Part shown: positions 1 to 64,000 of the stretch, piece by piece
Position numbering within the stretch: the first letter of the stretch is position 1
How the letters are laid out: every line of letters starts with the position of its first letter
NCBI RefSeq assembly: GCF_007004735.1
Contig: NZ_SSNL01000005.1
Location: forward strand, 124,001 to 188,000
DNA length: 64,000 nt
Source of the DNA: Salinigranum halophilum
GTDB lineage: Archaea > Halobacteriota > Halobacteria > Halobacteriales > Haloferacaceae
Direction of reading: 5' to 3'
The notes under the pieces: generated by a model
The model's input: the letters and a program-made list of their open reading frames with translations, nothing else
The model's database searches: none
Told to the model about the DNA's origin: nothing
Translations under genes and position numbers: made by a program

Positions 1-870
1 CCGAGTGATTCGTCGACAGAAGGAGCAGCGACAAGTGGAAGCCTCGAGCAGGGTCTCTCCGTCACCGTCGTCAAGGTCACTGACGGCGACACGATGGATG
101 TCCGCTTTTCCAACGGGCGCACAGAGACCGTCCGACTCCTCGGTGTCGACACACCGGAGGTCTACGCAGAGAATCGACCGTCAGAGTGGGATGGGGTTCC
201 ACAAACAACCGCGGGGTCGGAGTGGCTCCACTCCTGGGGAACACGGGCCAGCGAGTTCGCAACTGAGAAACTCAGCGGTGAAACAGTGACGATTCGAACC
301 GATCCGCGTGCGGACCGACGTGGTAGCTACGGGAGACTGCTCGTGTATCTCTCTGTACCGGATGAGAGCCAGTCGTTCAATTGGCAGCTTCTCAACCGCG
401 GCTACGCCCGCCTGTACGACACACCCTTCACACAGCGCGATGAGTTTGCAGCGACAGAGCGGCGCGCACGGGACAGCGGAACTGGCGTCTGGGGGTTCAG
501 CGGGGAAGCGTCTGACGAGCCCACAGTAGCCACCGAAACAGTCTCACTCGCGCTCGTCGAGGTCAACGCCGACGCTGCAGGCAACGATAACGAGAACCTC
601 GACGACGAGTTCCTCGTGTTCGAGAACACCGGGACAGAGCCACTCGACCTCTCAGGGTGGACGGTCTCAGATTCGGCAGGGCATACGTACAGGCTGCCAG
701 AAGGGCTCGTCCTCAACCCCGGCGACCGCCTCCGACTGACGACCGGGCCGGGAACGACCACTGAGACGACCCTCTACTGGGGACGCACGAGCGCAGTCTG
801 GAACAACGGTGGCGATACGATCATCGTACGGACGTCCGGTGGCGAACTCGTCCTTCGCGAGTCGTACTGA
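1..870 (+). CDS. Staphylococcal-nuclease-like protein with C-terminal lamin-tail domain (5' truncated)
   Basis: The frame is open from base 1, so the true start, and probably a signal peptide, lies outside the window. An SNase (thermonuclease) fold is clear: 'VTDGDTMDVRF', then 'VRLLGVDTPEVYAE' carrying the Arg, Asp and Glu of the active site, then 'GSYGRLLVYL' with the second catalytic Arg. After about residue 175 a beta-rich segment ('DDEFLVFENTGTEPLDLSGW') is typical of lamin-tail domains, which are often fused to secreted nucleases. Expected role: calcium-dependent phosphodiesterase acting on DNA or RNA outside the cell. Extracellular location is inferred, since the N-terminus is missing. 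Confidence 0.85.
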   Translation, partial: PSDSSTEGAATSGSLEQGLSVTVVKVTDGDTMDVRFSNGRTETVRLLGVDTPEVYAENRPSEWDGVPQTTAGSEWLHSWGTRASEFATEKLSGETVTIRTDPRADRRGSYGRLLVYLSVPDESQSFNWQLLNRGYARLYDTPFTQRDEFAATERRARDSGTGVWGFSGEASDEPTVATETVSLALVEVNADAAGNDNENLDDEFLVFENTGTEPLDLSGWTVSDSAGHTYRLPEGLVLNPGDRLRLTTGPGTTTETTLYWGRTSAVWNNGGDTIIVRTSGGELVLRESY

Positions 871-935
871 GCTGGGACGAGTGCGCCTCGCTTGATTGAG
901 AGACGAGAGTATGTTGGCTGGAAGCGAAGGGGTCC

Positions 936-1448
936 TTATCCGTCCAACCGCCGAAAGCACTCCCAACACGGGGGATCGTCGAGTACACCGTCGCAGTCAC
1001 ACGGGTCCTCGGAGTCGTCATCTATTCTATGTGGGTCCACTTGCCCGTCACCCGGAGCGAGTTCATACTGTTTGATGTCTGCTGAAGGCAGCGTCGGTGA
1101 GTGACTACCGTCACTCTGAGTATCCATATCAGCCGGTTGGCCACCATCGGTGACCGCCTGCATCCGACGAACAGTCTCGAGGAGGACATGCCGCATCGCA
1201 ACTGCAACACGGTGTTTACAAGCCCCCGCAAATCGCTCATCGGCAGGGCAGGTACAGCTGAGGGGGACGCCGCTTCTGACAGTCACTGTGTATTCGTGGT
1301 TCTCGGGGTCGGCGTAACTCCTGTTTCGAACACTGACGCCCTCGGGGACGAGTGTAAACTCGAACGCTTCGTACTGGGCGCGCTTTCGGACGCGACTCGA
1401 GAACTCAAGCTGAGCAAGTGGGTGAATCGTCTGTCTTGGTTCGGGCAT
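936..1448 (-). CDS. SWIM zinc-finger protein
   Basis: A 170-residue protein with a SWIM motif at about residues 62-81: 'CTCPADERFAGACKHRVAV', i.e. C-x-C then C-x-H. The N-terminal half (residues 5-60) is the beta-rich stretch normally found before SWIM fingers in haloarchaea. An acidic linker leads to a second cysteine cluster at the extreme C-terminus ('DPCDCDG' and 'PPCWECF'), which could hold another zinc. SWIM fingers bind DNA or proteins; small stand-alone versions are common on haloarchaeal plasmids and accessory regions, but their job is unknown. It converges on the nuclease gene, and the next gene upstream is nearly 700 bases away. Confidence 0.75.
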   Translation of the reverse strand: MPEPRQTIHPLAQLEFSSRVRKRAQYEAFEFTLVPEGVSVRNRSYADPENHEYTVTVRSGVPLSCTCPADERFAGACKHRVAVAMRHVLLETVRRMQAVTDGGQPADMDTQSDGSHSPTLPSADIKQYELAPGDGQVDPHRIDDDSEDPCDCDGVLDDPPCWECFRRLDG

Positions 1449-2131
1449 GGTGGTTCCGCGAGACTCCCACGCTCACCGTCAATAACGGGAAACCGCACGT
1501 GGAGCCCCGCACCCCCTGTGGGGCGCATAAACTGTCCATGGACGCGAGGAGACGCCACTTCATCTGCACTGATTCGGGTCCAGTTAGCGCATACGAGGAC
1601 TGGGAAGTTTGGCCGACTGGTTCTTCGCCCAGAGAATATTGAACGCGTTCAAGTACGAATGAAGCTTGATTACAAGGTATGGACCAACAAAGAGAGCATA
1701 GAGGCTTACAACCCAGAGGCTAGGAAGTGCAGGCGGTGTTTTTATTCAGCCAATATAATTTTAGACAAAAGTCGTCGGGGGGCAGAGTCAGAGCCGGCCC
1801 AATCACAGAGCAAAACATCGAGATGTATTGGAATTTGAACACTTCAATGTATTATGAGTACTATCCTCTGGCCTTGATGTGAGATAACTGATTACGCTGG
1901 GCGAATTTCTGGTCAATTTGTTTTGACCACCCTAGATTAACAGCAACAAACAACGCTACCAAATCCACTGAAACTGCACACCATTACTAACTTTGCCCAC
2001 GTTTGAATCTACAGAATCGCGTGAGAGCGTTGACTCGCGGTACGAAGCGTACCGAACTCTCCGGCACGAAAGGCCACCCGTTTAAAAGAAACCCGATGCT
2101 GTCTGTTGAGTTCGGAACGATACGAAATGGG
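1449..2131. other. Non-coding, AT-rich accessory stretch
   Basis: No convincing gene on either strand. The part from about 1660 to 2000 is clearly richer in A/T than the rest of the window. It contains runs such as 'ccaatataattttag' near 1753 that could be promoter-like or decayed sequence. A 'gtttaaaag' box near 2082 could serve as a promoter toward the integrase relic, but it lies about 165 bases before that start. Confidence 0.5.
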
Positions 2132-2149
2132 ACGGACCCGACGGGAATT
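2132..2149 (+). other. Putative att core (left), copy of a tRNA 3' end
   Basis: ACGGACCCGACGGGA followed by A then TT. The first 15 bases are identical to 4561-4575, where the same sequence forms the acceptor/T-stem 3' part of a tRNA-like remnant. Including one mismatch the match is 17 of 18. Direct repeats of a tRNA 3' end around an integrase gene are the classic footprint of tyrosine-recombinase integration. It lies about 100 bases before the integrase relic. Confidence 0.6.
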
Positions 2150-2178
2150 CATCATAGTGTATGACGATCCTGAATTAA
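2148..2178 (+). repeat. Left copy of a 31-base subterminal direct repeat
   Basis: Matches 4489-4519 at 26 of 31 positions in the same orientation. It starts inside the left att core and runs into the element. The right copy contains a perfect 8-base inverted repeat with a 5-base spacer; this left copy keeps only part of the symmetry. Its position just inside both ends suggests recombinase or repressor binding (inference). Confidence 0.5.
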
Positions 2179-2251
2179 TCGCCGCGCTGTCCGGCGATTA
2201 CGAATTCAGAATTGGGTCGTCGTTGACGCCGGTTTGCATCGACACAGAGCC

Positions 2252-3265
2252 ATGGCACTCGAACCCATCCGACCCGACAAAGCCGTCGAACTGTACCTCG
2301 AAGACCGCAAGAGCGAACTAGCGAAAGCAACCCAATACGCGCACTCCTCCCGACTGGGACATTTCATCAGATGGTGTGACGAACAGGGTATCAACAATCT
2401 GAACGACTTGACCGGACGCACGCTGCACCGCTACCGGCTGTGGCGTCGTGCAGATGGCGGCCTCGCGCCACCCTCCGAGAAGTCACAGATGGACACGCTC
2501 CACGTGTTTATCCGATGGTGCGGAACCATCGACGCCGTTCCGACCGACCTCTGGTCCAAGGTCGTTTCACCGAGCCTGTCTGATGGTGAAAACTCTCGTG
2601 ACGTCATGTTGGACTCTGAAGTTGCTGACGGGATTCTCGACTACCTCTCTACCTACGAGTACGCATCTGAACGCCACGTCACCTTTCTCTTGATATAGCA
2701 CGCACTCCTCCGACGTGGGGCTATCCACGCACTGGATGTAGGTGACTATGATCCACAGGAGATGTCACTAGATGTGTGGCATCGTCCAGAGACAGAGACC
2801 CTGATTAAGAACAAATTCAATGGAGAGCGATTTGTTGCACTCTCGCCAGAGACGTGTTCTGTGCTGGACGCGTGGGTTGCGGACCGCCGACCGGATTCAG
2901 TCGATGAGTACGGTCGGAACCCCCTCGTTTCCACTGCCCAAGGTCGGGCACATCTCACCACGATTCAGAGCCACGTGTACTCAATGACCCGACCCTGTGA
3001 GTTCACTGGCGGGTGTCCACACGACCGAGAGATTTCAGACTGTCAGGCTGCAATCGACAGGAGTCAGTCGTTCGCCTGCCCATCATCAGTATCACCGCAC
3101 GCTGTTCGCCGCGGAGCGATTACGCACTGGCTGAGCTCTGATGTTCCAGAACAGGCGGTGAGTGCGAGAGCGAACGTCTCGACAGCGGTCTTAGATGAAC
3201 ACTACGACCGACGGACGGAACGTGAGAAGATGGAACAGCGGCGAAAGTATCTTGACGACGTCTAG
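2252..3265 (+). pseudogene. Tyrosine recombinase (XerC/D-like integrase), broken by an in-frame amber codon
   Basis: One reading frame carries the whole integrase, but TAG at 2696-2698 splits it. The N-terminal part has the SAM-like core-binding domain ('TQYAHSSRLGHFIRWCDEQG', 'MDTLHVFIRWC'). Directly after the stop the frame continues HALLRRGAIHALDVGDYD, holding the first catalytic Arg. Then come 'HAVRRGAITHWL' (His-x-x-Arg box) and 'LDEHYDRRT' with the nucleophilic Tyr. The stop replaces what is normally Trp in this family ('LLxWHTGxR'), consistent with TGG to TAG. All other catalytic residues survive, so inactivation looks recent. ATG 2252 is chosen because the family begins close to 'LEPI'; an in-frame ATG at 2234 also exists. 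Confidence 0.85.
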
Positions 3266-3330
3266 TTAGTCGTCATCTCTCTTGGTTTCATCTCCATCGA
3301 CTGTCGATCATATCTGTGAGCGGGCGTTAA

Positions 3331-3336
3331 TTATAT
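3331..3336 (+). promoter_or_regulatory. TATA box of the winged-helix/TumE-like pair
   Basis: 'TTATAT' within an A/T-rich patch lies 26-31 bases before ATG 3362. This is the spacing expected for a leaderless haloarchaeal transcript starting at or near the start codon. Confidence 0.5.
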
Positions 3337-3361
3337 TGACTCTAATCTCGTGCTAGTCTGT

Positions 3362-3892
3362 ATGAACACCTCCGACGACGAACGTGGCCCGTCCCCCTCA
3401 GACTTCTCGGAAGACCTCGGTGAGCGACTCGAGAACGCTCCGGCGGACGAACGAGTGTACCGGACCGCACTCGAACTCTACACGCCGACCCGTGTCGTGG
3501 AGGTTGCAGAGCGAGCAGACTGCTCGAAGAATTCGGCCCGGAGACACCTGCGACGACTTGCAGACATCGGCGTGTTGACGCGGGTGACAGAAAACCCAGA
3601 GACCTTCGAGCGGAACGAGTCGTACTTCGAGTGGCGGCGACTCAATCGACTCTCGGAACTGGACGACGACGAATACCGGGACCGGCTCGGTGAACTGCTC
3701 TCCGAAGACGAAGCGTATCGTGAGACGTACGATGTCGAGACACCGGACGAGATTGACCCACTAGAGTACGGTGAGTACGGCGACGTGGAGACCGTCTGGC
3801 TGGACCTGAACAACTGGGCTGCGGTTCGGAGAGAGATCCGTGACCTCCGGCGCTCCCGACAAGATAACCCCGTCGGCGAAGGAGTCGCCTGA
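3362..3892 (+). CDS. Winged-helix DNA-binding protein (putative antitoxin/regulator)
   Basis: A 176-residue acidic protein. Residues about 30-80 form a winged helix-turn-helix: 'YTPTRVVEVAERADCSKNSARRHLRRLADIGVLTRV' in pieces, with recognition helix 'KNSARRHLRRL'. The C-terminal half is helical and charged ('LSELDDDEYRDRLGELLSEDE', 'AAVRREIRDLRRSRQD'), suggesting dimerization. It resembles haloarchaeal regulators annotated DUF7342 (from memory). ATG 3362 is preferred over an upstream in-frame start because it sits at the right distance from the TATA box. The next gene begins 2 bases after the stop, so the two form an operon. Arrangement and size suggest it neutralises or represses the downstream TumE-like product; this is inference. 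Confidence 0.7.
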   Translation: MNTSDDERGPSPSDFSEDLGERLENAPADERVYRTALELYTPTRVVEVAERADCSKNSARRHLRRLADIGVLTRVTENPETFERNESYFEWRRLNRLSELDDDEYRDRLGELLSEDEAYRETYDVETPDEIDPLEYGEYGDVETVWLDLNNWAAVRREIRDLRRSRQDNPVGEGVA

Positions 3893-3894
3893 CG

Positions 3895-4332
3895 GTGAAC
3901 GGCCAGCACGACCGAACACCGAACCGGGCGCTCCTCCGAGAACTCGCGTCGTTGTTGGCGTCCGAATCCTGGGTCGACAACACGACGGTGTTTCCGGTGA
4001 ACCGTCCCGACTCGATTGTCATATCCCTCGAACGGCAATACTACCCTCACAAGTACGTCTCGGAAGCGTACATCGAGGTGCAGTCGTACACGAACGGCGA
4101 CTTTCACATCTCGTACGTTGAAGATCATCATGGCGAGAGGTGGTTGTGCCGATGGGATAGACACGACAGTGAAGACTACACGCGAGACCATTTTCACGCA
4201 CCGCCGGAGGCTCGTCACGAAGACGGTGAGAATCGGGAGTACCCGACTTCGGTGTGGAGAGTGATTTCTCGAGTGGTTGCACCATGGGTGTACGAACGAA
4301 TGGGAGCGGTCTGGGACGAGTTTGACTCCTAA
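3895..4332 (+). CDS. TumE-like putative toxin (DUF6516-type)
   Basis: A 145-residue protein starting at GTG 3895, two bases after the preceding stop. The central part runs 'FHISYVEDHHGERWLCRWDRH', then 'DYTRDHFHAPPE'. This resembles the TumE/DUF6516 pattern of a beta-strand 'YxYxL.....LxRYDNAPHH' followed by a 'HxH' segment before an acidic region, as in TumE toxins of TumE/TumA pairs. Conserved-looking candidates are Trp/Arg/Asp in 'CRWDRHD' and both His in 'HFHAPPE'. Adjacent small regulator plus placement on a mobile-element relic fits an addiction-type pair. The alternative is an uncharacterised partner protein without toxicity. No biochemical activity can be claimed. Confidence 0.5.
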   Translation: MNGQHDRTPNRALLRELASLLASESWVDNTTVFPVNRPDSIVISLERQYYPHKYVSEAYIEVQSYTNGDFHISYVEDHHGERWLCRWDRHDSEDYTRDHFHAPPEARHEDGENREYPTSVWRVISRVVAPWVYERMGAVWDEFDS

Positions 4333-4488
4333 CGAATCAGCAGTCCCGTGACGTGCGTTCGTGAGATATTCTCCGAAACGCGTACAGGGAGGATACCGTG
4401 ACGAACACAAAGTGAATTCGTCATTCGTGCGGCTCGTTTCTGCATTAGGCAGCAAATCGGGCCGATTTTACGCTCCTCAGTAGGAGAG

Positions 4489-4519
4489 TTCGTCATAGTT
4501 CATGACGAACCCGAATTAA
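4489..4519 (+). repeat. Right copy of the 31-base subterminal repeat with perfect palindrome
   Basis: Contains TTCGTCAT-AGTTC-ATGACGAA (4489-4509), a perfect 8-base inverted repeat, followed by 'cccgaattaa'. It is a direct copy of 2148-2178 with five mismatches. It lies 41 bases inside the right att core. Confidence 0.55.
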
Positions 4520-4560
4520 AATTTCGAGCTAATTCCGCCGCCTTCTTGCGATTAGAAGCC

Positions 4561-4578
4561 ACGGACCCGACGGGATTT
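4561..4578 (+). other. Putative att core (right)
   Basis: ACGGACCCGACGGGA plus TTT, matching 2132-2149 with one mismatch. On the minus strand it is the 3' half of an acceptor stem plus part of a T stem, so this is the tRNA side of the integration event. Confidence 0.6.
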
Positions 4579-4605
4579 GAACCCGCGACGTCTTTGTACG
4601 GGTCC
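4562..4605 (-). pseudogene. tRNA remnant: acceptor stem and T arm without D and anticodon arms
   Basis: Read on the minus strand: GGACCCG (4605-4599), a 12-base linker, GCGGG-TTCAAAT-CCCGT (T arm with canonical TTCAAAT loop), CGGGTCC (4569-4563), discriminator G. The 7-base acceptor halves pair perfectly. The D arm and anticodon arm are replaced by 'TACAAAGACGTC'. No CCA is encoded. It is either a tRNA gene with an internal deletion or a tRNA 3' end that gained a complementary 5' strand by rearrangement of the att repeat. The isoacceptor cannot be assigned without an anticodon. Confidence 0.6.
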
Positions 4606-4746
4606 ACATCAGCTGCTTGGTTAAGTTTGGTACACAGCACGTTGCATTTCATCCAATCTAACGGGTAAGGTTGTGGCTGCGCGCGCAACGAAGTGAGCAC
4701 GGAGCGGTGGGTGGGGAGGTGGGGTGGGGCTGGCCCGGCACACAGC

Positions 4747-4752
4747 AAAAAA
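4747..4752 (-). terminator. Oligo-T terminator of the OB-fold gene
   Basis: On the minus strand a GC-rich stretch ('gtcgtcgcgggc') runs directly into TTTTTT, about 20 bases after the stop of the OB-fold gene. T-tracts of this kind terminate archaeal transcription. Confidence 0.5.
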
Positions 4753-4772
4753 GCCCGCGACGACTAACTCTG

Positions 4773-5666
4773 TTACTCCCACCACCGACCGCGCTCAGGG
4801 AACCTCACGTCCGACCAGCCCGTCACGGCCAGGGATACACGGCCCTGGTACCAGTTTCGCGCTGCCCCGTGAATCCGCACGAGTTCGCCCTCTCGAATCC
4901 GAGGTGCCTCCGACCGCTTCCAGATGGTCACGCGCGTCCGTCCACTGTCATCCGCGACCAACCCCACCTGGGCGATACTCGGGTGGGAGGGCACCCACAG
5001 CGTCTCGACGCGACCTTCGATACTCACCTCTCGACGACGCACGTCCTCCAGCGCTCCGATTGGCACGACCCGACCCGGCTCGGTCTGTAACTCCTCGAAC
5101 GTCCCGACGACGGCCGTCATCATCTCCTGTCCGCTCACGACCTTCTCAGCCAGCCGCCGACTGATCGCCGCTCGCGACCATTGCTTCAATCGCCCGGCCA
5201 TCCGCATCGACTCTCGGTTCACTATCGCCAGATCGTCTCGAGAGAGTTCTTCACGGGGGTCCACCTTCTGACCGAACAGCGAATCCACAGCCGCCGCCCG
5301 TTCGTCGAACTCATCACGTCGCCGCGCACTCATCGCACCCACCACATCGGACGTCCGCTGTGCTCGCCCCTCCTGGGTTCCGAGCGTCGCCTTCGCACTG
5401 ATGTACGCCAGTTCCGCCTCTCTTGCGTTGATGCGCTCTTCTTGAGCCAGGGTCGCACCGTAGATTCGCTCTTGGCCAGTTTCGACCATCCCCTCGGGGT
5501 GGTTCGCATCAACCTTCGCCTGGATCTCCATCTGCACCGTCGCTCTGAGTTCGGGCGTCTCGTCGACGACCTCAAAGCCGTCTTCGTCGACCACCGGCTC
5601 GTTCACCTGTTCGTACGCCTGTTCGTCAACCGAAACTTCTTGTCCGAAAACGTTCGTACTAGACAT
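4773..5666 (-). CDS. OB-fold nucleic-acid-binding protein
   Basis: A 297-residue protein from ATG 5666 ('MSSTNVFGQEVSVDEQ'); an in-frame ATG 24 bases upstream is less likely. Residues about 30-185 are helical and charged, including 'SRDDLAIVNRESMRMAGRLKQW'. Residues about 195-290 have the strand pattern of an OB fold: 'VSIEGRVETLWVPSHPSIAQ', then 'VGLVADDSGRTRVTIWKRSE', then 'IREGELVRIHGAARNWYQGR'. This resembles single-stranded-DNA-binding RPA/SOSS-type domains. The family is common on haloarchaeal plasmids and integrated elements, matching the conjugation/replication genes that follow. Single-stranded DNA binding during transfer or replication is a reasonable inference, not shown. Confidence 0.65.
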   Translation of the reverse strand: MSSTNVFGQEVSVDEQAYEQVNEPVVDEDGFEVVDETPELRATVQMEIQAKVDANHPEGMVETGQERIYGATLAQEERINAREAELAYISAKATLGTQEGRAQRTSDVVGAMSARRRDEFDERAAAVDSLFGQKVDPREELSRDDLAIVNRESMRMAGRLKQWSRAAISRRLAEKVVSGQEMMTAVVGTFEELQTEPGRVVPIGALEDVRRREVSIEGRVETLWVPSHPSIAQVGLVADDSGRTRVTIWKRSEAPRIREGELVRIHGAARNWYQGRVSLAVTGWSDVRFPERGRWWE

Positions 5667-5762
5667 TGCGTTAGCTCTGAAGGCGCTCACTCGGCGTCTT
5701 CACTACCCACTCCACGACTCTCCAGCCGCGGCTCTGCTCTCATCGACAGACAACCACTCAAC

Positions 5763-5814
5763 GCGCTCTCGCTCGCGCCTTCGTGAGCGCCCCTTGGGGC
5801 GCGAGCGAGAGCGC
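5763..5814. repeat. 17-base-arm perfect inverted repeat (hairpin)
   Basis: GCGCTCTCGCTCGCGCC at 5763-5779 and its exact reverse complement at 5798-5814, with an 18-base loop. It lies about 100 bases upstream of the OB-fold gene. It is not followed by a T-tract, so it is not a standard terminator. Confidence 0.7.
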
Positions 5815-6391
5815 TCAGAAGGGGAGAAGAAACCAGCCGCGCGCGCCGCGGGCGGGGACCTGAGCGGCCAGCGCCAAGGTGGTTCGCGGTCCGTCCCGTT
5901 CTGCGGGTTCGTGTCCAGGCCGACTGTCGCGAGCACGGTGGCGCGCCGACGAAGGAGGTGCGCCAGCGCGCACAGCGGCACCAAGGGCTGGAACGCGAAA
6001 GCCCGCAAGGGGCGAAAACCGCAACCACACTTGGCTGCTGGCGCACCGGGAGGGTGCGAGCGAAGTGAGACGCGAGCACCGCGAGCGTCTCAGTAGTCCC
6101 CGCCCCGGGGAGGCGATGCGCGGCGAGGCGTCACAGGAACAAAAAAGAACGCGGCGACGGCAGGAACAGCCGTGAGACGAACACTCGGTCAGCCGGGCAC
6201 AGTGACAGCCAACACAGATTGGGTGGGAGTGAACGGGGCCGGGCGGTCGTGAGGCGAGACGACGCAAGGACCGCAGCCGGAGGCGAGGACCGCAGCGAGT
6301 CGCAGTCCACGAGCGCCCGGGGGCGTTCGAGACGCATGGAGACGGTGACACAGGGTCCACACGACAGTCGATGATGAATACGTTCACAAGA

Positions 6392-6435
6392 GTTAACCAA
6401 CAAACGCCGACAGTAAGCTTCACTTGTTGGTTAAC
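6392..6435. repeat. 12-base inverted repeat GTTAACCAACAA / TTGTTGGTTAAC
   Basis: Arms at 6392-6403 and 6424-6435 are exact reverse complements separated by 20 bases, so the arms face the same side of the helix about three turns apart. It lies about 175 bases before the large ATPase gene and is a candidate operator or initiator-binding pair. Confidence 0.6.
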
Positions 6436-6608
6436 CCAGCTGGGTCGGTGGGACGCTGATGCCCACGAGAGAGCAACTGGTGAGACTCGTGAAGCGTTCC
6501 CTGCCAGCGTGTTCCATCCACGATATTTCCTTCCGTCGATAATTCTCAAAAACAATACCATATAGTTATCGTACTGTTTTTCGTCACAAGAAACAGCAGG
6601 CGAGCAGC

Positions 6609-9600
6609 ATGACGGGCGATGACGCACACCGAAACAGAGAGAGATCAGATGAGAGAACGGCGGCATCAGAGGCCGCGGAGACAGCCGACACCACATCGAC
6701 GCAATCGAACCAGCGAGTCGGACGGGAGTACATCCAACTCACACCGACGGCGACCGATCTCACTCACCAGTCGGTCGAGTCGCAGTTCGTCCGGCTCTTC
6801 GACCTCGCCAGGTATCACCCACCGGAGCCGAACGGGTTCACAGAGCGGCTGTTCCGAGCGGTCGGTGGGCCATCGGGACCCGCACAGTCGATCGAGTGGT
6901 ACGTCGTCACCGAGGGAAAGGCCGACCGACCAGTGCGGTACTACGTCGGCCTCGACGGGGCTGAAGACACCAGCGGAGATGCCCATGGCGAGGCTGGCCG
7001 TACAGATGGTGGGACGAGTGCCTCCACAGCGTCGCCGTCGGTAGGCGCACACGCCGAGGCGATAGACGAACTGTCTCGACTGATTCGGGCAGTGTTCCCG
7101 AACGATTACCGTATCGAGTGCGTCCGCTGGGACCCCGCGTGGGTCATTGGTGACGACCGCTCCGCCTCGACGGCGCCATCCGACGATACCACGGCCGCGC
7201 CACCGGTCGAACACGAACACGAACCGGAACACGAACAGGACGACAGTTCAAACAGCCCATCTCCTGAAAATACGTACAACGCCGTCGAGTACGTCGCCCA
7301 GGCCACACGCCGTCGTGACTGGCAGACGGGACTCAAGCCGATCGAGACGTGGCTTGCAGGAGACGGTGAGGCGCGACCGCCGCTCAACGACGTCGTGGCG
7401 GCGTTCGCGGACAGTGACGTCCCGATGGTGTATCAGGTGCTCCTCAAGCCCCACGCGTCGTGGGCGGAGGCAGCCGCAGACCGCCGCTTCGACCTGCTCG
7501 AGGGCCGGGACACGCTGGCTGCGACGGTCGCACGCGAGATGGGCCTCGGCAGTGCGGAGTACGCGACGAAGAACCGCGAGAAACTCGAGAAACGACGCGG
7601 CGACGATGACGACCTCTTAGCACGTGCGAAGGGAGGCAGGGGCTCGCCGATCCATCGAATCCGTACCATCGAGGCGCGTGACACAGCACACTCGTTCGTC
7701 GTGAACGCCCGCGTCATCGCCTGCGGCCCGGCAAACGTCGTCGAGACGCGCTGTCGGAATCTCACGGGCGTCCTCGGTGGGCTCTCTGGGCCGTATCACC
7801 GCATCGTCGGTCGTCACCGCATGGGGAAGGCCGCACAGACGGTTCGCGACGACCTCTGTACACGGCAGCTTCACGAACCCGCATACGAACGCACGCGGAC
7901 ACGGATTCCCGGCGTCGCGAGCACGAGTCGGGGAATCGTCGCCGACGCGCGGGAAGCGCCCGGGTTCTGTCTCGTCGATGGCGGGAGTCTCACACCCGAG
8001 GCGATGGAGGGGGTCGCATCGACGCCCGGTGAGCGGGCACGACCGTACGGTCCACCGCCATCGCGCGACCTCCTGGCGCGCTATCGGGTGCCAGGGCTGA
8101 CGCTCGGTCGATTCAAGCCGGGGTGGACGACAGGTATCGACCGAAATGGGGTCGGCTATCACGCAGACAGCCGCCAGGAGGATTCGTTCATCGTTCGGCT
8201 CCCGCCGGATCTCCAGCGGTTGCACATCGCGTGGTTCGGCAAGACGGGGGCGGGGAAGACCACGGCTGGCATCATTGGTCGGCTCGATGATCACGAGGCG
8301 ACAGCGGGTGCGACGATTATCCTTGACCAGAAAGGCGATGGGATGGCCACAGAGTTGAGCCATGTCCACTACGCCCGCACGGGAAGTCTCGATGATGTCA
8401 TCCACTTCGATTGCTCGCAACTGCTTCCGGCGGTCTCTTTCTTCGATATTCGCGACCAGCTCGCCGCAGGTGTGCCACGTGAGACCGCCATCGAAGACGT
8501 GGCCGCTCATTATGCCGAGATTCTCGCCCACCTCCACGAAGACTATCACGCGGCAGGCGTCTCAGTGAAGGTCATCGAGGCGACGGTGAAAGCGCTGTTC
8601 GACCCTGTGCATGGCCAAGACGCGTTCACGCATCGCCACGTCCGCGAGACCCTGTCGTGGATGGCCGAACATCAAACCACACCTGCGGTCGCGGATGACG
8701 ACCTCGAGGCCGTGCTCACCGAAACCATCACCGGGTCGGCCCGAGACTTCGGGAACGTCATGAGGGGGGTGACGAACCGTATCCACGAGGTCACGTTGCA
8801 AAAGCAGCTTTCGACGATGCTGAATCACGTGCATCCGGAGGCGTCGACCGAGGCCACACAGAAGAGTGAGAGGGGAGATGAGAGCGAGTCGATGAACGAG
8901 GCGATGATGGACGAAAGAGAGACGGGTAACGTGGAGGACACGGTGTCATCGGCGCCACGGTTCGATCTCCTCGACCTTCTCGACGAGGATGTCATCATCG
9001 TCTTCGATATGGGTGGGCTTCGTGAGAAGGCCCAGCACGCAACGACACTGCTTCTCCTCTCGAGTCTCTGGACGGCGCTTCGCCGTCGAGTTCACCACCG
9101 TCAGCAACTGTATGGGCGAGCCGAATCAGGGTCAGGGTCGGGACCGAGAACCGACGCAATAGATGATGCGTCACGAACCGGAGGGGAGGACACTGACACT
9201 GACACTGACACTGACACTGACACTGACACGGATATCGACGTCGACGTCGACGCCAACACACTCCCGCTCGTAACGCTCCACGTTGAAGAGGCGTCGAAAG
9301 TAGCGGTTTCGGGGGTGTTCAGCGATCTGTTGAAGCAGGCGCGGTCGTTTGGCTGTTCAGTCACGCTCTCGATGCAGTACCCCGCCCAACTCAAGCAGGT
9401 CGATACAAAGGCGTATCATGAGGTGCTGAACAACGTCTCGACCATCGTCACGGGCAACGTCCCGCTCGACCGTGACCTTGCCGCACGCCTCGCGACCGAA
9501 GATATGGAGCCACAGGAGGTGGCGAATCGACTCCGAGCACTCTCACGCGGGGAGTGGTTGTGTTCGCTTCCAGCGGGATTCGGTGAGCCTGAGCCACGAC

Positions 9601-10841
9601 CGTTCGTCGTCGAGTCCGCGCCGTTGCCGCCAGGACATCCGGAGGGCCCACAGCCGTTGACTGTGTCGGAGGAACTCCACTATGAGGTCGCCCGCGTTCG
9701 CAGTCAGGATCGGGTCCGACGGGAATACGGCCTCACAGTTTCAGAGCCCAGTACAGCCGACCGCGATGATGAGACCGGGCACGAAGACGAAGCAGGAAAT
9801 GGAGAAGGAGATGGGGTCGGTGACGGAGACAAGCCTGGAGCGACTGACGAGGAGGTGGTTCGACGTTCGCGCGTCGATTCGGCGCTTCCCTACACGCTGC
9901 GGCTTCCTGAGACGGTTGCGTATGCACCAGCACAACACGCACTCGACTGCACCGAGTGTGGGAACCGGTACAATCCGTCTCCCGAGGGAATGATTCGTGC
10001 GATCAACTGCTGTGCGTCGCTCTCGGACGTCGATCCAGATGATATCCCGGTGACGGGGGTGAACCTCAAGCTCTCGAAAGAGGAGAGAGTCGAGACGGGG
10101 CTCTCTGATATTCGGTTGATGCTGTTGCAGGTGATCTACAACGCACAGCAACTGCGCTACAACGCCCCGGAGTATGACCTGCTGTTCGACTCGATGATCC
10201 GTCTCTTGGAGTACGTGGGGGCAACGAGTGAGGACACGCAGGCGCTCATCGATGCGGGCTATCTGACCCACGATTCTGACCACCCGCATCGGCTATACTC
10301 TGTCACCCCTGCTGGTCGGAAGGTGCTGGGAGAAAGCTATCGCGAGGGGGTCGATTTCGGGCATGGCCAGGGCGATCTTGAGGAGACGAGCGCCCACGTG
10401 CTGATGATCGAGGCGGCACGCCGCTATCTCGTCGAGAGCTACGTCCCTGATCCAGATTCTCCCGTGGTGCGTGTCGTTCCGTATTTCGAGACCAGTGATG
10501 GCTCTCGGCTCGACCTTGCAGGTCTTGACGCCGATGGCGAGGTCGTCGTCGCAGTCGAGGCCGAGCGGGTGAATCACGATATCGCCCGTGCTGTCCCGAG
10601 TGATTACGACAAGATGGCGGCGTGTAACCCAGAGGAGGCTCTCTGGGTCGTCATGACGACCGGTGCGACACATGACGTTATCGAGGCGCTTGCCGACCCG
10701 ATCGAGGGTGCCCCGCGTGTTGAGAAGTCGTACAGCCGAACGACGGCACCGACAGAGTTCCGATTCGACGCCCTAGGGCTCACGGATATCTTCCCGGTCA
10801 AGCACCTGCTCAACGAGCTCAAGTCTGATACCACTGAGTGA
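6609..10841 (+). CDS. TraG/VirD4- or HerA-like conjugation-type ATPase, 1410 residues
   Basis: A very long P-loop ATPase. Walker A 'WFGKTGAGKTTAG' is at about residue 542, followed by 'GATIILDQKGDGMATELS'. A Walker B-like 'VIIVFDMGGL' is near residue 800, and a second acidic strand 'LVTLHVEEASKVAV' near 890 leads into 'CSVTLSMQYPAQL', a sensor/arginine-finger region usual in VirD4/VirB4-type motors. Residues 830-885 are a low-complexity insert including a (DT)n run. A four-cysteine cluster (CTECG, then CC) lies near 1114-1137, then a winged-helix-like region. Residues about 1290-1320 ('RLDLAGLDADGEVVVAVEAE') look like a PD-(D/E)xK nuclease-fold core. Expected role: membrane-associated DNA pump for transfer. 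Size and domain order suggest a plasmid or integrative-element origin. Confidence 0.75.
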   Translation: MTGDDAHRNRERSDERTAASEAAETADTTSTQSNQRVGREYIQLTPTATDLTHQSVESQFVRLFDLARYHPPEPNGFTERLFRAVGGPSGPAQSIEWYVVTEGKADRPVRYYVGLDGAEDTSGDAHGEAGRTDGGTSASTASPSVGAHAEAIDELSRLIRAVFPNDYRIECVRWDPAWVIGDDRSASTAPSDDTTAAPPVEHEHEPEHEQDDSSNSPSPENTYNAVEYVAQATRRRDWQTGLKPIETWLAGDGEARPPLNDVVAAFADSDVPMVYQVLLKPHASWAEAAADRRFDLLEGRDTLAATVAREMGLGSAEYATKNREKLEKRRGDDDDLLARAKGGRGSPIHRIRTIEARDTAHSFVVNARVIACGPANVVETRCRNLTGVLGGLSGPYHRIVGRHRMGKAAQTVRDDLCTRQLHEPAYERTRTRIPGVASTSRGIVADAREAPGFCLVDGGSLTPEAMEGVASTPGERARPYGPPPSRDLLARYRVPGLTLGRFKPGWTTGIDRNGVGYHADSRQEDSFIVRLPPDLQRLHIAWFGKTGAGKTTAGIIGRLDDHEATAGATIILDQKGDGMATELSHVHYARTGSLDDVIHFDCSQLLPAVSFFDIRDQLAAGVPRETAIEDVAAHYAEILAHLHEDYHAAGVSVKVIEATVKALFDPVHGQDAFTHRHVRETLSWMAEHQTTPAVADDDLEAVLTETITGSARDFGNVMRGVTNRIHEVTLQKQLSTMLNHVHPEASTEATQKSERGDESESMNEAMMDERETGNVEDTVSSAPRFDLLDLLDEDVIIVFDMGGLREKAQHATTLLLLSSLWTALRRRVHHRQQLYGRAESGSGSGPRTDAIDDASRTGGEDTDTDTDTDTDTDTDIDVDVDANTLPLVTLHVEEASKVAVSGVFSDLLKQARSFGCSVTLSMQYPAQLKQVDTKAYHEVLNNVSTIVTGNVPLDRDLAARLATEDMEPQEVANRLRALSRGEWLCSLPAGFGEPEPRPFVVESAPLPPGHPEGPQPLTVSEELHYEVARVRSQDRVRREYGLTVSEPSTADRDDETGHEDEAGNGEGDGVGDGDKPGATDEEVVRRSRVDSALPYTLRLPETVAYAPAQHALDCTECGNRYNPSPEGMIRAINCCASLSDVDPDDIPVTGVNLKLSKEERVETGLSDIRLMLLQVIYNAQQLRYNAPEYDLLFDSMIRLLEYVGATSEDTQALIDAGYLTHDSDHPHRLYSVTPAGRKVLGESYREGVDFGHGQGDLEETSAHVLMIEAARRYLVESYVPDPDSPVVRVVPYFETSDGSRLDLAGLDADGEVVVAVEAERVNHDIARAVPSDYDKMAACNPEEALWVVMTTGATHDVIEALADPIEGAPRVEKSYSRTTAPTEFRFDALGLTDIFPVKHLLNELKSDTTE
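9191..9230 (+). repeat. Hexanucleotide tandem repeat inside the ATPase gene
   Basis: Six copies of CACTGA, coding for alternating Asp-Thr, followed by GTCGAC repeats coding Val-Asp. It is an acidic, presumably unstructured linker and a site prone to in-frame length change. Confidence 0.8.
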
Positions 10842-11731
10842 ACCGGTCGGGCTTCGACTCGAACCGGTGTCCGTTCCTCGATTCGAACCGATATGCGGTG
10901 GCTCACGGGTGCGGGTGGAGGCGGGAATGTCACCAGAGGTGTGGGCAGATATATCAGAATGCATAGAGAGGCATTGAGGCGATAGACAGGAGTACCTGAC
11001 AGAGAGTGCGGCGAAATCCGTGAGTGGTGGAGGGGCGGGCGTGAATTCGAGGGCCAAACTCGGCTCTACTGGCTCTCTGTGGTCGATACGGGGTGTCGAG
11101 TGGTCTCGGGGTGTCCTGTAGCTTCCAAACATGGCGTTTTCAACCGCAAGAACACCCCTCTGTAGCGTTTGTGAGGTGAGTTTGGGGTGCGCTGCAAGAG
11201 ATGGCTCTCTGTGTGTGCAATGGTCGACATCGAGGAAGGGTGGCCAGGTGTGGTCGAAATCACGAGACGGCAGCGGTGTCAGTGTGCTAGTGAGGGCTTA
11301 CTGGCATCGACGACGAACCCCGTGTTCGGCACTGGTTCCTGTTTCGAAAATCGCATGACTGCACCCATGTTTGGATGGATTCTCCCCCCGTCGAGACCCC
11401 CGTTTTGGCTCACCGTCTCGCCCTCGATTCGTCTCTCACAACCCCTCTCGACTCCGATTTTCGACGTTTAGCCCGGTGTTTACTACCTCGCGTGTCCGAC
11501 CCTAACTCTGTTCGTCAATCCCTGTACAGTGTCTTCTTGCGGATGTTGAGTCCGATTTTGGAACCGCCGTAAGTGTCTCAGAATTTCTTAGAAGACCTTA
11601 AATTTTCATAGAACCGTTTTTGGTGCGTTTGGAAACCGTGTTTGGAATCGTGACGCCTCAGTGACTCATCTCCAATAGGTTATTGCAGTTGTTCAATTGA
11701 CTAATATGGAAGTGATGAATCACAAACGTGT

Positions 11732-11751
11732 CTGTTTTGGTGCCAAAACAG
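11732..11751. repeat. Palindrome CTGTTTTGG-TG-CCAAAACAG
   Basis: Nine-base arms that are exact reverse complements with two central bases. It lies about 150 bases before the PrimPol-like gene. A dimeric repressor or initiator site is the likeliest reading. Confidence 0.6.
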
Positions 11752-11855
11752 TAGCGGGTCCAGAGAGCTCGGGTGAGGCGGTTGCAAGCAGCCCCACCCA
11801 ACCCCCGAAGTTTCGAATCAGCTACCGTTTTTCGTCGGCATGATTATGTGCAGTT

Positions 11856-11873
11856 CTCGCATAGCGAGTATAC
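11856..11873 (+). promoter_or_regulatory. Operator-like repeat overlapping the PrimPol promoter
   Basis: CTCGC-ATA-GCGAG (11856-11868) runs into 'GAGTATAC', a TATA-like box about 30 bases before ATG 11901. A regulator bound here would cover the TFB/TBP site. Confidence 0.45.
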
Positions 11874-11900
11874 AGAGTGCGGTGATAAGGACGCGAGTGT

Positions 11901-13124
11901 ATGAGTGAAGAATTGACTACAGATGACCTCCCAGCGGCCCTCCTCGACTACGACCAATGGGTGTGCTGGCAGACCGAAGAACGAGACGACAAGCAGACAA
12001 AAATCCCGATCAATCCGACGTCGGGCCGGTACGCGTCGACAACCGATTCCACCACGTGGGCCGCGTTTGAGGAGGCCCGTCAATATGCTGTCGGCACAGA
12101 CAACATCGAAGGCCTCGGATTCGTCTTCACCGACAACGACCCCTTCGTCGGCGTCGACCTAGACAACTGCCGAGACGACAGTGGCTCACCCAAATGGGCG
12201 ACAGACATCATCGAGCAGCTCGATGCCTATACGGAGATAAGCCCTTCTGGGACAGGATACCACCTCATCGTCACAGGTAAACTGCCCTCAGGTCCGAACC
12301 GTCGGGATGACGTGGAATGCTACGAAACAGCGCGATACTTCACCGTGACTGGCAACAGCGTCCACGATCCCCCACGCCCAGTCGCCGAACGAACGGCCGA
12401 GCTTGCAGCAGTCCACGCCGAGTACGTCGCGGGCGATGAGTCGAAGAACGAGCGAGATGTATCGAAGCCACCCCAGCGAGCGTCAATGCAGGCCACAGTG
12501 AGGACGAGCACGCTGGACGACGAGACAATCATCGAGAAGGCACGGGCAGCGTTGAACGGGTCGAAGTTCGAGCGCCTGTGGAACGGCTCGACGAGCGGGT
12601 ACGACAGTCACTCGGAGGCCGATATGGCACTGTGTTTCATGCTGGCGTTCTGGACCGGTGGCGATGTGGTGCAGATGGACCGGCTCTTCCGTCAGTCTGG
12701 GTTACTCCGTGGGAAATGGGACGAAGTACATTTTGCCGATGGGAGCACGTACGGCGAGAAGACGCTCGAGCGTGCAGTCGCACGCGTCGACGAGTTCTAC
12801 GAGCCACCAACACAAGACGCACAGCGAACGGAGTCCGCGAAGCCGCCCACGCCTGATCCAGCCGTCGGTGCGGACAGGAAACACACCCCTCAAGCACAGG
12901 ATTCGGGAAGAGAGCAACACGAGCGGCGACTGATGGCTACAATCGACCGGTTAGAGGCCCGTGTAGACGAGCTGGAAGCAGAGAATGACGCTCTCCGGGA
13001 CGCCCTTGACGAAGCGCGTGAAGCGCGTGAGAGACCGCAGGGGACGTCCAAGGAGAAGCAAGCGGAAACGCCGTCGCTGTGGACACGGGTGACGGCACGG
13101 TTCGGTAGCGGCCGTGACGATTGA
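11901..13124 (+). CDS. PrimPol-like replication protein (NrS-1 polymerase family type)
   Basis: A 407-residue protein. Residues about 10-170 resemble the archaeo-eukaryotic primase-polymerase domain of phage/plasmid PrimPols: 'QWVCWQTEERDDKQTKIPIN' near the start, 'FVGVDLDNC' (metal-binding D-x-D) at about 81-88, and 'SPSGTGYHLIVTG' at about 114. Residues about 215-300 ('GSKFERLWNGSTSGY', 'SEADMALCFMLAFWTGGD', 'MDRLFRQSGL') match the helix-bundle domain of the NrS-1 polymerase family. A coiled coil follows at about 343-385. It probably primes or starts replication of the element. No helicase domain is attached, unlike many phage PrimPols. Confidence 0.75.
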   Translation: MSEELTTDDLPAALLDYDQWVCWQTEERDDKQTKIPINPTSGRYASTTDSTTWAAFEEARQYAVGTDNIEGLGFVFTDNDPFVGVDLDNCRDDSGSPKWATDIIEQLDAYTEISPSGTGYHLIVTGKLPSGPNRRDDVECYETARYFTVTGNSVHDPPRPVAERTAELAAVHAEYVAGDESKNERDVSKPPQRASMQATVRTSTLDDETIIEKARAALNGSKFERLWNGSTSGYDSHSEADMALCFMLAFWTGGDVVQMDRLFRQSGLLRGKWDEVHFADGSTYGEKTLERAVARVDEFYEPPTQDAQRTESAKPPTPDPAVGADRKHTPQAQDSGREQHERRLMATIDRLEARVDELEAENDALRDALDEAREARERPQGTSKEKQAETPSLWTRVTARFGSGRDD

Positions 13125-13179
13125 TTGGGGGAGAGAGGAGGTTTATCAGCGAAAACGGAGCCAACCCCTCGTAGCAGCC

Positions 13180-14418
13180 ATGTCCGAGCCATCGTCTCAC
13201 ACGGTCGCGAGTCCAAGTTTTAGTTCCAGTTCCAGTGATACTGATGCGGGTGGGTTCACCCCAGACACCGAAGTGCTCACCACGAAAGGCCCGGTGAAAA
13301 TCGCTGACCTCTCCGTTGGAGACCGAGTGTATGCACTCAACGAAGCAGTCGGTCTGGTGAAACCGAAACTCGTCCGTCGCATCGACACGGCGCCGTTCGA
13401 AGGTGAGCTCGTCACGATTACAGGGAAGCGCATCGACTTCCGGTTACACCCGGCACATCGAGTCCTGTTCCAGACGAAAGGACTGCCAATTCCGCGCACC
13501 AGACCGGCTGGTGAATTACATGAGACTGAGTACTATCGGTTCGTCAATACGTGGGAGACTTCAGGAGGGGCGCGCCTCGAGACAGTCGACATCACCGACT
13601 TCGTAGACGAGTTCGAGGCGAGAGCGACGACGGATGTCCATGGGCACACGTTCCGCGCTGCACTTCCCGATGGGTGTGACCCCTCGTACGTCAACAGCCA
13701 CTCAGGGTATCACTTCGACCCGGCAGTGTTCAAACGATACCAAGCAGCAATCGAATCAGTCGCCGATGAGGTGTCGATTCGACGACGGCGAAGACAGCGG
13801 ACACAGCCATATCGTTTTGATGGCGATGACTTTATCGAGTTAATCGGCTGGTTCGTCACCGAAGGAAGCGTGTACTGGGGGTCAGCAAAGCAGACAGCAA
13901 CGGTGCAGATCGCACAAGAAACATCGGTTAATCGGCGTCGGATCACATCGCTCTTCGAGCGGATGGGAATCAGCGTGAGCGTCAACGACCGAAAATTCCG
14001 GTTCAGCTCGGAACTGTTCGGCATTCTGTTGGAATCGCTGTGTGGGTCGTCCAGCCAGACGAAGCGACTCCCAACCTTTGTCTGGCGGCTCCCAACAGAT
14101 CAACAGCGCCTTCTCTTGGAGACCCTCTTGCGTGGTGATGGAAACGAGCATCGTACCTACGTTACAGCGAGCGAACGCCTCGCCCGAGACGTCCTTCGGC
14201 TCTGCGTCGAAGTCGGCGTGAAACCCCGATATTCGCGCCGATTCAAAATGTGGCGTCTCTTTTTGAGTCGAGGGAACGACGGGTTTCGAGCGTCGGTGAA
14301 CGTCTCAACCACACCGACACAGACCGTTCTCTATCGGCTCACAGTGGCGGATTACGGGACTGTACTGGCCGGCCGAAACGGTCGCTTCCAGTGGATTGGT
14401 GTGAGTAACATCTCGTAG
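13180..14418 (+). CDS. Free-standing Hint/LAGLIDADG intein-like homing endonuclease
   Basis: A 412-residue protein from ATG 13180; the frame is open back to a GTG at 13114 that overlaps the PrimPol gene. Residues 25-55 ('GFTPDTEVLTTKGPVKIADL') are intein block A, but the splicing Cys1 is Gly25. 'RLHPAHRVLFQ' is the block-B-like His region. Two LAGLIDADG motifs follow: 'ELIGWFVTEGSVYW' near 215 and 'LLETLLRGDGNEH' near 307. The C-terminus 'VLAGRNGRFQWIGVSNIS' is a block G in which His-Asn-Cys/Ser is replaced. It therefore looks like an intein that lost its exteins and cannot splice but may still cut DNA. The Ser-rich N-terminal 20 residues are not of intein type. Confidence 0.75.
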   Translation: MSEPSSHTVASPSFSSSSSDTDAGGFTPDTEVLTTKGPVKIADLSVGDRVYALNEAVGLVKPKLVRRIDTAPFEGELVTITGKRIDFRLHPAHRVLFQTKGLPIPRTRPAGELHETEYYRFVNTWETSGGARLETVDITDFVDEFEARATTDVHGHTFRAALPDGCDPSYVNSHSGYHFDPAVFKRYQAAIESVADEVSIRRRRRQRTQPYRFDGDDFIELIGWFVTEGSVYWGSAKQTATVQIAQETSVNRRRITSLFERMGISVSVNDRKFRFSSELFGILLESLCGSSSQTKRLPTFVWRLPTDQQRLLLETLLRGDGNEHRTYVTASERLARDVLRLCVEVGVKPRYSRRFKMWRLFLSRGNDGFRASVNVSTTPTQTVLYRLTVADYGTVLAGRNGRFQWIGVSNIS

Positions 14419-14575
14419 TGGTTTGCCGTCTCGGGAGTCTTCAAACATGCCGTCGACTAGAATAAGAAAAGTAGCCATAAAAACCGGCGAAAATATCTTT
14501 AAGCTACTGAATTATGTTTTCTTCCACCAAAGCATTGAATAGTATCGAGATAATGCAGATATATGTGCGAAACTC

Positions 14576-14716
14576 ATGAGCGTCATCGGAAAGCTCCTCT
14601 GTGACCACCAGTTCGAGCCGATGGCACTGTACGACGAGGAGAACCTCTTCATCAAGCAGTGCCGAAAGTGCGGTCGACAGATCGAAGAACAGCTCTCACA
14701 CGAGCCGACAGCGTAG
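14576..14716 (+). CDS. 46-residue zinc-binding mini-protein
   Basis: ATG 14576 to TAG 14716. It starts 'MSVIGKLLCDHQFEPMALYD' and contains 'KQCRKCGRQIEEQ'. The pair Cys9/His11 with Cys30-x-x-Cys33 can form one zinc knuckle, like the many CPxCG-type mini-proteins of haloarchaea. An A/T-rich stretch upstream (14495-14560) offers promoter sequence. Function unknown; it may be the last gene of the plasmid-like block. Confidence 0.6.
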   Translation: MSVIGKLLCDHQFEPMALYDEENLFIKQCRKCGRQIEEQLSHEPTA

Positions 14717-14781
14717 CCCCACAGCGACAGCGGTCCAGCAGTTCCCCCACCCCCGCCACCACGTCACCGTTCCCGTCCCTG

Positions 14782-14838
14782 CCCTCGCTTCCGGTCCCCG
14801 CCCTCGCTTCCGGTCCCCGCCCTCGCCTCCGGTCCCCG
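14782..14838 (+). repeat. Three tandem 19-base repeats
   Basis: CCCTCGCTTCCGGTCCCCG repeated three times without gaps (14782-14800, 14801-14819, 14820-14838), the third with one T-to-C change. It lies between the mini-protein and the lipoprotein gene, at the apparent boundary between accessory and chromosomal DNA. Confidence 0.85.
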
Positions 14839-14912
14839 TCTCCGACCTCGTCTCGTCGCCATCACAGACACCAGCGGAGACGACGCTGTCCTCACCTCGG
14901 GTCGACGACTGC

Positions 14913-15599
<687 letters not shown>

Positions 15600-15924
15600 A
15601 GCCAGTACGTGGTCAGCGACGGACATATCGGTAGCGGAGACACAAGCGCCCGTTTGTGTGATTCGGCGTGAGGGACGAGGTGGCGGGCGGGTCAGTTCCG
15701 ACGCACTCGACCGCCACGGACGGGGGTGCGCTCGCTGACAGGGTGGGAGTTGCGGGGAGCGAACACACCGGGAATCGGTCGAAAGGCGCTGTTGAAACCC
15801 TCAGGAATAGACAGCCACACTGTCTCGAATGAATTGGCTCGAGTGGCTCTGGACGACGATTCCAATCGACTTGCGCCCTCTGTTCGGTTCGGTCGAGATG
15901 AGCTACCTGAAATCGGTCAGGGGG
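15600..15924. other. Non-coding spacer
   Basis: No gene seen. One small inverted repeat ACACAA-N8-TTGTGT (15640-15659) lies about 40 bases before the lipoprotein start and could be an operator. Confidence 0.4.
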
Positions 15925-16449
15925 TCAATTGCCCTCTCGTTGCTGTTGTAGTGTTGCTTTTGCGCGTGCGACGTATGAGTTTGCAGACCAACTTCGGGCG
16001 TCGCTCATCTTCTCGAGAAACTGCTCCGCAGAATCGGGAGAGAGCACGTCGTTCCGCACGAGGGCAGTGAGTAGGATTGGCGTCGTCACGAGACGAGTGT
16101 CAACGAGTGATGCATGGATCACTGCGAGCCGGTTGAACTCGTCGCAGAGGAGTTGAACCGCGTTCACTTCGTTCGCCAACGTGACTGCCGCGTTCTCGCC
16201 ATCGTCCAGTGGAAACGTTTCGTCCAATTCGACAGGACGGGTATCGAACGCGTTCTTACGGTCAAGCACGGCTTGTGCTGCCTCTCCAGAGGCATCGTCG
16301 TAAGATGCTGTTTCAGCCAATTCTTCGAGAACGTGCTTGGGAAGCAGGAGTTTGTGTGACTCGAGAAGTATGTCGAGTGGGTTTGTCGTGGCGTCCGCAG
16401 CGGTTCCCAGACTAACGAGAGCGGAAGCATCAGCGACGATGCGCATCAT
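15925..16449 (-). CDS. PIN-domain toxin (VapC-like)
   Basis: A 174-residue protein. The PIN signature begins at once: 'RIVADASALVSLGTA' with the first acidic residue. 'KHVLEELAETASYDD' supplies the second, 'DDGENAAVTLANEV' the third, and 'VQLLCDEFNRLAVI' the fourth. PIN proteins are Mg-dependent RNases; in VapBC pairs they cut tRNA or rRNA. It follows the ribbon-helix-helix gene without a gap (antitoxin stop at 16450, toxin ATG at 16447-16449), the usual antitoxin-first order. It is longer than typical VapC (about 130 residues) because of a helical C-terminal extension. Confidence 0.75.
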   Translation of the reverse strand: MMRIVADASALVSLGTAADATTNPLDILLESHKLLLPKHVLEELAETASYDDASGEAAQAVLDRKNAFDTRPVELDETFPLDDGENAAVTLANEVNAVQLLCDEFNRLAVIHASLVDTRLVTTPILLTALVRNDVLSPDSAEQFLEKMSDARSWSANSYVARAKATLQQQREGN

Positions 16450-16770
16450 CTATGTGTCGGCTAACTCTTCTGCCACGTCGTCAACGAATGCCTCGCTCAA
16501 CTGCTGTTTCAGGAGACGAAAATTTGCGGCCTCCTCGTGACCGACGAGAGATTGTAACTCCTCAAAGGTAATGGCGTCGTCGTAGTACGCTTCTGCGACC
16601 TCCTGCTTTACTTCGTCAGAGTGCGCTGCGTCCCGAAGATACTCACGGAGAGCTGAGATGAGAATGTCCGTCCGGTCTGTCTCGAACACCGCTGCGAGAG
16701 TGTCAGCCCGATCCACCAGCCCTCTCGGTGCTCGGAACTGCACTCGCTTCTTCTCCGATTCGGAACTCAT
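16450..16770 (-). CDS. Ribbon-helix-helix antitoxin (VapB-like)
   Basis: A 106-residue protein from ATG 16770; longer in-frame starts add a sequence with no protein character. Residues 8-50 ('KKRVQFRAPRGLVDRADTLA', 'TDILISALREYL') form an RHH DNA-binding domain. The second half ('YYDDAITFEELQSLVG', 'EAANFRLLKQQL') resembles UPF0175/VapB-type regions that cap the toxin. It should repress its own operon together with the PIN protein. The A/T-rich 'ttgtaaaat' region at 16790-16800 upstream fits a promoter. Confidence 0.75.
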   Translation of the reverse strand: MSSESEKKRVQFRAPRGLVDRADTLAAVFETDRTDILISALREYLRDAAHSDEVKQEVAEAYYDDAITFEELQSLVGHEEAANFRLLKQQLSEAFVDDVAEELADT

Positions 16771-16923
16771 GTGTGTACATTGTGAGTGCGATTGTAAAAT
16801 ACTTGTCTCGCACAGCCGTCTGACCGTGTTCAATTCACCAGACCGTTTTGACCGACTCGCGCTGTGTATCCAGCACGGCTCAGACAAACTATCAGCAACC
16901 GAGGATTGCAACACGGCCGGTCG

Positions 16924-16929
16924 AAAAAA
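16924..16929 (-). terminator. Oligo-T terminator of the NifU-like gene
   Basis: On the minus strand 'ggccacg' is followed by TTTTTT about 25 bases after the stop at 16955. Confidence 0.45.
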
Positions 16930-16954
16930 CGTGGCCCGCTGGGGTGACGAGCGT

Positions 16955-17281
16955 TCAGAACGGCGGGTCGTAGTCCTCGTACTCTTCCATCTCCTCCATC
17001 TCGTCGATCTTCGACGGCATCACCGCGGCACGGGGGCCACCTGCGCGGACGACCTCCACCTCGGAGAGTTCGTCGATGCTCTCGGGGAGACGGCGCTCGA
17101 TGGCTTTCATCGTCATCGGGGCGATGCCACAGCCGGAGCACGCACCGCCGATGGCGACGGTCACCCGTCCAGCCTCCTCGTCGACGTCGCGAATCTCGAA
17201 GTTGCCACCGTGCTGTTGGATCTGTGGGACGTTGTTGCTGAGGTAGTTCCGCGTTCGTCGTTCGAGGCCTTGAGCGCTCAT
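16955..17281 (-). CDS. NifU-like (NFU-domain) Fe-S cluster scaffold
   Basis: A 108-residue protein from ATG 17281. It has the NFU domain with 'GACSGCGIAPMTMK', the C-x-x-C pair that bridges a [4Fe-4S] cluster between two subunits. It ends in an acidic Met/Glu tail. Role: carrying Fe-S clusters to apoproteins in the cytosol. ATG 17281 is preferred because a TATA box lies about 25 bases upstream, giving a leaderless message. A DtxR-type palindrome sits right behind that box, so iron control is likely. Confidence 0.85.
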   Translation of the reverse strand: MSAQGLERRTRNYLSNNVPQIQQHGGNFEIRDVDEEAGRVTVAIGGACSGCGIAPMTMKAIERRLPESIDELSEVEVVRAGGPRAAVMPSKIDEMEEMEEYEDYDPPF

Positions 17282-17301
17282 TACAGGTTCACCTATGGCC
17301 C

Positions 17302-17314
17302 AATATATCATAAA
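17302..17314 (-). promoter_or_regulatory. TATA box of the NifU-like gene
   Basis: On the minus strand 'tttatgatatatt'; its centre is about 26 bases before ATG 17281, as in leaderless haloarchaeal promoters. Confidence 0.6.
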
Positions 17315-17322
17315 TCTGTTTG

Positions 17323-17338
17323 TTTAGGTGGTCCTAAA
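17323..17338. promoter_or_regulatory. DtxR-type operator 1
   Basis: TTTAGG-TGGT-CCTAAA, a perfect 6-base inverted repeat. It lies directly upstream of the TATA box of the NifU-like gene, overlapping the expected BRE. The half-sites resemble TTAGG/CCTAA of DtxR/IdeR boxes. Confidence 0.65.
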
Positions 17339-17610
17339 ATCAGCGTCTACAGGCCACGAGACGACATATCTATATATCTATATCTAACTCGTACCTGATT
17401 TCTGGTATTTTTTCGTACGGCCTAAAACTCCGACGCGACCGGGTGCCGTGAGACGGCACGCGTGCGTGGGCGTCACCCCCATCCAGCGCGCAGGCCGCCC
17501 GAGTCCCGACGCACAGTGACACCGAACGACCACAGCCGTCGGTCCGCGGTCGTCAGGGCCGGCCCGAACAGCACCACCTCGCTCCGCCGCTCGAATCGCC
17601 TCGGCCGTCG
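17339..17610. other. Spacer between divergent iron-type promoters
   Basis: No gene seen. It includes a lone half-site 'cctaaaac' near 17420 and an A/T-rich run at 17366-17412. Confidence 0.45.
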
Positions 17611-17630
17611 TTTTTAGGAGTGCCTAAAAA
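17611..17630. promoter_or_regulatory. DtxR-type operator 2
   Basis: TTTTTAGG-AGTG-CCTAAAAA, 8-base arms. It lies just upstream of the TATA-like box at 17641-17648. Confidence 0.65.
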
Positions 17631-17640
17631 ATCGGTGGAA

Positions 17641-17648
17641 CTATATTG
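17641..17648 (+). promoter_or_regulatory. TATA-like box between operators 2 and 3
   Basis: 'CTATATTG'. Its centre is about 26 bases before ATG 17670, so the predicted transcript begins at or next to that ATG. Confidence 0.55.
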
Positions 17649-17665
17649 TTTTAGGTGCGCCTAAA
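17649..17665. promoter_or_regulatory. DtxR-type operator 3
   Basis: TTTTAGG-TGCG-CCTAAA, 6-base perfect arms. It lies between the TATA-like box and the predicted transcript start, where a bound repressor would block transcription. Centre-to-centre distance to operator 2 is about 37 bases. Confidence 0.65.
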
Positions 17666-17669
17666 GTGC

Positions 17670-17933
17670 ATGAGCCCGAGGACACGCGAGCACCGTGTCG
17701 CCACGTCGACGACGCTCGTCATCGGCTGTGCCGACCGGGACGTCGCGGGCAGCGCACGGATAGACGAGTCGCCCCCGCCAACAGCGCGACCTGTTGGGGC
17801 CGTCGACGGCGCGGTGGCTCCACGTCGCGGTCGAGTCCCCGGCCGTCCACCCGTCGTCGATGGCGACCGCCATCGCCCCGACGGCCGGGCCTCGACCTGC
17901 CGAGCGTTCGGTACCCCGGAGGAGTTGCGGTAA
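17670..17933 (+). CDS. Small open frame coupled to the DUF7260-like gene (uncertain)
   Basis: An 87-codon frame beginning 'MSPRTREHRVATSTTLVIGC' at the position where the leaderless transcript should start. Its TAA stop (17931-17933) is one base before the next ATG (17935), which would suit translational coupling. Against it: the sequence is rich in Pro, Arg and Gly without a recognisable fold, and high-GC DNA makes chance frames common. It may be a leader peptide or just leader sequence. Confidence 0.35.
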   Translation: MSPRTREHRVATSTTLVIGCADRDVAGSARIDESPPPTARPVGAVDGAVAPRRGRVPGRPPVVDGDRHRPDGRASTCRAFGTPEELR

Positions 17934-17934
17934 G

Positions 17935-18723
17935 ATGGCGCTCGAAACACACGTCCATCAGGCTCGGACGCGCGCGCAGGCGGAGTGGGAAGCGGTCGAC
18001 GCGAAGGTCGACGCGTACGACGCGTTCATCGGTCGAGTGACGAACCTCCCCACGGCCCCCGCGCCATCGGCCACACCGAGAGCCACGGCCGCTGCGGGGA
18101 CGCTCGCTCGGGGTGGGTCCGCGACCGACGACCGGTGTCGCAGGGTCCGGAAGGCGTTCGCCGAGACGGTGCGGCCCCACAGCATCGACGACGTGGACGG
18201 CCCCGAATCCGTCCTCGAGACCGTACAGTCAGAGTTCTCGGATTCGGTCGCGGCCGCGCTTGCACCGACGACCGAGACGTCGTTCACTCCCGAGCTCAAA
18301 CGGGTTGTCGTCTCGGTCGCCAGCACCCGCCGGACGGAGACCAAAGTCCTCCGCCGGGCGCTCGCTCGGGAGGACGACCGACTCGAGCGTGCCGGCGAGA
18401 CGGTGGACGGCGTCGTCGAGTGGATCACCCGTGCGAACGAGACGCCGTTGAGCGACCTCGGGTTCGCGGCGCTTCGGCGACGCCACGAGTCGCTCGCCCA
18501 GCACCGCGAGCGGTGTGAGCAACTCGCCCGTCGCCGTCAGGAGTTCGTCCGGGGGACGACGAACGAGGGCGTCGACGCCGGCATCCGCCACCAGCGTCTC
18601 GTCTCGTACCTCTACGAGGACTTCCCCGTCGCGTTCCCCGTCTTGGCGACGGTCGCCCGGCTCGACACGGTGTGTGCAACGTGCCAGCGGGCGGTTCGAC
18701 AGCATCTGGTGCGGAGGGTCTGA
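17935..18723 (+). CDS. DUF7260-like helical protein, candidate iron-regulon member
   Basis: A 262-residue, mostly helical, charged protein from ATG 17935 behind 'cggaggag'. The middle region ('CRRVRKAFAETVRPHS', 'FTPELKRVVVSVASTRR', 'LRRALAREDDRLERA') matches the pattern of haloarchaeal proteins I recall as DUF7260, whose role is unknown. The C-terminus contains 'LDTVCATCQRAVRQHL', a C-x-x-C motif. No membrane segment or enzyme motif is visible. Two DtxR-type palindromes bracket its promoter, so it is likely repressed or induced with metal status. Confidence 0.6.
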   Translation: MALETHVHQARTRAQAEWEAVDAKVDAYDAFIGRVTNLPTAPAPSATPRATAAAGTLARGGSATDDRCRRVRKAFAETVRPHSIDDVDGPESVLETVQSEFSDSVAAALAPTTETSFTPELKRVVVSVASTRRTETKVLRRALAREDDRLERAGETVDGVVEWITRANETPLSDLGFAALRRRHESLAQHRERCEQLARRRQEFVRGTTNEGVDAGIRHQRLVSYLYEDFPVAFPVLATVARLDTVCATCQRAVRQHLVRRV

Positions 18724-18948
18724 GACGGTGAGACGACCGTCACGCCAGCGACCTGGGCGTCCAAAGGCGAACGACCGTCTCCCCCGCGTCGGCAGGGGCA
18801 GCGACGCGACGGGCGGGGCGGCGATTGCAGACGAGTCGGGCGGCCGGGACGGGCCGACCGGACAGGGTGAGTAGACGGTGGGCCGACGTCGCCGAGTCGT
18901 CCCCTCGACACGGACGAGCCGGTGTCCGAACCGACCGGATGGGGACCG

Positions 18949-19365
18949 ATGAGTGGGGCACCGCAGTACCTCCTCGTGTTATACCTCGTCGAGCAGACCG
19001 ACTCCGACCCGGTGGCACCGGGCGTCGTCGCGGACGCGCTCGACCGGTCTCCCGCCGCGACGACCGAGATGCTCCAGCGACTCGCAGCGCGCGGACTGGT
19101 CACGCACGAACCGTACGAGGGAGCGACGCTGACGCCCGACGGACGCGAGGACGCCGAAGAGCTATACGAGACGTACGTCACGCTGTCGCGGTTCTTCGAC
19201 GAGGTGCTCGGACTCGACGACGCCGAGGAGGAGGCGATGCGACTCGCGGGGAACGTCAGTCCGGTCGTCGCCGACCGCCTGGCGACGAGCCTCCTCGAGG
19301 ACCGCGACACCGCCCCCGAAGACACGGTGACCCGACCGTCGTTTCTCCACGTGAACGAGCGCTGA
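18949..19365 (+). CDS. DtxR-fold transcription regulator lacking metal ligands
   Basis: A 138-residue protein from ATG 18949; GTG 18922 is an alternative. Residues 1-65 are a DtxR/SirR-type winged helix: 'YLLVLYLVEQTDSDPVAPGV', 'TTEMLQRLAARGLV', 'HEPYEGATLTPDGR'. The dimerization domain follows ('LSRFFDEVLGLDDAEEEAMR', 'LAGNVSPVVADRL'). By alignment from memory, the His/Glu/Cys ligands of DtxR (the His of 'KHR', the Cys and Glu-His of 'CRWEH') are replaced, the last pair reading Gly-Asn. The fold is kept but metal sensing as in DtxR is doubtful. The nearby palindromes could be its targets or those of another Idr-type protein. Confidence 0.75.
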   Translation: MSGAPQYLLVLYLVEQTDSDPVAPGVVADALDRSPAATTEMLQRLAARGLVTHEPYEGATLTPDGREDAEELYETYVTLSRFFDEVLGLDDAEEEAMRLAGNVSPVVADRLATSLLEDRDTAPEDTVTRPSFLHVNER

Positions 19366-19468
19366 ACCCGTCCGCTCCGCGACCGCTGTGGCCACTCGGT
19401 GCGAGGCGCGACAGCGGCGTCGACGGCTGGCCGGAACGGTTATGTCGAGACACCCCAACGGACATGAA

Positions 19469-20425
19469 ATGCGAACGACACTCACGGTACTGGTTACCGC
19501 ACTCGTCCTCCTGAGCGGCTGTTCCGGTATGGGCGGTACGACCACCGACGCGCCGTCGACGGCCGCGCCGACAGCCACGGAGGCCCCGACGGCGACGCCG
19601 ACACCGATGGCAGAGACGACGGAGGCGTCGGACGAACAGACGGCGCACATGGGCTGTCAGCCCGGCGAGGTGAACAAGAACGGCACCTGCACGGTCGCGG
19701 TGTCCGGACAGAACGCCGAGATATTCAGCGCCGAGAACCTCTCGGCCATCACGGCCGAGGAGACGACCATCGGCGGGACGCCCGGCTACCTCGCGCGGCC
19801 GGCCGACAACGGCACCTACCCCGCGGTCGTGATGGTTCACGAGTGGTGGGGACTCAACGAGAACATCAAGCACATGGCGGACATCCTCGCGGGCCAGGGC
19901 TACGTCGTCTTCGCGGTCGACCTCTACGACGGCGAGGTGGCCATGAACTCCTCGGAGGCGGGCCGGCTGTCGGGGCAGGTCAGAGAGAACCCCGACGTGG
20001 CCGTCTCGAAGATGAGCGCCGCCGTCTCCGGACTCCGAGACCGGGCGGACACGACGAAGCAGGTCGCGAGTCTCGGCTGGTGCTTCGGCGGGGGCCAGAG
20101 CCTCCAGTTGAGCCTCAGTGAGGCCGAGTTGAACGCGACGGTCATCTACTACGGGACGCTCGCGACGGACGAGGAGACGCTCCAGCGCATCGACGGGCCC
20201 GTGCTGGGCATCTTCGGCTCCGAGGACCAGGTCGTCCCCGTCGAGGACGTCCGGGCGTTCAACCAGACGCTTGACGACCTCGGCGTCGAACACGAGGTGT
20301 ACGTCTACGAGGGTGCGAACCACGCCTTCGCCAACCCGAGCGGACAGAGCTTCGAACCCGAGGCGACACGCGACGCGTGGTCGAAGACGCTCGACTTCCT
20401 CGACAGGACGCTGAAGCAGGAGTAG
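19469..20425 (+). CDS. Dienelactone-hydrolase-family lipoprotein
   Basis: A 318-residue protein. ATG 19469 gives a signal peptide 'MRTTLTVLVTALVLLSGC' with a lipobox, then a Thr/Ala/Pro-rich linker to about residue 60. The catalytic domain is an alpha/beta hydrolase of the dienelactone hydrolase type: 'VVMVHEWWGLNENIK', nucleophile Cys in 'SLGWCFGGGQS', Asp in 'GSEDQVVPVED', His in 'EGANHAFANPS'. It should act on an ester or lactone outside the membrane. A start at ATG 19442 is possible. Downstream, the convergent gene ends 16 bases later. Confidence 0.8.
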   Translation: MRTTLTVLVTALVLLSGCSGMGGTTTDAPSTAAPTATEAPTATPTPMAETTEASDEQTAHMGCQPGEVNKNGTCTVAVSGQNAEIFSAENLSAITAEETTIGGTPGYLARPADNGTYPAVVMVHEWWGLNENIKHMADILAGQGYVVFAVDLYDGEVAMNSSEAGRLSGQVRENPDVAVSKMSAAVSGLRDRADTTKQVASLGWCFGGGQSLQLSLSEAELNATVIYYGTLATDEETLQRIDGPVLGIFGSEDQVVPVEDVRAFNQTLDDLGVEHEVYVYEGANHAFANPSGQSFEPEATRDAWSKTLDFLDRTLKQE

Positions 20426-20441
20426 CCGACCCCACGCAGGA

Positions 20442-21230
20442 TTAACCACGGCGACGGCGTCGGAGCGTGTCGACGACCTCACTCGGGTCGTCCGCAGCCG
20501 TGAACTCGTACTCGTAGCGCGTCGGCCACGGGAGCCCCCGGTCGATTCGGAGCACCCCCTCGACGGTGGAGACGCGTCGGACGCGACGCCAGGGGACGAC
20601 ACTCGCGCCGAGTCGCCGCTGTGGGACGACGACGAGGCCGCGGTCGAGGACGTAGACGTCCAGCGCCCGCGAGTCGACGAGGGCTAATCCGATTCCGGTC
20701 CCGACGAGGACGCCGACGAGCGTCGGTGCACCGATGGCGTCGCCGGCGAGGAACCGGACGACGACGACGCCGGAGAGCGCCGAAGCGAACGCGAGGACGG
20801 CGCGCCGACGGGCGGATTCGGTCACGACCAGATGAAGCCGGACCGTCTCGCGCGCTCGGAGGAGGCGACACCGGCGACTCCGTCCGGTCTCGGTGACCAC
20901 CAGGCCGACGAGCGACAACGCGAGCAGCGGGAGCGTCAGTCGCTCCGGGAAGACGGCGCGGCCCAGCGCGTCGCCGACCAGCGAACCGACGAGCGGCAGC
21001 ATCACGACGCCGCCCACGACGAGGTGCGCCCGTGCCTCGACGGCCCGGTCGACCGCGTCGGGAACCTGTTCGAGGAGCACCCACGTGAGGAGGGCGACGA
21101 GGACGGCCGCGCCCCCATCGACCGCGGTTTGGTCGACGAGCGGGAGGGCGACCGCGGCGATGCCACCGGCGAGGAGTGCAACGGTCAGGCTGAACGAGTC
21201 CGCCGAGGGGGTTCGGAATCGTGTCGGCAT
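20442..21230 (-). CDS. Membrane protein with C-terminal PH-like domain
   Basis: A 262-residue protein. Four or more membrane segments lie in the first 175 residues ('LTVALLAGGIAAVALPLV', 'AAVLVALLTWVLLEQV', 'LPLLALSLVGLVVTETG'). The C-terminal 80 residues ('ALDVYVLDRGLVVVPQRRLG', 'VPWRRVRRVSTVEGVLRIDR') have the strand pattern of bacterial PH domains. It starts 11 bases after the stop of the membrane gene upstream, so they form an operon. Function unknown. Confidence 0.6.
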   Translation of the reverse strand: MPTRFRTPSADSFSLTVALLAGGIAAVALPLVDQTAVDGGAAVLVALLTWVLLEQVPDAVDRAVEARAHLVVGGVVMLPLVGSLVGDALGRAVFPERLTLPLLALSLVGLVVTETGRSRRCRLLRARETVRLHLVVTESARRRAVLAFASALSGVVVVRFLAGDAIGAPTLVGVLVGTGIGLALVDSRALDVYVLDRGLVVVPQRRLGASVVPWRRVRRVSTVEGVLRIDRGLPWPTRYEYEFTAADDPSEVVDTLRRRRRG

Positions 21231-21241
21231 TCGCGTCTCCC

Positions 21242-22075
21242 TCAGGCCGCCCCCGGTCGAATCGCCCGATAGAACGCCGTCGAGAACGCGGCGAAGAAGC
21301 CACCGAAGAGCGCGGTGGCGACCACGAGGACGATGACGAGGCCGACGGTTCCGGCGATACCGACAGACGGGACCGCGACGGGGAGGTGACTGGCGGCCGG
21401 TGTCGAGGTGGGGACCGCCGCCCCGGGAGACGCCGGCGACGTGAGCAGCGAGAAGAGGCCGCCGACCAGTCCGAAGACGGCACCGCCGACGGCCGTGAGG
21501 AGCGTGTATCCGAGCACGGCCAGCAGGTTGTGGCGGACACACCACGCGCTGCGTTTGATACTCGCGACGGCGTCGAGGTCGTCGACGACGATGGCGTGGC
21601 CGAAGAACTGGATGGTGACGGCGACGAGGAGGTAACCGAGCAGGCCGAGTAGCGCGATTGCGCCGACGGCGACGAGGAGGGCGGTCGACTGCCCACCCGT
21701 GTAGACGACGACACCGCCGATGATCGCGCCGAAGACGAGGACGAAGCCCAGCACGAAGTTGACGGCGAACAGGCTGAAGTAGACCACGAGAATCGAGAGG
21801 TAGTGTGCGTTCCCCTCGCTGACGAGCGTCCCGAACGAGGTCCGTCCGTCGAGCGCCTCGTTCGCCATGCCGATGAGGCCGCCGAAGAGAAAGGGCATGA
21901 CGAACAGCGAGACGGCGCTGAAGCCGAGCGAGATGACGCCCCCGACGAGTGGGGCGGCGAACTGTGCGAGTACTCCGGGGAGTTGCAGCAGGCTGGCCGC
22001 CGCGGCGACGACGAACAGGATCGGGTTGCGTTTCACTGCGGCAGCGGCTGAGTGGAGGGCTTGGAGGACGACCAC
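21242..22075 (-). CDS. Polytopic membrane protein (DUF7847-like)
   Basis: A 277-residue protein with about six membrane segments and Gly/Ala/Val-rich helices. It begins 'MVVLQALHSAAAAVKRNPIL', as in the haloarchaeal family I recall as DUF7847. 'DDLDAVASIKRSAWCVRHN' is the conserved cytoplasmic loop of that family, which resembles glycerophosphoryl-diester-phosphodiesterase-associated membrane domains. It is the first gene of a two-gene operon. No catalytic residues seen. Confidence 0.65.
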   Translation of the reverse strand: MVVLQALHSAAAAVKRNPILFVVAAAASLLQLPGVLAQFAAPLVGGVISLGFSAVSLFVMPFLFGGLIGMANEALDGRTSFGTLVSEGNAHYLSILVVYFSLFAVNFVLGFVLVFGAIIGGVVVYTGGQSTALLVAVGAIALLGLLGYLLVAVTIQFFGHAIVVDDLDAVASIKRSAWCVRHNLLAVLGYTLLTAVGGAVFGLVGGLFSLLTSPASPGAAVPTSTPAASHLPVAVPSVGIAGTVGLVIVLVVATALFGGFFAAFSTAFYRAIRPGAA

Positions 22076-22256
22076 ACTGAGTGAGACGACGGGAGGCCCA
22101 CAAAGAACTACTGGTCAGCGGGGTCGGCAGTCCGAAGCGTCGTCACGAGGAGGGCGAGAAACGGAGGCCGGCGGTGTGGACGACGCCGACCAGGAGCCCC
22201 ACGCCGACCCACCGGAGGGAGGCGCGGACGTCGGCGGGGAAGGTGTGTGTGCAGTG

Positions 22257-22859
22257 TTATGAAATCTCGGGGAGCAGTCGCTTCGCTTCGAGGCGTACCC
22301 GCACCTCGGGGAGGAGCGACTGCCAGTCGTCGCCCCCGTCCTCGTCGCCGACGGCGTACTCGAGGATGGGCGGGTCGAACTCGCCGCGGACGAACTGCAC
22401 GCCGGTGTCGGTGCCGCCGAGGCTGTCGCCGTGAAGTTCGTATGTCTCGCGGACCCGCTCGCCGGCGTCGAGTGTGCGGACGAGCGGCGTCGACGTGGTG
22501 CCGTAGTCGCGGCGACTCGTGGCGTCGACGTGTGGGCTCTCGGCGTATCGGGGCGTCCAGAGGATGGTACCGGCGGCGGTCACCGCATCCACGGTGTCGA
22601 CGAGTTCGAGGAGGCCGAACGGCCAGATGCCCGTGTTCCGCACCCGGACGGGTGCGTCCCGCTCGTTCGTGAGCGAGAACGTGAGCCGCGCGGGGTGCTC
22701 GACGACCGCGTCGGGGTCGGTGACCGTGACCGAGAGGGCAAGCGGTGCCGGGACGTCGCCGACGGTGGCGTCGACGACCGTGTACTCCGTCGCCCCCATG
22801 CAGCCGGCCAACCCGACCAGCGACGCGCTCGCCGCACCCAGGAGGGTCCGCCGTCTCAT
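22257..22859 (-). CDS. Lipoprotein linked to an ABC exporter
   Basis: A 200-residue protein with signal 'MRRRTLLGAASASLVGLAGC' (Arg-rich start, lipobox LAGC). The mature part is beta-rich ('ARLTFSLTNERDAPVRVRNT'), similar in style to the lipoprotein at 14913. Its ATG overlaps the stop of the ABC ATPase by 4 bases, so it is the third gene of permease-ATPase-lipoprotein. It may be the extracytoplasmic partner of the exporter. Confidence 0.7.
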   Translation of the reverse strand: MRRRTLLGAASASLVGLAGCMGATEYTVVDATVGDVPAPLALSVTVTDPDAVVEHPARLTFSLTNERDAPVRVRNTGIWPFGLLELVDTVDAVTAAGTILWTPRYAESPHVDATSRRDYGTTSTPLVRTLDAGERVRETYELHGDSLGGTDTGVQFVRGEFDPPILEYAVGDEDGGDDWQSLLPEVRVRLEAKRLLPEIS

Positions 22860-23611
22860 CGGTCGGCCTCCCGAGAGAGTGCCGAGGCATCGCCGTCGGT
22901 GAGCGAGACGAATATGGACTCCATCGTCGCGTCCGGGCCGACGTCTGCCGTCTCCCGGAGGGCGTCGACGCTGCCGCTGGCGACGAGTCGACCCTCGTGG
23001 AGCACGCCGACGCGGTCACAGACGAGTTCGACCTGTCCGAGGACGTGACTGGAGAAGAACACCGTCGCCCCGCGGTCGTGCTCCGCGTGGACGATCTCGC
23101 GGACGGTCCGGACGCCGTGGGGGTCGAGCCCGGTGAACGGCTCGTCGAGGACGAGCAGGTCGGGCGAGCCGACGAGCGCCATCGCGAGGGCGAGCCGTTG
23201 CTCCATCCCCTGTGAGAAGGTCTCGACCGGCTGAGACCGCGCGTCGCCGAGGCCGACGCGGGAGAGGACCGACGCGGGGTCGTCGTCGGCCCCCTTCGTG
23301 TCGATGACGAACGCGAGATGCTGTGTCGCGGTGAGCCCCGGGTAGAGACCGTACCGGTCGGGGAGGACGCCGAGTCGGTCGTGGACCGCCACGACGTCCG
23401 CCCGTGGGTCGCGACCGAAGACCCGCACCCGGCCGCTGGTCGGGCGGACGTAGTCGAGGAGCAAGCCGATGGTCGTCGACTTCCCGGCACCGTTGGGGCC
23501 GAGGAGACCGAACACCTCCCCGCGGTCGACGACGAGGTCGAGGGCGTCGACGACGGCGGTCTGCCCGTACCGCTTCGTGAGGCGCTCGGCGCGGACGGCG
23601 GGCGCGCTCAC
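22856..23611 (-). CDS. ABC transporter ATP-binding protein
   Basis: A 251-residue ABC ATPase with Walker A 'GLLGPNGAGKSTT' (about residues 35-47), signature 'ETFSQGMEQRLALAMAL' (the usual LSGGQ read as SQGME), Walker B 'LLVLDEPFTGLDP', and switch His in 'FFSSHVLGQV'. The type is that of ABC-2 exporters such as NosF. It overlaps both neighbours by 4 bases. The substrate cannot be told. Confidence 0.85.
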   Translation of the reverse strand: MSAPAVRAERLTKRYGQTAVVDALDLVVDRGEVFGLLGPNGAGKSTTIGLLLDYVRPTSGRVRVFGRDPRADVVAVHDRLGVLPDRYGLYPGLTATQHLAFVIDTKGADDDPASVLSRVGLGDARSQPVETFSQGMEQRLALAMALVGSPDLLVLDEPFTGLDPHGVRTVREIVHAEHDRGATVFFSSHVLGQVELVCDRVGVLHEGRLVASGSVDALRETADVGPDATMESIFVSLTDGDASALSREADR

Positions 23612-24513
23612 ACCACGTCACCCCGAACGAACCGAGAGCGAGCAACGGCGAGCGGCACGACGAGCCACCCGAGGAGGACGACGAGCCCGAGCGACTCGTG
23701 GAGATACCACGGGACCGCGCCGGACGGGAACGTCGCCTCGACGACGAACGCGTTCGTCGAGACGTTCGGTCGGAGCTGTGTCAGGACCTGACTGTACAGT
23801 TCGGCGGCGTTGCCGACCCCGAGGAGCCAGTTGGTGACGACGTGGTACGCACCCCCCGGAGAGAGACGGAGGAGGACGAACAGCGGTCCCGACGCCGGCG
23901 GGTTGAACGCGTCGACGGGGACGCCGGTCACGCGGGTGAAGACGCCCGTGACGAGCGGCGTCCAAAAGAGCACGAACGGGAGGAAGACCCCGCCGAAGAC
24001 CGCGCCGGCCGCGGTCACCGTCCGGTCGGCGAGCGCGGAGATGGCGACCGCGACCGAGACCAGCGCGCAGACGTAGACGAGCGTCACGGCGACGACGCCG
24101 ACGAACAGGAGGGGGTCGAAGACGCCGTGGTCGAGCAGTCCGATGACACCGAGCGCGGCGAAGGCGACACAGAGCGGCCCGGCGAGGCCCGCCGTTCGCC
24201 CCACGACCTTCCCCACGAGCACGTCCGTCCGCGTCAGCGGGAGGCTGAGGACGAACCGGAGGCTGTTCGAGGACCGTTCGCCGACGACAGCCTGGTAGCT
24301 CAACAGAAGCACGCCGAGCGGGAGGAGGGCGGTCGCGGCGGTCTGTACGTAACCGACGGTCATGTTCGCGCCGAGTGCGTCCCAGCCGACGTAGCTGGGG
24401 CGATACCCCCAGCCGACGAGGAGGACGGCGAGCAGCCAGACGCCCTTCGACGTCGCCACTGCTCGGCACTCTTTGCGTGCAAGCGGGGACCAGCGCATCG
24501 AGTCCACGCTCAC
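23608..24513 (-). CDS. ABC-2 transporter permease (NosY-like)
   Basis: A 301-residue protein with about six membrane segments. It begins 'MSVDSMRWSPLARKECRAVA', typical of the N-terminal cytoplasmic helix of ABC-2 permeases. 'LSLPLTRTDVLVGKVVGRTA' is the conserved loop after the second helix in NosY-type permeases. First gene of the three-gene operon. Divergent from the ABC system starting at 24632; about 118 bases separate them. Confidence 0.75.
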   Translation of the reverse strand: MSVDSMRWSPLARKECRAVATSKGVWLLAVLLVGWGYRPSYVGWDALGANMTVGYVQTAATALLPLGVLLLSYQAVVGERSSNSLRFVLSLPLTRTDVLVGKVVGRTAGLAGPLCVAFAALGVIGLLDHGVFDPLLFVGVVAVTLVYVCALVSVAVAISALADRTVTAAGAVFGGVFLPFVLFWTPLVTGVFTRVTGVPVDAFNPPASGPLFVLLRLSPGGAYHVVTNWLLGVGNAAELYSQVLTQLRPNVSTNAFVVEATFPSGAVPWYLHESLGLVVLLGWLVVPLAVARSRFVRGDVV

Positions 24514-24631
24514 GTGTCAGGTGTTTAGCCGTTGTGGCTGGTCCGGGCGGCCGCCGAGAGCTCACCGGCGTCCCCGTGTCGTGGGCGGTCGAAAGCTATA
24601 CCAAACAGTTGTGAAAACGACAGTACCACCG

Positions 24632-25465
24632 ATGCCCTCCACCTCGTCTGCCGTCGCCGTCGAGGCGACGGACCTCCGAAAGACGTACGGCTCCGACGTC
24701 GCCCTCGACGGACTCTCGCTGTCGATTCCGCACGGGACGGTCTACGGCTTTCTCGGCCCGAACGGCGCGGGGAAGACGACCACGATGCGGCTGTTGACCG
24801 GCCTGTCGGACGCGACCACCGGCGAGGTCAGCGTCTGCGGTGTCCCCGTCGACGACCGCCGGCAACTCGTCGCGCGCGTCGGCTACCTCCCCGAGACGCC
24901 GCCGCTGTACGAGGAGTTCAGCGCCCGTGAGCAACTCGACTACGTCGCCGACCTTCGCGACATCCCGCCCGAGACGGCGACCTCCCGAATCGACGCGTTC
25001 CTCGACCGCTTCGACCTCGCCGCCGACGCCGGAAAGCGCATCAGCACCTACTCGAAGGGGATGCGGCAGAAGACGGCGTTCGTCCAGAGCGTCCTCCACG
25101 ACCCGGACGTCCTCTTCTTGGACGAGCCGACGAGCGGCCTCGACCCGCGCGCGGCCCGCGAGATACGCGAGTCCATCGCGGAGTTCGCCGACGCGGGGAC
25201 GACCGTGTTCCTCTCGACACACATCCTCCCGGTCGTCGAGGCCGTCGCCGACGAGGTGGGCGTGCTCTTCGAGGGACGCCTCGTCGCGGAAGGGACGCCC
25301 GACGAACTGCGGTCGCGCGCGGAGACGGGCGCGGGGACGCTCGAGGACGCGTTCCTCGCGGTCACCAGCGGTGACGGCGCCGCCGCGACCGCGACGTCCG
25401 GTGAGTCCGGAGCCGACCGCGACACCGACCACGACCGTGACCACGAGTCTGGGCGGGGCGAATGA
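24632..25465 (+). CDS. ABC transporter ATP-binding protein
   Basis: A 277-residue protein from ATG 24632; an upstream frame extension has no ABC character. Walker A 'GFLGPNGAGKTTT', signature 'TYSKGMRQKTAFVQSVL', Walker B 'VLFLDEPTSGLDP', switch His in 'LSTHILPVV'. The final 30 residues are a loose His/Asp/Arg-rich tail ('DRDTDHDRDHES'). It overlaps the permease gene by 4 bases. Likely an exporter motor; substrate unknown. Confidence 0.85.
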   Translation: MPSTSSAVAVEATDLRKTYGSDVALDGLSLSIPHGTVYGFLGPNGAGKTTTMRLLTGLSDATTGEVSVCGVPVDDRRQLVARVGYLPETPPLYEEFSAREQLDYVADLRDIPPETATSRIDAFLDRFDLAADAGKRISTYSKGMRQKTAFVQSVLHDPDVLFLDEPTSGLDPRAAREIRESIAEFADAGTTVFLSTHILPVVEAVADEVGVLFEGRLVAEGTPDELRSRAETGAGTLEDAFLAVTSGDGAAATATSGESGADRDTDHDRDHESGRGE

Positions 25466-27084
25466 CGCTCGCCCGCGACGTGCGACACGGGCTTCGCATC
25501 TGCCGGGCGGAGTTCGTCAGGAGCGTCAGAGGATATCTGCGCGACGGCCGACGCGTGCTCGGGCTCGTCCTCCTCGCGCTGTTCTTCGGCGGCAGTCTCC
25601 TGTTCACGCTCCCGGGCGTCTTCCTCGTCGGGCAGCGCGTCCGCACCGCCGCGGCGATTCCGTTCCTCGACCAGGTCGCCGTCGCGCTCCCCGTCGGACT
25701 CGCGCTCGTCGCCGTCGTGCGGACGCTCGAACGCATCGGCGGGGCCGAGGCCGAAGCCCTCCTCCTGACGACGGTCCACCCCAGGGCCGTCGTGGTCGGC
25801 CTCGTCACGGCCGAGCTGTCGCGACTGGCGCTGTGGTTCGGACTGCCCATCGCCGCCGTCGCCGGCGCGTTCGCGTTCGGCGTGGGCGCGCCGACGCTCC
25901 TCCTGACGGCCGGGCTCGTCGTCGTTCCACTCGTCTGTTCGACGGCGGTCTGGGGCTACGCGGCCGGGCTCGGCCTCCTCCGGGTGTTCCGTCGGCTCCC
26001 GACCCTTCGACGCGTGCTCAAGCTGGGCGGCATCGCGGCGCTGGTCGGTGCCGTCGTCGGCTCACAGTTCGTCGGCCAGTACCTCGTCACCGAGGGGTTG
26101 GCGCTCGGTCGGGGGCTGTCCGTCGTCGGCGTCGGCCCGCTGACGGCGTACGTCAGTCTGGCGTTCGTCGGGACGCCGCTCGCACGGCCCATCGACCCGA
26201 GTGCGCTCGGCGTGCTCGTCGTGAGTCTCGCGCTCACGCCGGTCGGTGTCGTCGCCGCCGAACGGCAGGCGGTCGCCCTCTGGTTCACCGACGGTGTGAC
26301 CCGCCGGAGCACGGAGTCGCCGGACGCAGGGGGAGACACGGGACGGTTCAGCCCGCCGCGACCCTACGCGTGGACGAAAGCCGGCCGCGTCGCGTGGGGG
26401 TTCGTCCTCCGGGCCGTCCGACAGCCACAGCAGCTCGTCCACCTGCTCGTCGTCGTGTTCTTCCTCGGCCCCTTCGGCGGACTGTTGCAGAGTTCGAGCG
26501 GCGATGGGCTCCTGGCGGTAATCGCGGGGCTCGGCGTCGTGCTCGGGGCGTACGTCTCGGGGGCGGCGTTCGGGCTGAACCCGCTCGGCGACGACCGCCC
26601 GCAACTCCCGCTGGTGTTGCTCACCCGGACCGACCCGGCGACGTACCTCCGGGGGCGGGTCGGTGCGGGCCTCACCATCGGCCTCCCGTTCGCCGTCCTC
26701 GTTCCGGTCGGGGCGCTCGCGGCGAGCGCCACACCCCGCTACGGGGTCGCGTTCGCCGTCGCCGGCGTCGGGTGGTGTGTCGCCAGCGCGCTCCTCGCGC
26801 TCGGCCTCGGCTGTGCCTACCCCATCTACGAGGAGCGCGAGATGTGGGGGGTCGAGACCGTCTCGCCGTCGATGCTCGTCACGATGGCGTACGCGGCCGT
26901 CGTCGTGTTCGGGACGGGCATCGGCCTCGTCGTCCTCTGGTACTTCGTGACGGGACACCTCGCGCCGACGGGCCTCGCACTCGCCGGCGTCACGCTGTAC
27001 CTCCTCGCGACGCTGGGGGTGCCGGCGGTGTCGTACGGATACGCGACGCGACGATACCGTCGACACACGCTCGACTCGTCGTAG
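25462..27084 (+). CDS. ABC-2 type membrane component, 540 residues
   Basis: A large integral membrane protein with roughly 12 hydrophobic segments, about double the length of the divergent NosY-like permease, so the permease appears as a fused two-half protein. N-terminal 'GLRICRAEFVRSVRGYLRDG' is the cytoplasmic helix; Gly/Val/Leu-rich helices follow. ATGA overlap with the ATPase shows a shared operon. Confidence 0.7.
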   Translation: MTLARDVRHGLRICRAEFVRSVRGYLRDGRRVLGLVLLALFFGGSLLFTLPGVFLVGQRVRTAAAIPFLDQVAVALPVGLALVAVVRTLERIGGAEAEALLLTTVHPRAVVVGLVTAELSRLALWFGLPIAAVAGAFAFGVGAPTLLLTAGLVVVPLVCSTAVWGYAAGLGLLRVFRRLPTLRRVLKLGGIAALVGAVVGSQFVGQYLVTEGLALGRGLSVVGVGPLTAYVSLAFVGTPLARPIDPSALGVLVVSLALTPVGVVAAERQAVALWFTDGVTRRSTESPDAGGDTGRFSPPRPYAWTKAGRVAWGFVLRAVRQPQQLVHLLVVVFFLGPFGGLLQSSSGDGLLAVIAGLGVVLGAYVSGAAFGLNPLGDDRPQLPLVLLTRTDPATYLRGRVGAGLTIGLPFAVLVPVGALAASATPRYGVAFAVAGVGWCVASALLALGLGCAYPIYEEREMWGVETVSPSMLVTMAYAAVVVFGTGIGLVVLWYFVTGHLAPTGLALAGVTLYLLATLGVPAVSYGYATRRYRRHTLDSS

Positions 27085-27144
27085 CGGCTGGGCCGCGATT
27101 CGTCGGGAAACAGACGCGCCGGAATCGACTGGCAAGTATTTCAG

Positions 27145-27157
27145 AAGTGATTACTCG
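27145..27157 (+). repeat. Inverted partner of 29461-29473 (AAGTGATTACTCG)
   Basis: Reverse complement matches 29461-29473 at 12 of 13 positions. The two copies bracket the APC permease and UspA genes. The left copy is about 50 bases upstream of the TATA-like box. Confidence 0.4.
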
Positions 27158-27207
27158 TGACTTTACGCCGTGGGCTCGGGAAGAGCGCGGCCCCTCCGGG
27201 TGGGCGG

Positions 27208-27218
27208 TATCTTTATCC
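27208..27218 (+). promoter_or_regulatory. TATA-like box of the APC-UspA operon
   Basis: 'TATCTTTATCC' with its centre about 35 bases before ATG 27248. Confidence 0.4.
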
Positions 27219-27247
27219 GGGTGACAGGAGCAGTCGAGACACACTCG

Positions 27248-28687
27248 ATGGAGGGGGCAGAAACCGACAGCCGCGTCGAGGGGGCGAACCGGGCCGGAGA
27301 GACGCCGGAGCAGGTGGTCGAACCGACGGCGACCACCGACGAGACCTCCGTCACCGAACAGGGGACCGAACTCGAACGCTCTATCGGTCTCGTCGGTGGC
27401 CTCTCCATCGGCGTCGGGACGATGATCGGCGCGGGTATCTTCGTCTTCCCCGGGTTGGCCGCCGGACGGGCCGGCGCTGCGGCGGCCGGGTCGTTCGCCA
27501 TCGGAGCCCTCATCGCCTTGCTCGTCGCACTGCCGACGTCCGAGTTGGCGACGGCGATGCCGCGCTCCGGCGGGGGCTACTACTTCATCTCCCGCTCGCT
27601 CGGCGCGCTTCCGGGGGCCGTCGTCGGACTCAGCATCTGGCTCGGACTGGTGTTCGCGACCGCGTTCTACCTGGTCGGGTTCGGCAACTACGCGGCGGCC
27701 GTCCTCGCCGAAGCCGGGGTCGAACTGGGTGGGGCCACCGTGGTCGTCCCGCTCGCGCTGGTGTTCGGAGTGTTCCTCACGGCGTTGAACCTCCTCGGAA
27801 CCGAGAACGCGGCCACGGTGCAGAAGTACGTCGTCGGGGTGTTACTGAGCATCCTGGTGGTCTTTCTGGGGTACGGCAGCCTCGACGCGGTTGGCATCTT
27901 CGGGGGCGTCAGAACCCCCGAGCCGTTCCTGCGGTTCGGGCTCGCGCCGGTGTTCACGACCGCCGCGCTCGTCTTCACCTCCTATCTCGGGTTCGCACAG
28001 GTGGCGACCGTCGCGGGCGACATCAAACAGCCGGGGCGGAACCTCCCGCTGGCGATGGTCGGGTCGGTCCTCGTCGTCGGCGTCCTGTACGTCGCGACGG
28101 TGTTCGTCACGACCAGCGCCTTCGGCAGTGCGACGCTGTCGGAACTCGGCGAGACGGCCATCGTCGAGGTCGCACGCGCCTTCGGCGGGCGAGTCGGGGC
28201 GGTCGCCATCCTCCTCGCGGGGCTACTCGCGACCGTCTCCAGCGCGAACGCCTCCATCCTCTCGACCTCGCGGGCGGTGTTCGCGGTGAGCAAAGACGCC
28301 ATCTTGCCCCGGGCGGCCAGCCGGATGAACCTCAGATACGGGACGCCGCACGTGGCGCTCGCGATGGGCGGCGGTCCCGTGTTGGTGCTGGTCGCGCTCG
28401 GGCGCGTCGAAGTGCTCGCGGAGGTCGCCTCCTTCTTGCACCTCGTCATGTACGGACTCATCTGCGTGGCGCTCATCGTCCTCCGGCGGAACGAGCCGGA
28501 GTGGTACGACCCCGACTTCCGAGTGCCGGCACACCGACTCGTCGCCGGACTCGGCGCGCTCGCCAGCTTCGGCCTCATCACGTTCATGCAGTTCACCTCA
28601 CAGCTCATCGGCGTCGCGGTCATGCTCGTATCCGCCGGCTGGTACGTCTACTACGCGAACGACGTCTCGCTCAAGGGGGCCCTGTGA
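27248..28687 (+). CDS. APC-superfamily amino-acid permease
   Basis: A 479-residue transporter. After a hydrophilic N-terminus of about 45 residues, '[20 protein letters not shown]' is the glycine-rich broken first helix (GxG) where APC transporters bind the amino-group of the substrate. About 12 membrane segments follow, with '[20 protein letters not shown]' as the helix 6 / 'GxE'-like region. ATG 27248 is chosen as it is the first Met downstream of the TATA-like box. It overlaps the UspA gene by one base (TGATG), a pairing common in haloarchaea where Usp proteins gate transporters. Substrate unknown, probably an amino acid or amine. Confidence 0.85.
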
Positions 28688-29457
28688 TGACTGACACCGA
28701 CACGACACCCGACCTCTCGATCCGTGAACCGCCGAAGGTACTGATTCCGGTCCGCGTCTTAGAGGGACAGGCGGTCCCGGAACCGCTGGTCGACTTCCTC
28801 GCCCCTTCGGACGTGGTCGTCCTCGGCTACCACGTCCTGCCCGAGCAGACGCCGACGGAGCAGGCGAGCATGCAGTTCGAAGACCGCGCCCGAACGGCCG
28901 TCGAGGACATCGCCGAGCGCTTCGCGGCGGCCGGCCGGAGAGTGGAGACACGCGTCGTCTTCACCCACGACAGAGACCAGACCGTCGAGCGGGTCGCGAG
29001 CGAGGTGGACGCGACGGCGCTGTTGCTGCCGAACCCCACCGGGCAGATCGAAGACGTCCTCGTGGCGGTTCGCGGCGCAATCGACGTCAGTCGGCTCGCG
29101 GACCTCGTGGCGACCCTCTGTGCGTCGCGGGGGAATCACGTGAGCGTGACCGTCTGGGGGCTCGCGCACGACGCCGCCGACTTCGACGCCGAGGCCGCGG
29201 CCGACCGCGTGTACGAGACGCTCCAGACCCGGGGGCTCCCCACGGGCCAACTCACCGTGGAGACGAGCACCGCGGAGCGGCCGGTGGTCGATATCGTCGA
29301 CCGGTCCGACGAGTTCGACGTCATCGTGATGGGCGAGGGCGGGCAGTCGCTGTTGTCGGTGCTGTTCGGCGACGACGCCGAACGGGTGGCCGAAGGCGCG
29401 GTCGCGCCGGTCCTGGTCGTCCGCGCCCGGCCGGTCGCGGACGACCCGAGTGGTTAG
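28687..29457 (+). CDS. UspA-type tandem universal-stress protein
   Basis: A 256-residue protein whose ATG overlaps the permease stop. It contains two Usp-like halves: residues 15-120 ('KVLIPVRVLEGQAVPEPLVD') and 145-250, the second ending 'FDVIVMGEGGQSLLSVLFGD', 'VAPVLVVRARPV'. The ATP-binding signature G-x2-G-x9-G is only approximate in the second half ('GEGGQSLLSVLFG'). Likely a regulatory partner of the permease. Confidence 0.8.
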   Translation: MTDTDTTPDLSIREPPKVLIPVRVLEGQAVPEPLVDFLAPSDVVVLGYHVLPEQTPTEQASMQFEDRARTAVEDIAERFAAAGRRVETRVVFTHDRDQTVERVASEVDATALLLPNPTGQIEDVLVAVRGAIDVSRLADLVATLCASRGNHVSVTVWGLAHDAADFDAEAAADRVYETLQTRGLPTGQLTVETSTAERPVVDIVDRSDEFDVIVMGEGGQSLLSVLFGDDAERVAEGAVAPVLVVRARPVADDPSG

Positions 29458-29460
29458 AAT

Positions 29461-29473
29461 CGAGTAATTACTT
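29461..29473 (+). repeat. CGAGTAATTACTT, inverted partner of 27145-27157
   Basis: Lies in the 27-base gap between the convergent UspA and dehydrogenase genes. It contains the self-complementary core AAGTAATTACTT with one change, so it is itself a short palindrome (AGTAATTACT). Confidence 0.45.
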
Positions 29474-29484
29474 GTGAAGTTAGG

Positions 29485-30714
29485 TCACCACGCCGCCTCG
29501 AGGACCTCGACGATTTCGTCCTCACTCGGGTCGACCCCGGCGGGCGTGAGCGTCATGAAGCCGTCCTCGTGGATGACCGCGGCAATCGACTCGAAGTCCG
29601 TACGGGCGAGGCCGTCGACCTCGCGGAGCCGCGTCGGGAGGCCCAGGTCGTCGCGGACGGCCGCGACAGCGTCGATGACGCCCGCGGCGAGTTCGTCGTC
29701 CGTCGCGCCCGCGCCGTCGAGGCCGAACCCCCGTGCCAGGAGGTCGCGCCGACCGTGGGCGTGGTCGAACACGAGTCCGAGCACGTGTGGCGCGAGGATG
29801 CCGTGGACGGTCCCCTGATGGACGTCGTAGTCGTGTGAGAAGCCGTGGCCGAACGCGTGGATGATCGAGGCCCGGTAGGCGTCGGGCGTCGAGAGGCCGT
29901 ACTGCGCGAGGACGACCCCGGAGACGGCCTCGTACAGTCGCTCGTCGTCCATCTCCTCGGACGGGAGCGTCTCGAACCCCGACTGCATCAGCGTCAGCGC
30001 CCGCATCGCGGTGGCGTCGGTCACCGGCGTGTTCGAAGGCGAGTACAGACACTCGACGGCCTTGTCGAAGCCGTTCATCGCCGAGGCGCACAGAACCGAT
30101 TTCGGGGTGGTATCGAACAGCGCTAGGTCGTAACAGAGCGCGGTCGGCATGAGCCGTCGGTCGCTGAGCGAGCCGCTCGGCACCTCGTGGTCCGGCCGCG
30201 CGCCGGGCGTAAGGGTGAGGTTGACGCCCGCGACGATCGAGAGGTCCGCCCCGGCGAGCGTCGTCGGGACAGCGACGATGGGGACCGCGTCACCGTCGTC
30301 GGCGACGGGGACGGTCCTCGTGTCGAGAGCGCGTTCGGCCGCGGTGTCGAGGTCGGGATGGCTACAGAGCGCGCTCACCACCTTCGCGGTGTCGAGGCTG
30401 CTCCCGCTGCCGACGGCGACGAGCGCTTCGATGCCTTCGTCGCGGAGACGGTGGGCGGCATCGAGCCCCGTCTTGAGGCACTTCTGTGGACTGGTCTCGG
30501 CGAACACACCTGCGAGTCGGTCGCCGAGGCCGGCCTCGACGGGGTCCATCACCCGGTGGTTCGACCCCACGTTCGTCCCGGTGACGACGAGTGCGCTGTC
30601 GAGGTCGTGTCGGGCGAGGACCTCGTCGAGGTCGGCGACGCAGCCGCGACCGCAACGGAGTTCCCCGGGCGCGTAGTCGAACCGGAACTGTCGGGCGGAC
30701 GCTGGAGTTGACAT
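29485..30714 (-). CDS. Iron-type (group III) alcohol dehydrogenase family protein
   Basis: A 409-residue protein from ATG 30714. 'LVAVGSGSSLDTAKVVSALC' is the GGGS-type NAD(P)-binding motif, and 'VPTTLAGADLSIVAGVNL' the conserved second block. The C-terminal helical domain holds 'IIHAFGHGFSHDYDVHQGTV', supplying His ligands of the metal site. The first metal block, usually D-x-x-x-H, reads 'GFDKAVECLY', with Glu where His is normal, so metal choice or activity may differ. Family members include maleylacetate reductases and alkanol dehydrogenases; with a ring-cleaving dioxygenase nearby, maleylacetate reduction is attractive but unproven. Confidence 0.8.
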   Translation of the reverse strand: MSTPASARQFRFDYAPGELRCGRGCVADLDEVLARHDLDSALVVTGTNVGSNHRVMDPVEAGLGDRLAGVFAETSPQKCLKTGLDAAHRLRDEGIEALVAVGSGSSLDTAKVVSALCSHPDLDTAAERALDTRTVPVADDGDAVPIVAVPTTLAGADLSIVAGVNLTLTPGARPDHEVPSGSLSDRRLMPTALCYDLALFDTTPKSVLCASAMNGFDKAVECLYSPSNTPVTDATAMRALTLMQSGFETLPSEEMDDERLYEAVSGVVLAQYGLSTPDAYRASIIHAFGHGFSHDYDVHQGTVHGILAPHVLGLVFDHAHGRRDLLARGFGLDGAGATDDELAAGVIDAVAAVRDDLGLPTRLREVDGLARTDFESIAAVIHEDGFMTLTPAGVDPSEDEIVEVLEAAW

Positions 30715-30780
30715 ACACCCTGTACCGGCGTCTCTCACATAAGCCCAACCCCGACCCCGGTGTCGCGGCGGCACGTTCGA

Positions 30781-31608
30781 CTATCCGAGGCCGGCGACGA
30801 ACGCGCGGAGTTCTCGGTTGAATCGCTCGGGCCGTTCCCAGAAGGGCGCGTGCCCGCTGTCGGGATACGTCGAACACGTCGCGTTCGGGAGCAGCCGTTC
30901 GGCCTCACGGGCCGCGTCGACCGAGACGACAGCGTCGTGGACGCCGTGGCTGAGGAGCGTCTGTGCGGAGAGCGAGTCGAGGAGGTCGAGGTACGAGACG
31001 GTCCGGTCACGCATCCCGTCACGGGCGGCCGGCGGGACGACGACGTTCCACCCGAGCATTCGATAGCGGTCCGCGGGGGCCAACTCCGTGTGGATGCACA
31101 GATCGACCAGCCGTTCGAGCGCCGCCACGCTCGTCTCGACGTCCGTCGAAACGATGTCGGGGAAGAGGTCGACGTATCCCGGGGTGAGCCAGTCGTTCGT
31201 CCGTTCGGTACCGATACCGCAGACGATGCCGACGAGATTCAACCCGGCCACGCGGTCGGTCCCGTAGTGAGCGAGATAGTCGAGCGTGACGAGCGAGCCG
31301 TACGACCAGCCGACGATGACGACGTCGTCGAGTCCCAGCGTGTCACAGACGGCGTCGACGTCGTCGGCCCACACTCGGGCGTCGTTGTACGCGTCCCCCG
31401 CAGGCGGCTTCTCCGAGGAGCCGTGACCGCGGAGGTCCATCGCGACGAGGCGGAACTCGCCGGCGAGGTCGGCGTCGAGTTGCGCCTCCCACGAGAGATG
31501 GCTCTGGGAGTAACCGTGGACGAAAAGGACGGGACGGGCGTCTCGCGGTCCCGTCTCGACGACGTGCAGATTGGGGTCGTCGTCGCGGGCGACGGTGTGT
31601 TCGCGCAT
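30781..31608 (-). CDS. Alpha/beta hydrolase
   Basis: A 275-residue protein from ATG 31608. 'VLFVHGYSQSHLSW' carries the oxyanion-hole loop, 'IVGWSYGSLVTL' the nucleophile Ser elbow, 'SHGVHDAVVSVD' the acid and 'PDSGHAPFWERPE' the His. Most like soluble esterase/haloperoxidase-type enzymes ('MDLRGHGSSEKP'). Divergent from the CocE-type hydrolase with 94 bases between, so both may share a control region. Confidence 0.85.
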   Translation of the reverse strand: MREHTVARDDDPNLHVVETGPRDARPVLFVHGYSQSHLSWEAQLDADLAGEFRLVAMDLRGHGSSEKPPAGDAYNDARVWADDVDAVCDTLGLDDVVIVGWSYGSLVTLDYLAHYGTDRVAGLNLVGIVCGIGTERTNDWLTPGYVDLFPDIVSTDVETSVAALERLVDLCIHTELAPADRYRMLGWNVVVPPAARDGMRDRTVSYLDLLDSLSAQTLLSHGVHDAVVSVDAAREAERLLPNATCSTYPDSGHAPFWERPERFNRELRAFVAGLG

Positions 31609-31673
31609 ACCGCTCCTTGCGCCCGGAGTGACGTGACTGTTGGGCCGCCCACACCGCGCCACGGGGGCGACAC

Positions 31674-31680
31674 TTTATAT
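31674..31680 (+). promoter_or_regulatory. TATA box of the CocE-type hydrolase gene
   Basis: 'TTTATAT' centred 26 bases before ATG 31703. This spacing argues for ATG 31703 over ATG 31679, which would overlap the box. Confidence 0.6.
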
Positions 31681-31702
31681 GTCGGGGCGGAATCTGGTCG
31701 GC

Positions 31703-33601
31703 ATGGCTTCGGCACCGGAGTACGACGTTCACGCTGCGTTCGACGTGATGGTCGAGATGCGCGACGGGGTTCGGCTGGCGACGGATATCTACCGACCCGC
31801 GGACCCCGGGACGGGCGAGGTAGTCGACGAGCCGTTGCCCGCGCTGCTCGACCGGACCCCCTACGACAAGCGAAGCAACCTCGAGCGACACGGCGAGTGG
31901 TTCGCCTCGCGGGGCTACGTCGTCGCCATCCAGGACGTGCGGGGGCGGTTCGAGAGCGAAGGCGACTTCTTCATCTTCGTCGACGAGGCCGAAGACGGCT
32001 ACGACACCGTCGAGTGGCTGGCCGAGCAGCCGTACTGCGACGGGCAGGTTGGCACGCTCGGGACGTCGTACGGCGCGTGGGTCCAGTCGGCGCTGGCGAC
32101 ACAGGACCCCCCGCATCTCGAGGCGATGTTCGTCAACCAGGGCGCTTCGAACGGGTGGGAGGCGACGTTCCGGCACAACGGGGCCTTCGAACTCCGGTGG
32201 CTCTGCTGGGCGTTCGTCCACGGCGCCGGCTTCGGGGCGGAGTCGCTCGCCGACCTCGAGACACAGGCACACTTCGCGAACGTCGACACGCGCGACGTAC
32301 TCGCGAACGGGCCGCTCCGTCGGGGGCAGTCGCCGCTCCGACGCGCACCGTCGTACGAACGGTGGCTGTTCGACGTCATGACCACCGAGGGGGACTCGGA
32401 GCTGTGGGACGAACCCGGCCTCGACTTCGCGGCGCACTACGACGCGTCGGCCGACGTGCCGACGGTGTACGCGGGCGGCTGGTACGACTCCTACGCGAAG
32501 GCGACGTGTGACGCCTTCGAGGCGCTGAACGCGCAGAAAGAGAGCGACCACTTCCTCCTCGTGGGGCCGTGGACGCACGGCTGGGAGTCGTATCCGCTCC
32601 CGTCGTGGTCCTCCCCGCACGCCGGCGAGGTCGCCTTCGGCGACGACTGTCTCCTCGAGTATCAACAGCTTCGCCTCCGCTTTTTCGACCACTACCTGAA
32701 GGGGAAGGCGACGTGGGCCGACCAGCCGACGGTCCAGTACTGGCGCATGGGCGGCGGCGACGGCCGTAAGACGGGGGCGGGTCGACTGTTCCACGGCGGC
32801 GAGTGGACGACAGCGGAGGAGTGGCCGCCGTCGGGAACCACCCTCACGAGCTACTACGCACACCCCGACGGGACGCTCCGAACGGAGCGGCCGAGCATCC
32901 CCGAGGGATCCGAAGACGCCTCGACGACGTATCGGTTCGACCCGACCGACCCCGTACCCACGCTCGGCGGCAACTGCTCGTCGTACTCGGCGTTCGAACA
33001 GCGGTCGGAGACGCTCGTGCAGTATCCGCTCGCGGAGCGAGAGACCGTGAACATCACCGGGAGCGGCGGGTACGACCAGCGGACGCGACCGGAGACGTTC
33101 GGGGCCACAGAACCGTACAGTCCAGTGGAAGAGCGCGATGACGTGCTCGTCTTCCGGACGCCGCCGCTCGACCGCCCGGTCGAGGTCGTCGGCCCCATCC
33201 GCGTTCGAGTGTACGGCGAGACCGACGCGCCCGACACCGACTTCACGGCGATGCTCCTCGACGAATACCCCCCCTCGGAAGCGTTCCCGAACGGCTTCGC
33301 GCTGAACCTCTCCGACTCCATCTGTCGGGCGCGCTACCGTGGCTATCGGCGGGAACCCGACCCGATCACTCCCGGCGAAGTGTACGCGTTCGACATGGAG
33401 CCGTATCCGACAGCCACCGTGTTCGAGAGGGGGCATTCGATCCGTCTTGACGTGTCCTCGTCGAACTTCCCCCGGTACGACGTCAACCGCAACACGGGCG
33501 AACTGTACGGCGGGCGGGCGTACCGCGTGGCGCACAACACGGTCCACCACAGCCACGCCCACCCGACCCACGTCGAGTTACCCGTCCAACCGGTCGAATA
33601 A
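31703..33601 (+). CDS. CocE/NonD-family serine hydrolase (X-Pro dipeptidyl-peptidase type)
   Basis: A 632-residue enzyme. 'VEMRDGVRLATDIYRP' opens the catalytic domain as in CocE; 'VGTLGTSYGAWVQ' holds the nucleophile Ser, 'VYAGGWYDSYAKA' the Asp and 'LVGPWTHGWESY' the His. From about residue 370 the C-terminal jelly-roll ('RPVEVVGPIRVRVYGETDAP', 'HSIRLDVSSSNFPRYDVN') is complete. Members hydrolyse esters or amides of acylated compounds, including Xaa-Pro peptides, cocaine and glutaryl-cephalosporin. Leaderless by its TATA position. Probably releases an aromatic or acyl substrate in this catabolic island. Confidence 0.85.
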   Translation: MASAPEYDVHAAFDVMVEMRDGVRLATDIYRPADPGTGEVVDEPLPALLDRTPYDKRSNLERHGEWFASRGYVVAIQDVRGRFESEGDFFIFVDEAEDGYDTVEWLAEQPYCDGQVGTLGTSYGAWVQSALATQDPPHLEAMFVNQGASNGWEATFRHNGAFELRWLCWAFVHGAGFGAESLADLETQAHFANVDTRDVLANGPLRRGQSPLRRAPSYERWLFDVMTTEGDSELWDEPGLDFAAHYDASADVPTVYAGGWYDSYAKATCDAFEALNAQKESDHFLLVGPWTHGWESYPLPSWSSPHAGEVAFGDDCLLEYQQLRLRFFDHYLKGKATWADQPTVQYWRMGGGDGRKTGAGRLFHGGEWTTAEEWPPSGTTLTSYYAHPDGTLRTERPSIPEGSEDASTTYRFDPTDPVPTLGGNCSSYSAFEQRSETLVQYPLAERETVNITGSGGYDQRTRPETFGATEPYSPVEERDDVLVFRTPPLDRPVEVVGPIRVRVYGETDAPDTDFTAMLLDEYPPSEAFPNGFALNLSDSICRARYRGYRREPDPITPGEVYAFDMEPYPTATVFERGHSIRLDVSSSNFPRYDVNRNTGELYGGRAYRVAHNTVHHSHAHPTHVELPVQPVE

Positions 33602-33615
33602 GGGACGCGGCCGCA

Positions 33616-34023
33616 TCAGAACAGGCCGACGTTGACGGCGTACGCCCACGGCTCGCTCGCCGACGCGAGGAGGACGAGAGCCCCGCCGAGCAGGCCGACG
33701 TTCTTGAGGAAGTGGTTGAACTCGTTCTGTCGGTCCTCGTCGGAGGCCGCCCAGAAATCGTGCATCTTGGGCGAGGAGACGAGGAGGAACACGGCGATGG
33801 CGCCGACAGAGACGACGGGGAACGCCCCGAGGATGATGCCGAGGCCCCCGAGCAGCATCATCACGCCGGAGGCGACGACCATGAACCCGGCCGCAGGGAC
33901 GCCCTTGAACTCCGCGTAGCCCGTCACGGCCTCGTTGTTCGCGAAATGGTTGTACCCGTTGTACAGGAACAGGAGACCGAAAAGGACGCGCCCGAGCAGC
34001 AGGAACTCTCCTTCGAGCGCCAT
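33616..34023 (-). CDS. DoxX-family membrane protein
   Basis: A 135-residue protein with four membrane segments. 'LGRVLFGLLFLYNGYNHFAN' is the DoxX family start, followed by 'YAEFKGVPAAGFMVVASGVM'. Members include DoxD-type quinol oxidase subunits and MhqP/CatD of quinone-stress operons. It converges with the CocE-type gene (14 bases between stops). Its nearness to a VOC dioxygenase matches the MhqO-MhqP pairing of Bacillus. Confidence 0.8.
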   Translation of the reverse strand: MALEGEFLLLGRVLFGLLFLYNGYNHFANNEAVTGYAEFKGVPAAGFMVVASGVMMLLGGLGIILGAFPVVSVGAIAVFLLVSSPKMHDFWAASDEDRQNEFNHFLKNVGLLGGALVLLASASEPWAYAVNVGLF

Positions 34024-34189
34024 CAGCGACCCTCCCGTGAGAGGGCGAGCGAGACGCTGTACTGACCGCTGGGATACGTGTTCGAGTGCATCATCGTATC
34101 AGTCACGACCCACGACGAAAACGGTTTCTATCACCGGGGCGACGCGGGACGGTGTCGGTCGGACACACCCCCGTACACACCAGCGGGGA

Positions 34190-34197
34190 TTATATAC
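34190..34197 (+). promoter_or_regulatory. TATA box of the FAH-family gene
   Basis: 'TTATATAC' centred about 28 bases before ATG 34222, so the message is leaderless; this decides the start against longer frames. Confidence 0.6.
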
Positions 34198-34221
34198 GAG
34201 CGACCGATACTGGTTCTCACG

Positions 34222-35106
34222 ATGCGCTTAGGACAGTTCAGTGCGACAGCGGACGGCCCAGCGTGGTGTGGTGCGGTCGTCGACGATTCGGTGGTGAACC
34301 TCTCGGTCGCCGGTGAGGCGGCGGGTGTCTCGCTTCCCGAGGAAACGGCGGCGGTACTCGGCCAGTGGAACTGGGAGGAGAAGGTCTCGATGGCTGTCGA
34401 GTACGCCACGGAGCACGGCGTCGGTGTCGAGGCACGCGACGATCTCGTCCAGCACGAACCGGTCTCGAACCCCCAGAAGATCGTCTGCGTCGGGCTGAAC
34501 TACATCGACCACGCCGAGGAGAGCGGCCAGGACGTCCCCGAGGAGCCGATGCTGTTCTCGAAGTTCCCGACGTGTGTCAACGGCCCCGGCGGCGCGATCA
34601 CATGGGACCCCGAGTACACCGAGCAGGTCGACTACGAGGCCGAACTCGTGCTCGTCGTCGGCCGAGAGGCACGCGACGTCGACGCCGACGACGCCCGCGA
34701 CTACATCGCCGGCCTCACCGTCGGAAACGACGTCTCCGCGCGCGACCTCCAGTTGAGCGACGAGCAGTGGGTCCGCGGGAAGAGTCTGGACACCTTCGCG
34801 CCCATCGGGCCGGAGCTCGTCACGCTGGACGAGGTCGACGACCCTCACGACCTCGACGTCTGGACGGAACTGGACGGCGAGCGCCTGCAGGACTCGTCGA
34901 CGTCGAACCTCATCTTCGGCATCGACGAGCTCGTCGCGTTCTGTAGCCGAGCGTTCACCCTCGAACCGGGCGACCTCGTCTTCACCGGGACGCCGCCCGG
35001 CGTCGGCGTCTTCCGCGACCCGAAGGTCCTCCTCAACGACGGCGACGAGATCACCGTCGGCGTCGAGGGCGTAGGCGAACTGACCAACGTCTGTCGACAC
35101 CGCTAG
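34222..35106 (+). CDS. Fumarylacetoacetate-hydrolase-family enzyme
   Basis: A 294-residue protein. The metal site is intact: 'VDYEAELVLVVGREARDV' gives the Glu-x-Glu pair and 'LTVGNDVSARDLQ' the Asp. 'KIVCVGLNYIDHAEESG' and 'LVFTGTPPGVGVF' are hallmark blocks. Members hydrolyse or decarboxylate C-C bonds of beta-keto acids late in aromatic catabolism (acylpyruvase, 2-oxohept-3-ene-dioate hydratase/isomerase). Its place between hydrolases and a dioxygenase suggests it handles a ring-cleavage product. Confidence 0.85.
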   Translation: MRLGQFSATADGPAWCGAVVDDSVVNLSVAGEAAGVSLPEETAAVLGQWNWEEKVSMAVEYATEHGVGVEARDDLVQHEPVSNPQKIVCVGLNYIDHAEESGQDVPEEPMLFSKFPTCVNGPGGAITWDPEYTEQVDYEAELVLVVGREARDVDADDARDYIAGLTVGNDVSARDLQLSDEQWVRGKSLDTFAPIGPELVTLDEVDDPHDLDVWTELDGERLQDSSTSNLIFGIDELVAFCSRAFTLEPGDLVFTGTPPGVGVFRDPKVLLNDGDEITVGVEGVGELTNVCRHR

Positions 35107-35133
35107 TGCGGTCGGGCCTGGGTCGCCCCGGGC

Positions 35134-36135
35134 TCAGTCGTCGAGCCCGAAGACCCGCATCGGGTTCTCCAGCACCACTTTTCGGATCGCGTCCACGTCG
35201 ATACCGAGCCGGTAGAGCTCGAAGATGGCCTTCTTGACCGAGAAGACGTCCGTCCGGAGGATGTTCGCACAGTCGGTGTCCATCATCACCCGGTCGGGGC
35301 CGTACTCGCGAATCGCGTCCGCGACGTCGGTGGCGTCGACGCCCGTCAGCCACGGGTACCCCACAGTGAAGCTGACGTGGCAGTCGGTCTCACCGAGCAG
35401 GTAGTCGACGTTGTTCGGGTCGGCGTGAGAGGCGACGACCCGCTCCTCGGGAAGCCCGGCGGCGGCGGCCGCGGCGACGTCGATCTTCACCGCCTCCAGC
35501 GCGGGGTTCTCTCCCGTGAGGACCGGCTCCCGTGCGAGCGAGACGTTGCTCTCGAAGCCGGGGAGGCCGACGCCGTCGCGGTAGCGCGGACCGTCGTCGA
35601 TGTCGTTCGGGGTGTGGAGGATGACGGGAAGGTCGTGGTCGGCGGCGAGTTCCATCTGCGCCTGGACGACCGCCCGCTGTTCGTCGAGCGCCCACGCCTC
35701 CGCGTGCTGTGCAGGGGTGACGCCCGTCTCGCCGAGGGCGACGACGTCGTCCAGTCGGCAGTACTCGGCCATCGCCGCCAACAGGTCGTCGGGGTCTTCG
35801 ATTCGGACGCCCGTGTGGATACCGAGCGCCAGGTTGGTCTCGAAGAAGTGCTGGCGCTCGATAGCGCGCTTGCGGTTGATGACGTCGTCCCACAGGTAGC
35901 GGATATCCTCGCACCGGACCGGCTTGTACGGCGTCCAGTGATAGCCCGAGGCGACCATCACCATCGACCGACAACCGGCGACGGCGTATCGTTCGCGGTC
36001 GGCGAACGAGAGGGTGTGCGCGTGGTTGTGACAGTCGACCCACGGGAGCGTGAGCAGCGACGTGGGCGGGTCGAACGACGCGTCGTCGAGATACGCCTCG
36101 TCTGTCGGGCGACGGGTGGGGTAGTTCGAGGACAT
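35134..36135 (-). CDS. TatD-type metal-dependent hydrolase
   Basis: A 333-residue protein from ATG 36135. Metal ligands fit the TatD/amidohydrolase barrel: 'WVDCHNHAHTLSF' (H-x-H), 'VALGETGVTP' (Glu), 'PVILHTPNDI' (His), 'VVASHADPNNVDY' (His), 'RVMMDTDCANI' (Asp). TatD proteins can be DNases, but in a catabolic setting a lactonase or decarboxylase-like role is possible. 140 bases separate its start from the divergent dioxygenase gene. Confidence 0.75.
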   Translation of the reverse strand: MSSNYPTRRPTDEAYLDDASFDPPTSLLTLPWVDCHNHAHTLSFADRERYAVAGCRSMVMVASGYHWTPYKPVRCEDIRYLWDDVINRKRAIERQHFFETNLALGIHTGVRIEDPDDLLAAMAEYCRLDDVVALGETGVTPAQHAEAWALDEQRAVVQAQMELAADHDLPVILHTPNDIDDGPRYRDGVGLPGFESNVSLAREPVLTGENPALEAVKIDVAAAAAAGLPEERVVASHADPNNVDYLLGETDCHVSFTVGYPWLTGVDATDVADAIREYGPDRVMMDTDCANILRTDVFSVKKAIFELYRLGIDVDAIRKVVLENPMRVFGLDD

Positions 36136-36234
36136 ACTGCACGCACAGGCCACGAGAACTTGAACGTTCACCCTCCAGCGCACGTGCCGTCCGGTTCGGA
36201 CAGGGCGACGGGACGTTGTACTCAAAAAACAAAA

Positions 36235-36244
36235 CTATTTTTAG
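36235..36244 (+). promoter_or_regulatory. TATA-like box of the dioxygenase gene
   Basis: 'CTATTTTTAG' within an A/T-rich patch, centred about 36 bases before ATG 36276. The adjoining ACTC...GAGT ends of this patch (36230-36248) form a loose inverted repeat. Confidence 0.4.
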
Positions 36245-36275
36245 TGAGTCACCCAAGTGCACGTTGTAGTATACC

Positions 36276-37229
36276 ATGCCAGACGTAAACGGTATCCACC
36301 ACGTGACGGCGTTCTGTGACGATCCGCAGGAGAACTACGACTTCTTCACGAACGTGCTCGGACTGCGCTTCGTCAAGCGAACCGTCCGCTTCGACGTGCC
36401 GGAGAAGATCTATCACCTCTACTACGGCGACGAGATGGGCACCCCCGGAACCGTCATCACCTACTTCCCGATGACGAACATGCCGATGGAGGAGGGGATG
36501 GTCGGCAAGGGGATGATGAGCGCCGTCGGACTGACGATTCCCGCGGGGTCCGTCGGCTACTGGACGGACCGGTTCGAGGACCACGACGTTGAGTACACCG
36601 TCGAAGAGCGATTCGGCGAGACGGTCGTCGGCTTCACCGACCCCGACGGGCTCCCGTACGAACTCGTCACGGGTGAGTCCGACATCGAGCCGTGGGACGG
36701 TGGCGACGTGCCCGCCGAACACGGGATCAGAGGGATGTACAACGTGACGCTCCACTCGTCGGACCCCGCGGGGACGATGGACGTCCTCGAGACGCTCGGC
36801 TGGGACCGCATCGGCGAGGCGACGCATCCACAGGCCGGCGACCGCATTCGGTACGAGGCACCGGAAGGTGGCCCGTGCGCGCGGAAGGTCGACGTCCTCA
36901 TCCGCCCGAACGCGCCGACCGGCGTCATGGGCATCGGGACGTACCTCCACGTCGCGTTCCAGGTCGAGAACGACTGGGAGCAAGACCGCGTGAGCGACAT
37001 CCTCCGGGAGAACGGTTACATCACCACCTCGACGAAGGACCGCGACTACTTCCACTCGCGGTACATCACCGAGCCCGGCGGAGCCGTCTTCGAGTTCGCG
37101 ACGATGGGGCCCGGCTTCACCCTGGACCAAGAGCCCGCGGAGTTCGGCGAGGAGTTGAAGGTTCCCGACTGGCTCGACGTCGACGTCGAACGCATCGAGG
37201 AGATGCTCCCGCCGCTAAAGACGAACTGA
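36276..37229 (+). CDS. Two-domain VOC ring-cleaving dioxygenase (LinE/MhqO-like)
   Basis: A 317-residue protein with two glyoxalase/VOC modules (about 5-140 and 150-285). Likely metal ligands are His8 or His9 ('NGIHHVTAF'), His in 'GTYLHVAFQV' and Glu in 'GGAVFEFATMGPGF'. Length and motifs fit the LinE/MhqO group of hydroquinone-type extradiol dioxygenases, which open hydroquinone rings with Fe(II). In Bacillus MhqO helps detoxify quinones; in sphingomonads LinE opens (chloro)hydroquinone. Substrate here is inferred from the family and neighbours only. Confidence 0.8.
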   Translation: MPDVNGIHHVTAFCDDPQENYDFFTNVLGLRFVKRTVRFDVPEKIYHLYYGDEMGTPGTVITYFPMTNMPMEEGMVGKGMMSAVGLTIPAGSVGYWTDRFEDHDVEYTVEERFGETVVGFTDPDGLPYELVTGESDIEPWDGGDVPAEHGIRGMYNVTLHSSDPAGTMDVLETLGWDRIGEATHPQAGDRIRYEAPEGGPCARKVDVLIRPNAPTGVMGIGTYLHVAFQVENDWEQDRVSDILRENGYITTSTKDRDYFHSRYITEPGGAVFEFATMGPGFTLDQEPAEFGEELKVPDWLDVDVERIEEMLPPLKTN

Positions 37230-37263
37230 GCCGCCACCGAGGGCGCGACTCGCCCCGGCGTGG

Positions 37264-38082
37264 CTACTCGCGCGGGCAGAACTTCCCGACCGGACCGTGC
37301 GAGTGAGTGATGTTCAGTTCGAGTTCGGTGACGACGCTCGATAACAGGTCGACGAGTTCGCCCTCGATGCGGTCGTCACTCATCCGGTGTCGCGGACCGG
37401 CAACCGAACACGCGCCGACGACTGTGTCGTCCGGGGCGAGCGGGACGGCGACGGCGACGACGCCGCTGGTGCTCTCTTCTCTGTTGACGGCGAAGCCGCG
37501 TTCACGAACGGTTTCCAGCTCCGCGAACAGCTCCGCCTCGTCGGTGATGGTGTTCTCCGTCGCGCTCGGGAGCCCCTCGGACGCGACGATCGATTCGGCC
37601 TCCGAGGGAGGGAGGTGTGCGAGGAGCGTCTTCCCTCCCGCGGTCTGATGGAGGTGGAGCCGCCGACCCAGCCGGGTCCGCGTGAAGACGCCCTGCGTCC
37701 CGTTCTCGCGGAACAGCGTGATGACCCGACCCTTCTCTCGAATCGCGAAGTGTGCGACCTCGCCGGTCTCGTCGGCCAGCTCTCGCATCTGTGGTTTGAT
37801 CAGCTCCGACCCGACGTACCGCGACCGGAGCCACCCGCCGTAGTCCAGAAAGCGGAAGCCGAGGTGGTAGTCGTTCCCCTCTTTCACAACGAGGTCGTGC
37901 GCCGTGAGCGTCGTGAGGTGTTTGTACACCGCTCCCTTCGAGAGCCCCGTCCGGTCGACGACGTCCGTCACGCGACCCCCACCCATCTCCCGGAGGGCCT
38001 CGACGATCGTGAGCGACGTCTCGACTGCTTTGACTCCCCCAGTCGACGGGGAGTCCGTCCGGGTGTCGGCGTCTTCGGTCAT
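37264..38082 (-). CDS. IclR-family transcriptional regulator
   Basis: A 272-residue protein. ATG 38082 is preferred (a GTG lies 6 bases earlier). Residues 20-75 are the winged helix ('AVETSLTIVEALREMGGGRV', 'TGLSKGAVYKHLTTL'). Residues 90-260 are the GAF-like effector domain ('TAGGKTLLAHLPPSE', 'FAVNREESTSGVVAVAVPL', 'VVGACSVAGPRHRM'). It converges with the dioxygenase gene. IclR proteins sense aromatic or carboxylic ligands and usually control adjacent catabolic genes, so it should command this island. Confidence 0.9.
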   Translation of the reverse strand: MTEDADTRTDSPSTGGVKAVETSLTIVEALREMGGGRVTDVVDRTGLSKGAVYKHLTTLTAHDLVVKEGNDYHLGFRFLDYGGWLRSRYVGSELIKPQMRELADETGEVAHFAIREKGRVITLFRENGTQGVFTRTRLGRRLHLHQTAGGKTLLAHLPPSEAESIVASEGLPSATENTITDEAELFAELETVRERGFAVNREESTSGVVAVAVPLAPDDTVVGACSVAGPRHRMSDDRIEGELVDLLSSVVTELELNITHSHGPVGKFCPRE

Positions 38083-38124
38083 GAACACACCTACGAACGC
38101 TCGTCGGTAAGTAATTTACTCCTG

Positions 38125-38150
38125 AGAAACGAAATGTCTTATTCGTTTCT
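38125..38150. promoter_or_regulatory. Candidate IclR autoregulatory operator
   Basis: AGAAACGAA (38125-38133) and TTCGTTTCT (38142-38150), a perfect 9-base inverted repeat with 8-base spacer. It is just upstream of 'AGTAAATTAC' (38109-38119), the likely TATA region on the minus strand for the IclR gene. Confidence 0.55.
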
Positions 38151-39158
38151 TACTCGTAGAATATACGGAGGTGAACGACTGACACCGAGGGGGGTGTCGG
38201 TCGTGGACCACGTCGCGAACGAACCGGCATCGCCGACGTGTGTGCGTGACACGGTCAGCTCCGAATCCCGAGAGCGAAGCCAACGGAGACACTCCAGCCG
38301 AAGCGGGTCGTCGGACAGCGTCTTGACGAGTCGACCGCGGCGTCCAGGGGTGGGTTTCTATCGATAGAATCACAGAGACGAACGCGTTGGCGCATTTTTA
38401 TTCGAACTAGTCTATTCAATTCCGATTTTATTAGAGAGAAACACGAGTTTCGACCGAGGTGCGCCAAGATTCGTGTTAACTGAGCTACTGGAGACGGTAC
38501 TCACCGTACAACGCTGTCGAGTCACCTGGTCAGCGAGCGACTCTCCCGCGGGGGCGAGACGAGCAGCCGCTCACGACGAACGACATGGCGGTCGGGGGGC
38601 GAGAAGGACCAGTCTGAATTACACTGCTATTGCTGTAATATCTTAGTTCTGCTGGGAGGACGAACATCGGACGAGCTGGACGTGACGAATAAAAATAATT
38701 GTATAAAATGGAGACGTGAGACACGCGTTGTCTCGAACCACGGAGGGTCGTGGCTGCACAGCGAACGTGTGGAGTCGAGGGAGCCGCGTGATGGATGTCG
38801 GGGTGGACATCGTTATGACAATGGCACGGATACAAAACCTAGAAGGGACGATATAGCGTGTTTTCAGTGCCTCATCGTGAAGAAACACGGAGCGGCGTGG
38901 GGAGGGAAAACTCACATTCGAGCGAGCGGCCGACGGTTCGTCGGCGAGTGAGTCATGTCGGCAAGAAAACTGCTGATTCGGGGCGTCACGCGTCTAGAAT
39001 CGACCATCGACGCAACAGGAGAGCGGCGACGTGAGAGGTCACACGTGCTTCGAGGAGAGTGGCACTCAAAGCGTGGCCGCGACGCCGATTCGTGTCCCGA
39101 GTCCACAGAGACGAACACGACGAGCGGGTGCGCGAGAGTACAAGAAAAAATATTTTAA
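38151..39158. other. One-kilobase non-coding region
   Basis: No gene supported on either strand. It has A/T-rich patches (38390-38440, 38630-38710), a 14-base perfect palindrome TTCTATCGATAGAA (38356-38369) and a poly-A/TATA-like run before the MFS gene (39140-39157). Short open frames here lack haloarchaeal codon bias. Confidence 0.5.
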
Positions 39159-40406
39159 GTGCTATCGCCGACGGCAGCGGGAGATATACAGACTCAAACG
39201 CCCGCCCACCCGAGCGAGCGTGTGGAGCGTCACACCCGAGCGTCGAGGTCGAGCGAGGAACGCCTGACCGGTGGGCAGGCCGGCCGACTGCTCATGACGC
39301 TCTCTGTCGGCTGGGCGGTCCTCCAGGCCGGTCGGTTCGTCCTCTCGCCGCTCCTCCCGACCATCATCACCGACCTCGGAATCACGGAGGCGACGGCGGG
39401 GCTCGCGTTCACGGCGCTCGGGGGCGTCTACGCGGTCGCACAGTATCCGAGCGGACGGCTCTCGGACCGGTGGACGCGGACCACCCTCATCGTCCCTGGG
39501 CTCGGAGTCCTCGTCGGGGGCTTCCTCCTCTACGGGGTGGCCGCGTCGTACCTCCTCTTCGTCGTCGCGTGTGTCGTCGTCGGCCTCGGCAAGGGGCTCT
39601 TCGCCATCCCCTCGCGGGCGCTGGTGTCGGACCGCTACGTCGAGCGGCGCGGGCGGGCGCTGGGTGTGTTTGCCGCTGGCACCGACGTCGGCGGCCTCCT
39701 CGCCTCTGGCGTCGCGGTGGTCGTCCTGTCGTCGGCGACGTGGCACGCGCCGTTCGTTCCCATCGCCGTCGCGCTCGGCCTCGTGACCCTGCTGTTCGTG
39801 CGGTGGACCGACGAGCCGTATCGGGTCGAGCGCACCGACCTCGAACTCGCGACGACGGTCCGGCGGCTCGTCGCCTCCAGCGGCCAGCGCCGGACGCTCG
39901 TCGCGTACGCCCTGTTTTATTTCATGGTCGGCGGCTTCATCACCTTCTTCCCGACGTATCTCGCGGGGGCGAAGGGGTTCTCCGCGAGCCTCGCCTCGGT
40001 GGCGTTCGCCGTCGTCTTCGCCGTCGGATTCGGTGTCAAGCCCCTCGCGGGCGACCTCTCGGATCGCTTCCGACGGCAGGACGTCGCCGCCGCCGGACTC
40101 GGCGTGGCGGCGCTGGCGCTCGTGACGCTCGTCTTCGTCGAGTCCACCGTCCTGACCTGGGTGACCACGCTCGTCCTCGCCATCGGCTACAAGACGCAGT
40201 TCCCGCTCGCGGACGCCATCGTGATGGACGCAGCACCCGACGGCGGGATGGGTGCGGACCTCGGCGCGGCGCGAGCGCTCTTCCTCGCGGCGAGCGCCGT
40301 CGGCCCCGCCTACGTCGGTATCGTCGCGACGTACGCGGGCTACGCCGTCGCGTTCGGGAGCCTCGCGGGGTGTCTCCTCGTGGCGGCGCTGCTCGTGTGG
40401 CGGTGA
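39159..40406 (+). CDS. MFS transporter
   Basis: A 415-residue frame; the true start may be GTG 39222 or ATG 39294, since the first membrane helix begins at 'RLLMTLSVGWAVLQAGRFVL'. About 12 membrane segments. 'YPSGRLSDRWTRTTLIV' is the MFS loop-2/3 signature (G-x-L-x-D-R), repeated weakly as 'KPLAGDLSDRFRRQDV' after helix 8. An importer or drug-type exporter; the substrate is not evident. Not obviously linked to the neighbours. Confidence 0.8.
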   Translation: MLSPTAAGDIQTQTPAHPSERVERHTRASRSSEERLTGGQAGRLLMTLSVGWAVLQAGRFVLSPLLPTIITDLGITEATAGLAFTALGGVYAVAQYPSGRLSDRWTRTTLIVPGLGVLVGGFLLYGVAASYLLFVVACVVVGLGKGLFAIPSRALVSDRYVERRGRALGVFAAGTDVGGLLASGVAVVVLSSATWHAPFVPIAVALGLVTLLFVRWTDEPYRVERTDLELATTVRRLVASSGQRRTLVAYALFYFMVGGFITFFPTYLAGAKGFSASLASVAFAVVFAVGFGVKPLAGDLSDRFRRQDVAAAGLGVAALALVTLVFVESTVLTWVTTLVLAIGYKTQFPLADAIVMDAAPDGGMGADLGAARALFLAASAVGPAYVGIVATYAGYAVAFGSLAGCLLVAALLVWR

Positions 40407-40484
40407 GGACGAGACGGCCGGCGGGAGGTGCTCCGGCGAGCGGTGCTTCGACGAGCGGCGCTTCAGTGGGGTGACCCGCCCCGG

Positions 40485-40709
40485 TCAGTGGGTCAGCGGG
40501 TGCCACTCCGTCTCGCCCTTCTCGCGCTCGAGCCGACAGCCGTCGCCACACTGCGGACAGGTGAAGAGTCGGTACTCGACGTGCGGGCTGAACAGCCCGC
40601 CCGTCCGTCGCGTCCCGGAGATGAACAGCTCCATCTCGGCCCCACAGTCGCACAGAGGAGCGCCGTGTTCCCCCAGTTCGACCTCCTCCGAGGTGTGAAT
40701 CTGGGCCAT
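40485..40709 (-). CDS. Small zinc-ribbon protein
   Basis: A 74-residue protein with two knuckles, 'PLCDCGAEMELF' (C-x-C) and 'FTCPQCGDGCRLE' (C-x-x-C), likely one zinc ribbon. 'HVEYRLFTCPQCG' is typical of haloarchaeal small CPxCG proteins. Function unknown. Confidence 0.7.
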   Translation of the reverse strand: MAQIHTSEEVELGEHGAPLCDCGAEMELFISGTRRTGGLFSPHVEYRLFTCPQCGDGCRLEREKGETEWHPLTH

Positions 40710-40864
40710 ATGGTACTAGACAACACATATCATATATAATTCCGACGCCCCTGCCGGCCGACGGCCACGAGGACCGCGGGTCGACGTCGTGAGGTGCGAG
40801 GTGTGAGGAGTGCGAGGTACGAGAAGCGAGGTTCGAGCGGGCGAACGTGCGAGAATCGCGACTC

Positions 40865-41731
40865 TTACTCGGCCGCGTGCTCGTCGCCGACGAGCCACCG
40901 CAGGGCGTCGACACGGCAGTCGAGGAGGGTCCCGAGGTGGTCGGCAGGGAGCGTCCGGAGCGTCCCGTCCACCGCGCGGACGGCTTCCGCGACAGGTTCG
41001 AGCGGGGCGTTCTCGTCCCGTGTCCCGTGCCACGCACGGAGCGACACGTCGGGGAGCGACGCGACGCGGTTCGTCGCGAACAGCCGGTTCTCGCGGGCGG
41101 GGGCTCGCGCCCTCTGACGGAGCGCCTCGTCGAACTCCACGCCGACCGCCTCGGCGACGCCGTCGGTGACGTCTCGGTCGGTGTACTGGCCGACGACGAG
41201 GTCCGGGCCCGCGACGGCGGCGAGCACGGCCGAGACGCCGAAGACGAGCCGGAGGGCGAACGGCACCCGCGCGAGCGTCGCGAGGCCGCCCTCGAACGGT
41301 GGGACGACGGTCCCGACGAGACCGACCCGCGTCACCCGGTCGCTTCGGGCGGCCGCGAGCGCGAAGGGCCCGCCGCCGGAGAACCCGAGCGTCGAGACGG
41401 TGTCGAGCGACTCGGCGTCGAGCAGCGCCGTACAGTCCGCTCGCCAGTCCGCCCAGTCCCAGCCGGTCGGTGGCGGCGACGACTGCCCGTAGCCGGGGCG
41501 GTCGGGGACGACGAGGCGTGCGCCGACCGCGTGGGCGGTGTCGGCCAGAAGCGCCGCGAACAGCCGAGAGCCGGGCGTCCCGTGGTGGACGAGCACCGGA
41601 GCGCCGGTCGGGTCGCCGGCGACGGCGTACGCGAGCGTTCGGTCGTCGGGGAGCCGGTGCGTCTCCGTCGTCAGCGACGCGTGCGGGCTGGTGGAGGGCA
41701 CGACGTGTCGGCGTCCGTCCACCGGCATCAT
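40865..41731 (-). CDS. Alpha/beta hydrolase
   Basis: A 288-residue protein from ATG 41731 (ATG 41728 equally possible). 'PVLVHHGTPGSRLF' is the HGxPGS oxyanion loop, 'LGFSGGGPFALA' the Ser elbow, 'WHGTRDENAPLE' the Asp and 'LPADHLGTLLD' the His. It resembles haloarchaeal hydrolases with the HHGTPGS motif. Divergent from the Bat-type regulator 111 bases away. Confidence 0.85.
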   Translation of the reverse strand: MMPVDGRRHVVPSTSPHASLTTETHRLPDDRTLAYAVAGDPTGAPVLVHHGTPGSRLFAALLADTAHAVGARLVVPDRPGYGQSSPPPTGWDWADWRADCTALLDAESLDTVSTLGFSGGGPFALAAARSDRVTRVGLVGTVVPPFEGGLATLARVPFALRLVFGVSAVLAAVAGPDLVVGQYTDRDVTDGVAEAVGVEFDEALRQRARAPARENRLFATNRVASLPDVSLRAWHGTRDENAPLEPVAEAVRAVDGTLRTLPADHLGTLLDCRVDALRWLVGDEHAAE

Positions 41732-41842
41732 AACGGCTGTGTCTCGCGCTGGGCTGCGGAGGCTTGTCGACGTGGTGCCGTCTCCGACCACCTCCGGGAA
41801 ACAGCCGCCGCAGGCTGCCGTCACGGGGAAGGGCGGGACGAG

Positions 41843-42535
41843 ATGGGCGACTCGGTTAAGCGGTCTCGTCGCCTCTCAGACGGTGTGCTCATCGTGGAAC
41901 TCACCCTGCACTCACCCGTCTTTGTCGGGACGTTCGAGCGATGTCCCGAGGCCGAACTAACGGTCGACTCGCAGAACCTCCTCGAAGACGGGACGATACA
42001 GATGCTCGTCTGGGTCGTCGGTCCCGCTCTCGACGCGTTCGAGACAGCGCTGGACGACGACTGGACCATCCGCGAGTACCACCAGCTGGCGGTCGAGTCC
42101 GGCCGCGCCCTCTACCGCGTGCGGTTCAGCGACGGCGCGGCCGAGTTCTCGGTCCACCACCGCTGGATCGAACTCGGCGGGCGACTCCTCGACGCAGTCG
42201 GCACGGACGAGGGATGGGAGCTCCGGATGCGGTTCCCCAGCAGGGACGCGGTGCAGGCGTTCTACGAGGCGTGTGGCGAACGAGGCGTCGACACGGAGAT
42301 ACGAGCGTTGTACGCGGCACTCGACGACACCGGCAACGGGTTCGGGCTGACCGAGAAACAGCGTGATGCGCTCACGCTCGCGTTCGAGGAGGGATACTTC
42401 GACGTCCCCAGACGCGTGAACCTGACGGAACTCGCCGCACACGTCGACGTCTCGCGGCAGTCGTTCTCGCGGCGACTCACTCGCGGTCTGCACACCCTCG
42501 TCGAGAACACGGTCGCCGACGCGACGGACTCTTAA
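41843..42535 (+). CDS. Bat-type (bacterioopsin-activator-like) HTH regulator
   Basis: A 230-residue protein. The C-terminal HTH_10 domain is clear: 'GLTEKQRDALTLAFEEGYFD', 'NLTELAAHVDVSRQSFSRRL', 'LHTLVENTV'. The N-terminal 150 residues are the beta-rich domain usual in these proteins ('LTLHSPVFVGTFERCPEAEL'). They are haloarchaeal transcription factors responding to oxygen, light or metabolites. ATG 41843 is used, but a start at about 41884 ('VLIVELTLHS') would match the family better. Confidence 0.85.
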   Translation: MGDSVKRSRRLSDGVLIVELTLHSPVFVGTFERCPEAELTVDSQNLLEDGTIQMLVWVVGPALDAFETALDDDWTIREYHQLAVESGRALYRVRFSDGAAEFSVHHRWIELGGRLLDAVGTDEGWELRMRFPSRDAVQAFYEACGERGVDTEIRALYAALDDTGNGFGLTEKQRDALTLAFEEGYFDVPRRVNLTELAAHVDVSRQSFSRRLTRGLHTLVENTVADATDS

Positions 42536-42702
42536 ACGGAGTGCATGCGAAACCCGCCATCTCATCACCGTCCGTCGGCACCGTTCGAACGTGGTGGGAG
42601 CGGGGGGAGACGAGTCCACTACGTTTCAGCCGGCTGTCGCCGCCCGCCTGCACGGCGGGGAGCGACACCCGGACACACCCGGCCGGGGTGGCCGCGACGG
42701 TC

Positions 42703-43323
42703 TCAGCCGAACCGCTTCGCGAGTGCCGCGTAGAGCGCGTCGGTGTTCTCGCCGGTGAGTCCCGAGACGGGGACGACGTCGTGTCGGGGGAACGCGTCGG
42801 CCACGGCCTCGGCGTCGGCGTCGGCGTGGTCGACTTTGTTCGCGACCAGGACCACGGGGAGCCCCTGGTTCTCGACGATACCGAGAAGCATGTCGTTGAC
42901 CTGGGCGCGTGGGTCCTGCGTCGCGTCGAGGACGTAGACGACGCCACCGACCTCCTCGCGGAGGGTTCGCATCGACTCGCCGATGCCACGGGTCGCACCG
43001 CGGGCGCGTGCCTGTGCCGCCTCGTCGTCGAGGCCGTGGTCGAAGAAGGCGGCGTGGTCGACCTCCGTCGCGACGCCAGGCGTGTCGACCACGCTGACGG
43101 TGACGCTCCCCTCCTCGTGGTCGATCTCGATTCCCTCGGCGCGCTGTGCGCGCTGGGTCTCGTGGGGGACCTCGCTCGCCTCGCCGACGGTGACGTCGGC
43201 CCAGTCGGTGGCGATACAGTTCGCGAGCGTCGTCTTCCCGGCGTTCGGCGGCCCGTACAGTCCGATGACCGCCGGTGCCGAGTCCGGAAACAGGAAGGAT
43301 TTGAGTCGTGTGAGGATGCCCAT
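42703..43323 (-). CDS. Era-like GTP-binding protein
   Basis: A 206-residue GTPase. G1 'GLYGPPNAGKTTLAN', G3 'VSVVDTPGVATEV', G4 'VVLVANKVDHADA' and G5 'DVVPVSGLTGEN' are in order. 'VPHETQRAQRAEGIEI' is the G2-type region of archaeal Era-like proteins. It lacks a KH domain, so it is not a bacterial Era; a role in ribosome or RNA work is plausible. Stands alone here. Confidence 0.85.
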   Translation of the reverse strand: MGILTRLKSFLFPDSAPAVIGLYGPPNAGKTTLANCIATDWADVTVGEASEVPHETQRAQRAEGIEIDHEEGSVTVSVVDTPGVATEVDHAAFFDHGLDDEAAQARARGATRGIGESMRTLREEVGGVVYVLDATQDPRAQVNDMLLGIVENQGLPVVLVANKVDHADADAEAVADAFPRHDVVPVSGLTGENTDALYAALAKRFG

Positions 43324-43466
43324 CGTCTGTCGTGTCGCGTCCAGAACGCGTGTCCGTCAGTAGCGCCCACCGGTACTTGAACATCCGTCAGACGCACGAA
43401 CGACGCACGGGGAGCCCGGACGACCCCGGTCGTGTCATTCGGGTTCACCGAACGTTATCATCGCGT

Positions 43467-44037
43467 GTGAACAACGCACGATACGAGTGGAGAGGACTCG
43501 TCCGGACAGGTCCTCGCACGCCTGACGCGCTCGAACGCGTCAGGGACGGGGTCGTCGCGCTGGACACGGACTTCGTGTGTCCGTACGTCAACGACGCTGC
43601 CGCGGCGTTTTTCGGTCGGCCACGAGCGGACCACCTGGAAACGAGCGTCTGAGAGGTGCTGGGGGACGGTGGACGTGGCGGAGGCGACCCTCGACATCGA
43701 AGACGAGTTCACGCTCCACGGCGACAGGGACCGACTCGGACACGTCTTCGAGAACCTGTTCAGCAACAGCGTCGAACACGGTGGGCCGACCGTGACCGTC
43801 CGCGTCGGCCGCCTGGGTGACGACGGCATCTACGTCGCCGACGACGGCCCCAGCATCCCCACAGCGGAGCGTGCGACCGTGTTCGAGCCGGGACACGAGT
43901 CGTCGGCCGGGGGGACGGGATTCGGGCTGACCATCGTCCGCCGTATCGTCGAAGCCCACGGGTGGACGGTCACGGCGACGGAGAGCGACACGGGAGGTGC
44001 GCGCTTCGAGTTCACGGGCGTCGACGTCCGCTCGTGA
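43467..44037 (+). pseudogene. Decayed PAS/histidine-kinase gene
   Basis: Two pieces in different frames. The first (43467-43652) is the start of a PAS domain, 'ALERVRDGVVALDTDFVCPY', ending at TGA 43650-43652; the same frame continues 'EVLGDGG', so the family's 'SVWEVL' Trp codon has become TGA. The second (43669-44037) is an intact HATPase domain: 'DRLGHVFENLFSNSVEHG' (N box), 'IYVADDGPSIP' (G1), 'GGTGFGLTIVRRIVEAHG' (G2). The rest of PAS and the phospho-acceptor His domain are missing. The second piece could still be made from GTG 43669 but cannot be a working kinase. Confidence 0.8.
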
Positions 44038-44064
44038 CGAACCCGAAACCGCGAGCGAGCCGAG

Positions 44065-45585
44065 TCACCCGCCCGTGGCGCGAGTCACACCGGTGAACTC
44101 GAACCGGGCACCGCCGTCGGCGCTGTCGGTGAGCGTCACGTCCCAGCCGTGGACGGTGGCGATGCGCTCGACGATGTCGAGGCCGAGCCCCGTCCCCTCA
44201 CGCCGTGACGAGTAGCCGCTCTCGAACACGTGGTCGCGTTCGTCGGGCGGAACGCCGGGGCCGTCGTCGGCGACGAAGAAGCCCTCGTCGAGGTCGCCGA
44301 CGGTGACGGTGAGGGGGACGCTGGCCTGGTCGCTCGTGGTGCCGTGCTCGACCGCGTTCCGAAAGAGGTTCTCCAGCAGCTGCTGGAGACGCGTCTCGTC
44401 GGCGCGAACGACGGCCGCCGTCTCGACGCAGAGCGTGGCGTGAGACGTCGGAACCGTCTCCCAACAGCGTGTCGCGAGCATGCCGAGGTCGACCGCCGTC
44501 GTCTCGCCGAGTTCCATCCCCGCGCGGGCGAGGACGAGGAGGTCGGCGACGAGCGTGTCCATGCGGTCGATCGCGCGGCGGCACCGGTCGAACTGTTCGG
44601 GCTCGCCCGTCTCCTCGGCGAGGTCGAGCGAGCCCTGCATGACGTTCAGCGGGTTGCGAAGGTCGTGAGAGACCATCGACGCGAACCGGTCCAGTGTCTC
44701 GTTCTGTCGCTGGAGGCGCTCACTGGCCGACTGCCGCTGGAGTTCGTAGCTGACCCACCGGCTCATCAGGTCGATAAGTGTCACCTCCCACTCGGAGAAC
44801 TGTACGCTGTCGGGCGTCGTCCCGTACACACAGAGCGTCCCGTACACCTCGTCGTCGACGAAGACGGGCGCGCCCAGATACCGACTGATTCCCCACTCCG
44901 TGTAACCGGCCCGCTCGGCCCCGCCGGGGACGTCACGGGCGACGTCGCTGGCGACGAGCGTCTCGGCCCTCGTGGCGACGAGTTCGCAGTTCGTCGCGGA
45001 GACGGGGACGACGTCGCCGGCCTCGATGGCGTCGTCGTCCGCACTCACCACCTCGAAGTGGTACGCCTCGCCACGAATCCGCGAGAGCGTCCCGTACTCG
45101 GCCCCGAGGACCGCGCGTCCGAGTTCGAGCAGCGCCTCGACCTGCTCGGTGAAGGGGCAGTCGCGGTCGGCGATGATCTCGTGCATCGCACGCAGCGTCT
45201 GCTCGCGGCGGTGCAGCCGCTCGCGCTCTCGTCGTTCCTCGGTGAAGTCGCGACCGATTCCCGCGAACCCGATGGGGACGCCCCGCTCGTCCGTCAGCTT
45301 CGACACGCTGAACTCGTAGGGGATCCGTTCGCCGTCGGCAGTGAGGAGCGCCGCTTCGACGGTCGCCTCGCCCGTCTCGAGAACCTCCTGAATCGCACGC
45401 TCGACGGCCTCGACGTCGGTTCCCTCGAAGAACTCGGCCGGTGTCATCGAACGGAGTTCGGCGTCGGTGTATCCGGTTACCTCGACGGCGGCCTCGTTCC
45501 ACTCGACGAGCCGGCTGTCCGCGTCGAAGACGAAGAAGAGGTCCGTGAGCACGTCGAGGAGCGAGCGGGTCGTCGCAACACTCAT
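44065..45585 (-). CDS. PAS-GAF sensor histidine kinase
   Basis: A 506-residue soluble kinase. PAS at 5-115 ('DLFFVFDADSRLVEWNEAAV'), GAF at 135-275 ('RAVLGAEYGTLSRIRGEAYH', 'WGISRYLGAPVFVDDEVYGT'), HisKA at 290-350 with phospho-acceptor His in 'MVSHDLRNPLNVMQG', HATPase at 390-495 ('QQLLENLFRNAVEHG', 'VADDGPGVP', 'GTGLGLDIVERIATVHG'). No receiver or membrane helix, so it should sense cytosolic signals. Tail-to-tail with the decayed kinase, whose ATPase domain resembles it. Confidence 0.9.
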   Translation of the reverse strand: MSVATTRSLLDVLTDLFFVFDADSRLVEWNEAAVEVTGYTDAELRSMTPAEFFEGTDVEAVERAIQEVLETGEATVEAALLTADGERIPYEFSVSKLTDERGVPIGFAGIGRDFTEERRERERLHRREQTLRAMHEIIADRDCPFTEQVEALLELGRAVLGAEYGTLSRIRGEAYHFEVVSADDDAIEAGDVVPVSATNCELVATRAETLVASDVARDVPGGAERAGYTEWGISRYLGAPVFVDDEVYGTLCVYGTTPDSVQFSEWEVTLIDLMSRWVSYELQRQSASERLQRQNETLDRFASMVSHDLRNPLNVMQGSLDLAEETGEPEQFDRCRRAIDRMDTLVADLLVLARAGMELGETTAVDLGMLATRCWETVPTSHATLCVETAAVVRADETRLQQLLENLFRNAVEHGTTSDQASVPLTVTVGDLDEGFFVADDGPGVPPDERDHVFESGYSSRREGTGLGLDIVERIATVHGWDVTLTDSADGGARFEFTGVTRATGG

Positions 45586-45792
45586 CGTAGCGCTCCGTGC
45601 GGCCGCGCGTCACCGGAGCCAGGGCGTTCCGCGTGCACAGTGCCGTGGGTACGAGTGCCGCGCATATATATGCTCCAGTACACCTCACGCGCGGCCGTAC
45701 GGTGTCGCGACGGAGACAGGGGAGACCACGCCACCGACGCGGGGACGGCTGCATCGTCAGTCGAGGACGGCGTCGGCGCGCCTTCGCCGAAC

Positions 45793-45802
45793 GATTTATA
45801 TC
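45793..45802 (+). promoter_or_regulatory. TATA-like box upstream of the first respiratory-module gene
   Basis: 'GATTTATATC' about 45 bases before ATG 45842, implying a short leader; 'gttatag' at 45822-45830 is a closer alternative. Confidence 0.35.
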
Positions 45803-45841
45803 CTGGTATTGAATAATCAATCGTTATAGAGGGTTGTTTAC

Positions 45842-46282
45842 ATGGCACAATCGATGGTCCTCATCAGCGTCCTGACCGGGGTGGTACTCGTCGCGACGGT
45901 CGTGTTCCTGAGCGGCCGCGGGTGGCGACAGTACACGCCCGCACCGCTCGGGGCGGCCCCGGAGCGGGGGCGGTCGAGCGTGACCGCGTTGGCGGAGAAC
46001 CCGACCGTGTGGGTGCTCGCGTTCGTCGCGGCGGTCGCCGTCTTCGGCGGGGCGACAGTCGCGTTCGTCGGTGGCGGCGTCTCCGAGTCCGCGGTCCAGT
46101 TGGGTGGCTTGGTCCTCCTGGTCGGCGGCGGACTGGTGGCCGTCGGCTACCTCTTCTTCGGGACGTTCATCGCGGCGAAGGGGCGCGGCCTCGGGAACGC
46201 CGCCGCCGCCGCGCTCGGGTCGTGGGTCCTCGGGCTCGCGTTCATCCTGATCGTCGTCGTCAAACTCATGGGGCTGTTCTGA
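45842..46282 (+). CDS. Small membrane protein of the respiratory module
   Basis: A 146-residue protein with four membrane segments (about 5-23, 57-75, 84-104 and 120-143) and short loops. Glycines are frequent in 'FGTFIAAKGRGLGNAAAAAL'. No catalytic motif. Starts the run of same-strand genes 45842-48893, with 10 bases to the next gene, so co-transcription is likely. Confidence 0.7.
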   Translation: MAQSMVLISVLTGVVLVATVVFLSGRGWRQYTPAPLGAAPERGRSSVTALAENPTVWVLAFVAAVAVFGGATVAFVGGGVSESAVQLGGLVLLVGGGLVAVGYLFFGTFIAAKGRGLGNAAAAALGSWVLGLAFILIVVVKLMGLF

Positions 46283-46292
46283 GCCGCCCGAG

Positions 46293-47000
46293 ATGCGACA
46301 CCAGACGCGCGTCTCTACGGGGGGAGACTGGCTTCGTCGACCCGAGCTGTGGTGGCTCACGCTTCTCGTCACCGTCGAGACCGTCGGCCTCGGCGGCTAC
46401 CTGCTGCTCTCGAACACCGACGTGCAGTCGCTTCGATACGTCCTCTACCCGTTCGTCTGGATCAACGCGGGCGTGGTGGGTGTCGTCCACGTCACGCCTC
46501 GACCCACGAGTCGCCGCGTACAGGTCGCCGCCGGCCTCCTCGCGGCCGGCTACTTCCTCGTGCTCGCCGTCCTCGCGGGGCTCGTGAGCGTCGACTTCGC
46601 GGGCCTCGTCGGCGCGACGGGACACGGTCACAGCCACGCGCACGTCCACGGCCTCCAGGTGGCGATGACCACGCCGGGGTGGGGTCCGCGGGTCGGCTAC
46701 GCCGGGTCGGTGCTGACGGTGAACCTCGTCCCCTTCCGCGTCATCGGCTACCTCGCGCTGTCGTATCTGGTGTACGCCGCTCTCTGTGACCTCACCGGTG
46801 CCGTCGTCTCGGGCGTCCTCGGCCTCGGGTCGTGTCTGAGCTGTACGCTGCCCATCGTGGGGTCGCTCTCGGCTGGTCTCGCCGGCGGGGCCGCCGGCTT
46901 CGCCGCGCTGTCGACGCTCTCGGTGGACCTCTCGACGGCCGTCTTCGTCGGGAGCGTCCTCCTGCTCACCCTCCGGCCGACCCTCGGTGACGCGTCGTGA
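46293..47000 (+). CDS. Membrane protein with His-rich loop and CxxC
   Basis: A 235-residue protein with about six membrane segments. A loop at about residues 108-116 reads 'GHGHSHAHVHG', six histidines in eleven residues, likely outside the membrane. Later 'GLGSCLSCTLPIVGS' brings a C-x-x-C in a helix end. Both are possible copper or zinc sites. Placed just before cytochrome-oxidase accessory genes, a metal-delivery role is a fair guess. Confidence 0.65.
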   Translation: MRHQTRVSTGGDWLRRPELWWLTLLVTVETVGLGGYLLLSNTDVQSLRYVLYPFVWINAGVVGVVHVTPRPTSRRVQVAAGLLAAGYFLVLAVLAGLVSVDFAGLVGATGHGHSHAHVHGLQVAMTTPGWGPRVGYAGSVLTVNLVPFRVIGYLALSYLVYAALCDLTGAVVSGVLGLGSCLSCTLPIVGSLSAGLAGGAAGFAALSTLSVDLSTAVFVGSVLLLTLRPTLGDAS

Positions 47001-47019
47001 ACACCGTTCCACTCGACCG

Positions 47020-48582
47020 ATGACAGCAGTTCGACGCACCGTCCACGCACGCACCGTCGGCGTCCTCGTCGGGTGCCTCGTGCTCTGTGCCGGCTTCGCC
47101 CGGCCGGCACTGGCACACGCGGGGTCGCTCAGCGGCGCGCTCCGCTCCGCGCAGGCCCCGTTCTGGCTCGTCCTCGTCACCGGCGGGGGCGTCGTCGCCG
47201 CCTCCTTCCTCTTCGCGACGCTCGTGACCGACCACGAGACCATCCGGGAGGTCAACGACCGGCGACTCGCGCTCCCCGTGGGGGGACTTCGCTCGCTCGT
47301 GCCCGTCGTTCGAGGCGTCGGCGTCGGCGGCCTGCTCGTCGTCCTCGTCGTCGGCCTCCTCGGCCCCCGGGACCCGCTGTTGAACCTCGCGGTCCTCACG
47401 GTCTGGGTCGGCTGGTGGGCCGGCTACACCATGTCGACGTACCTCGTCGCCGACAGCTGGCCGCTGTTGAACCCCTGGCGAACGCTCTCGTCGCTCCTCG
47501 AACGGCTGCGCGGGTCGGTCCTGGGGGGCGCTTCCGGGACACGGACGCTTCCGGCGTCGGTGGGGGCGTGGCCGAGCGTCGCCGGCCTCCTCGCGCTGGT
47601 CTGGCTCGAAGTCGTCAGCCCCGTCGGCGAACGTCCGACGACGCTCGTCGCCGTCGTCGCCGGCTACACCGTCGTCACGCTCGCCGGGACTGCCCTGTAC
47701 GGCGGCGCGTGGTTCGACCGCGTCGACCCCATCGCACGCGTGTTCCGACTCTACGGCCTCATGGCACCGCTCCGACGCGCAGGGTTCGACGTGCCGCCGG
47801 CCGCTCGCGCGTCCCCGCAACCGAGACACGACGGTGGCGTCGCGGTCGGCGAGCAGGAGGGGGCGGGCGGGCGCGACACGGTCGAAGCATCGACGGAGCC
47901 GACACCGTCGACGGGGCGACGCGAGGACGGGGCCACCGACGCGACGCTGTCGCTCCCGGGGACCGCACTCGTCCGATACCCGGGTGCGATGGGACGCGAC
48001 GACGTCGCGTTCGTCGTCGCGCTCCTCTGGGTGACGACGTACGACGGCCTCGTCTCGACGCCCGCGTGGAACGGCGTCGTGCGCGCGCTCTCGGTCGTGG
48101 TGCCGCCGCTTCTCACCCACCTCGTCACTGCCGTCGTCGGTTTCGGGCTCTTCCTGTCCGTCTATCGGGTCTCGACGCGGTTCGTGAGCCAGACCGCCGA
48201 GACGTACGTCACCACCCGATTCGTCGCCGGCTGGTTCGCCCCCGCGCTCGTCCCCATCGCCGCGGGCTACCACGTCGCGCACTTCCTCGGGTACTTCCTC
48301 TCGCTCGCGCCGGCGCTCGGGACGCTTCTCAGCGCACCCCTGGCGGCCCCCGTGAGCGTCCCGCTCCTCTCGCTGCCGGGGTGGTTCGGGAGCCTCCAAC
48401 TGGGCTTCGTCGTCGCCGGACACCTGCTGGCCGTCTGGGTCGCGCACGCTCGCGCGTTCGAACTCTTCTCGGGACGCCTCCAGCCCATCCGCAGTCAGTA
48501 CCCGTTCGTCGTCGTGATGGTCGTCTACACGATGACGAGCCTCTGGATCGTCGCCCAGCCGTTCACCGCACCCGTCACCTGA
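47020..48582 (+). CDS. Large membrane protein resembling the FedB/'fenitrothion hydrolase' family
   Basis: A 520-residue protein from ATG 47020 with signal-like 'VLVGCLVLCAGFARPALAHA' followed by about ten membrane segments. 'DSWPLLNPWRTLSSLLERL', 'AWPSVAGLLALVWLEVVSP' and 'VTTYDGLVSTPAWNG' are blocks I associate with membrane proteins annotated, probably wrongly, as fenitrothion hydrolase. A hydrophilic loop at about 265-320 is poorly structured. His residues in 'AAGYHVAHFLGYFLS' might bind metal. Its place next to Cox genes suggests a respiratory-assembly role. Confidence 0.6.
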   Translation: MTAVRRTVHARTVGVLVGCLVLCAGFARPALAHAGSLSGALRSAQAPFWLVLVTGGGVVAASFLFATLVTDHETIREVNDRRLALPVGGLRSLVPVVRGVGVGGLLVVLVVGLLGPRDPLLNLAVLTVWVGWWAGYTMSTYLVADSWPLLNPWRTLSSLLERLRGSVLGGASGTRTLPASVGAWPSVAGLLALVWLEVVSPVGERPTTLVAVVAGYTVVTLAGTALYGGAWFDRVDPIARVFRLYGLMAPLRRAGFDVPPAARASPQPRHDGGVAVGEQEGAGGRDTVEASTEPTPSTGRREDGATDATLSLPGTALVRYPGAMGRDDVAFVVALLWVTTYDGLVSTPAWNGVVRALSVVVPPLLTHLVTAVVGFGLFLSVYRVSTRFVSQTAETYVTTRFVAGWFAPALVPIAAGYHVAHFLGYFLSLAPALGTLLSAPLAAPVSVPLLSLPGWFGSLQLGFVVAGHLLAVWVAHARAFELFSGRLQPIRSQYPFVVVMVVYTMTSLWIVAQPFTAPVT

Positions 48583-48599
48583 CATCACGAGAGACACCC

Positions 48600-48893
48600 A
48601 TGACCACGTCCCGACGCGTCCATCCCGAGACCGCCGTTCCGGACGGGGAGACCCCCAAAGCGACCTGTCCGTACTGCGAGCGGCCGTTCCGCCGCGAACG
48701 CTTTCAGGTACTGCACGTCGTCGAAGCCCACCCCGACCGGGCGGCGGCGCGCGAGCGCGAGGCCTACGAGCGCGTGCGTGACGAGGAGTCGGACGACCTG
48801 TTCATCTACCACCTGAAGGTGCTGTTCGCGCTGGGTGCGCTCTACGCGGCGTTCGTCATCTCCTCGATCGTGGCGTTCAGCATCGCCGGGTGA
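48600..48893 (+). CDS. Tail-anchored zinc-finger membrane protein
   Basis: A 97-residue protein. 'KATCPYCERPFRRERFQVLH' followed by 'VVEAH' makes a C2H2-type finger (C-x-x-C...H...H). A charged helix and one C-terminal membrane segment ('VLFALGALYAAFVISSIVAF') follow. Last gene of the 45842-48893 run. Such finger-plus-helix proteins recur beside haloarchaeal oxidase genes. Confidence 0.7.
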   Translation: MTTSRRVHPETAVPDGETPKATCPYCERPFRRERFQVLHVVEAHPDRAAAREREAYERVRDEESDDLFIYHLKVLFALGALYAAFVISSIVAFSIAG

Positions 48894-48947
48894 GCGTTCG
48901 AACGAGGGGGTCACCGAGGTGCGAGAGAACGGACCGACGGACGCTCG

Positions 48948-49250
48948 TCAGTGAGCGGACTCCACCTCACCGTCGGGGTGGGGGACCATCGCGACGATGC
49001 CGGTGAGGAGAGCGACGCCGACGAGCGCGACGACGCCGCCCACGTAGACGAGCATCCCGGCACCGTGGGCCGCCTCGCCGACCAGGAGGACGCCCACGCC
49101 GGCGACGATGGTGAGGATGGCGACGCCGGCAGCGAGCGGACCTCGCATCACGGCGGGGCGGCGCCGACTGTACAGCGCGAAGAGGACGGTCACCAGCCCG
49201 ATTGCCCCCGCTGTCGCGCCGACGAGCGGGACGAAGACGGTCTCGGCCAT
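48948..49250 (-). CDS. Small three-helix membrane protein
   Basis: A 100-residue protein from ATG 49250 with three hydrophobic segments ('PLVGATAGAIGLVTVLFALY', 'GPLAAGVAILTIVAGVGVLL', 'LVYVGGVVALVGVALLTGIV') and a short His/Asp tail. Function unknown; respiratory neighbourhood. Confidence 0.65.
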   Translation of the reverse strand: MAETVFVPLVGATAGAIGLVTVLFALYSRRRPAVMRGPLAAGVAILTIVAGVGVLLVGEAAHGAGMLVYVGGVVALVGVALLTGIVAMVPHPDGEVESAH

Positions 49251-49298
49251 ATGGTAAATGATACCATGAGCCATAATAAACGTTCGGCGCGGTCCCGT

Positions 49299-49538
49299 TC
49301 ACTCCGTCGCGTACCCGCCGCGCGTGGCGAGGACGACGAACGCGAAGACCGCGCCACCGACCACGAGCCCCGGCGCGAGGACGAGCGCGAGGGGTCGGCC
49401 ACCCGTCACCTTCAGCATCATCACCGTGATGCCGACCCAGACCGGAACCGAGAACAGGAGGGCGTAGCCGAGCGCGGTGCGGTCCAGTCCCGCTCGGCCG
49501 CCAGACGTCGACTCGGCCGCCTCGACCGTCTCGTCCAT
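49299..49538 (-). CDS. Small two-helix membrane protein
   Basis: A 79-residue protein from ATG 49538. A hydrophilic start 'MDETVEAAESTSGGRAGLDR' precedes two membrane segments ('ALGYALLFSVPVWVGITVMM', 'ALVLAPGLVVGGAVFAFVVL'). Function unknown. Confidence 0.6.
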   Translation of the reverse strand: MDETVEAAESTSGGRAGLDRTALGYALLFSVPVWVGITVMMLKVTGGRPLALVLAPGLVVGGAVFAFVVLATRGGYATE

Positions 49539-49669
49539 ACCGCCGCGTCGTGCGCAGACGGTTTCAATCCTCGCCCGGAGCACGAGCCGACCGAACACAC
49601 GTTTTCCCGAGAACGTTTCAGTTCAAAATCTATACTCCAGTGAGATAATACTACGCGAGATGGATAGAA

Positions 49670-49678
49670 TTTAATATA
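49670..49678 (+). promoter_or_regulatory. TATA box of zinc-ribbon gene 1
   Basis: 'TTTAATATA' centred 29 bases before ATG 49703; leaderless. Confidence 0.6.
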
Positions 49679-49702
49679 CGAACTTGCAAGACGATACCAC
49701 AC

Positions 49703-49852
49703 ATGAAGTTAGAACGGCCTGCGGGAATCCCCCCCAAACACTGCCCGTCCTGTGACACGGAGATGCTGTTCAGTGGTACCCAACCGGCTGGTCTCGCGCA
49801 GTTCTTCTGTGAGGTGTGCGACTACCGACACGACACGCTCATCGACCGGTAG
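49703..49852 (+). CDS. Zinc-ribbon mini-protein 1 (DUF7560-like)
   Basis: A 49-residue protein. 'HCPSCDTEMLFSGTQPAGLA' followed by 'QFFCEVCDYRHDTLIDR' gives two C-x-x-C knuckles (Cys14/17, Cys36/39). It has its own TATA box and a T-tract after it. It is the first of three tandem paralogues that share the 'SGTQPAGLAQFFCE' core. The family resembles haloarchaeal zinc ribbons I recall as DUF7560; function unknown. Confidence 0.8.
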   Translation: MKLERPAGIPPKHCPSCDTEMLFSGTQPAGLAQFFCEVCDYRHDTLIDR

Positions 49853-49900
49853 GCCGTTCCTGCCTGGGCCCGTCGAACACACGGACGTCCGCGTCGACTA

Positions 49901-49906
49901 TTTTTT
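49901..49906 (+). terminator. T-tract after zinc-ribbon gene 1
   Basis: TTTTTT about 50 bases after the stop, before the promoter of gene 2. It suggests that the three paralogues are transcribed separately. Confidence 0.45.
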
Positions 49907-49963
49907 CCAGTAGGGCGAACGTTTATACGTGACTAGATGAAGTGTGACACGGTAGCATATTTG

Positions 49964-50116
49964 ATGGTTACACTCGAACGTCCCTCGTCGGTCTCTGCGG
50001 AGTACTGTCCCTCGTGCGACACCGAGATGCTGTTCAGCGGAACGCAGCCAGCGGGCCTCGCGCAGTTCTTCTGTGAGGTGTGTGACTACCGGTACGACCG
50101 ACTCATCGACGCGTAA
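49964..50116 (+). CDS. Zinc-ribbon mini-protein 2 (DUF7560-like)
   Basis: A 50-residue protein. Knuckles 'YCPSCDTEM' and 'FFCEVCDYRYDRLI'. Residues from 'CPSCDTEMLFSGTQPAGLAQ' to 'FFCEVCDYR' are identical to copy 1, while the N-terminal dozen residues differ. A TATA-like 'GTTTATAC' lies at 49920-49928. Confidence 0.8.
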   Translation: MVTLERPSSVSAEYCPSCDTEMLFSGTQPAGLAQFFCEVCDYRYDRLIDA

Positions 50117-50197
50117 GCGCCGTCCGTCGGAGCGGGTTTTGCACAATCGGAAACCGTTATGTGTCCCCAGGGCAACGGCTACCCTACAGAGTCTATA

Positions 50198-50401
50198 ATG
50201 ATTGTTCCTGAGCGTCCTTCGGAAATCGCCCCGGAGGACTGTCCCTCGTGTGGTACCGAGATGCTGTTCAGCGGGACACAACCGGCTGGTCTCGCGCAGT
50301 TCTTCTGTGAGCCGTGCCAGTACCGGCACGACCGGTTCGTCGGAGCGGAGGTCGTAGCGGGGTCGACTGCCCGCAGGCGCGGGCAGCCCAGCGACGACTG
50401 A
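50198..50401 (+). CDS. Zinc-ribbon mini-protein 3 (DUF7560-like, longer tail)
   Basis: A 67-residue protein from ATG 50198. Knuckles 'DCPSCGTEM' and 'FFCEPCQYRHDRFV'. It keeps the shared core with a few changes (Gly for Asp, Pro for Val) and has a 16-residue extra Arg/Gly-rich tail. The stop lies within the first copy of a 20-base direct repeat. Confidence 0.75.
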   Translation: MIVPERPSEIAPEDCPSCGTEMLFSGTQPAGLAQFFCEPCQYRHDRFVGAEVVAGSTARRRGQPSDD

Positions 50402-50466
50402 TTGCGCCGGTCGGGGTGTGTGTTCGAGCGTCGTGTCGTCCAGCGTCGACTGATTGCGCCGGTCGG
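50395..50466 (+). repeat. Two identical 20-base direct repeats
   Basis: CGACTGATTGCGCCGGTCGG at 50395-50414 and 50447-50466. The first includes the stop codon of zinc-ribbon 3, so a duplication of the 3' end is likely. Confidence 0.75.
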
Positions 50467-50526
50467 TGCTGTGGTTCGGGCGGGACAGGACCGCGTCGGC
50501 AAGACGGCGCGCGGACGACTCGCGCG

Positions 50527-50787
50527 TCAGAGAATGGAGTACGACGCGGCGAGCGTGAGCGCCAGCGCCGCCGCGAGGCCGATGCCGACGAGGTAGGTAA
50601 TCGAACGGGGCTCCCACCGCAGGTGCTGGAAGTACGCCGCGACGATGACGGCCTTCACGGCCGACAGCACCATGATGAGACCGAACGCCGTCCAGTAGGC
50701 GAGGCCGGCGAACTCGACGAGGACCTGTACCGTCGCCGAGACGAACAACACCGCGAATATCACCGTGTACAGTTTGGTTGATGTCAT
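50527..50787 (-). CDS. coxD: Cytochrome c oxidase subunit IV-type protein
   Basis: An 86-residue protein with three membrane segments. 'TAFGLIMVLSAVKAVIVAAY' followed by 'FQHLRWEPRS' is the signature of prokaryotic subunit IV (COX4_pro): K-A-x-x-V-A-x-x-F-M/Q-H-L. It lies 12 bases after the stop of the fused CoxAC gene, last in the oxidase operon. Confidence 0.8.
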   Translation of the reverse strand: MTSTKLYTVIFAVLFVSATVQVLVEFAGLAYWTAFGLIMVLSAVKAVIVAAYFQHLRWEPRSITYLVGIGLAAALALTLAASYSIL

Positions 50788-50799
50788 TGTGTGGTCACC

Positions 50800-53394
50800 T
50801 CACAGGATGTAGAAGAGCGGGAACAAGAACAGCCAGACGATGTCGACGAAGTGCCAGTAGAGGCCGAAGTACTCCAGCGAGCGGTTGTCCTCCAGGTACG
50901 CGCCCCGCCAGGCGCGGGCGACGAGGAAGAGGGCGATGAACAGGCCGACGACGACGTGCGCCGCGTGCAGCCCCGTCGTGAGGAAGAACGTCGACGTGCG
51001 GGCGTTCGTCGACAGCCACAACCCCTCGTGGAACAGGTGGTTCCACTCGATGCCCTTGTTGACGAGGAAGCCCACGCCGAGGAGGAACGTCGTCACGAGG
51101 CTCGCGACGACCCCCCACCGGTGTTTCTTCTCCGCGGCGACGAGCGCGAGGACGACCGTGAAACTGCTCGTCAACAGGAGGTAGGTGTTCATCAGCCCCG
51201 GGATGGGGTTGGTGGGGACCGGTTCCCAGGCGGTCCAGCCGAAGGCCACCCGGGTGAAGACGTACGCGCCGATGAAGCCGCCGAAGAGGACGACGTCGCT
51301 GGCCAGGAATATCCACATCCCGACCTTGCCGTTCTCGACGCCGTCGAACGGCCACGCCTCCCCTTCACCGCCGGGGAACGCCGTGAAGGGTTCGAGCCCC
51401 CACGAGAGCAACGAGCCGACGGTGAGGGCGCCGCCGAGGGCCGCCGAGGCCATGTAGACGTTCGCCATCATTCCCTCGCCGAACGAGGCGTCCTGGACGC
51501 CGGAGAGCCCGAGGAAGAGGAAGAACAGCCCCACGCTGAGGACGAGCGGCCAGACGCTCGCGTGGTCCGCGTGGAAGTCGTCCTCGGCGGTCTCGACCTC
51601 GCGGACGGGAATCAGCGCCGAGCTCGCTCCTGCGGCGAGTCCGCCGTCGGTCTGTGCGCCCGCCCCGGACGAGGAGGAAGACCGCAGGAACTCCAGTTTC
51701 CCGTTCTCGTACGTGGGCATCCCGGGGAAGTTCTCCAGGATGGGCGGCGAGGAGACGGCCCACTCGGCCGTCGTGGCGTACTCCCAGGGGTTACCGTCGG
51801 CCGGTTCGCCCGAGAACGCGCTCTTGCCCAGGTTGTAGAACATGATGAGGAACGACAGGCCGAGGACGAACGCCCCGACGGTCGCGACCTTGTGCCACGG
51901 TTCGAGACCGGGTGCGTAGTCGAACACCCGTCTGGGGGTTTCCCACGCGACGAACAGCGGGAAGTACAGGAGGTTGAACCCGACGAAGTAGACGCCGAAG
52001 TGAAGTTTCCCCAGGAACTCGTCGTACATCCGTCCCGTCATCTTCGGGAACCAGTAGTACAGGCCACCGACGAGTGCCGTGATGCCGCCGACCATCACGT
52101 AGTGGAAGTGCGCGACCACCCAGTACGTGCCTCTGAACTCGTAGTCGAGCACCACGGCACCGAGGAAGACGCCGGTGATGCCGCCGATGATGAACAACAG
52201 CAGGGCACCGAACGAGAACAGGAAGGGAGTGGTGAAGCGAATCCGCCCCTTGAGCATGGTGTAGATGAGCGCGAACACCATCAGGTCGAACGGGAGCGAG
52301 ATGCCGATGGTGGTGATCATGAAGAGCGTCTTGATCTGGAGGTTGATCGTCGTGAGGAACATGTGGTGCATCCAGACGACGAACGACTGCAGGGCCACGA
52401 GCACCATCGCCGCGATGAACCACTTGCGGCCGACGATGCGTCTCCCCGTGAAGGTCTGGAAACACTCGGCCATCACGCCCAGCGCCGGGAAGAAGACGAT
52501 GTACACCTCCGGATGTCCGAAGAACCAGAACAGGTGCGTCCACAGGAGCGAGCCCGCGGGCGACTCCATGGCGAAGTAGGTCGTTCCCAGCAGTCGGTCC
52601 GACGAGAGGATGACGAGCGCCGCGAGCAAGGCGGCGAAGGCGAAGAGCATCATCCAGACGGTCAGGAGAATAGACCACGTGAAGAGCGGGAGGTTCCGGA
52701 GGGTCAGCCCCTTCGCCCGCATGCGGTGCATGGTCGTCAGGAAGTTCACCGACGAGACGGTGACGCTCGCGACGAAGAGCGTGAGCGCCAGCACTGCCGT
52801 CGATGCGCCCACGTCGGGGGTGAACGTCGGGACGTTGAGCGGCGCGTACATCGTCCACCCGCCCGCGAAGGTGCCGCCCTGGAAGAACGAGACCATGAAG
52901 AGGAGCCCCGAGGCGAGATAGAGCCAGTAGCTGAGCGCGTTCAGCCGGGGGAACGCGAGGTCCTTCGCGCCGATCTGTAGCGGAACGACGTAGTTCGCGA
53001 AGCCGAAGGCGAACGGGGAGAGGAACCAGAAGACCATCAGCAGGCCGTGCGCCGAGACCGCCTGGTTGTACGCGCCCGCGCTGATGACGGTCTCGGTCGC
53101 CGCCCGGGGTGCCCACAGCTGGATACGCATCAGCCACGCGAGAACCCCTCCCAGGACGAGGAAGAACAGCGAGGTGACCACGTAGAGGATGCCGATGTCC
53201 TTGTGGTTGGTCGTGACGAGCCACCGTTTTATCGAGTGGGTTCCCGGGAACTCGTGGTCGTGTGCGTCGTCGTGGCCCGCCTCGGCCCCGGGCACCGCGA
53301 GTTCGCCGCCCCCGCTCACGGTGCCGCCGTCGGTCTGTCCACCGTCTGTCGCTTTTCTGTCGTCCGTGTTCGCGTCGGGTTCGTGTTCACTCAT
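50800..53394 (-). CDS. coxAC: Heme-copper oxidase, fused subunits I and III
   Basis: An 864-residue protein from ATG 53394. Subunit I part (about 40-560): heme ligand His in '[12 protein letters not shown]', cross-linked His-Tyr in '[15 protein letters not shown]', CuB histidines in '[11 protein letters not shown]', heme a/a3 histidines in '[13 protein letters not shown]'. After a linker (about 585-635) a subunit III domain follows: '[20 protein letters not shown]' and '[20 protein letters not shown]', ending '[18 protein letters not shown]'. The GHPEVY motif marks an A-type proton-pumping terminal oxidase. Overlaps coxB by 4 bases. Confidence 0.95.
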
Positions 53395-54107
53395 GATGCG
53401 CTCTCGTTGAGATTCTCGTACCACTCGCGGTACTCGTCCGGTTCCATCACGACCACCTGGGCGGTCATGTACGAGTGGCCGGCCCCGCAGAGTTCGTAAC
53501 AGTTTGCCGTGTACGTGCCCGTCTCCTCGGCCTGGAACCAGGTCTCGGAGGTCTGTCCGGGGATGGCGTCGGTCTTGACCTTCTGCTCGGGGATGCCGAA
53601 GTTGTGGAAGACGTCGGCGGAGGTCACGCGCAACCGGACCGCCCGGTCCTCGGGGACGCGCAGGACGCCGCCGGCCGTCGAGTCCTCGACGTGTCCGTTG
53701 GGGTAAGTGAAGCGCCAGCCGAACTGATACCCCTCGACGTCGATCTCCAGCGACTCGGCCTGTGACGGGCCTTCCTCGACGTAGAGAAGCGTGCCGTACG
53801 TCCAGGCGACGAGCGAGATGACGACGACGGCGCTCAGGGCGAACGACGTGAAGAGCTTCTTCCCCTTCCCGCCGCCCGTCGGGAGTTCACCCAGAGCCGG
53901 CCGGTCGGCGTCGGTCGGTTCCTGCCCGTCGTCGCGGTACTTGTACGCGTTGTACAGCATATAGCCGATGACCACCACCCCGACGAGCGTGCCGAGGACG
54001 AGGAACACGGCGAAGATGCGCTCGAAGACGAACACCCGCGTGCCGCGGGGGACGAGCCCGGACTGTGCGAGGAGTCCAGCCAAACCGTGTGGGACGAGCA
54101 TGGACAT
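53391..54107 (-). CDS. coxB: Heme-copper oxidase subunit II (CuA)
   Basis: A 238-residue protein from ATG 54107. Two N-terminal membrane segments ('[20 protein letters not shown]', '[20 protein letters not shown]') precede the cupredoxin domain. CuA ligands are complete: His in '[13 protein letters not shown]' and '[13 protein letters not shown]' (Cys, Glu, Cys, His, Met). It accepts electrons from a halocyanin or similar carrier and passes them to subunit I. Confidence 0.95.
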
Positions 54108-54139
54108 TGGTAACACACAACCTTCAATAATAATCATTA

Positions 54140-54150
54140 GGTCTATACTT
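54140..54150 (-). promoter_or_regulatory. TATA-like box of the oxidase operon
   Basis: On the minus strand 'AAGTATAGACC', centred about 38 bases before the coxB ATG, implying a short leader. Confidence 0.4.
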
Positions 54151-54215
54151 AGCGGTTTCGGGACGACTAGGGGGACGAGAATCGGCGAGAAGGGCGACAG
54201 CGGGCGGTGCCGGGG

Positions 54216-54734
54216 CTACACTTCGTGTTGAGGGATACCGGTCGTCCGGTGGATGACGTAGCCGAGTGCCGCACCGTACACCCAGTGGGCCAGGAGCGAG
54301 ACGACGAGGAAGACGCCGATGGCGAGCGCACCCGTCCCCGGCCAGAACGCCGGGGCGAACCCGGTCCAGAAGAACGTCGCGAACGTCATCCCGCGCAGGT
54401 ACCGGGGCTCGCGCGGCGGGAGGAACGACCCGACGACGAGGAAGATCAGCGGCAGGACGAACGTCCCGCCGAGGCCGAAGACGACCATCCCGAGCATGGC
54501 CGTCGGCTCGATGCCGAAGAAGGCCGCGAAGCCGGCGAACTGGGTGATCGGTTCGGTCCGAAAGAGCCCCAGTGCCTGTGGAATCCCCACCAGCACGGGG
54601 AGCATCAACACCGTCCCGACCAACCCGCCGGCCATCGAGGCGAGCACGACCTTCGCCGAGATGGGAAGCCCGAGTTCGGCGATTCCGGGTTGTTCGAGCG
54701 CCACCGTGTCGGCCTCGGAGGTCTCACTGCTCAT
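54216..54734 (-). CDS. Oxidase-linked membrane protein (DUF6789-like)
   Basis: A 172-residue protein with four membrane segments ('SMAGGLVGTVLMLPVLVGIP', 'LPLIFLVVGSFLPPREPRYL', 'TGALAIGVFLVVSLLAHWVY'). 'HWVYGAALGYVIHRT' is the conserved-looking end. I recall similar haloarchaeal proteins beside oxidase genes as DUF6789. Same strand as coxB but about 110 bases upstream with its own gap. Confidence 0.6.
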   Translation of the reverse strand: MSSETSEADTVALEQPGIAELGLPISAKVVLASMAGGLVGTVLMLPVLVGIPQALGLFRTEPITQFAGFAAFFGIEPTAMLGMVVFGLGGTFVLPLIFLVVGSFLPPREPRYLRGMTFATFFWTGFAPAFWPGTGALAIGVFLVVSLLAHWVYGAALGYVIHRTTGIPQHEV

Positions 54735-54865
54735 GGTCGACTCTATTGTCGCTCCTCAATGATAAATGGTGACATTACTCACAGTGGGCGACGAGGAGGG
54801 GGACACGGTGGGTCCCGTGAGCGGACGGGGGTCGCCGCAGACGGCCCCGAACGACCGTCACGCGG

Positions 54866-55252
54866 TCACTCGCGCTCGAGCACCTCGCGTCGTCGTTCGT
54901 ACTCGTCGTCGTCGAGGTCACCGCGGGCGTACGCCAGCCGCAACTCGGCGAGCGCGTCGTCCTCGTCGGCGTCGCGGGTCAGCGCTCGGTAGAGCAGGTA
55001 CCCCCCGACGGCGACGAGCGCGAGGAACGCCAGTCGCAGCACGACGTTGACGACGAGTAGCCAGCCGGGTGCCGTCCCGGCGGTCCACATCCCCCCCTGG
55101 CCGCCCATCATCGGGCCGAAACCCATCGGCCCCGAGCCCATCGGACCCGTCCCCATCATCCCACCGCCCACGAACAGGAGCGGCAGGAGGACGACGACCG
55201 CGAGCGCGGCGAGGACGACGGTCACGATTCGTGCGTTCGTTGTCGTTGTCAC
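54866..55252 (-). CDS. SHOCT-domain membrane protein with Met/Gly-rich loop
   Basis: A 128-residue protein. The first membrane segment (8-28) leads to a loop 'GGGMMGTGPMGSGPMGFGPM', a Met-Gly-Pro repeat of a type seen in copper-binding loops. A second membrane segment (60-85) is followed by a SHOCT motif at the C-terminus ('DALAELRLAYARGDLDDDEY'). Next to a copper oxidase this could be a copper-handling or assembly factor; inference. Confidence 0.7.
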   Translation of the reverse strand: MTTTTNARIVTVVLAALAVVVLLPLLFVGGGMMGTGPMGSGPMGFGPMMGGQGGMWTAGTAPGWLLVVNVVLRLAFLALVAVGGYLLYRALTRDADEDDALAELRLAYARGDLDDDEYERRREVLERE

Positions 55253-55355
55253 GTGTCTTCACCTCTGTTGCGTCGAACTCCCAGACTGCACGAAGAGATA
55301 CGCGCGCGTGACTCAATGCAGTTGCTGTTCACGAAGTTCGGTCGAGCGGAGAGAA

Positions 55356-55374
55356 AACCTTCGAATCGAAGGTT
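55356..55374. repeat. Inverted repeat AACCTTCG-AAT-CGAAGGTT
   Basis: Perfect 8-base arms with a 3-base centre, 18 bases beyond the stop of the Spo0M-like gene. It may be a terminator hairpin or an operator for the SHOCT gene; no T-tract follows. Confidence 0.45.
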
Positions 55375-55392
55375 CGATGGAGATACTTCGAA

Positions 55393-56109
55393 CTACGTGA
55401 ACTCGTCGATGGTCGAGGTGATTCGGCGGGCGATCATCTCCGGGTTGGCGTAGGTGACCGTCACCGACAGTTCCTGCTCGTTGAAGTCCTGGCCGACCGC
55501 GTCGGCGACCTGGTCGCGCGTGTCCACCTGGATGTAGAGTCGGAGGTCGTCGTCGCGCGGGATGGTCGTGAGGACGAGCGCCTCCACCTGGCGCTCGAAG
55601 CGTTCTCCCGGCGTGAAGACGAGACGCTGAGCGAACGGCCGGTCGTCGAGCCACGGCGTCTCCTCCATCGTCGAGGAGGCGAACTCGAAGCCGAGGTCGG
55701 CGGCGGCCTCGAATAGCGCCGCGACGTACGAGCCGGGTTCGACCACGACGTCGTCGGTGTCGGTCGGGTCGACGGCCCAGTCGATCTCCAAGCCCGTCTC
55801 CAGCCAGACCCGCGGACCGCCGCGCGTGATCGGCGTCCACGACGGGACGAAGATGCTCACCGGCTCGGTCCGCTCCTCGCCGGGTTCGATGACGAACGAG
55901 CCGTCGAAGCTGTACCGGTCGACGACCCACTCGTCACCGCCGGACTCGGCCTTCAGGGTGAAGTAGAGCCCGTCGATGCGCTGGGCGACGTCGCCGCCGG
56001 CGAGGTCGACGGCGAGTTCGACCTGCTCGCCGGGGCGGACAGCCGCCTGCGAAAGGACCGTATCGACGGTCGCCGCACCGATGCCGATACTCGAGAGCAG
56101 CCGCTTCAT
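55393..56109 (-). CDS. Spo0M/arrestin-like protein
   Basis: A 238-residue protein from ATG 56109 ('MKRLLSSIGIGAATVDTVLS'), which matches the start of Spo0M family members. Beta-rich arrestin-like fold: 'VRPGEQVELAVDLAGGDVAQ', 'RIDGLYFTLKAE', then 'VWLETGLEIDWAVDPTDTDD'. In Bacillus Spo0M influences sporulation and envelope; the archaeal role is unknown. Divergent from the site-2 protease 101 bases away. Confidence 0.85.
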   Translation of the reverse strand: MKRLLSSIGIGAATVDTVLSQAAVRPGEQVELAVDLAGGDVAQRIDGLYFTLKAESGGDEWVVDRYSFDGSFVIEPGEERTEPVSIFVPSWTPITRGGPRVWLETGLEIDWAVDPTDTDDVVVEPGSYVAALFEAAADLGFEFASSTMEETPWLDDRPFAQRLVFTPGERFERQVEALVLTTIPRDDDLRLYIQVDTRDQVADAVGQDFNEQELSVTVTYANPEMIARRITSTIDEFT

Positions 56110-56210
56110 ACCCCATACAGAGGGGGAGGGGCGTAAAAGGGTTCGACCCTGGAGCGAGGGCGTCACATCCGACGACAACCCCTATACCTGCGCGGTCCCT
56201 AGCGCGCGTG

Positions 56211-57329
56211 ATGGAGACGCTGCCGGCGAACGCGCCCGCCCCGGAGGCGTTCACCGACTACTTCCACGTCTACGAAGTGAGCGTCGACGACGACGAGATC
56301 AGATACTACGGCGAGCCGCTGGCCCCACAGGAGGCCGTGGTCCAGCGACTCGCCCCGGCCTTCCGCGAGCGCGGCTACCGCGTCCGCGTCGAGCGGACGC
56401 TGGGCGAGCACGTCCTCGTCGCCGAGAGGCGCTCTCCCGGCGTCGACGGCGTCCCGTGGACGAACGTCGCCCTGTTCGTCGCCACTGTCGTCACGACGCT
56501 GCTGGCGGGGGCAGGCTGGTACGGCATCCCGATAACCGAGACGCCGCTCCGGGCTGTCGAGGCGTGGCCGTTCGCCGCGTCGGTCCTCGGCGTGCTCGCG
56601 ATACACGAACTCGGCCACTACGTCATGAGCCGATACCACGACGTTGAGGCGTCGCTCCCCTACTTCATCCCCGTTCCCACGCTGCTCGGGACGCTCGGCG
56701 CGGTCATCCGGATGAACGACCACATCCCCAGCCGTCGCGCGCTGTTCGACATCGGCGTCGCCGGCCCGCTCGCCGGACTGGTCGCGACCGTCGTCGTCAC
56801 GGCCGTGGGCGTGTCACTGCCGCCGATCCAGACCGCTTCGATGGTCGGCGGGGGTGCGGCGGCGACGGCCGCGACGCAGGTCCAACTCGGCTATCCGCCG
56901 CTCATCCAGCTGGTGGCGTGGGCGGTCGGTCAACCCCTCTCGTACGCGGAGCCGGGAGTGGTGGTCAACCCCGTCGTCGTCGGCGGGTGGGTCGGCGCGT
57001 TCGTCACCTTCCTCAACCTCCTCCCGGTGGGCCAACTCGACGGCGCGCACGTCACCCGCGCGCTCGTCGGCGACGCGCTCTCCAGGGTCCAACAGCTCGT
57101 CCCCGTCGCGCTGTTCGGCCTCGCGGGCTACCTCTACGTGTTCGAGGGAGGGCAGGCGGTGGGCATCTGGGTGTTGTGGGGCTTCATCGCCCTCATCTTC
57201 GGCCGGGTCAGCGGCGTGACGCCGCTCGACAGGTCACCCGTGGGGAAGGGTCGCTGGGCGCTCGGACTCCTCACGCTCGTGCTCGGCGTGCTCTCGTTCA
57301 CCCCGATTCCGCTCGTGGTCGGGGCGTGA
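56211..57329 (+). CDS. Site-2-type intramembrane metalloprotease (M50)
   Basis: A 372-residue protein from ATG 56211. About 80 soluble residues precede the membrane part. 'LAIHELGHYVMSRYHDVEAS' is the HExxH zinc motif; 'LNLLPVGQLDGAHVTRALVG' is the NxxPxxxxDG block supplying the third ligand. About seven membrane segments. It cleaves membrane-bound regulators or remnants. No PDZ domain is seen. The CBS protein lies downstream on the same strand. Confidence 0.9.
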   Translation: METLPANAPAPEAFTDYFHVYEVSVDDDEIRYYGEPLAPQEAVVQRLAPAFRERGYRVRVERTLGEHVLVAERRSPGVDGVPWTNVALFVATVVTTLLAGAGWYGIPITETPLRAVEAWPFAASVLGVLAIHELGHYVMSRYHDVEASLPYFIPVPTLLGTLGAVIRMNDHIPSRRALFDIGVAGPLAGLVATVVVTAVGVSLPPIQTASMVGGGAAATAATQVQLGYPPLIQLVAWAVGQPLSYAEPGVVVNPVVVGGWVGAFVTFLNLLPVGQLDGAHVTRALVGDALSRVQQLVPVALFGLAGYLYVFEGGQAVGIWVLWGFIALIFGRVSGVTPLDRSPVGKGRWALGLLTLVLGVLSFTPIPLVVGA

Positions 57330-57462
57330 GCGGTCGGCGGGCCGAACGCGGACGCGAGACGTCGTGAGAGCGCCGGACGGCGAGTCGAGCCGGCGTCGCT
57401 GTGCGAGCCCCCTCCCTTCCGGCGTGCCAATTCTTATCAGCCGGGCCCGAGAGCGGGGTGAT

Positions 57463-57849
57463 ATGGAGGATATCTTCGTCGGCCGACTCATGTCCGCGCC
57501 CGTCGAGACCGTCAGACCGAACGCGACCCTCGGGGAGGCGGCCGCACAGCTGTTAGAACACAACATCGGCTCGGTGGTAGTCGTCGACGACGACGGCCAC
57601 CTCGAGGGAATCTTGACCGCGACGGACTTCGTCCGCCTCGCCGCCGAGGACGCCGTCGCCAGCGACGTACGCGTCGAGGAGTACATGTCGACCGACGTCG
57701 TCACGACGACGGCGAACGACCCCATCACGAGCGTCGCGGACACGATGATCGACAACCGCTTCCACCACGTCCCGGTCGTCGACGACGAGGAGGGCGTCGT
57801 CGGTATCATCACCACGACGGACCTCACCGCCTACGTCTCCGGGCGCTGA
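57463..57849 (+). CDS. CBS-domain pair protein
   Basis: A 128-residue protein from ATG 57463. Two CBS repeats: 'VGRLMSAPVETVRPNATLGE' to 'GILTATDFVR', and 'VEEYMSTDVVTTTANDPITS' to 'GIITTTDLTAYV'. Such stand-alone pairs bind AMP/ATP or SAM and tune partner proteins. The partner is not evident. Confidence 0.9.
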   Translation: MEDIFVGRLMSAPVETVRPNATLGEAAAQLLEHNIGSVVVVDDDGHLEGILTATDFVRLAAEDAVASDVRVEEYMSTDVVTTTANDPITSVADTMIDNRFHHVPVVDDEEGVVGIITTTDLTAYVSGR

Positions 57850-57858
57850 GCGGGCCGT

Positions 57859-59619
57859 TCAGCGTCGAGACAGCGTCGTCTCGTCTCCCGACGCGGCGTT
57901 CGGGTCATCGTCGTCGTCGCCGGCGACGGCGAGCGGGTCGCGGGTCGGGGGCGTCGCCTCCGAGAGGACAGGTGCCTCGACGGTGACGACCGACCCGGTC
58001 GGGTCGTTCTCCGCGAACGTGACCGTCCCGCCGGCGATCTGTGACCCCCAGGCGATGAGCCAGAGACCGAGCCCGCTGCCGTGTTCCAGCGGCGTCTCCG
58101 TCCCCCGTTCGAGGACCGAGCGTTCGTACTCGTCTATCGTCGGGCCGTTGTCGCGGACGACGACGTGCACCACGTCGCCGTCGCGGTCGACGTCGATTCG
58201 GACCCACGGGTTCGCGCTGGTGTTGTGCTCGGCGGCGTTCTCGATAGCGTTCGAGAAGACCGGCGCGAGGACGTTCGAGACGCTGACACCCGGAAGCTCG
58301 CCACACTCGAGAGTGACCTCGGGGTAGTCGGCCCGGACGGCGGCGAGACTCTGGTCGAGGAGTTCCGCGAGCGGGACGGCCGTGACGGGTCGGCGGGCGT
58401 TCTCGAAGACGTCGAGGATGTCGCGGGCCTTCCGACTCATCGCGTCGATAGACAGCGCACGCTCTTTGATGATGTCCGCCTCGTGGCTGCCGGCGGTGTC
58501 ACCCACGAGGTCGGCGTAGCCGTAGATGACGTTCGTCTCGTTGCGGATGTTGTGTCTGAGGACCCGGTTCAGCACCTCGAGACGCTGCTGCTGGCGGAGG
58601 TAGTCGCTGATGTCGTGGAAGGTGATGACCCGACCGATAGTGCGGCCGCGGGAGTCGGTGATACGCGTCGCCGTGACGTCGTACTGGTTGTCGTCGGCGG
58701 GCAGCGTGAGCGTCCCTTCCGCGGGCCCGTCCATCGGCAGGGTCTCGTACTGCGGGATGACGGACGCGGCCGGGCGGCCGAGCGCCTCGTGCGGGGCAGT
58801 GTCGAGCGCCGCCGCGGCGCTCTCGTTCAGGTCGACCACGTAGTCGTGGCTGTCGACGACGACCGCCCGCTCGTGCATGCGTTCGAAGACGAGACGGCGC
58901 GCCCGGTGGTTCGGTGACGGGCTCGTGCCGAGGAGGCGAAAGCGCGTGAGCGCGCCGAGATACGCGACACCGGAGACGGCGAAGGCGACGGGCGTCGGGT
59001 CGAGACCCGGGAGCGGGCTCCCGCCGACGAGAAAGAGCACGTTGCTCGCCCACGGCGCCACCGTCCCGATGAGGAGCGCGGCGCTCTGCCCACGGAACGC
59101 GAGCGCGTCGCTCCGGACGAACTGGAGGATCGGAATCGACCCGAGCAGTCCGAGGAGGTACGTGTAGCCCGCGATGACCCAGAACCAGACGCCCGGCGTC
59201 CGGCTGAGGACGGCCATCCCCCCCTCGACGACGAGGGTGGAGTCGAGATAGAGGACGGTGTGGAGGTCGTCGGTCGCGGCGAACACGACTGTGAGGACGG
59301 GAACGACCGAGAGCGCCACGAGCGAGCGCCGCGTGAGATAGCGGTCGTATCCGGTGTACTCGAGTGCGAACGCCAGCCAGGCGACGGGAATGACGACGAC
59401 GCCGGCCCACTGGACGTCCGACCAGAAGACCTTCGCCCCGAGCGTCATCGCCTGGAGTTCGAAGACGAAGAAGACCGACCACCAACACTGCCCGACGAGG
59501 AGTGCGACGAGCGCCGTCGCTCCCGGTTCCGGTCGCTCACGCCACGCGAGGAACGCGGCCGTCGTGCCGACGAAGACGGTGACCAGTAGCACCGCCGTCA
59601 GGAGACTGGCGGAAGACAC
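57859..59619 (-). CDS. 7TM sensor histidine kinase with PAS domain
   Basis: A 586-residue membrane kinase. Seven membrane segments in residues 5-230 form the histidine-kinase N-terminal 7TM region ('VFFVFELQAMTLGAKVFWSD', 'LAFALEYTGYDRYLTRRSLV'). PAS at 245-345 ('AVVVDSHDYVVDLNESAAAA'). The His box is the haloarchaeal type 'LNRVLRHNIRNETNVIYGYA'. HATPase: 'FSNAIENAAEHNT', 'VRDNGPTIDEYE', 'GSGLGLWLIAWG'. No response regulator adjacent. Confidence 0.9.
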   Translation of the reverse strand: MSSASLLTAVLLVTVFVGTTAAFLAWRERPEPGATALVALLVGQCWWSVFFVFELQAMTLGAKVFWSDVQWAGVVVIPVAWLAFALEYTGYDRYLTRRSLVALSVVPVLTVVFAATDDLHTVLYLDSTLVVEGGMAVLSRTPGVWFWVIAGYTYLLGLLGSIPILQFVRSDALAFRGQSAALLIGTVAPWASNVLFLVGGSPLPGLDPTPVAFAVSGVAYLGALTRFRLLGTSPSPNHRARRLVFERMHERAVVVDSHDYVVDLNESAAAALDTAPHEALGRPAASVIPQYETLPMDGPAEGTLTLPADDNQYDVTATRITDSRGRTIGRVITFHDISDYLRQQQRLEVLNRVLRHNIRNETNVIYGYADLVGDTAGSHEADIIKERALSIDAMSRKARDILDVFENARRPVTAVPLAELLDQSLAAVRADYPEVTLECGELPGVSVSNVLAPVFSNAIENAAEHNTSANPWVRIDVDRDGDVVHVVVRDNGPTIDEYERSVLERGTETPLEHGSGLGLWLIAWGSQIAGGTVTFAENDPTGSVVTVEAPVLSEATPPTRDPLAVAGDDDDDPNAASGDETTLSRR

Positions 59620-59670
59620 CTCTACCGGGGGGAGTCCCCGTACGCATATTAAACCGGACGTACTGCTATC

Positions 59671-59676
59671 AAAAAA
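59671..59676 (-). terminator. T-tract after the UbiA-type gene
   Basis: On the minus strand 'gagttctcTTTTTT' begins 26 bases after the stop at 59702. Confidence 0.45.
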
Positions 59677-59701
59677 GAGAACTCGAGCCGGACGGGTTCG
59701 G

Positions 59702-60640
59702 TCAGGCGCCGAGCGCCGTGAACAGCGTCAGCGCGACGAACACGTACTCACACTCCGGCAGCTTCGCCAGCAGTTCCTCGTCTTCGAACCGGCCGACGAA
59801 CGTGGTGATGCCGACCGAGTACAGCAGTCCCACGACGAGTGCGGTCGAGAGGCCGAGGGGAACGATACCCGCGACGGCGGCGTAGCCGACGAGCACGAGC
59901 GTTCCCACGTCGACGCCGTACAGCACGTGTCGCGTCCGGCGCACGCCGAGGACGACGGGAAGCGTCGCCACGTCGGTCTGTCGGTCGGCGTCGACGTCGC
60001 GGACGTTCGGAATCTCCGTGTCGACGAACGACCGAAGGAAGAAGTACCCGAAGACGACGAGCGTCGCGGGCGTGACGGGCGCGTCGGCGAACGCGAGTGG
60101 GAGGAAGGTCAGCGTCACCGCCCACGCGAGGGCGACGACGGCCGAGTTGAGGACGACGACCTGCTTGAGCCGGCGGACGCGCAGGCCGGTGTCGGGCATC
60201 CAGTCGGTCGCGTAGAGCACCCAGAAGACGCCCGGAATCATCGCGAGCGCGAACGCCAGCGGCCCGCCGAGGACCGAGAGCGTCACCGCGAGCGCGTACG
60301 ACACGGCCACGAGGACGTACATCACGTCCCCGTGCCGGCGCATGAACGCGGCCTGTCCCGGGTTCGACACCGCGTCGGTGTCGGCGTCGGCGAGACGGTC
60401 ACCACCGTACACCGCGAAGGTGACCAGACCCACCACGACCGGAGCGATGTTCAGTGGGAGCGACAGCAGCACCATGGCGATGGCGACCTCCGTCATCGCG
60501 ATGAGCGCGATGTACACGGAGCTGTACACCAGGGTCTGTCCCAGGCGGCAGCCGTGCGCGTACACCTTCGTAGTCAGTTGTCGGTACAACGAGTTCGGTC
60601 GATCAGTCCGTTCGGACTGAGCGTCGGGTTCGTGTGCCAT
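59702..60640 (-). CDS. UbiA-family prenyltransferase
   Basis: A 312-residue membrane protein with about eight segments, from ATG 60640. First Asp-rich motif 'YGGDRLADADTDAVSNPG', second 'SFVDTEIPNVRDVDADRQTD', the Mg-prenyl-diphosphate sites of UbiA enzymes (first one usually N-D-x-x-D-x-x-x-D, here G-D-R-L-A-D). Homologues make menaquinone, heme O or archaeal lipids. Neighbours do not settle the substrate; it is not beside the oxidase operon, so a heme-O synthase role is unproven. Confidence 0.8.
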   Translation of the reverse strand: MAHEPDAQSERTDRPNSLYRQLTTKVYAHGCRLGQTLVYSSVYIALIAMTEVAIAMVLLSLPLNIAPVVVGLVTFAVYGGDRLADADTDAVSNPGQAAFMRRHGDVMYVLVAVSYALAVTLSVLGGPLAFALAMIPGVFWVLYATDWMPDTGLRVRRLKQVVVLNSAVVALAWAVTLTFLPLAFADAPVTPATLVVFGYFFLRSFVDTEIPNVRDVDADRQTDVATLPVVLGVRRTRHVLYGVDVGTLVLVGYAAVAGIVPLGLSTALVVGLLYSVGITTFVGRFEDEELLAKLPECEYVFVALTLFTALGA

Positions 60641-60871
60641 ATCGAGACCGGCGACGAGGACGCGACGGAGCGCGCACACGTGTGTGGACAGCGCCAGCCA
60701 CACGCCGACGTCCGACCGGCACAGTGACCACGAGCACGGGCGGCACCCCCCGTCGCCGCCCCCACCACCGTACCGCGGGCTTCCGAGTCGGGAACCAAGG
60801 CCGTTGACGTGAAATTCCGACGTCTGAGAATCAGAACCGCAACACGTCGGCCTCGCGGGCGCGGAACGCGG

Positions 60872-61444
60872 TCAGTCGTGGGCGTCGACGAGTGCGCGAC
60901 GGTCGCCCCACACCTGCTGGTCGAGTTCGTGGTCCGCCGCGCCGGCGTCGAGCAGGTCGGCGAACTCCGTCGTGTAGCGGTAGTTCACGCGGCGGGCCGC
61001 CTCCCGCGCCGTCAGCAGTCGGGCGAGGCGTTCGACCACCGCCCGGGGGACGTCGGCGTCGGCCGCGACGGCGTCGACGGCGGCACCCCCACGGAGGCGA
61101 CGGACCAGCGGGTCGAGTTCCGGCGGAGCGTCCGTCGGCGCGAACAGGTGGAGGTTCATCCGTGCGCGGAACACCGTGGCCGTCGAGACGCCGAGGGCGG
61201 CGGCGAGCGCCGTGTCGGAGCGCCCCGCGTAGAAGCCGCGGACGACGGACACGAGGTCGGCGTCGGAGAGCGTCGTGCGGAAGCCGCTCCGCTCGCGCAG
61301 TTCGTCGATGACCGCGAGGACGTCTCGGTCGACGTCGGCGTCGGCACGGACGGTCCCGCGGGGCGTCTGTTGGGCCTCGGTGAACGACGGAGCGCCCCCG
61401 AGGCGAGAGTAGATGTCTCTGAGGTGGTCGATCCGGTCAGTCAT
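60872..61444 (-). CDS. HTH-like protein (Cmi4-type, 'conditioned medium-induced protein 4')
   Basis: A 190-residue protein. 'FRTTLSDADLVSVVRGFYAG' followed by 'SDTALAAALGVSTATVFRAR' holds an HTH-like helix pair at about 62-96; 'VARRVNYR'-type basic helix near the end. It matches the pattern of haloarchaeal proteins I recall as conditioned-medium-induced protein 4, linked by name to density response. Identification from memory only. Confidence 0.55.
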   Translation of the reverse strand: MTDRIDHLRDIYSRLGGAPSFTEAQQTPRGTVRADADVDRDVLAVIDELRERSGFRTTLSDADLVSVVRGFYAGRSDTALAAALGVSTATVFRARMNLHLFAPTDAPPELDPLVRRLRGGAAVDAVAADADVPRAVVERLARLLTAREAARRVNYRYTTEFADLLDAGAADHELDQQVWGDRRALVDAHD

Positions 61445-61499
61445 GACCCCTTCTCTAGGCGCCGAGACGATATCACGGTTTCTCGTCGTCGTCCCGCCA

Positions 61500-61727
61500 T
61501 CAGCCCGGGGACCGAGACGCGGAGTCGACCGCGTCCGCCGGCAAGAGGGTGTGCGCGACGAGGCTGGCGATGCCGCGACGGGGTCGCTCGGTGACCGCCC
61601 GGTCGGAGATGCCGGACTCGTCGGCGAGGTCCTGCGTCGATATCCGGCGGCGGATGTCGTAGTAGCCGCCGCGTACCGCGCTCGCGAGTGCCGTGTACGG
61701 CGGTCGAGCCGGCTCAGAGTCGCTCAC
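61500..61727 (-). CDS. Stand-alone Bat-type HTH mini-protein
   Basis: A 75-residue protein that is almost only an HTH_10 domain: 'PPYTALASAVRGGYYDIRRR', 'STQDLADESGISDRAVTERP', 'RRGIASLVAHTL'. The N-terminal sensory domain of Bat proteins is absent. The Pro in 'TERPRRG' in place of Leu is unusual within the recognition helix end. It overlaps the upstream gene by 14 bases, so both are co-transcribed. Confidence 0.7.
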   Translation of the reverse strand: MSDSEPARPPYTALASAVRGGYYDIRRRISTQDLADESGISDRAVTERPRRGIASLVAHTLLPADAVDSASRSPG

Positions 61728-62427
61728 GTTCGCGCGTGAGCAGACGCTCCCAGAGGCCGAACAGGGCGCTGTCGAGGTCGTAGGCGTCGTCGATGTCGCG
61801 CACCCACTCGTCGTCCGCGAAGAGGAGTCGCTGGAAGTGACGGACGTCGTCGGAGAGTTCGCCGTGTCCGGTGTAGTAGGCGACGGTCTCCTCGCGGGCG
61901 CGCTCGACGAACCCGCTCGGGACGCGGATGCCCGACTCGCGGGCGACGTGGGCGTACCACTCGAGGTGGAGGACGGCGTCGGCGAGGACGAAGCGACGGG
62001 CGAACCCCGAGACGTACGACACCGCCGGTCGGCCCCCGACGAGGACGTCCTGCGGCCGTGAGAACCGAGGCACGGAGACGTGGGCGAGGTCGCGGGTGTA
62101 CCGGCGGGCGACCCGCCGCAGACGGAGTTCGGCGTAACTCACCGGTCCGACGAGGGCGAGTTCGTACCACAGCGGCATCCACTCGAGATACGGCGCGGAG
62201 AAGGTCGCGTCGGCGAGGAGGTCGGCGGCGATCGAACGTGCGATTTCGGGAGGGACCTCGGTTCGGCCCGCGCGGAGGGCCGCCGTCGCCTCCTCCGCAC
62301 GGAGCGGGAAGTCACCGACTCCGAACCCCATCCCCTCGGAGACGGTGAGGACGTACTCGGCACCGATGCGGTACCAGTCGGCGAAGTGTTCGGGGCGAAA
62401 GAGTCCGAACAGGCGCAGCAGTGACAC
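61714..62427 (-). CDS. Haloarchaeal protein of unknown function
   Basis: A 237-residue, mostly helical protein with many aromatic residues ('LWYELALVGPVSYAELRLRR', 'LADAVLHLEWYAHVARESGI'). No known motif, signal or membrane helix is evident. Its last 14 bases overlap the HTH mini-protein gene, and the lipid/aromatic-rich helices could bind a ligand that the HTH protein responds to (speculation). Confidence 0.6.
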   Translation of the reverse strand: MSLLRLFGLFRPEHFADWYRIGAEYVLTVSEGMGFGVGDFPLRAEEATAALRAGRTEVPPEIARSIAADLLADATFSAPYLEWMPLWYELALVGPVSYAELRLRRVARRYTRDLAHVSVPRFSRPQDVLVGGRPAVSYVSGFARRFVLADAVLHLEWYAHVARESGIRVPSGFVERAREETVAYYTGHGELSDDVRHFQRLLFADDEWVRDIDDAYDLDSALFGLWERLLTRERERL

Positions 62428-62495
62428 GGTTTCCCGTCGGGGGGTGGCGGCTAAAGCCCAGCGGTCCGGCCGTTGGCGTCGGCGGAACCGACGGG

Positions 62496-63140
62496 TCAGG
62501 CGGTGTGCGGTGCGTCCGACTCGTCGGCGTCCGTCGACCCGTTCGACTCACTCGACCCGTTCGACTCACTCGACTCACTCGACTCACTCGACTCGTCGGC
62601 GAGCGCGTCCGTGAGCCCCCACTCCGCGGCTCGGTGCTGTGCCTCCTCACGCGCCTGGGTGCGGATGGCGTCGATCTTCGCCTCGTCGGCGAGGAACGCC
62701 TCGACGGCACTCGCGGTGCCCCCGGTCGAAGAGTCGTCGAGCCGGTCGTCGGGGGCGGCCTCACGCGTCCGGGCAGCGAGGTCGGGGTCGCCGGCGAGAC
62801 GCTCGGCGGGCATGTCGGGTGGCACCCGGAGCGTCCGCTGTTCGTGGAGGGATGAGAGGTCCGCGACCGGGAGCTCGTAGAGTTCGACGTGCGAGGGACC
62901 GGGTGAGGCGAGGGTCGCGAGCGCGTCGGGACCGCCGCGGTCCGTCGTCGCGTCGTAGACGAGGACGGGCACGCCGGCCTCGAACGTCACGACACAGCGC
63001 GCGCCGTCGTCGAACAGGAGGGCGTCCTGGGGTTCGAAGACGGCGTACCCGGTCAGGGCGTCGTCGAGCGCCGCGCCGAGGACGGTTCCGGGTTCGTCGA
63101 CCACACGGGAACGAACGAGCCGTCCGCGTGGGACGTTCAT
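62496..63140 (-). CDS. MinD-operon partner with Ser/Glu-rich tail
   Basis: A 214-residue protein whose ATG overlaps the MinD-like stop by 4 bases. The first 110 residues are beta-rich ('AVFEPQDALLFDDGARCVVT', 'FEAGVPVLVYDATTDRGG'), the middle is helical ('AFLADEAKIDAIRTQAREEA'), and the tail is a low-complexity Ser-Glu-Ser run. It may act as an activator or cargo of the ATPase. No known family recognised. Confidence 0.65.
   Translation of the reverse strand: MNVPRGRLVRSRVVDEPGTVLGAALDDALTGYAVFEPQDALLFDDGARCVVTFEAGVPVLVYDATTDRGGPDALATLASPGPSHVELYELPVADLSSLHEQRTLRVPPDMPAERLAGDPDLAARTREAAPDDRLDDSSTGGTASAVEAFLADEAKIDAIRTQAREEAQHRAAEWGLTDALADESSESSESSESNGSSESNGSTDADESDAPHTA
62541..62598 (-). repeat. 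Nine-base tandem repeats coding the Ser-Glu-Ser tail
   Basis: Repeats of ACTCGACTC / TTCGACTCACTCGA on the plus strand. On the coding strand they encode Ser-Glu-Ser and Asn-Gly-Ser units. Confidence 0.75.
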
Positions 63141-63910
63141 GGGCGCTCGGGGATGACGGCGCTCCGGAATCGGTCGGCGACGGCCTCACTGTCACCCGGT
63201 CGGACGTCGAGTCGGCGGGCGGCCTCCCGGTACGCTGTCGCCGCCGCGGAGTCGGGCGCGTGCGCCAAGAGCGGTTCGCCGGCGCGACGGGCCGCCCGCA
63301 CGAGGTCGCTCTCGGGCACCATCGCGAGCGTCTCGCCGCCGAAGTACCGCTCGGCCTGCCGGGCGATGGCCTCGGTCTCCTCGTCGTCGCGCACGCGATT
63401 GAAGACCGTCCCCGCCGTCTCCGTCCCGTACGACCGGGCGTACTCCTGGGCCTTGAGTCCGTCCGAGAGCGCCGGAATCGTGGGCTGGAGGACGACGACG
63501 ATCCGGTCGGCGAGCACGATGGGGAGGATGGCCGACTTCGAGTCGAGCGCCGCCGGCGAATCGAGGAGCAGGACGTCCGCGTCGGCGGCGAGGTCGGCGA
63601 CGACCTCCCGGAGACGAGTGGGGTCCGCCCGCTCGAACGCCCCGAGGCTCGTCCCACAGGGGACGACGCGCATCCCGAACCGGTCGTAAGTCGCCTCCGC
63701 GACGTCGGTCCCGGTTTCGTCGAGGAGAAGGTCGTGTAAGGTGACCTCGACGTCGTCGAGGCCCGCGTGAAACAGCAGGTTCGCCATCCCCGTGTCCGCA
63801 TCGACCACGGTGACGTCGTAGCTCTCCGCGAGTGCCATCCCGAGTGCGAGGGTGCTCGTCGTCTTCCCGGTTCCCCCCTTCCCGCTGGCGACGGCGAAGG
63901 CCTCTACCAT
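63137..63910 (-). CDS. MinD/ParA-type ATPase
   Basis: A 257-residue deviant-Walker ATPase. 'AFAVASGKGGTGKTTSTLAL' holds KGGTGKT with the signature Lys; 'VTVVDADTGMANLLFHAG' the A' motif; 'ADVLLLDSPAALDSKS' the Walker B region. No C-terminal amphipathic helix of classical MinD is obvious. Haloarchaea carry several MinD paralogues that place motility and chemotaxis machines. Operon partner is the Ser/Glu-tailed protein. Confidence 0.9.
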   Translation of the reverse strand: MVEAFAVASGKGGTGKTTSTLALGMALAESYDVTVVDADTGMANLLFHAGLDDVEVTLHDLLLDETGTDVAEATYDRFGMRVVPCGTSLGAFERADPTRLREVVADLAADADVLLLDSPAALDSKSAILPIVLADRIVVVLQPTIPALSDGLKAQEYARSYGTETAGTVFNRVRDDEETEAIARQAERYFGGETLAMVPESDLVRAARRAGEPLLAHAPDSAAATAYREAARRLDVRPGDSEAVADRFRSAVIPERP

Positions 63911-64000
63911 GGCGCTTCTGTGCCGGTGGGACGAATAAGCGTTTGGGGACGGTTCTCGACAGCGAGATTCAGCGTCGCGGGAGGGGGCAGTCGGTGACGG

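Follow-up and report, generated by a model that had tools for sequence, protein, structure and literature searches.

The window analyzed here, a 64,000-nucleotide stretch of Salinigranum halophilum contig NZ_SSNL01000005.1, contains two divergent genes. On the minus strand lies a gene for a NifU-like (Nfu-type, CxxC) Fe-S protein of 108 aa (16955..17281, ATG at 17281), and on the plus strand one for a DUF7260 protein of 262 aa (17935..18723). Both identities, proposed in an initial annotation from the sequence, are borne out by Pfam. The NifU-like protein matches PF01106 over the curated cut-off (E 2.3e-15, 56.9 bits) and carries its CxxC motif as GACSGCG, while the DUF7260 protein matches PF23921 over the full profile, positions 1-242 of 242, also over the curated cut-off (E 1.6e-75, 254 bits). 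The DUF7260 gene has its own GGAGGAG at 17918-17924, which ends 10 nt before its ATG. The gene that follows was overlooked by the initial annotation and encodes a DtxR-family regulator of 138 aa without canonical metal ligands (18949..19365, plus strand; DtxR winged-helix and dimerization domains PF01325 and PF02742, both over cut-off), hereafter type C. Downstream of it, at 19388-20422, a dienelactone-hydrolase domain (PF01738) stands behind a lipoprotein-like N-terminus. At 15925-16770 are two adjoining minus-strand genes that resemble by eye a ribbon-helix-helix/PIN-type pair, with no Pfam match at 0.001.

A scan of the window for TTTAGG-N4-CCTAAA returned three exact copies: box 1 at 17323-17338 (TTTAGGTGGTCCTAAA), 41 nt before the NifU-like ATG; box 2 at 17613-17628 (TTTAGGAGTGCCTAAA); and box 3 at 17650-17665 (TTTAGGTGCGCCTAAA), 37 bp from box 2. 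All three fall inside 343 bp, in agreement with the earlier claim of three copies in about 350 bases. A further box-like site at 17411-17426 has 2 mismatches, and a functional role for it is doubtful. Within the 4.2-Mb genome, the full 16-mer occurs exactly 10 times, versus 0 for a reversed-pattern control; the shorter core TTAGGN4CCTAA is found 10 times versus 2, and 10 of 10 copies extend to the 16-mer. Nearly all of the 10 exact copies lie immediately upstream of genes, and 3 of them are the window sites. AT-rich promoter patches can yield recurring short palindromes, and the boxes could in principle have arisen by chance repetition or reflect the structure of such patches. However, because the genome control is empty and box positions are conserved to the base across genera, chance origin is effectively refuted, the class-wide controls described below pointing the same way, and we regard this explanation as vanishingly improbable.

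Exact boxes are present in 289 of the 292 Halobacteria genomes searched, mostly 3 to 20 per genome, whereas the control gives zero in most. Because of this breadth, the window sites are, as predicted operators, members of a class-wide haloarchaeal regulon. The box core is identical to the 14-bp TTAGGNNNNCCTAA, the site of one IdeR/DtxR dimer, and this core is present in three exact copies in the window. TTAGGNNNNCCTAA is bound by Actinobacterial IdeR as a single dimer and has been proposed as a redefined consensus (PMC8464063). Together with the placement of sites before metal-uptake genes, the shared core upholds the original description of the palindromes as DtxR-type, that is, as predicted DtxR/IdeR operators.

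The initial annotation had also called for a genome-wide search for the motif before iron genes. Inspection of the exact sites and of several with one mismatch shows metal-uptake genes prominently, alongside some genes whose link is unclear. Exact boxes precede an ABC substrate-binding protein gene of the iron type (C3:34846), a DUF7551/7552 gene (C5:34179) and a DUF5059-plastocyanin gene, which has two (C4:619546 and 619583) plus another at 619671 farther upstream. One-mismatch boxes precede a PF01497-type binding protein gene divergent from ZnuA (C4:611426 and 611462), a Zip transporter gene (C1:425650) and a small DUF7331-like gene adjoining dpsA (C1:296109). Several boxed genes have no evident iron link, which counts against the interpretation developed below: an RGP-like glycosyltransferase-family gene adjoining an iron ABC gene (C3:36076) and a diphthamide-synthase-like gene, before which a short frame carries the box (C1:393580).

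Three of these neighborhoods hold further observations. The RGP-like gene (PF03214; L027:4910-6064 on C3) has its own exact box beside the iron ABC genes. The box at C1:393580 is followed after 1 nt by an open frame of 46 aa (L026:4441-4596), which is not conserved, being found in 2 of 97 genomes, its own included. Many type-C loci encode a conserved protein of ~55 aa ending in ...VFxESxNxDGWIxSDxxVDV, with a box ~8 nt before its ATG (as at 3544 in locus L155); its gene is usually flanked by the type-C DtxR gene and dpsA, and the copy in this genome (L030:4110) has a weak DUF7331 match.

The TATA-like element of the plus-strand transcript (ACTATATTGT, 17640..17649) lies between boxes 2 and 3, as the initial annotation had described, and a similar linker, ACTATGTTGT, is present in relatives. 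Paired boxes are spaced 36 bp apart in 32 of 41 distinct pairs and 37 bp in 6 of 41, the latter being the spacing in the window, and the 20-21-bp linker between them contains a TATA-like element in relatives. An ATG 3 or 4 nt after the second box is common in relatives; in the window, box 3 ends 4 nt before an ATG at 17670, the predicted transcript start region. Transcript starts here are deduced from sequence, and loci of near relatives are non-independent. Since the boxes bracket the TATA element and box 3 ends so close to the ATG, the geometry fits repression, with two predicted dimers flanking TATA and reaching the predicted start.

The ATG at 17670 opens a leader frame (17670..17933, plus strand) that is probably not a gene. 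It shows no coding periodicity (GC 0.77/0.68/0.76 at the three positions) and no family match, which together argue against a genuine small protein. An in-frame comparison with DUF7551 gives a weak match (4.2 bits, E about 1) that none of 1000 codon shuffles equals. The frame may be the decayed end of a DUF7551 gene, of the kind that precedes DUF7260 in relatives, a reading that is suggestive only. Decay from a lipoprotein N-terminus is unconvincing for this frame (3.6 bits, with 2 of 50 shuffles equal or better). Separately, in some relatives (L159, L160) short frames behind box pairs do resemble remnants of a lipoprotein N-terminus, which would fit the loss of a binding-protein gene with retention of its promoter.

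Box 1 has a different placement. As originally noted, it lies behind the TATA of the Fe-S gene, upstream of ATTTATGATATATTGG (17315-17300, minus strand), and most NifU relatives have a TTTATGATAT-like element at the corresponding position. The NifU box ends 40-41 nt before the ATG, with this element between, in nearly all of about 20 relatives, so that the box corresponds to the upstream member of a box pair without the downstream member. An archaeal regulator bound there might activate or might hinder TFB, and because both activation and repression are possible from a site upstream of TATA, the direction of NifU regulation could be either. The earlier statement that the positions are exactly those needed for repression thus fits the operon promoter but not the NifU-like gene, whose box lies upstream of TATA/BRE, where activation is equally possible.

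The DUF7260 protein is predicted to be mostly helical (mean pLDDT 85), and a fold search with the model matched no solved fold. Cys194 is near-invariant, and a C-terminal Cys250-Gln-Arg is mostly conserved; a role as a helper or metal-binding protein is something we infer only. In relatives, DUF5059, DUF7551, DUF7260 and DtxR make up a single run, and Halorubrum ezzemoulense carries DUF5059, DUF7551 and DUF7260 side by side. In the present genome these three families occupy three separate loci, and each locus is boxed. That families found in one run in relatives are separately boxed here is the best argument that DUF7260 belongs to the iron regulon. The earlier proposal to place this protein in the iron response is therefore supported by context, namely the box and the gene neighborhood in other genomes.

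The AlphaFold model of type C (mean pLDDT 81) matches DR2539, MntR and DtxR with probability 1.00, and the ligands of the primary and ancillary metal sites are lost: among 95 distinct orthologues, Glu83, His98, Glu105 and His106 are each kept in 0 and His79 in 1. The replacements are themselves strongly conserved, with Tyr at 79 in 93 of 95, E/D at 98 in 92 and Met at 102 in 76. Type C might accordingly sense metal through new ligands (Glu 98, Tyr 79, Met 102), as a re-tuned rather than metal-blind sensor. Against this, the Glu105 position holds Ala/Val, the His106 position Gly and the Glu83 position mostly Ser, and no His or Cys cluster is left, so that we consider a re-tuned sensor improbable.

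Type C occurs in about 105 of the 292 genomes (counted at E <= 1e-28). Of 80 type-C loci, 76 have a box with at most 1 mismatch close by and 69 have one upstream; adjacent genes encode DpsA at 55 loci, binding proteins at 23, NifU at 14 and DUF7551 at 13, and DUF7260 is directly upstream at 21, these counts including near relatives and hence being non-independent. Examples are Haloferax mediterranei pHME505 (binding protein, type C, NifU), Haladaptatus halobius (DUF7551, DUF7260, a 61-aa frame and type C, close to DpsA and an iron ABC transporter) and Halostagnicola larsenii (DUF7260, type C). As the gene adjoins its own boxes, and as the modeled protein appears to keep the DtxR fold with the recognition-helix Ser37 and Glu43 positions conserved, type C might simply repress its own operon and NifU in an autoregulatory loop without a wider regulon. 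This is very unlikely: about 187 of the 292 genomes are without type C, yet nearly all are boxed, and a protein without the metal site could not alone report iron by the known mechanism. A role for type C as general box reader is likewise rejected, since it is absent from about two thirds of genomes and boxes occur in nearly all. In three genera, type-C genomes carry about 4 to 6 extra boxes. Because this is roughly what the type-C island itself adds, type C looks like a client that may also modify the regulon, and not like its founder.

To identify the probable reader, type C was compared with the two other DtxR proteins of the genome that exceed the Pfam cut-off with close family scores. Type A (C1:163539-164252) is longer, with a C-terminal extension that we read as a putative FeoA-type domain, and alone among the three has a complete metal site; its ligands are intact in 30 of 30 orthologues, and it is present in 96 of 97 genomes. 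Type B (C1:108423-108854), encoded beside a ferritin-like gene, has a degenerate canonical metal site and a C-terminal CxxC plus Cys. On the strength of its metal site, type A is the likely box reader. Two points count against it: three genomes with type A homologues have zero exact boxes, and at the IdeR Gln43 position a Glu is common to B and C but not A. The shared Glu makes type B a serious rival, in which B would mainly read the boxes and might respond to an Fe-S cluster or thiol state instead of free Fe(II). Like the boxes, B occurs in nearly every genome (284 of 292), and its recognition helix (SPA...E) is closer to that of C than to that of A. However, B has lost most of the canonical metal ligands, boxes persist in genomes without a strong B match, some of which still hold 2-3, and the metal sensors familiar from textbooks are structured DtxR proteins of the FeoA type. 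On balance, we think it rather unlikely that B is the main reader.

We therefore favor type A as the reader and propose, with good confidence, that the boxes are operators of a metal-activated DtxR/IdeR-type dimer in a class-wide iron regulon. This builds directly on the sites, their enrichment, their conserved geometry, the gene neighborhood and the ligand loss in type C; iron dependence, the identity of the reader, repression and metal-free feedback by type C are what we infer from them. In iron-sufficient cells, two dimers would flank TATA by occupying boxes 2 and 3, adjacent to the start point, and would silence the operon of DUF7260 and the type C DtxR gene, while a dimer bound to box 1, immediately upstream of the TATA element of the divergent NifU-like gene, would adjust that gene with either sign. 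When iron falls, the operators would empty and the operon would be made, and type C, thus induced at low iron, would feed back on the same boxes without metal. A more specific version, in which this metal-blind paralogue, made only at low iron, occupies the TTTAGG boxes or pairs with a metal-sensing DtxR, with DUF7260 and DUF7551 as partners, is put forward tentatively, as a possibility somewhat short of even.

If true, a metal-blind paralogue would give the iron switch a built-in metal-independent feedback arm, and the conservation of a DtxR-fold regulator without its metal site raises the question of what such a protein senses. Three unnamed families (DUF7260, DUF7551/7552 and DUF5059-plastocyanin) would be tied to haloarchaeal iron supply, and the promoters would follow testable rules: a lone upstream box, or a pair of boxes that surrounds TATA at a spacing of 36-37 bp.

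Multiple DtxR proteins have been described in organisms of the same class, with Idr1, Idr2 and SirR in Halobacterium and Idr, SirR and TroR in Haloferax volcanii (cited in PMC11349517), and the H. volcanii work cited there names DtxR proteins as iron regulators. These networks resemble the present one in their DtxR-family control of iron genes, and parts of the regulon picture may already be described in the primary haloarchaeal literature. A metal-blind DtxR raises the question of how far such multi-DtxR networks depend on metal-blind members. The best sequence and fold match of type C is DR2539 (8pvt, 8pw0) of Deinococcus radiodurans, a DtxR-family repressor that depends on manganese; its metal site is complete, whereas that of type C is lost. 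As for the operators, those of Actinobacterial IdeR/DtxR (TTAGGTTAGSCTAACCTAA; one-dimer core TTAGGNNNNCCTAA, PMC8464063) share the 14-bp core with the haloarchaeal box, and the Actinobacterial sites lie over or beside the start of repressed genes (PMC10317159), as is predicted for the haloarchaeon. Unlike them, the haloarchaeal boxes are single-dimer palindromes with an extra T/A at the ends and often come in pairs that enclose an archaeal TATA element at a spacing of 36-37 bp.

Follow-up and report, generated by a model that had tools for sequence, protein, structure and literature searches.

The island and the closest described systems

In B. subtilis, MhqP is a DoxX protein, and the Mhq systems of Bacillus and Paenibacillus (mhqNOP/mhqED; mhqPOD) share with the locus analysed here an MhqO-type dioxygenase of the VOC family with a DoxX neighbour. 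The type I hydroquinone 1,2-dioxygenases LinE and PcpA are also VOC enzymes with His-His-Glu ligands and a reductase of the Fe-ADH family nearby, which are features common to our island; in PcpA, a second histidine next to the second histidine ligand has a role as well. The homogentisate and gentisate pathways couple a dioxygenase to an FAH-type hydrolase, and the island resembles them in this pairing of ring cleavage with the FAH family, but their ring dioxygenases have the cupin fold, unlike the island VOC. The TatD-like protein AF1765 and the phosphotriesterase-like lactonases have their fold and metal-binding residue set in common with the TatD-like protein of the island. According to the accessible text of PMC12673573, Paenibacillus MhqP is called an azoreductase, and an Agrobacterium gene annotated as mhqO adjoins a maleylacetate reductase (MAR) gene, its alignment with other mhqO genes being poor (15-17%). 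Among the open-access papers listed in our searches, no description was found of VOC-based hydroquinone-type ring cleavage or of a TatD/FAH pathway in haloarchaea.

The window, i.e., the whole analysed stretch of Salinigranum halophilum DNA (64,000 nucleotides), contains eight neighbouring genes at 29485-38082, whose families were assigned by profile matches (Table 1). Our own gene calls and profile matches agree with the genes and families named in an earlier, sequence-only reading, and the DoxX gene that it set beside the VOC gene is present. None of the eight genes encodes an aldehyde dehydrogenase, CoA-transferase, thiolase or BKACE protein; BKACE was dropped as an island member, the sole BKACE match of the genome lying approximately 4 kb from another VOC copy.

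Table 1. Features of the island in window coordinates (genes and starts from our own codon-model caller; some starts are wrong)
Feature	Coordinates	Strand or place	Basis
Fe-ADH-fold dehydrogenase/reductase	29485..30714	(-)	PF00465/PF25137
Alpha/beta hydrolase (Abhydrolase_1; esterase/haloperoxidase type)	30781..31608	(-)	profile matches
CocE/NonD ester hydrolase	31679..33601	(+)	TIGR00976, 357 bits, above cut-off
DoxX membrane protein	33616..34023	(-)	PF07681
FAH-family protein, C-C hydrolase as proposed role	34222..35106	(+)	PF01557, 2.5e-72, profile positions 1-212 of 214
TatD-like metal hydrolase (amidohydrolase superfamily), haloarchaeal subfamily	35134..36135	(-)	metal residues, fold
VOC ring-cleaving dioxygenase (predicted), TatD-linked subfamily, Leu224 replacing His	36276..37229	(+)	homology, alignment
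IclR-family regulator	37264..38082	(-)	PF01614 + PF09339
Inverted repeat, possible operator	38170..38209	upstream of iclR	17-nt arms, 82%, 6-nt spacer

The island has IclR, FAH, TatD and CocE in place of the companions of MhqO: profile searches of the eight proteins revealed no MhqD-type Abhydrolase_2, no MhqN nitroreductase and no MarR-type MhqR, so that the island is not a counterpart of the Bacillus Mhq operon. The proposal of an archaeal Mhq system thus holds for the MhqO-type VOC with its DoxX neighbour and fails for the three missing genes. Nor is it one operon, because the gene orientations alternate (the Fe-ADH and alpha/beta hydrolase genes are the sole adjacent pair read in the same direction), and divergent promoter regions lie at approximately 31.6, 34.1 and 36.2 kb.

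The IclR protein scores 132.6 bits against the PcaR/PcaU/PobR model TIGR02431, below its cut-off of 284.75. Neither the word search nor the search for inverted repeats established an operator common to the three divergent regions and the region upstream of iclR. Words common to these regions are weak: at W = 12 they are one match better than any of the 25 single-base shuffles, and the word at W = 16 was reached by one shuffle of 25. Among the regions compared, an inverted repeat was found upstream of iclR only; its pattern, with at most three mismatches, has one match in the window (0.18 expected; at least one match in 17 of 100 shuffles). An exact half-site lies at 34151-34160 in the DoxX/FAH region, half-sites overall being at chance level (20 versus 18.3). 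The repeat is a possible autoregulatory operator of iclR. The idea of a single IclR-controlled operon was dropped in view of the alternating orientations and the lack of an established common operator. Control of the island by IclR, as claimed in the sequence-only reading, was not supported by these searches, and TetR is carried by 36 of the 75 TatD loci that we named.

Gene neighbourhoods in Halobacteria

The synteny survey of VOC, DoxX and IclR which that reading had proposed was run on 194 Halobacteria genomes, genes being counted as neighbours at start-to-start distances of up to 6 kb and the window genome being left out of the pair counts. The best 150 VOC matches (more exist), 85 of 127 for Fe-ADH, 139 of the best 150 for DoxX and 50 of 51 for TatD were used, together with every listed match for FAH, CocE, the alpha/beta hydrolase and IclR. 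Expected numbers are crude: they are based on uniform genomes of 3.5 Mb, and relatedness makes the genomes non-independent. Of the 38 genomes having both TatD and FAH, 35 have them as neighbours (0.16 expected). Among the matches listed, the same is true for VOC and Fe-ADH in 25 of 60 genomes (0.28), VOC and DoxX in 15 of 77 (0.38), VOC and TatD in 7 of 26 (0.17), and Fe-ADH and the alpha/beta hydrolase in 3 of 5 (0.02), while TatD adjoins Fe-ADH in just 2 of 18 and, at the DoxX cut-off of the survey, DoxX in 1 of 33. The alpha/beta hydrolase gene lies within 6 kb of TatD in three of the six other genomes with both, and, by clustering of called genes, 38 of 49 TatD stretches, mostly of 20 kb, contain a member of the DoxX cluster. 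Most island genes therefore cluster, and CocE and IclR displayed no linkage to them in this survey.

These linkages are distributed unevenly among VOC clades. Of the 25 VOC/Fe-ADH pairs among the matches listed, 23 involve other clades, the window-type VOC occurring in G082 and G100 only; one of the 15 VOC/DoxX genomes, G074, has it. The window-type VOC is represented in the survey by nine genes in eight genomes (at least 65% identity), and TatD lies within 6 kb of all nine and of none of the 141 other VOC matches listed. The TatD-linked VOC subfamily forms one clade with a support of 100/100. Because TatD served to find the named loci (L193-L267), they are useless as a test of this linkage.

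The loci with this VOC may be compact and co-directional, as in the DoxX-FAH-TatD-VOC set of L075, which is followed by a convergent TetR gene, and in the TetR-FAH-VOC-TatD arrangement of L072 and a Halorussus vallis plasmid. A much larger island (approximately 25 kb) on a Haladaptatus halobius plasmid includes VOC, CoA-transferases, an ABC transporter, two Fe-ADH genes, TatD and IclR. VOC and TatD are approximately 20 kb apart on this plasmid; hence, one of the 24 subfamily sequences is not a close neighbour of TatD.

Active sites of the VOC, Fe-ADH and TatD proteins

The best PDB match of the island VOC is B. subtilis MhqO (3oaj, 6e-61); PcpA (4huz) is matched at 8.2e-43, and LinE belongs to the same family across its full length, with 34.5% identity. 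The LinE/MhqO-like character claimed for this protein was confirmed, its ligands H9, H225 and E273 aligning with those of LinE and a Bacillus homologue. The ligands of 3OAJ are His11/His218/Glu266, according to the accessible text of PMC12673573. H225, E273, Thr11, Arg256 and Tyr263 are kept in 24/24 subfamily rows, in which the VOC genes of three genomes are counted twice, and H9 in 21, the other three having been called short. The position adjoining a metal ligand holds Leu224 in all 24 rows versus His in 29/29 other VOC proteins, LinE and a Bacillus homologue among them. This change, which distinguishes the island VOC from LinE and PcpA, may alter or abolish hydroquinone cleavage.

In the Fe-ADH protein, N214, K218, H286 and Q300 are invariant in 24/24 aligned relatives and the metal ligands are lost; it is probably metal-free. 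The accessible text of PMC5125639 states that in MARs the metal-ligand Asp is replaced by Asn (or Arg), and Asn occupies this column in all 24 relatives as well as in 3/3 bacterial enzymes annotated as MAR. For PcpE, whose gene shares the pcpEMAC fragment with pcpA, the accessible text of PMC5741723 gives His172 and Lys238 (motif LHHKLCH) as catalytic/essential. The corresponding columns hold Lys and Ala/Ser in 8/8 haloarchaeal rows versus His and Lys in the three MAR rows. A MAR proper, considered possible earlier, was dropped: the Asp-to-Asn change is common to both groups, but the residues essential in PcpE, and with them the MAR signature, are missing. Just two of the 13 named VOC loci (L245, L247) have the window-type Fe-ADH; in the sister genome G081, Fe-ADH gave no match at 1e-40, and the FAH and CocE relatives sit elsewhere.

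In the TatD-like protein, H36, H38, E136, H174, H237 and D288 (the HxH, E, H, H, D set) are invariant in 39/39 rows. The best fold match of its AF2 model (pLDDT 88.7) is AF1765 (3guw, Z 27.5, rmsd 1.9 over 233), with phosphotriesterase-like lactonases just below it in the VIA list (Z approximately 24, with ties among them). A common fold of the model is no proof of function. NCBIfam subfamily and equivalog cut-offs were not reached (TIGR00010, 30 of 206 bits), and record searches yielded no characterised member of the close subfamily. The records found for this subfamily are haloarchaeal, apart from two named "uncultured archaeon"; part of this search was a scan with two peptide patterns that could miss distant relatives. 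The FAH protein stayed below every equivalog cut-off of the NCBIfam models compared, and an L-rhamnonate-type function (NF053535) was dropped at 215.8 of 500 bits.

Proposed pathway and competing explanations

We suggest, with a probability of about one half, that the island is a catabolic module of haloarchaea whose substrate is an aromatic para-diol of the hydroquinone type or a close analogue. The gene content, clustering, active-site residues and clade structure are the observed part of this explanation. In its favour are the retained VOC ligands, the TatD linkage of the VOC subfamily, the TatD/FAH and VOC/Fe-ADH pairs, the compact loci, the H. halobius plasmid island, and the proximity of pcpE to pcpA and of the Agrobacterium mhqO to a MAR gene. 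The VOC, as a 2-His-1-Glu Fe(II)-type enzyme, would split the ring into a 1,3-dicarbonyl (hydroxymuconic-semialdehyde-like) product, in which the FAH-family enzyme would hydrolyse a C-C bond, as its relatives acting on acylpyruvate-like or fumarylacetoacetate-like compounds suggest. The TatD-like hydrolase may act on the substrate or product when it is present as a lactone or ester, and the Fe-ADH may reduce a C=C or C=O bond of the ring-fission product in a MAR-like role. CocE and the alpha/beta hydrolase would liberate the diol from its esters or else cleave intermediates; DoxX may be a membrane redox partner against quinone, and IclR would sense the substrate. If true, haloarchaea gain a distinct lower aromatic pathway, a TatD subfamily receives a function, and a metal-free Fe-ADH subfamily becomes available for comparison with MARs, together with a natural experiment on tuning the metal surroundings in type I hydroquinone dioxygenases.

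Cleavage of an alkyl-hydroquinone beside its alkyl group, giving a beta-diketone for FAH, was dropped as the favoured route and is merely one option, because the enzyme of Sphingomonas TTNP3 opens the ring of methylhydroquinone beside a ring H (accessible text of PMC3222310). The tautomer of hydroxymuconic semialdehyde already has a beta-dicarbonyl structure.

At 41 of the 50 TatD places surveyed no window-subfamily VOC is nearby, so the substrate of TatD and FAH may be something other than a product of VOC. Further points against the module are Leu224 in the VOC, the lack of the MAR signature in the Fe-ADH and the rarity of the window-type Fe-ADH at named VOC loci, the situation in G081, and the lack of aldehyde dehydrogenase, CoA-transferase, thiolase and BKACE genes among the eight. 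Among the 62 named TatD loci without VOC, amidohydrolase (37), BNR (42), CoA-transferase III (31) and thiolase (20) genes are frequent, whereas none of the 13 VOC loci has amidohydrolase or BNR: the VOC loci and the more frequent loci with amidohydrolase+BNR are mutually exclusive around the same TatD/FAH core. This core may be fed by oxidative ring opening (VOC) here and by the amidohydrolase+BNR module, perhaps through hydrolytic ring opening, in other species. It is tempting, though only tentatively, to see here an unnamed archaeal logic in which a TatD/FAH core, known so far from haloarchaea alone, accepts interchangeable ring-opening modules, including a VOC re-tooled by the His-to-Leu change, and a metal-free Fe-ADH performs a MAR-like step by different residues (Asn/Lys/His/Gln).

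The same distribution suits a core degrading a non-aromatic (heterocyclic, lactone or terpenoid-type) compound, to which the VOC was recruited as an alternative entry with a substrate other than hydroquinone. Leu224 in all 24 subfamily rows agrees with this, as do the isoaspartyl dipeptidases and allantoinases that come right after AF1765 in the Foldseek list and the luciferase-like monooxygenase, riboflavin kinase and RibB genes added at some TatD loci. The latter were detected by hmmscan at L194 and L196 and by record annotation on the H. halobius plasmid (the same as the hmmscanned Haladaptatus locus), and by N-terminal resemblance merely at Haloarcula L195 and Halegenticoccus L262; the monooxygenase of the Haladaptatus locus is absent from the window genome and matches 1 of 194 genomes at 1e-60. 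The conserved VOC ligands and Thr, Arg and Tyr residues and a VOC/Fe-ADH pairing like that of pcpA with pcpE make this explanation less probable than the aromatic module. Less probable still is Mhq-like detoxification, with the VOC destroying quinols, DoxX and the dehydrogenase handling redox and IclR sensing quinones. MhqO as the best PDB match and the VOC/DoxX neighbours, G074 included, speak for it, along with the MhqD-like cluster members that five of the 23 VOC/Fe-ADH loci from other clades contain (L164, L168, L170, L174, L175), accompanied in L175 by DoxX and HxlR. Such companions, however, belong mostly to other VOC clades; the MhqD-like Abhydrolase_2 gene of the window genome itself adjoins a different VOC copy (L083), and the regulator is IclR, not MarR. 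Moreover, FAH, TatD and CocE, and the CoA-transferases, CoA-acylating aldehyde dehydrogenase and branched-chain-type ABC transporter of some related haloarchaeal loci, look catabolic rather than purely protective, in agreement with the catabolism put forward in the sequence-only reading, which as a whole is partly supported. Also in favour of the aromatic module, a BKACE-cluster gene is present in 13 of the 23 loci of other VOC clades; the BKACE family includes 3-oxoadipate-cleaving enzymes, though the scanned proteins score under the cut-off of that model.

It is very unlikely that the neighbourhood is partly accidental, with CocE and IclR as bystanders of a true VOC-TatD-FAH(-DoxX) and hydrolase-Fe-ADH core. 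Their lack of linkage is in line with this, CocE relatives (62-72%) being present in 28 of 194 genomes; yet in Haloarcula japonica (L258) both recur (each at 65%) together with VOC, TatD, FAH and DoxX, the IclR relative standing last in the set, and a 64% CocE relative lies beside TatD, FAH and DoxX in Haladaptatus (L194).

Composition, layout and possible control of the island

All eight genes named in the sequence-only reading are present, with the families as stated (Table), in the Salinigranum halophilum genome, which comprises 4.2 Mb in 11 contigs with the window at C4:124001-188000. Because gene orientations alternate along the island, leaving the Fe-type dehydrogenase (Fe-ADH) and alpha/beta hydrolase genes as the only co-directional neighbours, it consists of short units around divergent promoters, and the single-operon reading is ruled out. 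The island is a real, partly conserved haloarchaeal putative catabolic cluster made from known enzyme families; its two unusual features are a VOC dioxygenase clade with Leu224 and a metal-ligand-poor Fe-ADH. The odds that it works like a hydroquinone-type ring-cleavage pathway are about even.

Coordinates of the island and other features (window positions unless a locus is named)
Feature	Position	Observation
Island	29485-38082	eight genes
FAH	34222-35106	
TatD	35134-36135	
VOC	36276-37229	LinE/PcpA/MhqO-like ring-cleaving dioxygenase
Region upstream of iclR	38083-39293	1.2 kb, no gene by codon-model caller, lower GC
Longer inverted repeats in that region	38112-38163; 38170-38209	
Low-GC part	1-18000	GC 0.54-0.64, below most of the remaining window (mostly 0.64-0.73); possibly a plasmid-like element that has integrated and ends near 18 kb
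1410-aa protein	6609-10841	TrwB match just under cut-off
Polymerase-related gene	11901-13124	NrS-1 polymerase HBD domain
Fused terminal oxidase subunit	50800-53394	single 864-aa reading frame, COX1 + COX3 domains
Second VOC locus, same genome (L083)	C4:5300-25200	
Small Cys-rich protein	L156:8929-9153	12 further cluster members

We hypothesise that IclR may control the island. An IclR gene does lie beside it, as previously noted, and its protein reaches the cut-off of none of the NCBIfam models listed. Upstream of iclR is an inverted repeat with 17-nt arms, which has no copy at the other island promoters; one exact half-site occurs in the DoxX/FAH region, and half-sites in the window are at chance level (20 vs. 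18.3 expected). A motif scan of the island promoters gave at best a marginal signal.

Clustering across Halobacteria

Among 194 Halobacteria genomes, TatD was found in 46 (E<=1e-30), FAH in 45 (E<=1e-70), VOC in 138 (E<=1e-60) and Fe-ADH in 124 (E<=1e-40). The VOC matches listed break sharply into nine genes from eight genomes at 65-100% identity and a remainder at <=54%; TatD lies within 6 kb of all nine window-type genes and of none of the 141 others listed. Where other genomes have both partners, TatD-FAH lie within 6 kb of each other in 35/38 and, with 85 of the 127 listed Fe-ADH rows and 139 of the 150 listed DoxX rows entered, VOC-FeADH in 25/60 (other VOC clades accounting for 23 of these 25 pairs), VOC-DoxX in 15/77 and FeADH-hydrolase in 3/5. 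Against the unity of the island stand TatD-FeADH and TatD-DoxX, neighbours in only 2/18 and 1/33 genomes within the same rows and, for DoxX, at the survey's cut-off; CocE and IclR showed no linkage to other island genes in this 194-genome survey. Unlike that DoxX count, clustering of called genes placed a DoxX-cluster gene in 38/49 TatD stretches. Haloarcula japonica (L258) has the row FAH, DoxX, FAH, TatD, CocE (65%), VOC (83%) and IclR (65%), among which genes for a substrate-binding protein and for a Zn-dehydrogenase are interspersed. Haladaptatus DYF46 (L194) has Fe-ADH (45%), TatD, FAH, DoxX, FAH, TatD and CocE (64%).

The contig scan yielded 75 named TatD loci, all archaeal (two named just "uncultured archaeon", the others with haloarchaeal names), and the 12 plasmid records with TatD matches are all haloarchaeal, three at only 24-27% identity. 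Window-subfamily VOC occurs in 13 of the 75. None of these 13 has a PRK08204-type amidohydrolase or BNR protein, found in 37 and 42, respectively, of the 62 loci without VOC; FAH is present in 5/13 vs. 40/62, and TetR is common to both types (4/13 and 32/62). Compact arrangements include DoxX-FAH-TatD-VOC with a convergent TetR after it (L075), TetR-FAH-VOC-TatD (L072 and a Halorussus vallis plasmid) and VOC/FeADH-hydrolase/TatD (L076, L077). The Haladaptatus halobius plasmid island spans ~25 kb, with VOC and TatD ~20 kb apart, and comprises VOC, CoA-transferases, SDR, hydrolase, a branched-chain-type ABC transporter, two Fe-ADH, methylmalonate-semialdehyde dehydrogenase, luciferase-like oxidoreductase, riboflavin kinase, ribB, TatD and IclR.

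Relation to Mhq systems and maleylacetate reductases

The window VOC is an MhqO/PcpA/LinE homologue over its full length (34.5% identity to LinE) and retains the ligands H9, H225 and E273, together with T11, R256 and Y263. Position 224, beside a metal His, is Leu in 24/24 subfamily rows (three genomes' genes being counted twice) and His in 29/29 others, LinE and a Bacillus homologue included; the 24 rows form one clade (support 100/100) on a long branch. H9 is missing from three subfamily and seven other rows, which we attribute to gene calls that begin too late.

As a member of the Mhq type, the island fails on the defining features. The genome carries two further VOC copies, and one of them (L083) adjoins an Abhydrolase_2 (MhqD-like) gene, with the genome's sole BKACE match and an IclR (45% to the window IclR) within ~5 kb; this locus resembles Mhq more and is the better Mhq-like candidate. 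PMC12673573 proposes that the Paenibacillus mhqPOD operon is itself catabolic, induced by a lignin fragment, and reports recombinant MhqO as inactive.

Likewise, the suggestion that Fe-ADH might be a maleylacetate reductase does not survive comparison. Maleylacetate reductases function metal-free, a property that may stem from an Asp to Asn or Arg change, according to PMC5125639, which also names 3jzd as such an enzyme; PcpE has a LHHKLCH motif and requires both His172 and Lys238, as stated in PMC5741723. These two residues (here Lys and Ala/Ser) and the motif are absent from the window-type Fe-ADH alignment, so the assignment fails on its defining features. N214, K218, H286 and Q300 are invariant in 24/24 relatives at positions where a FucO-type enzyme has Asp, His, His and His, and the profile ranking places FucO (1e-38) ahead of the reductases 3jzd (9.5e-33) and 3hl0 (6.7e-26). 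Because of these ligand changes, the missing PcpE signature and this ranking, Fe-ADH is placed in a separate, probably metal-free subfamily, with a putative reductase role.

Among the VOC/Fe-ADH loci of other VOC clades, 13/23 have a BKACE-cluster gene (PF05853), whose NCBIfam matches, 3-keto-5-aminohexanoate cleavage enzyme and 3-oxoadipate:acetyl-CoA acetyltransferase, are below cut-off. A small Cys-rich protein of 63-82 aa, starting with MTCP or VTCP (three members read) and lacking Pfam and NCBIfam matches (one member scanned), is encoded with BKACE beside VOC/Fe-ADH pairs.

TatD, and flavin genes in related loci

The TatD metal set H36, H38, E136, H174, H237 and D288 is invariant in 39/39 sequences. 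Against its AF2 model (pLDDT 88.7, pTM 0.88), VIA placed AF1765 at the top (Z 27.5, rmsd 1.9, 233 aligned), followed by a phosphotriesterase homologue (Z 24.2) and the VmoLac lactonase (Z 24.0), and in Foldseek's own list isoaspartyl dipeptidase and allantoinase come after AF1765. We infer that TatD acts in the manner of a lactonase or esterase.

In Haladaptatus, Haloarcula and Halegenticoccus, genes for a luciferase-like monooxygenase and a CTP-dependent riboflavin kinase, in most cases with RibB, lie near Fe-ADH/TatD (L194-L196, L262 and L270, where L196 and L270 come from a single record and the calls in L195 and L262 are judged from N-termini only); they apparently supply FMN for a flavin-dependent step.
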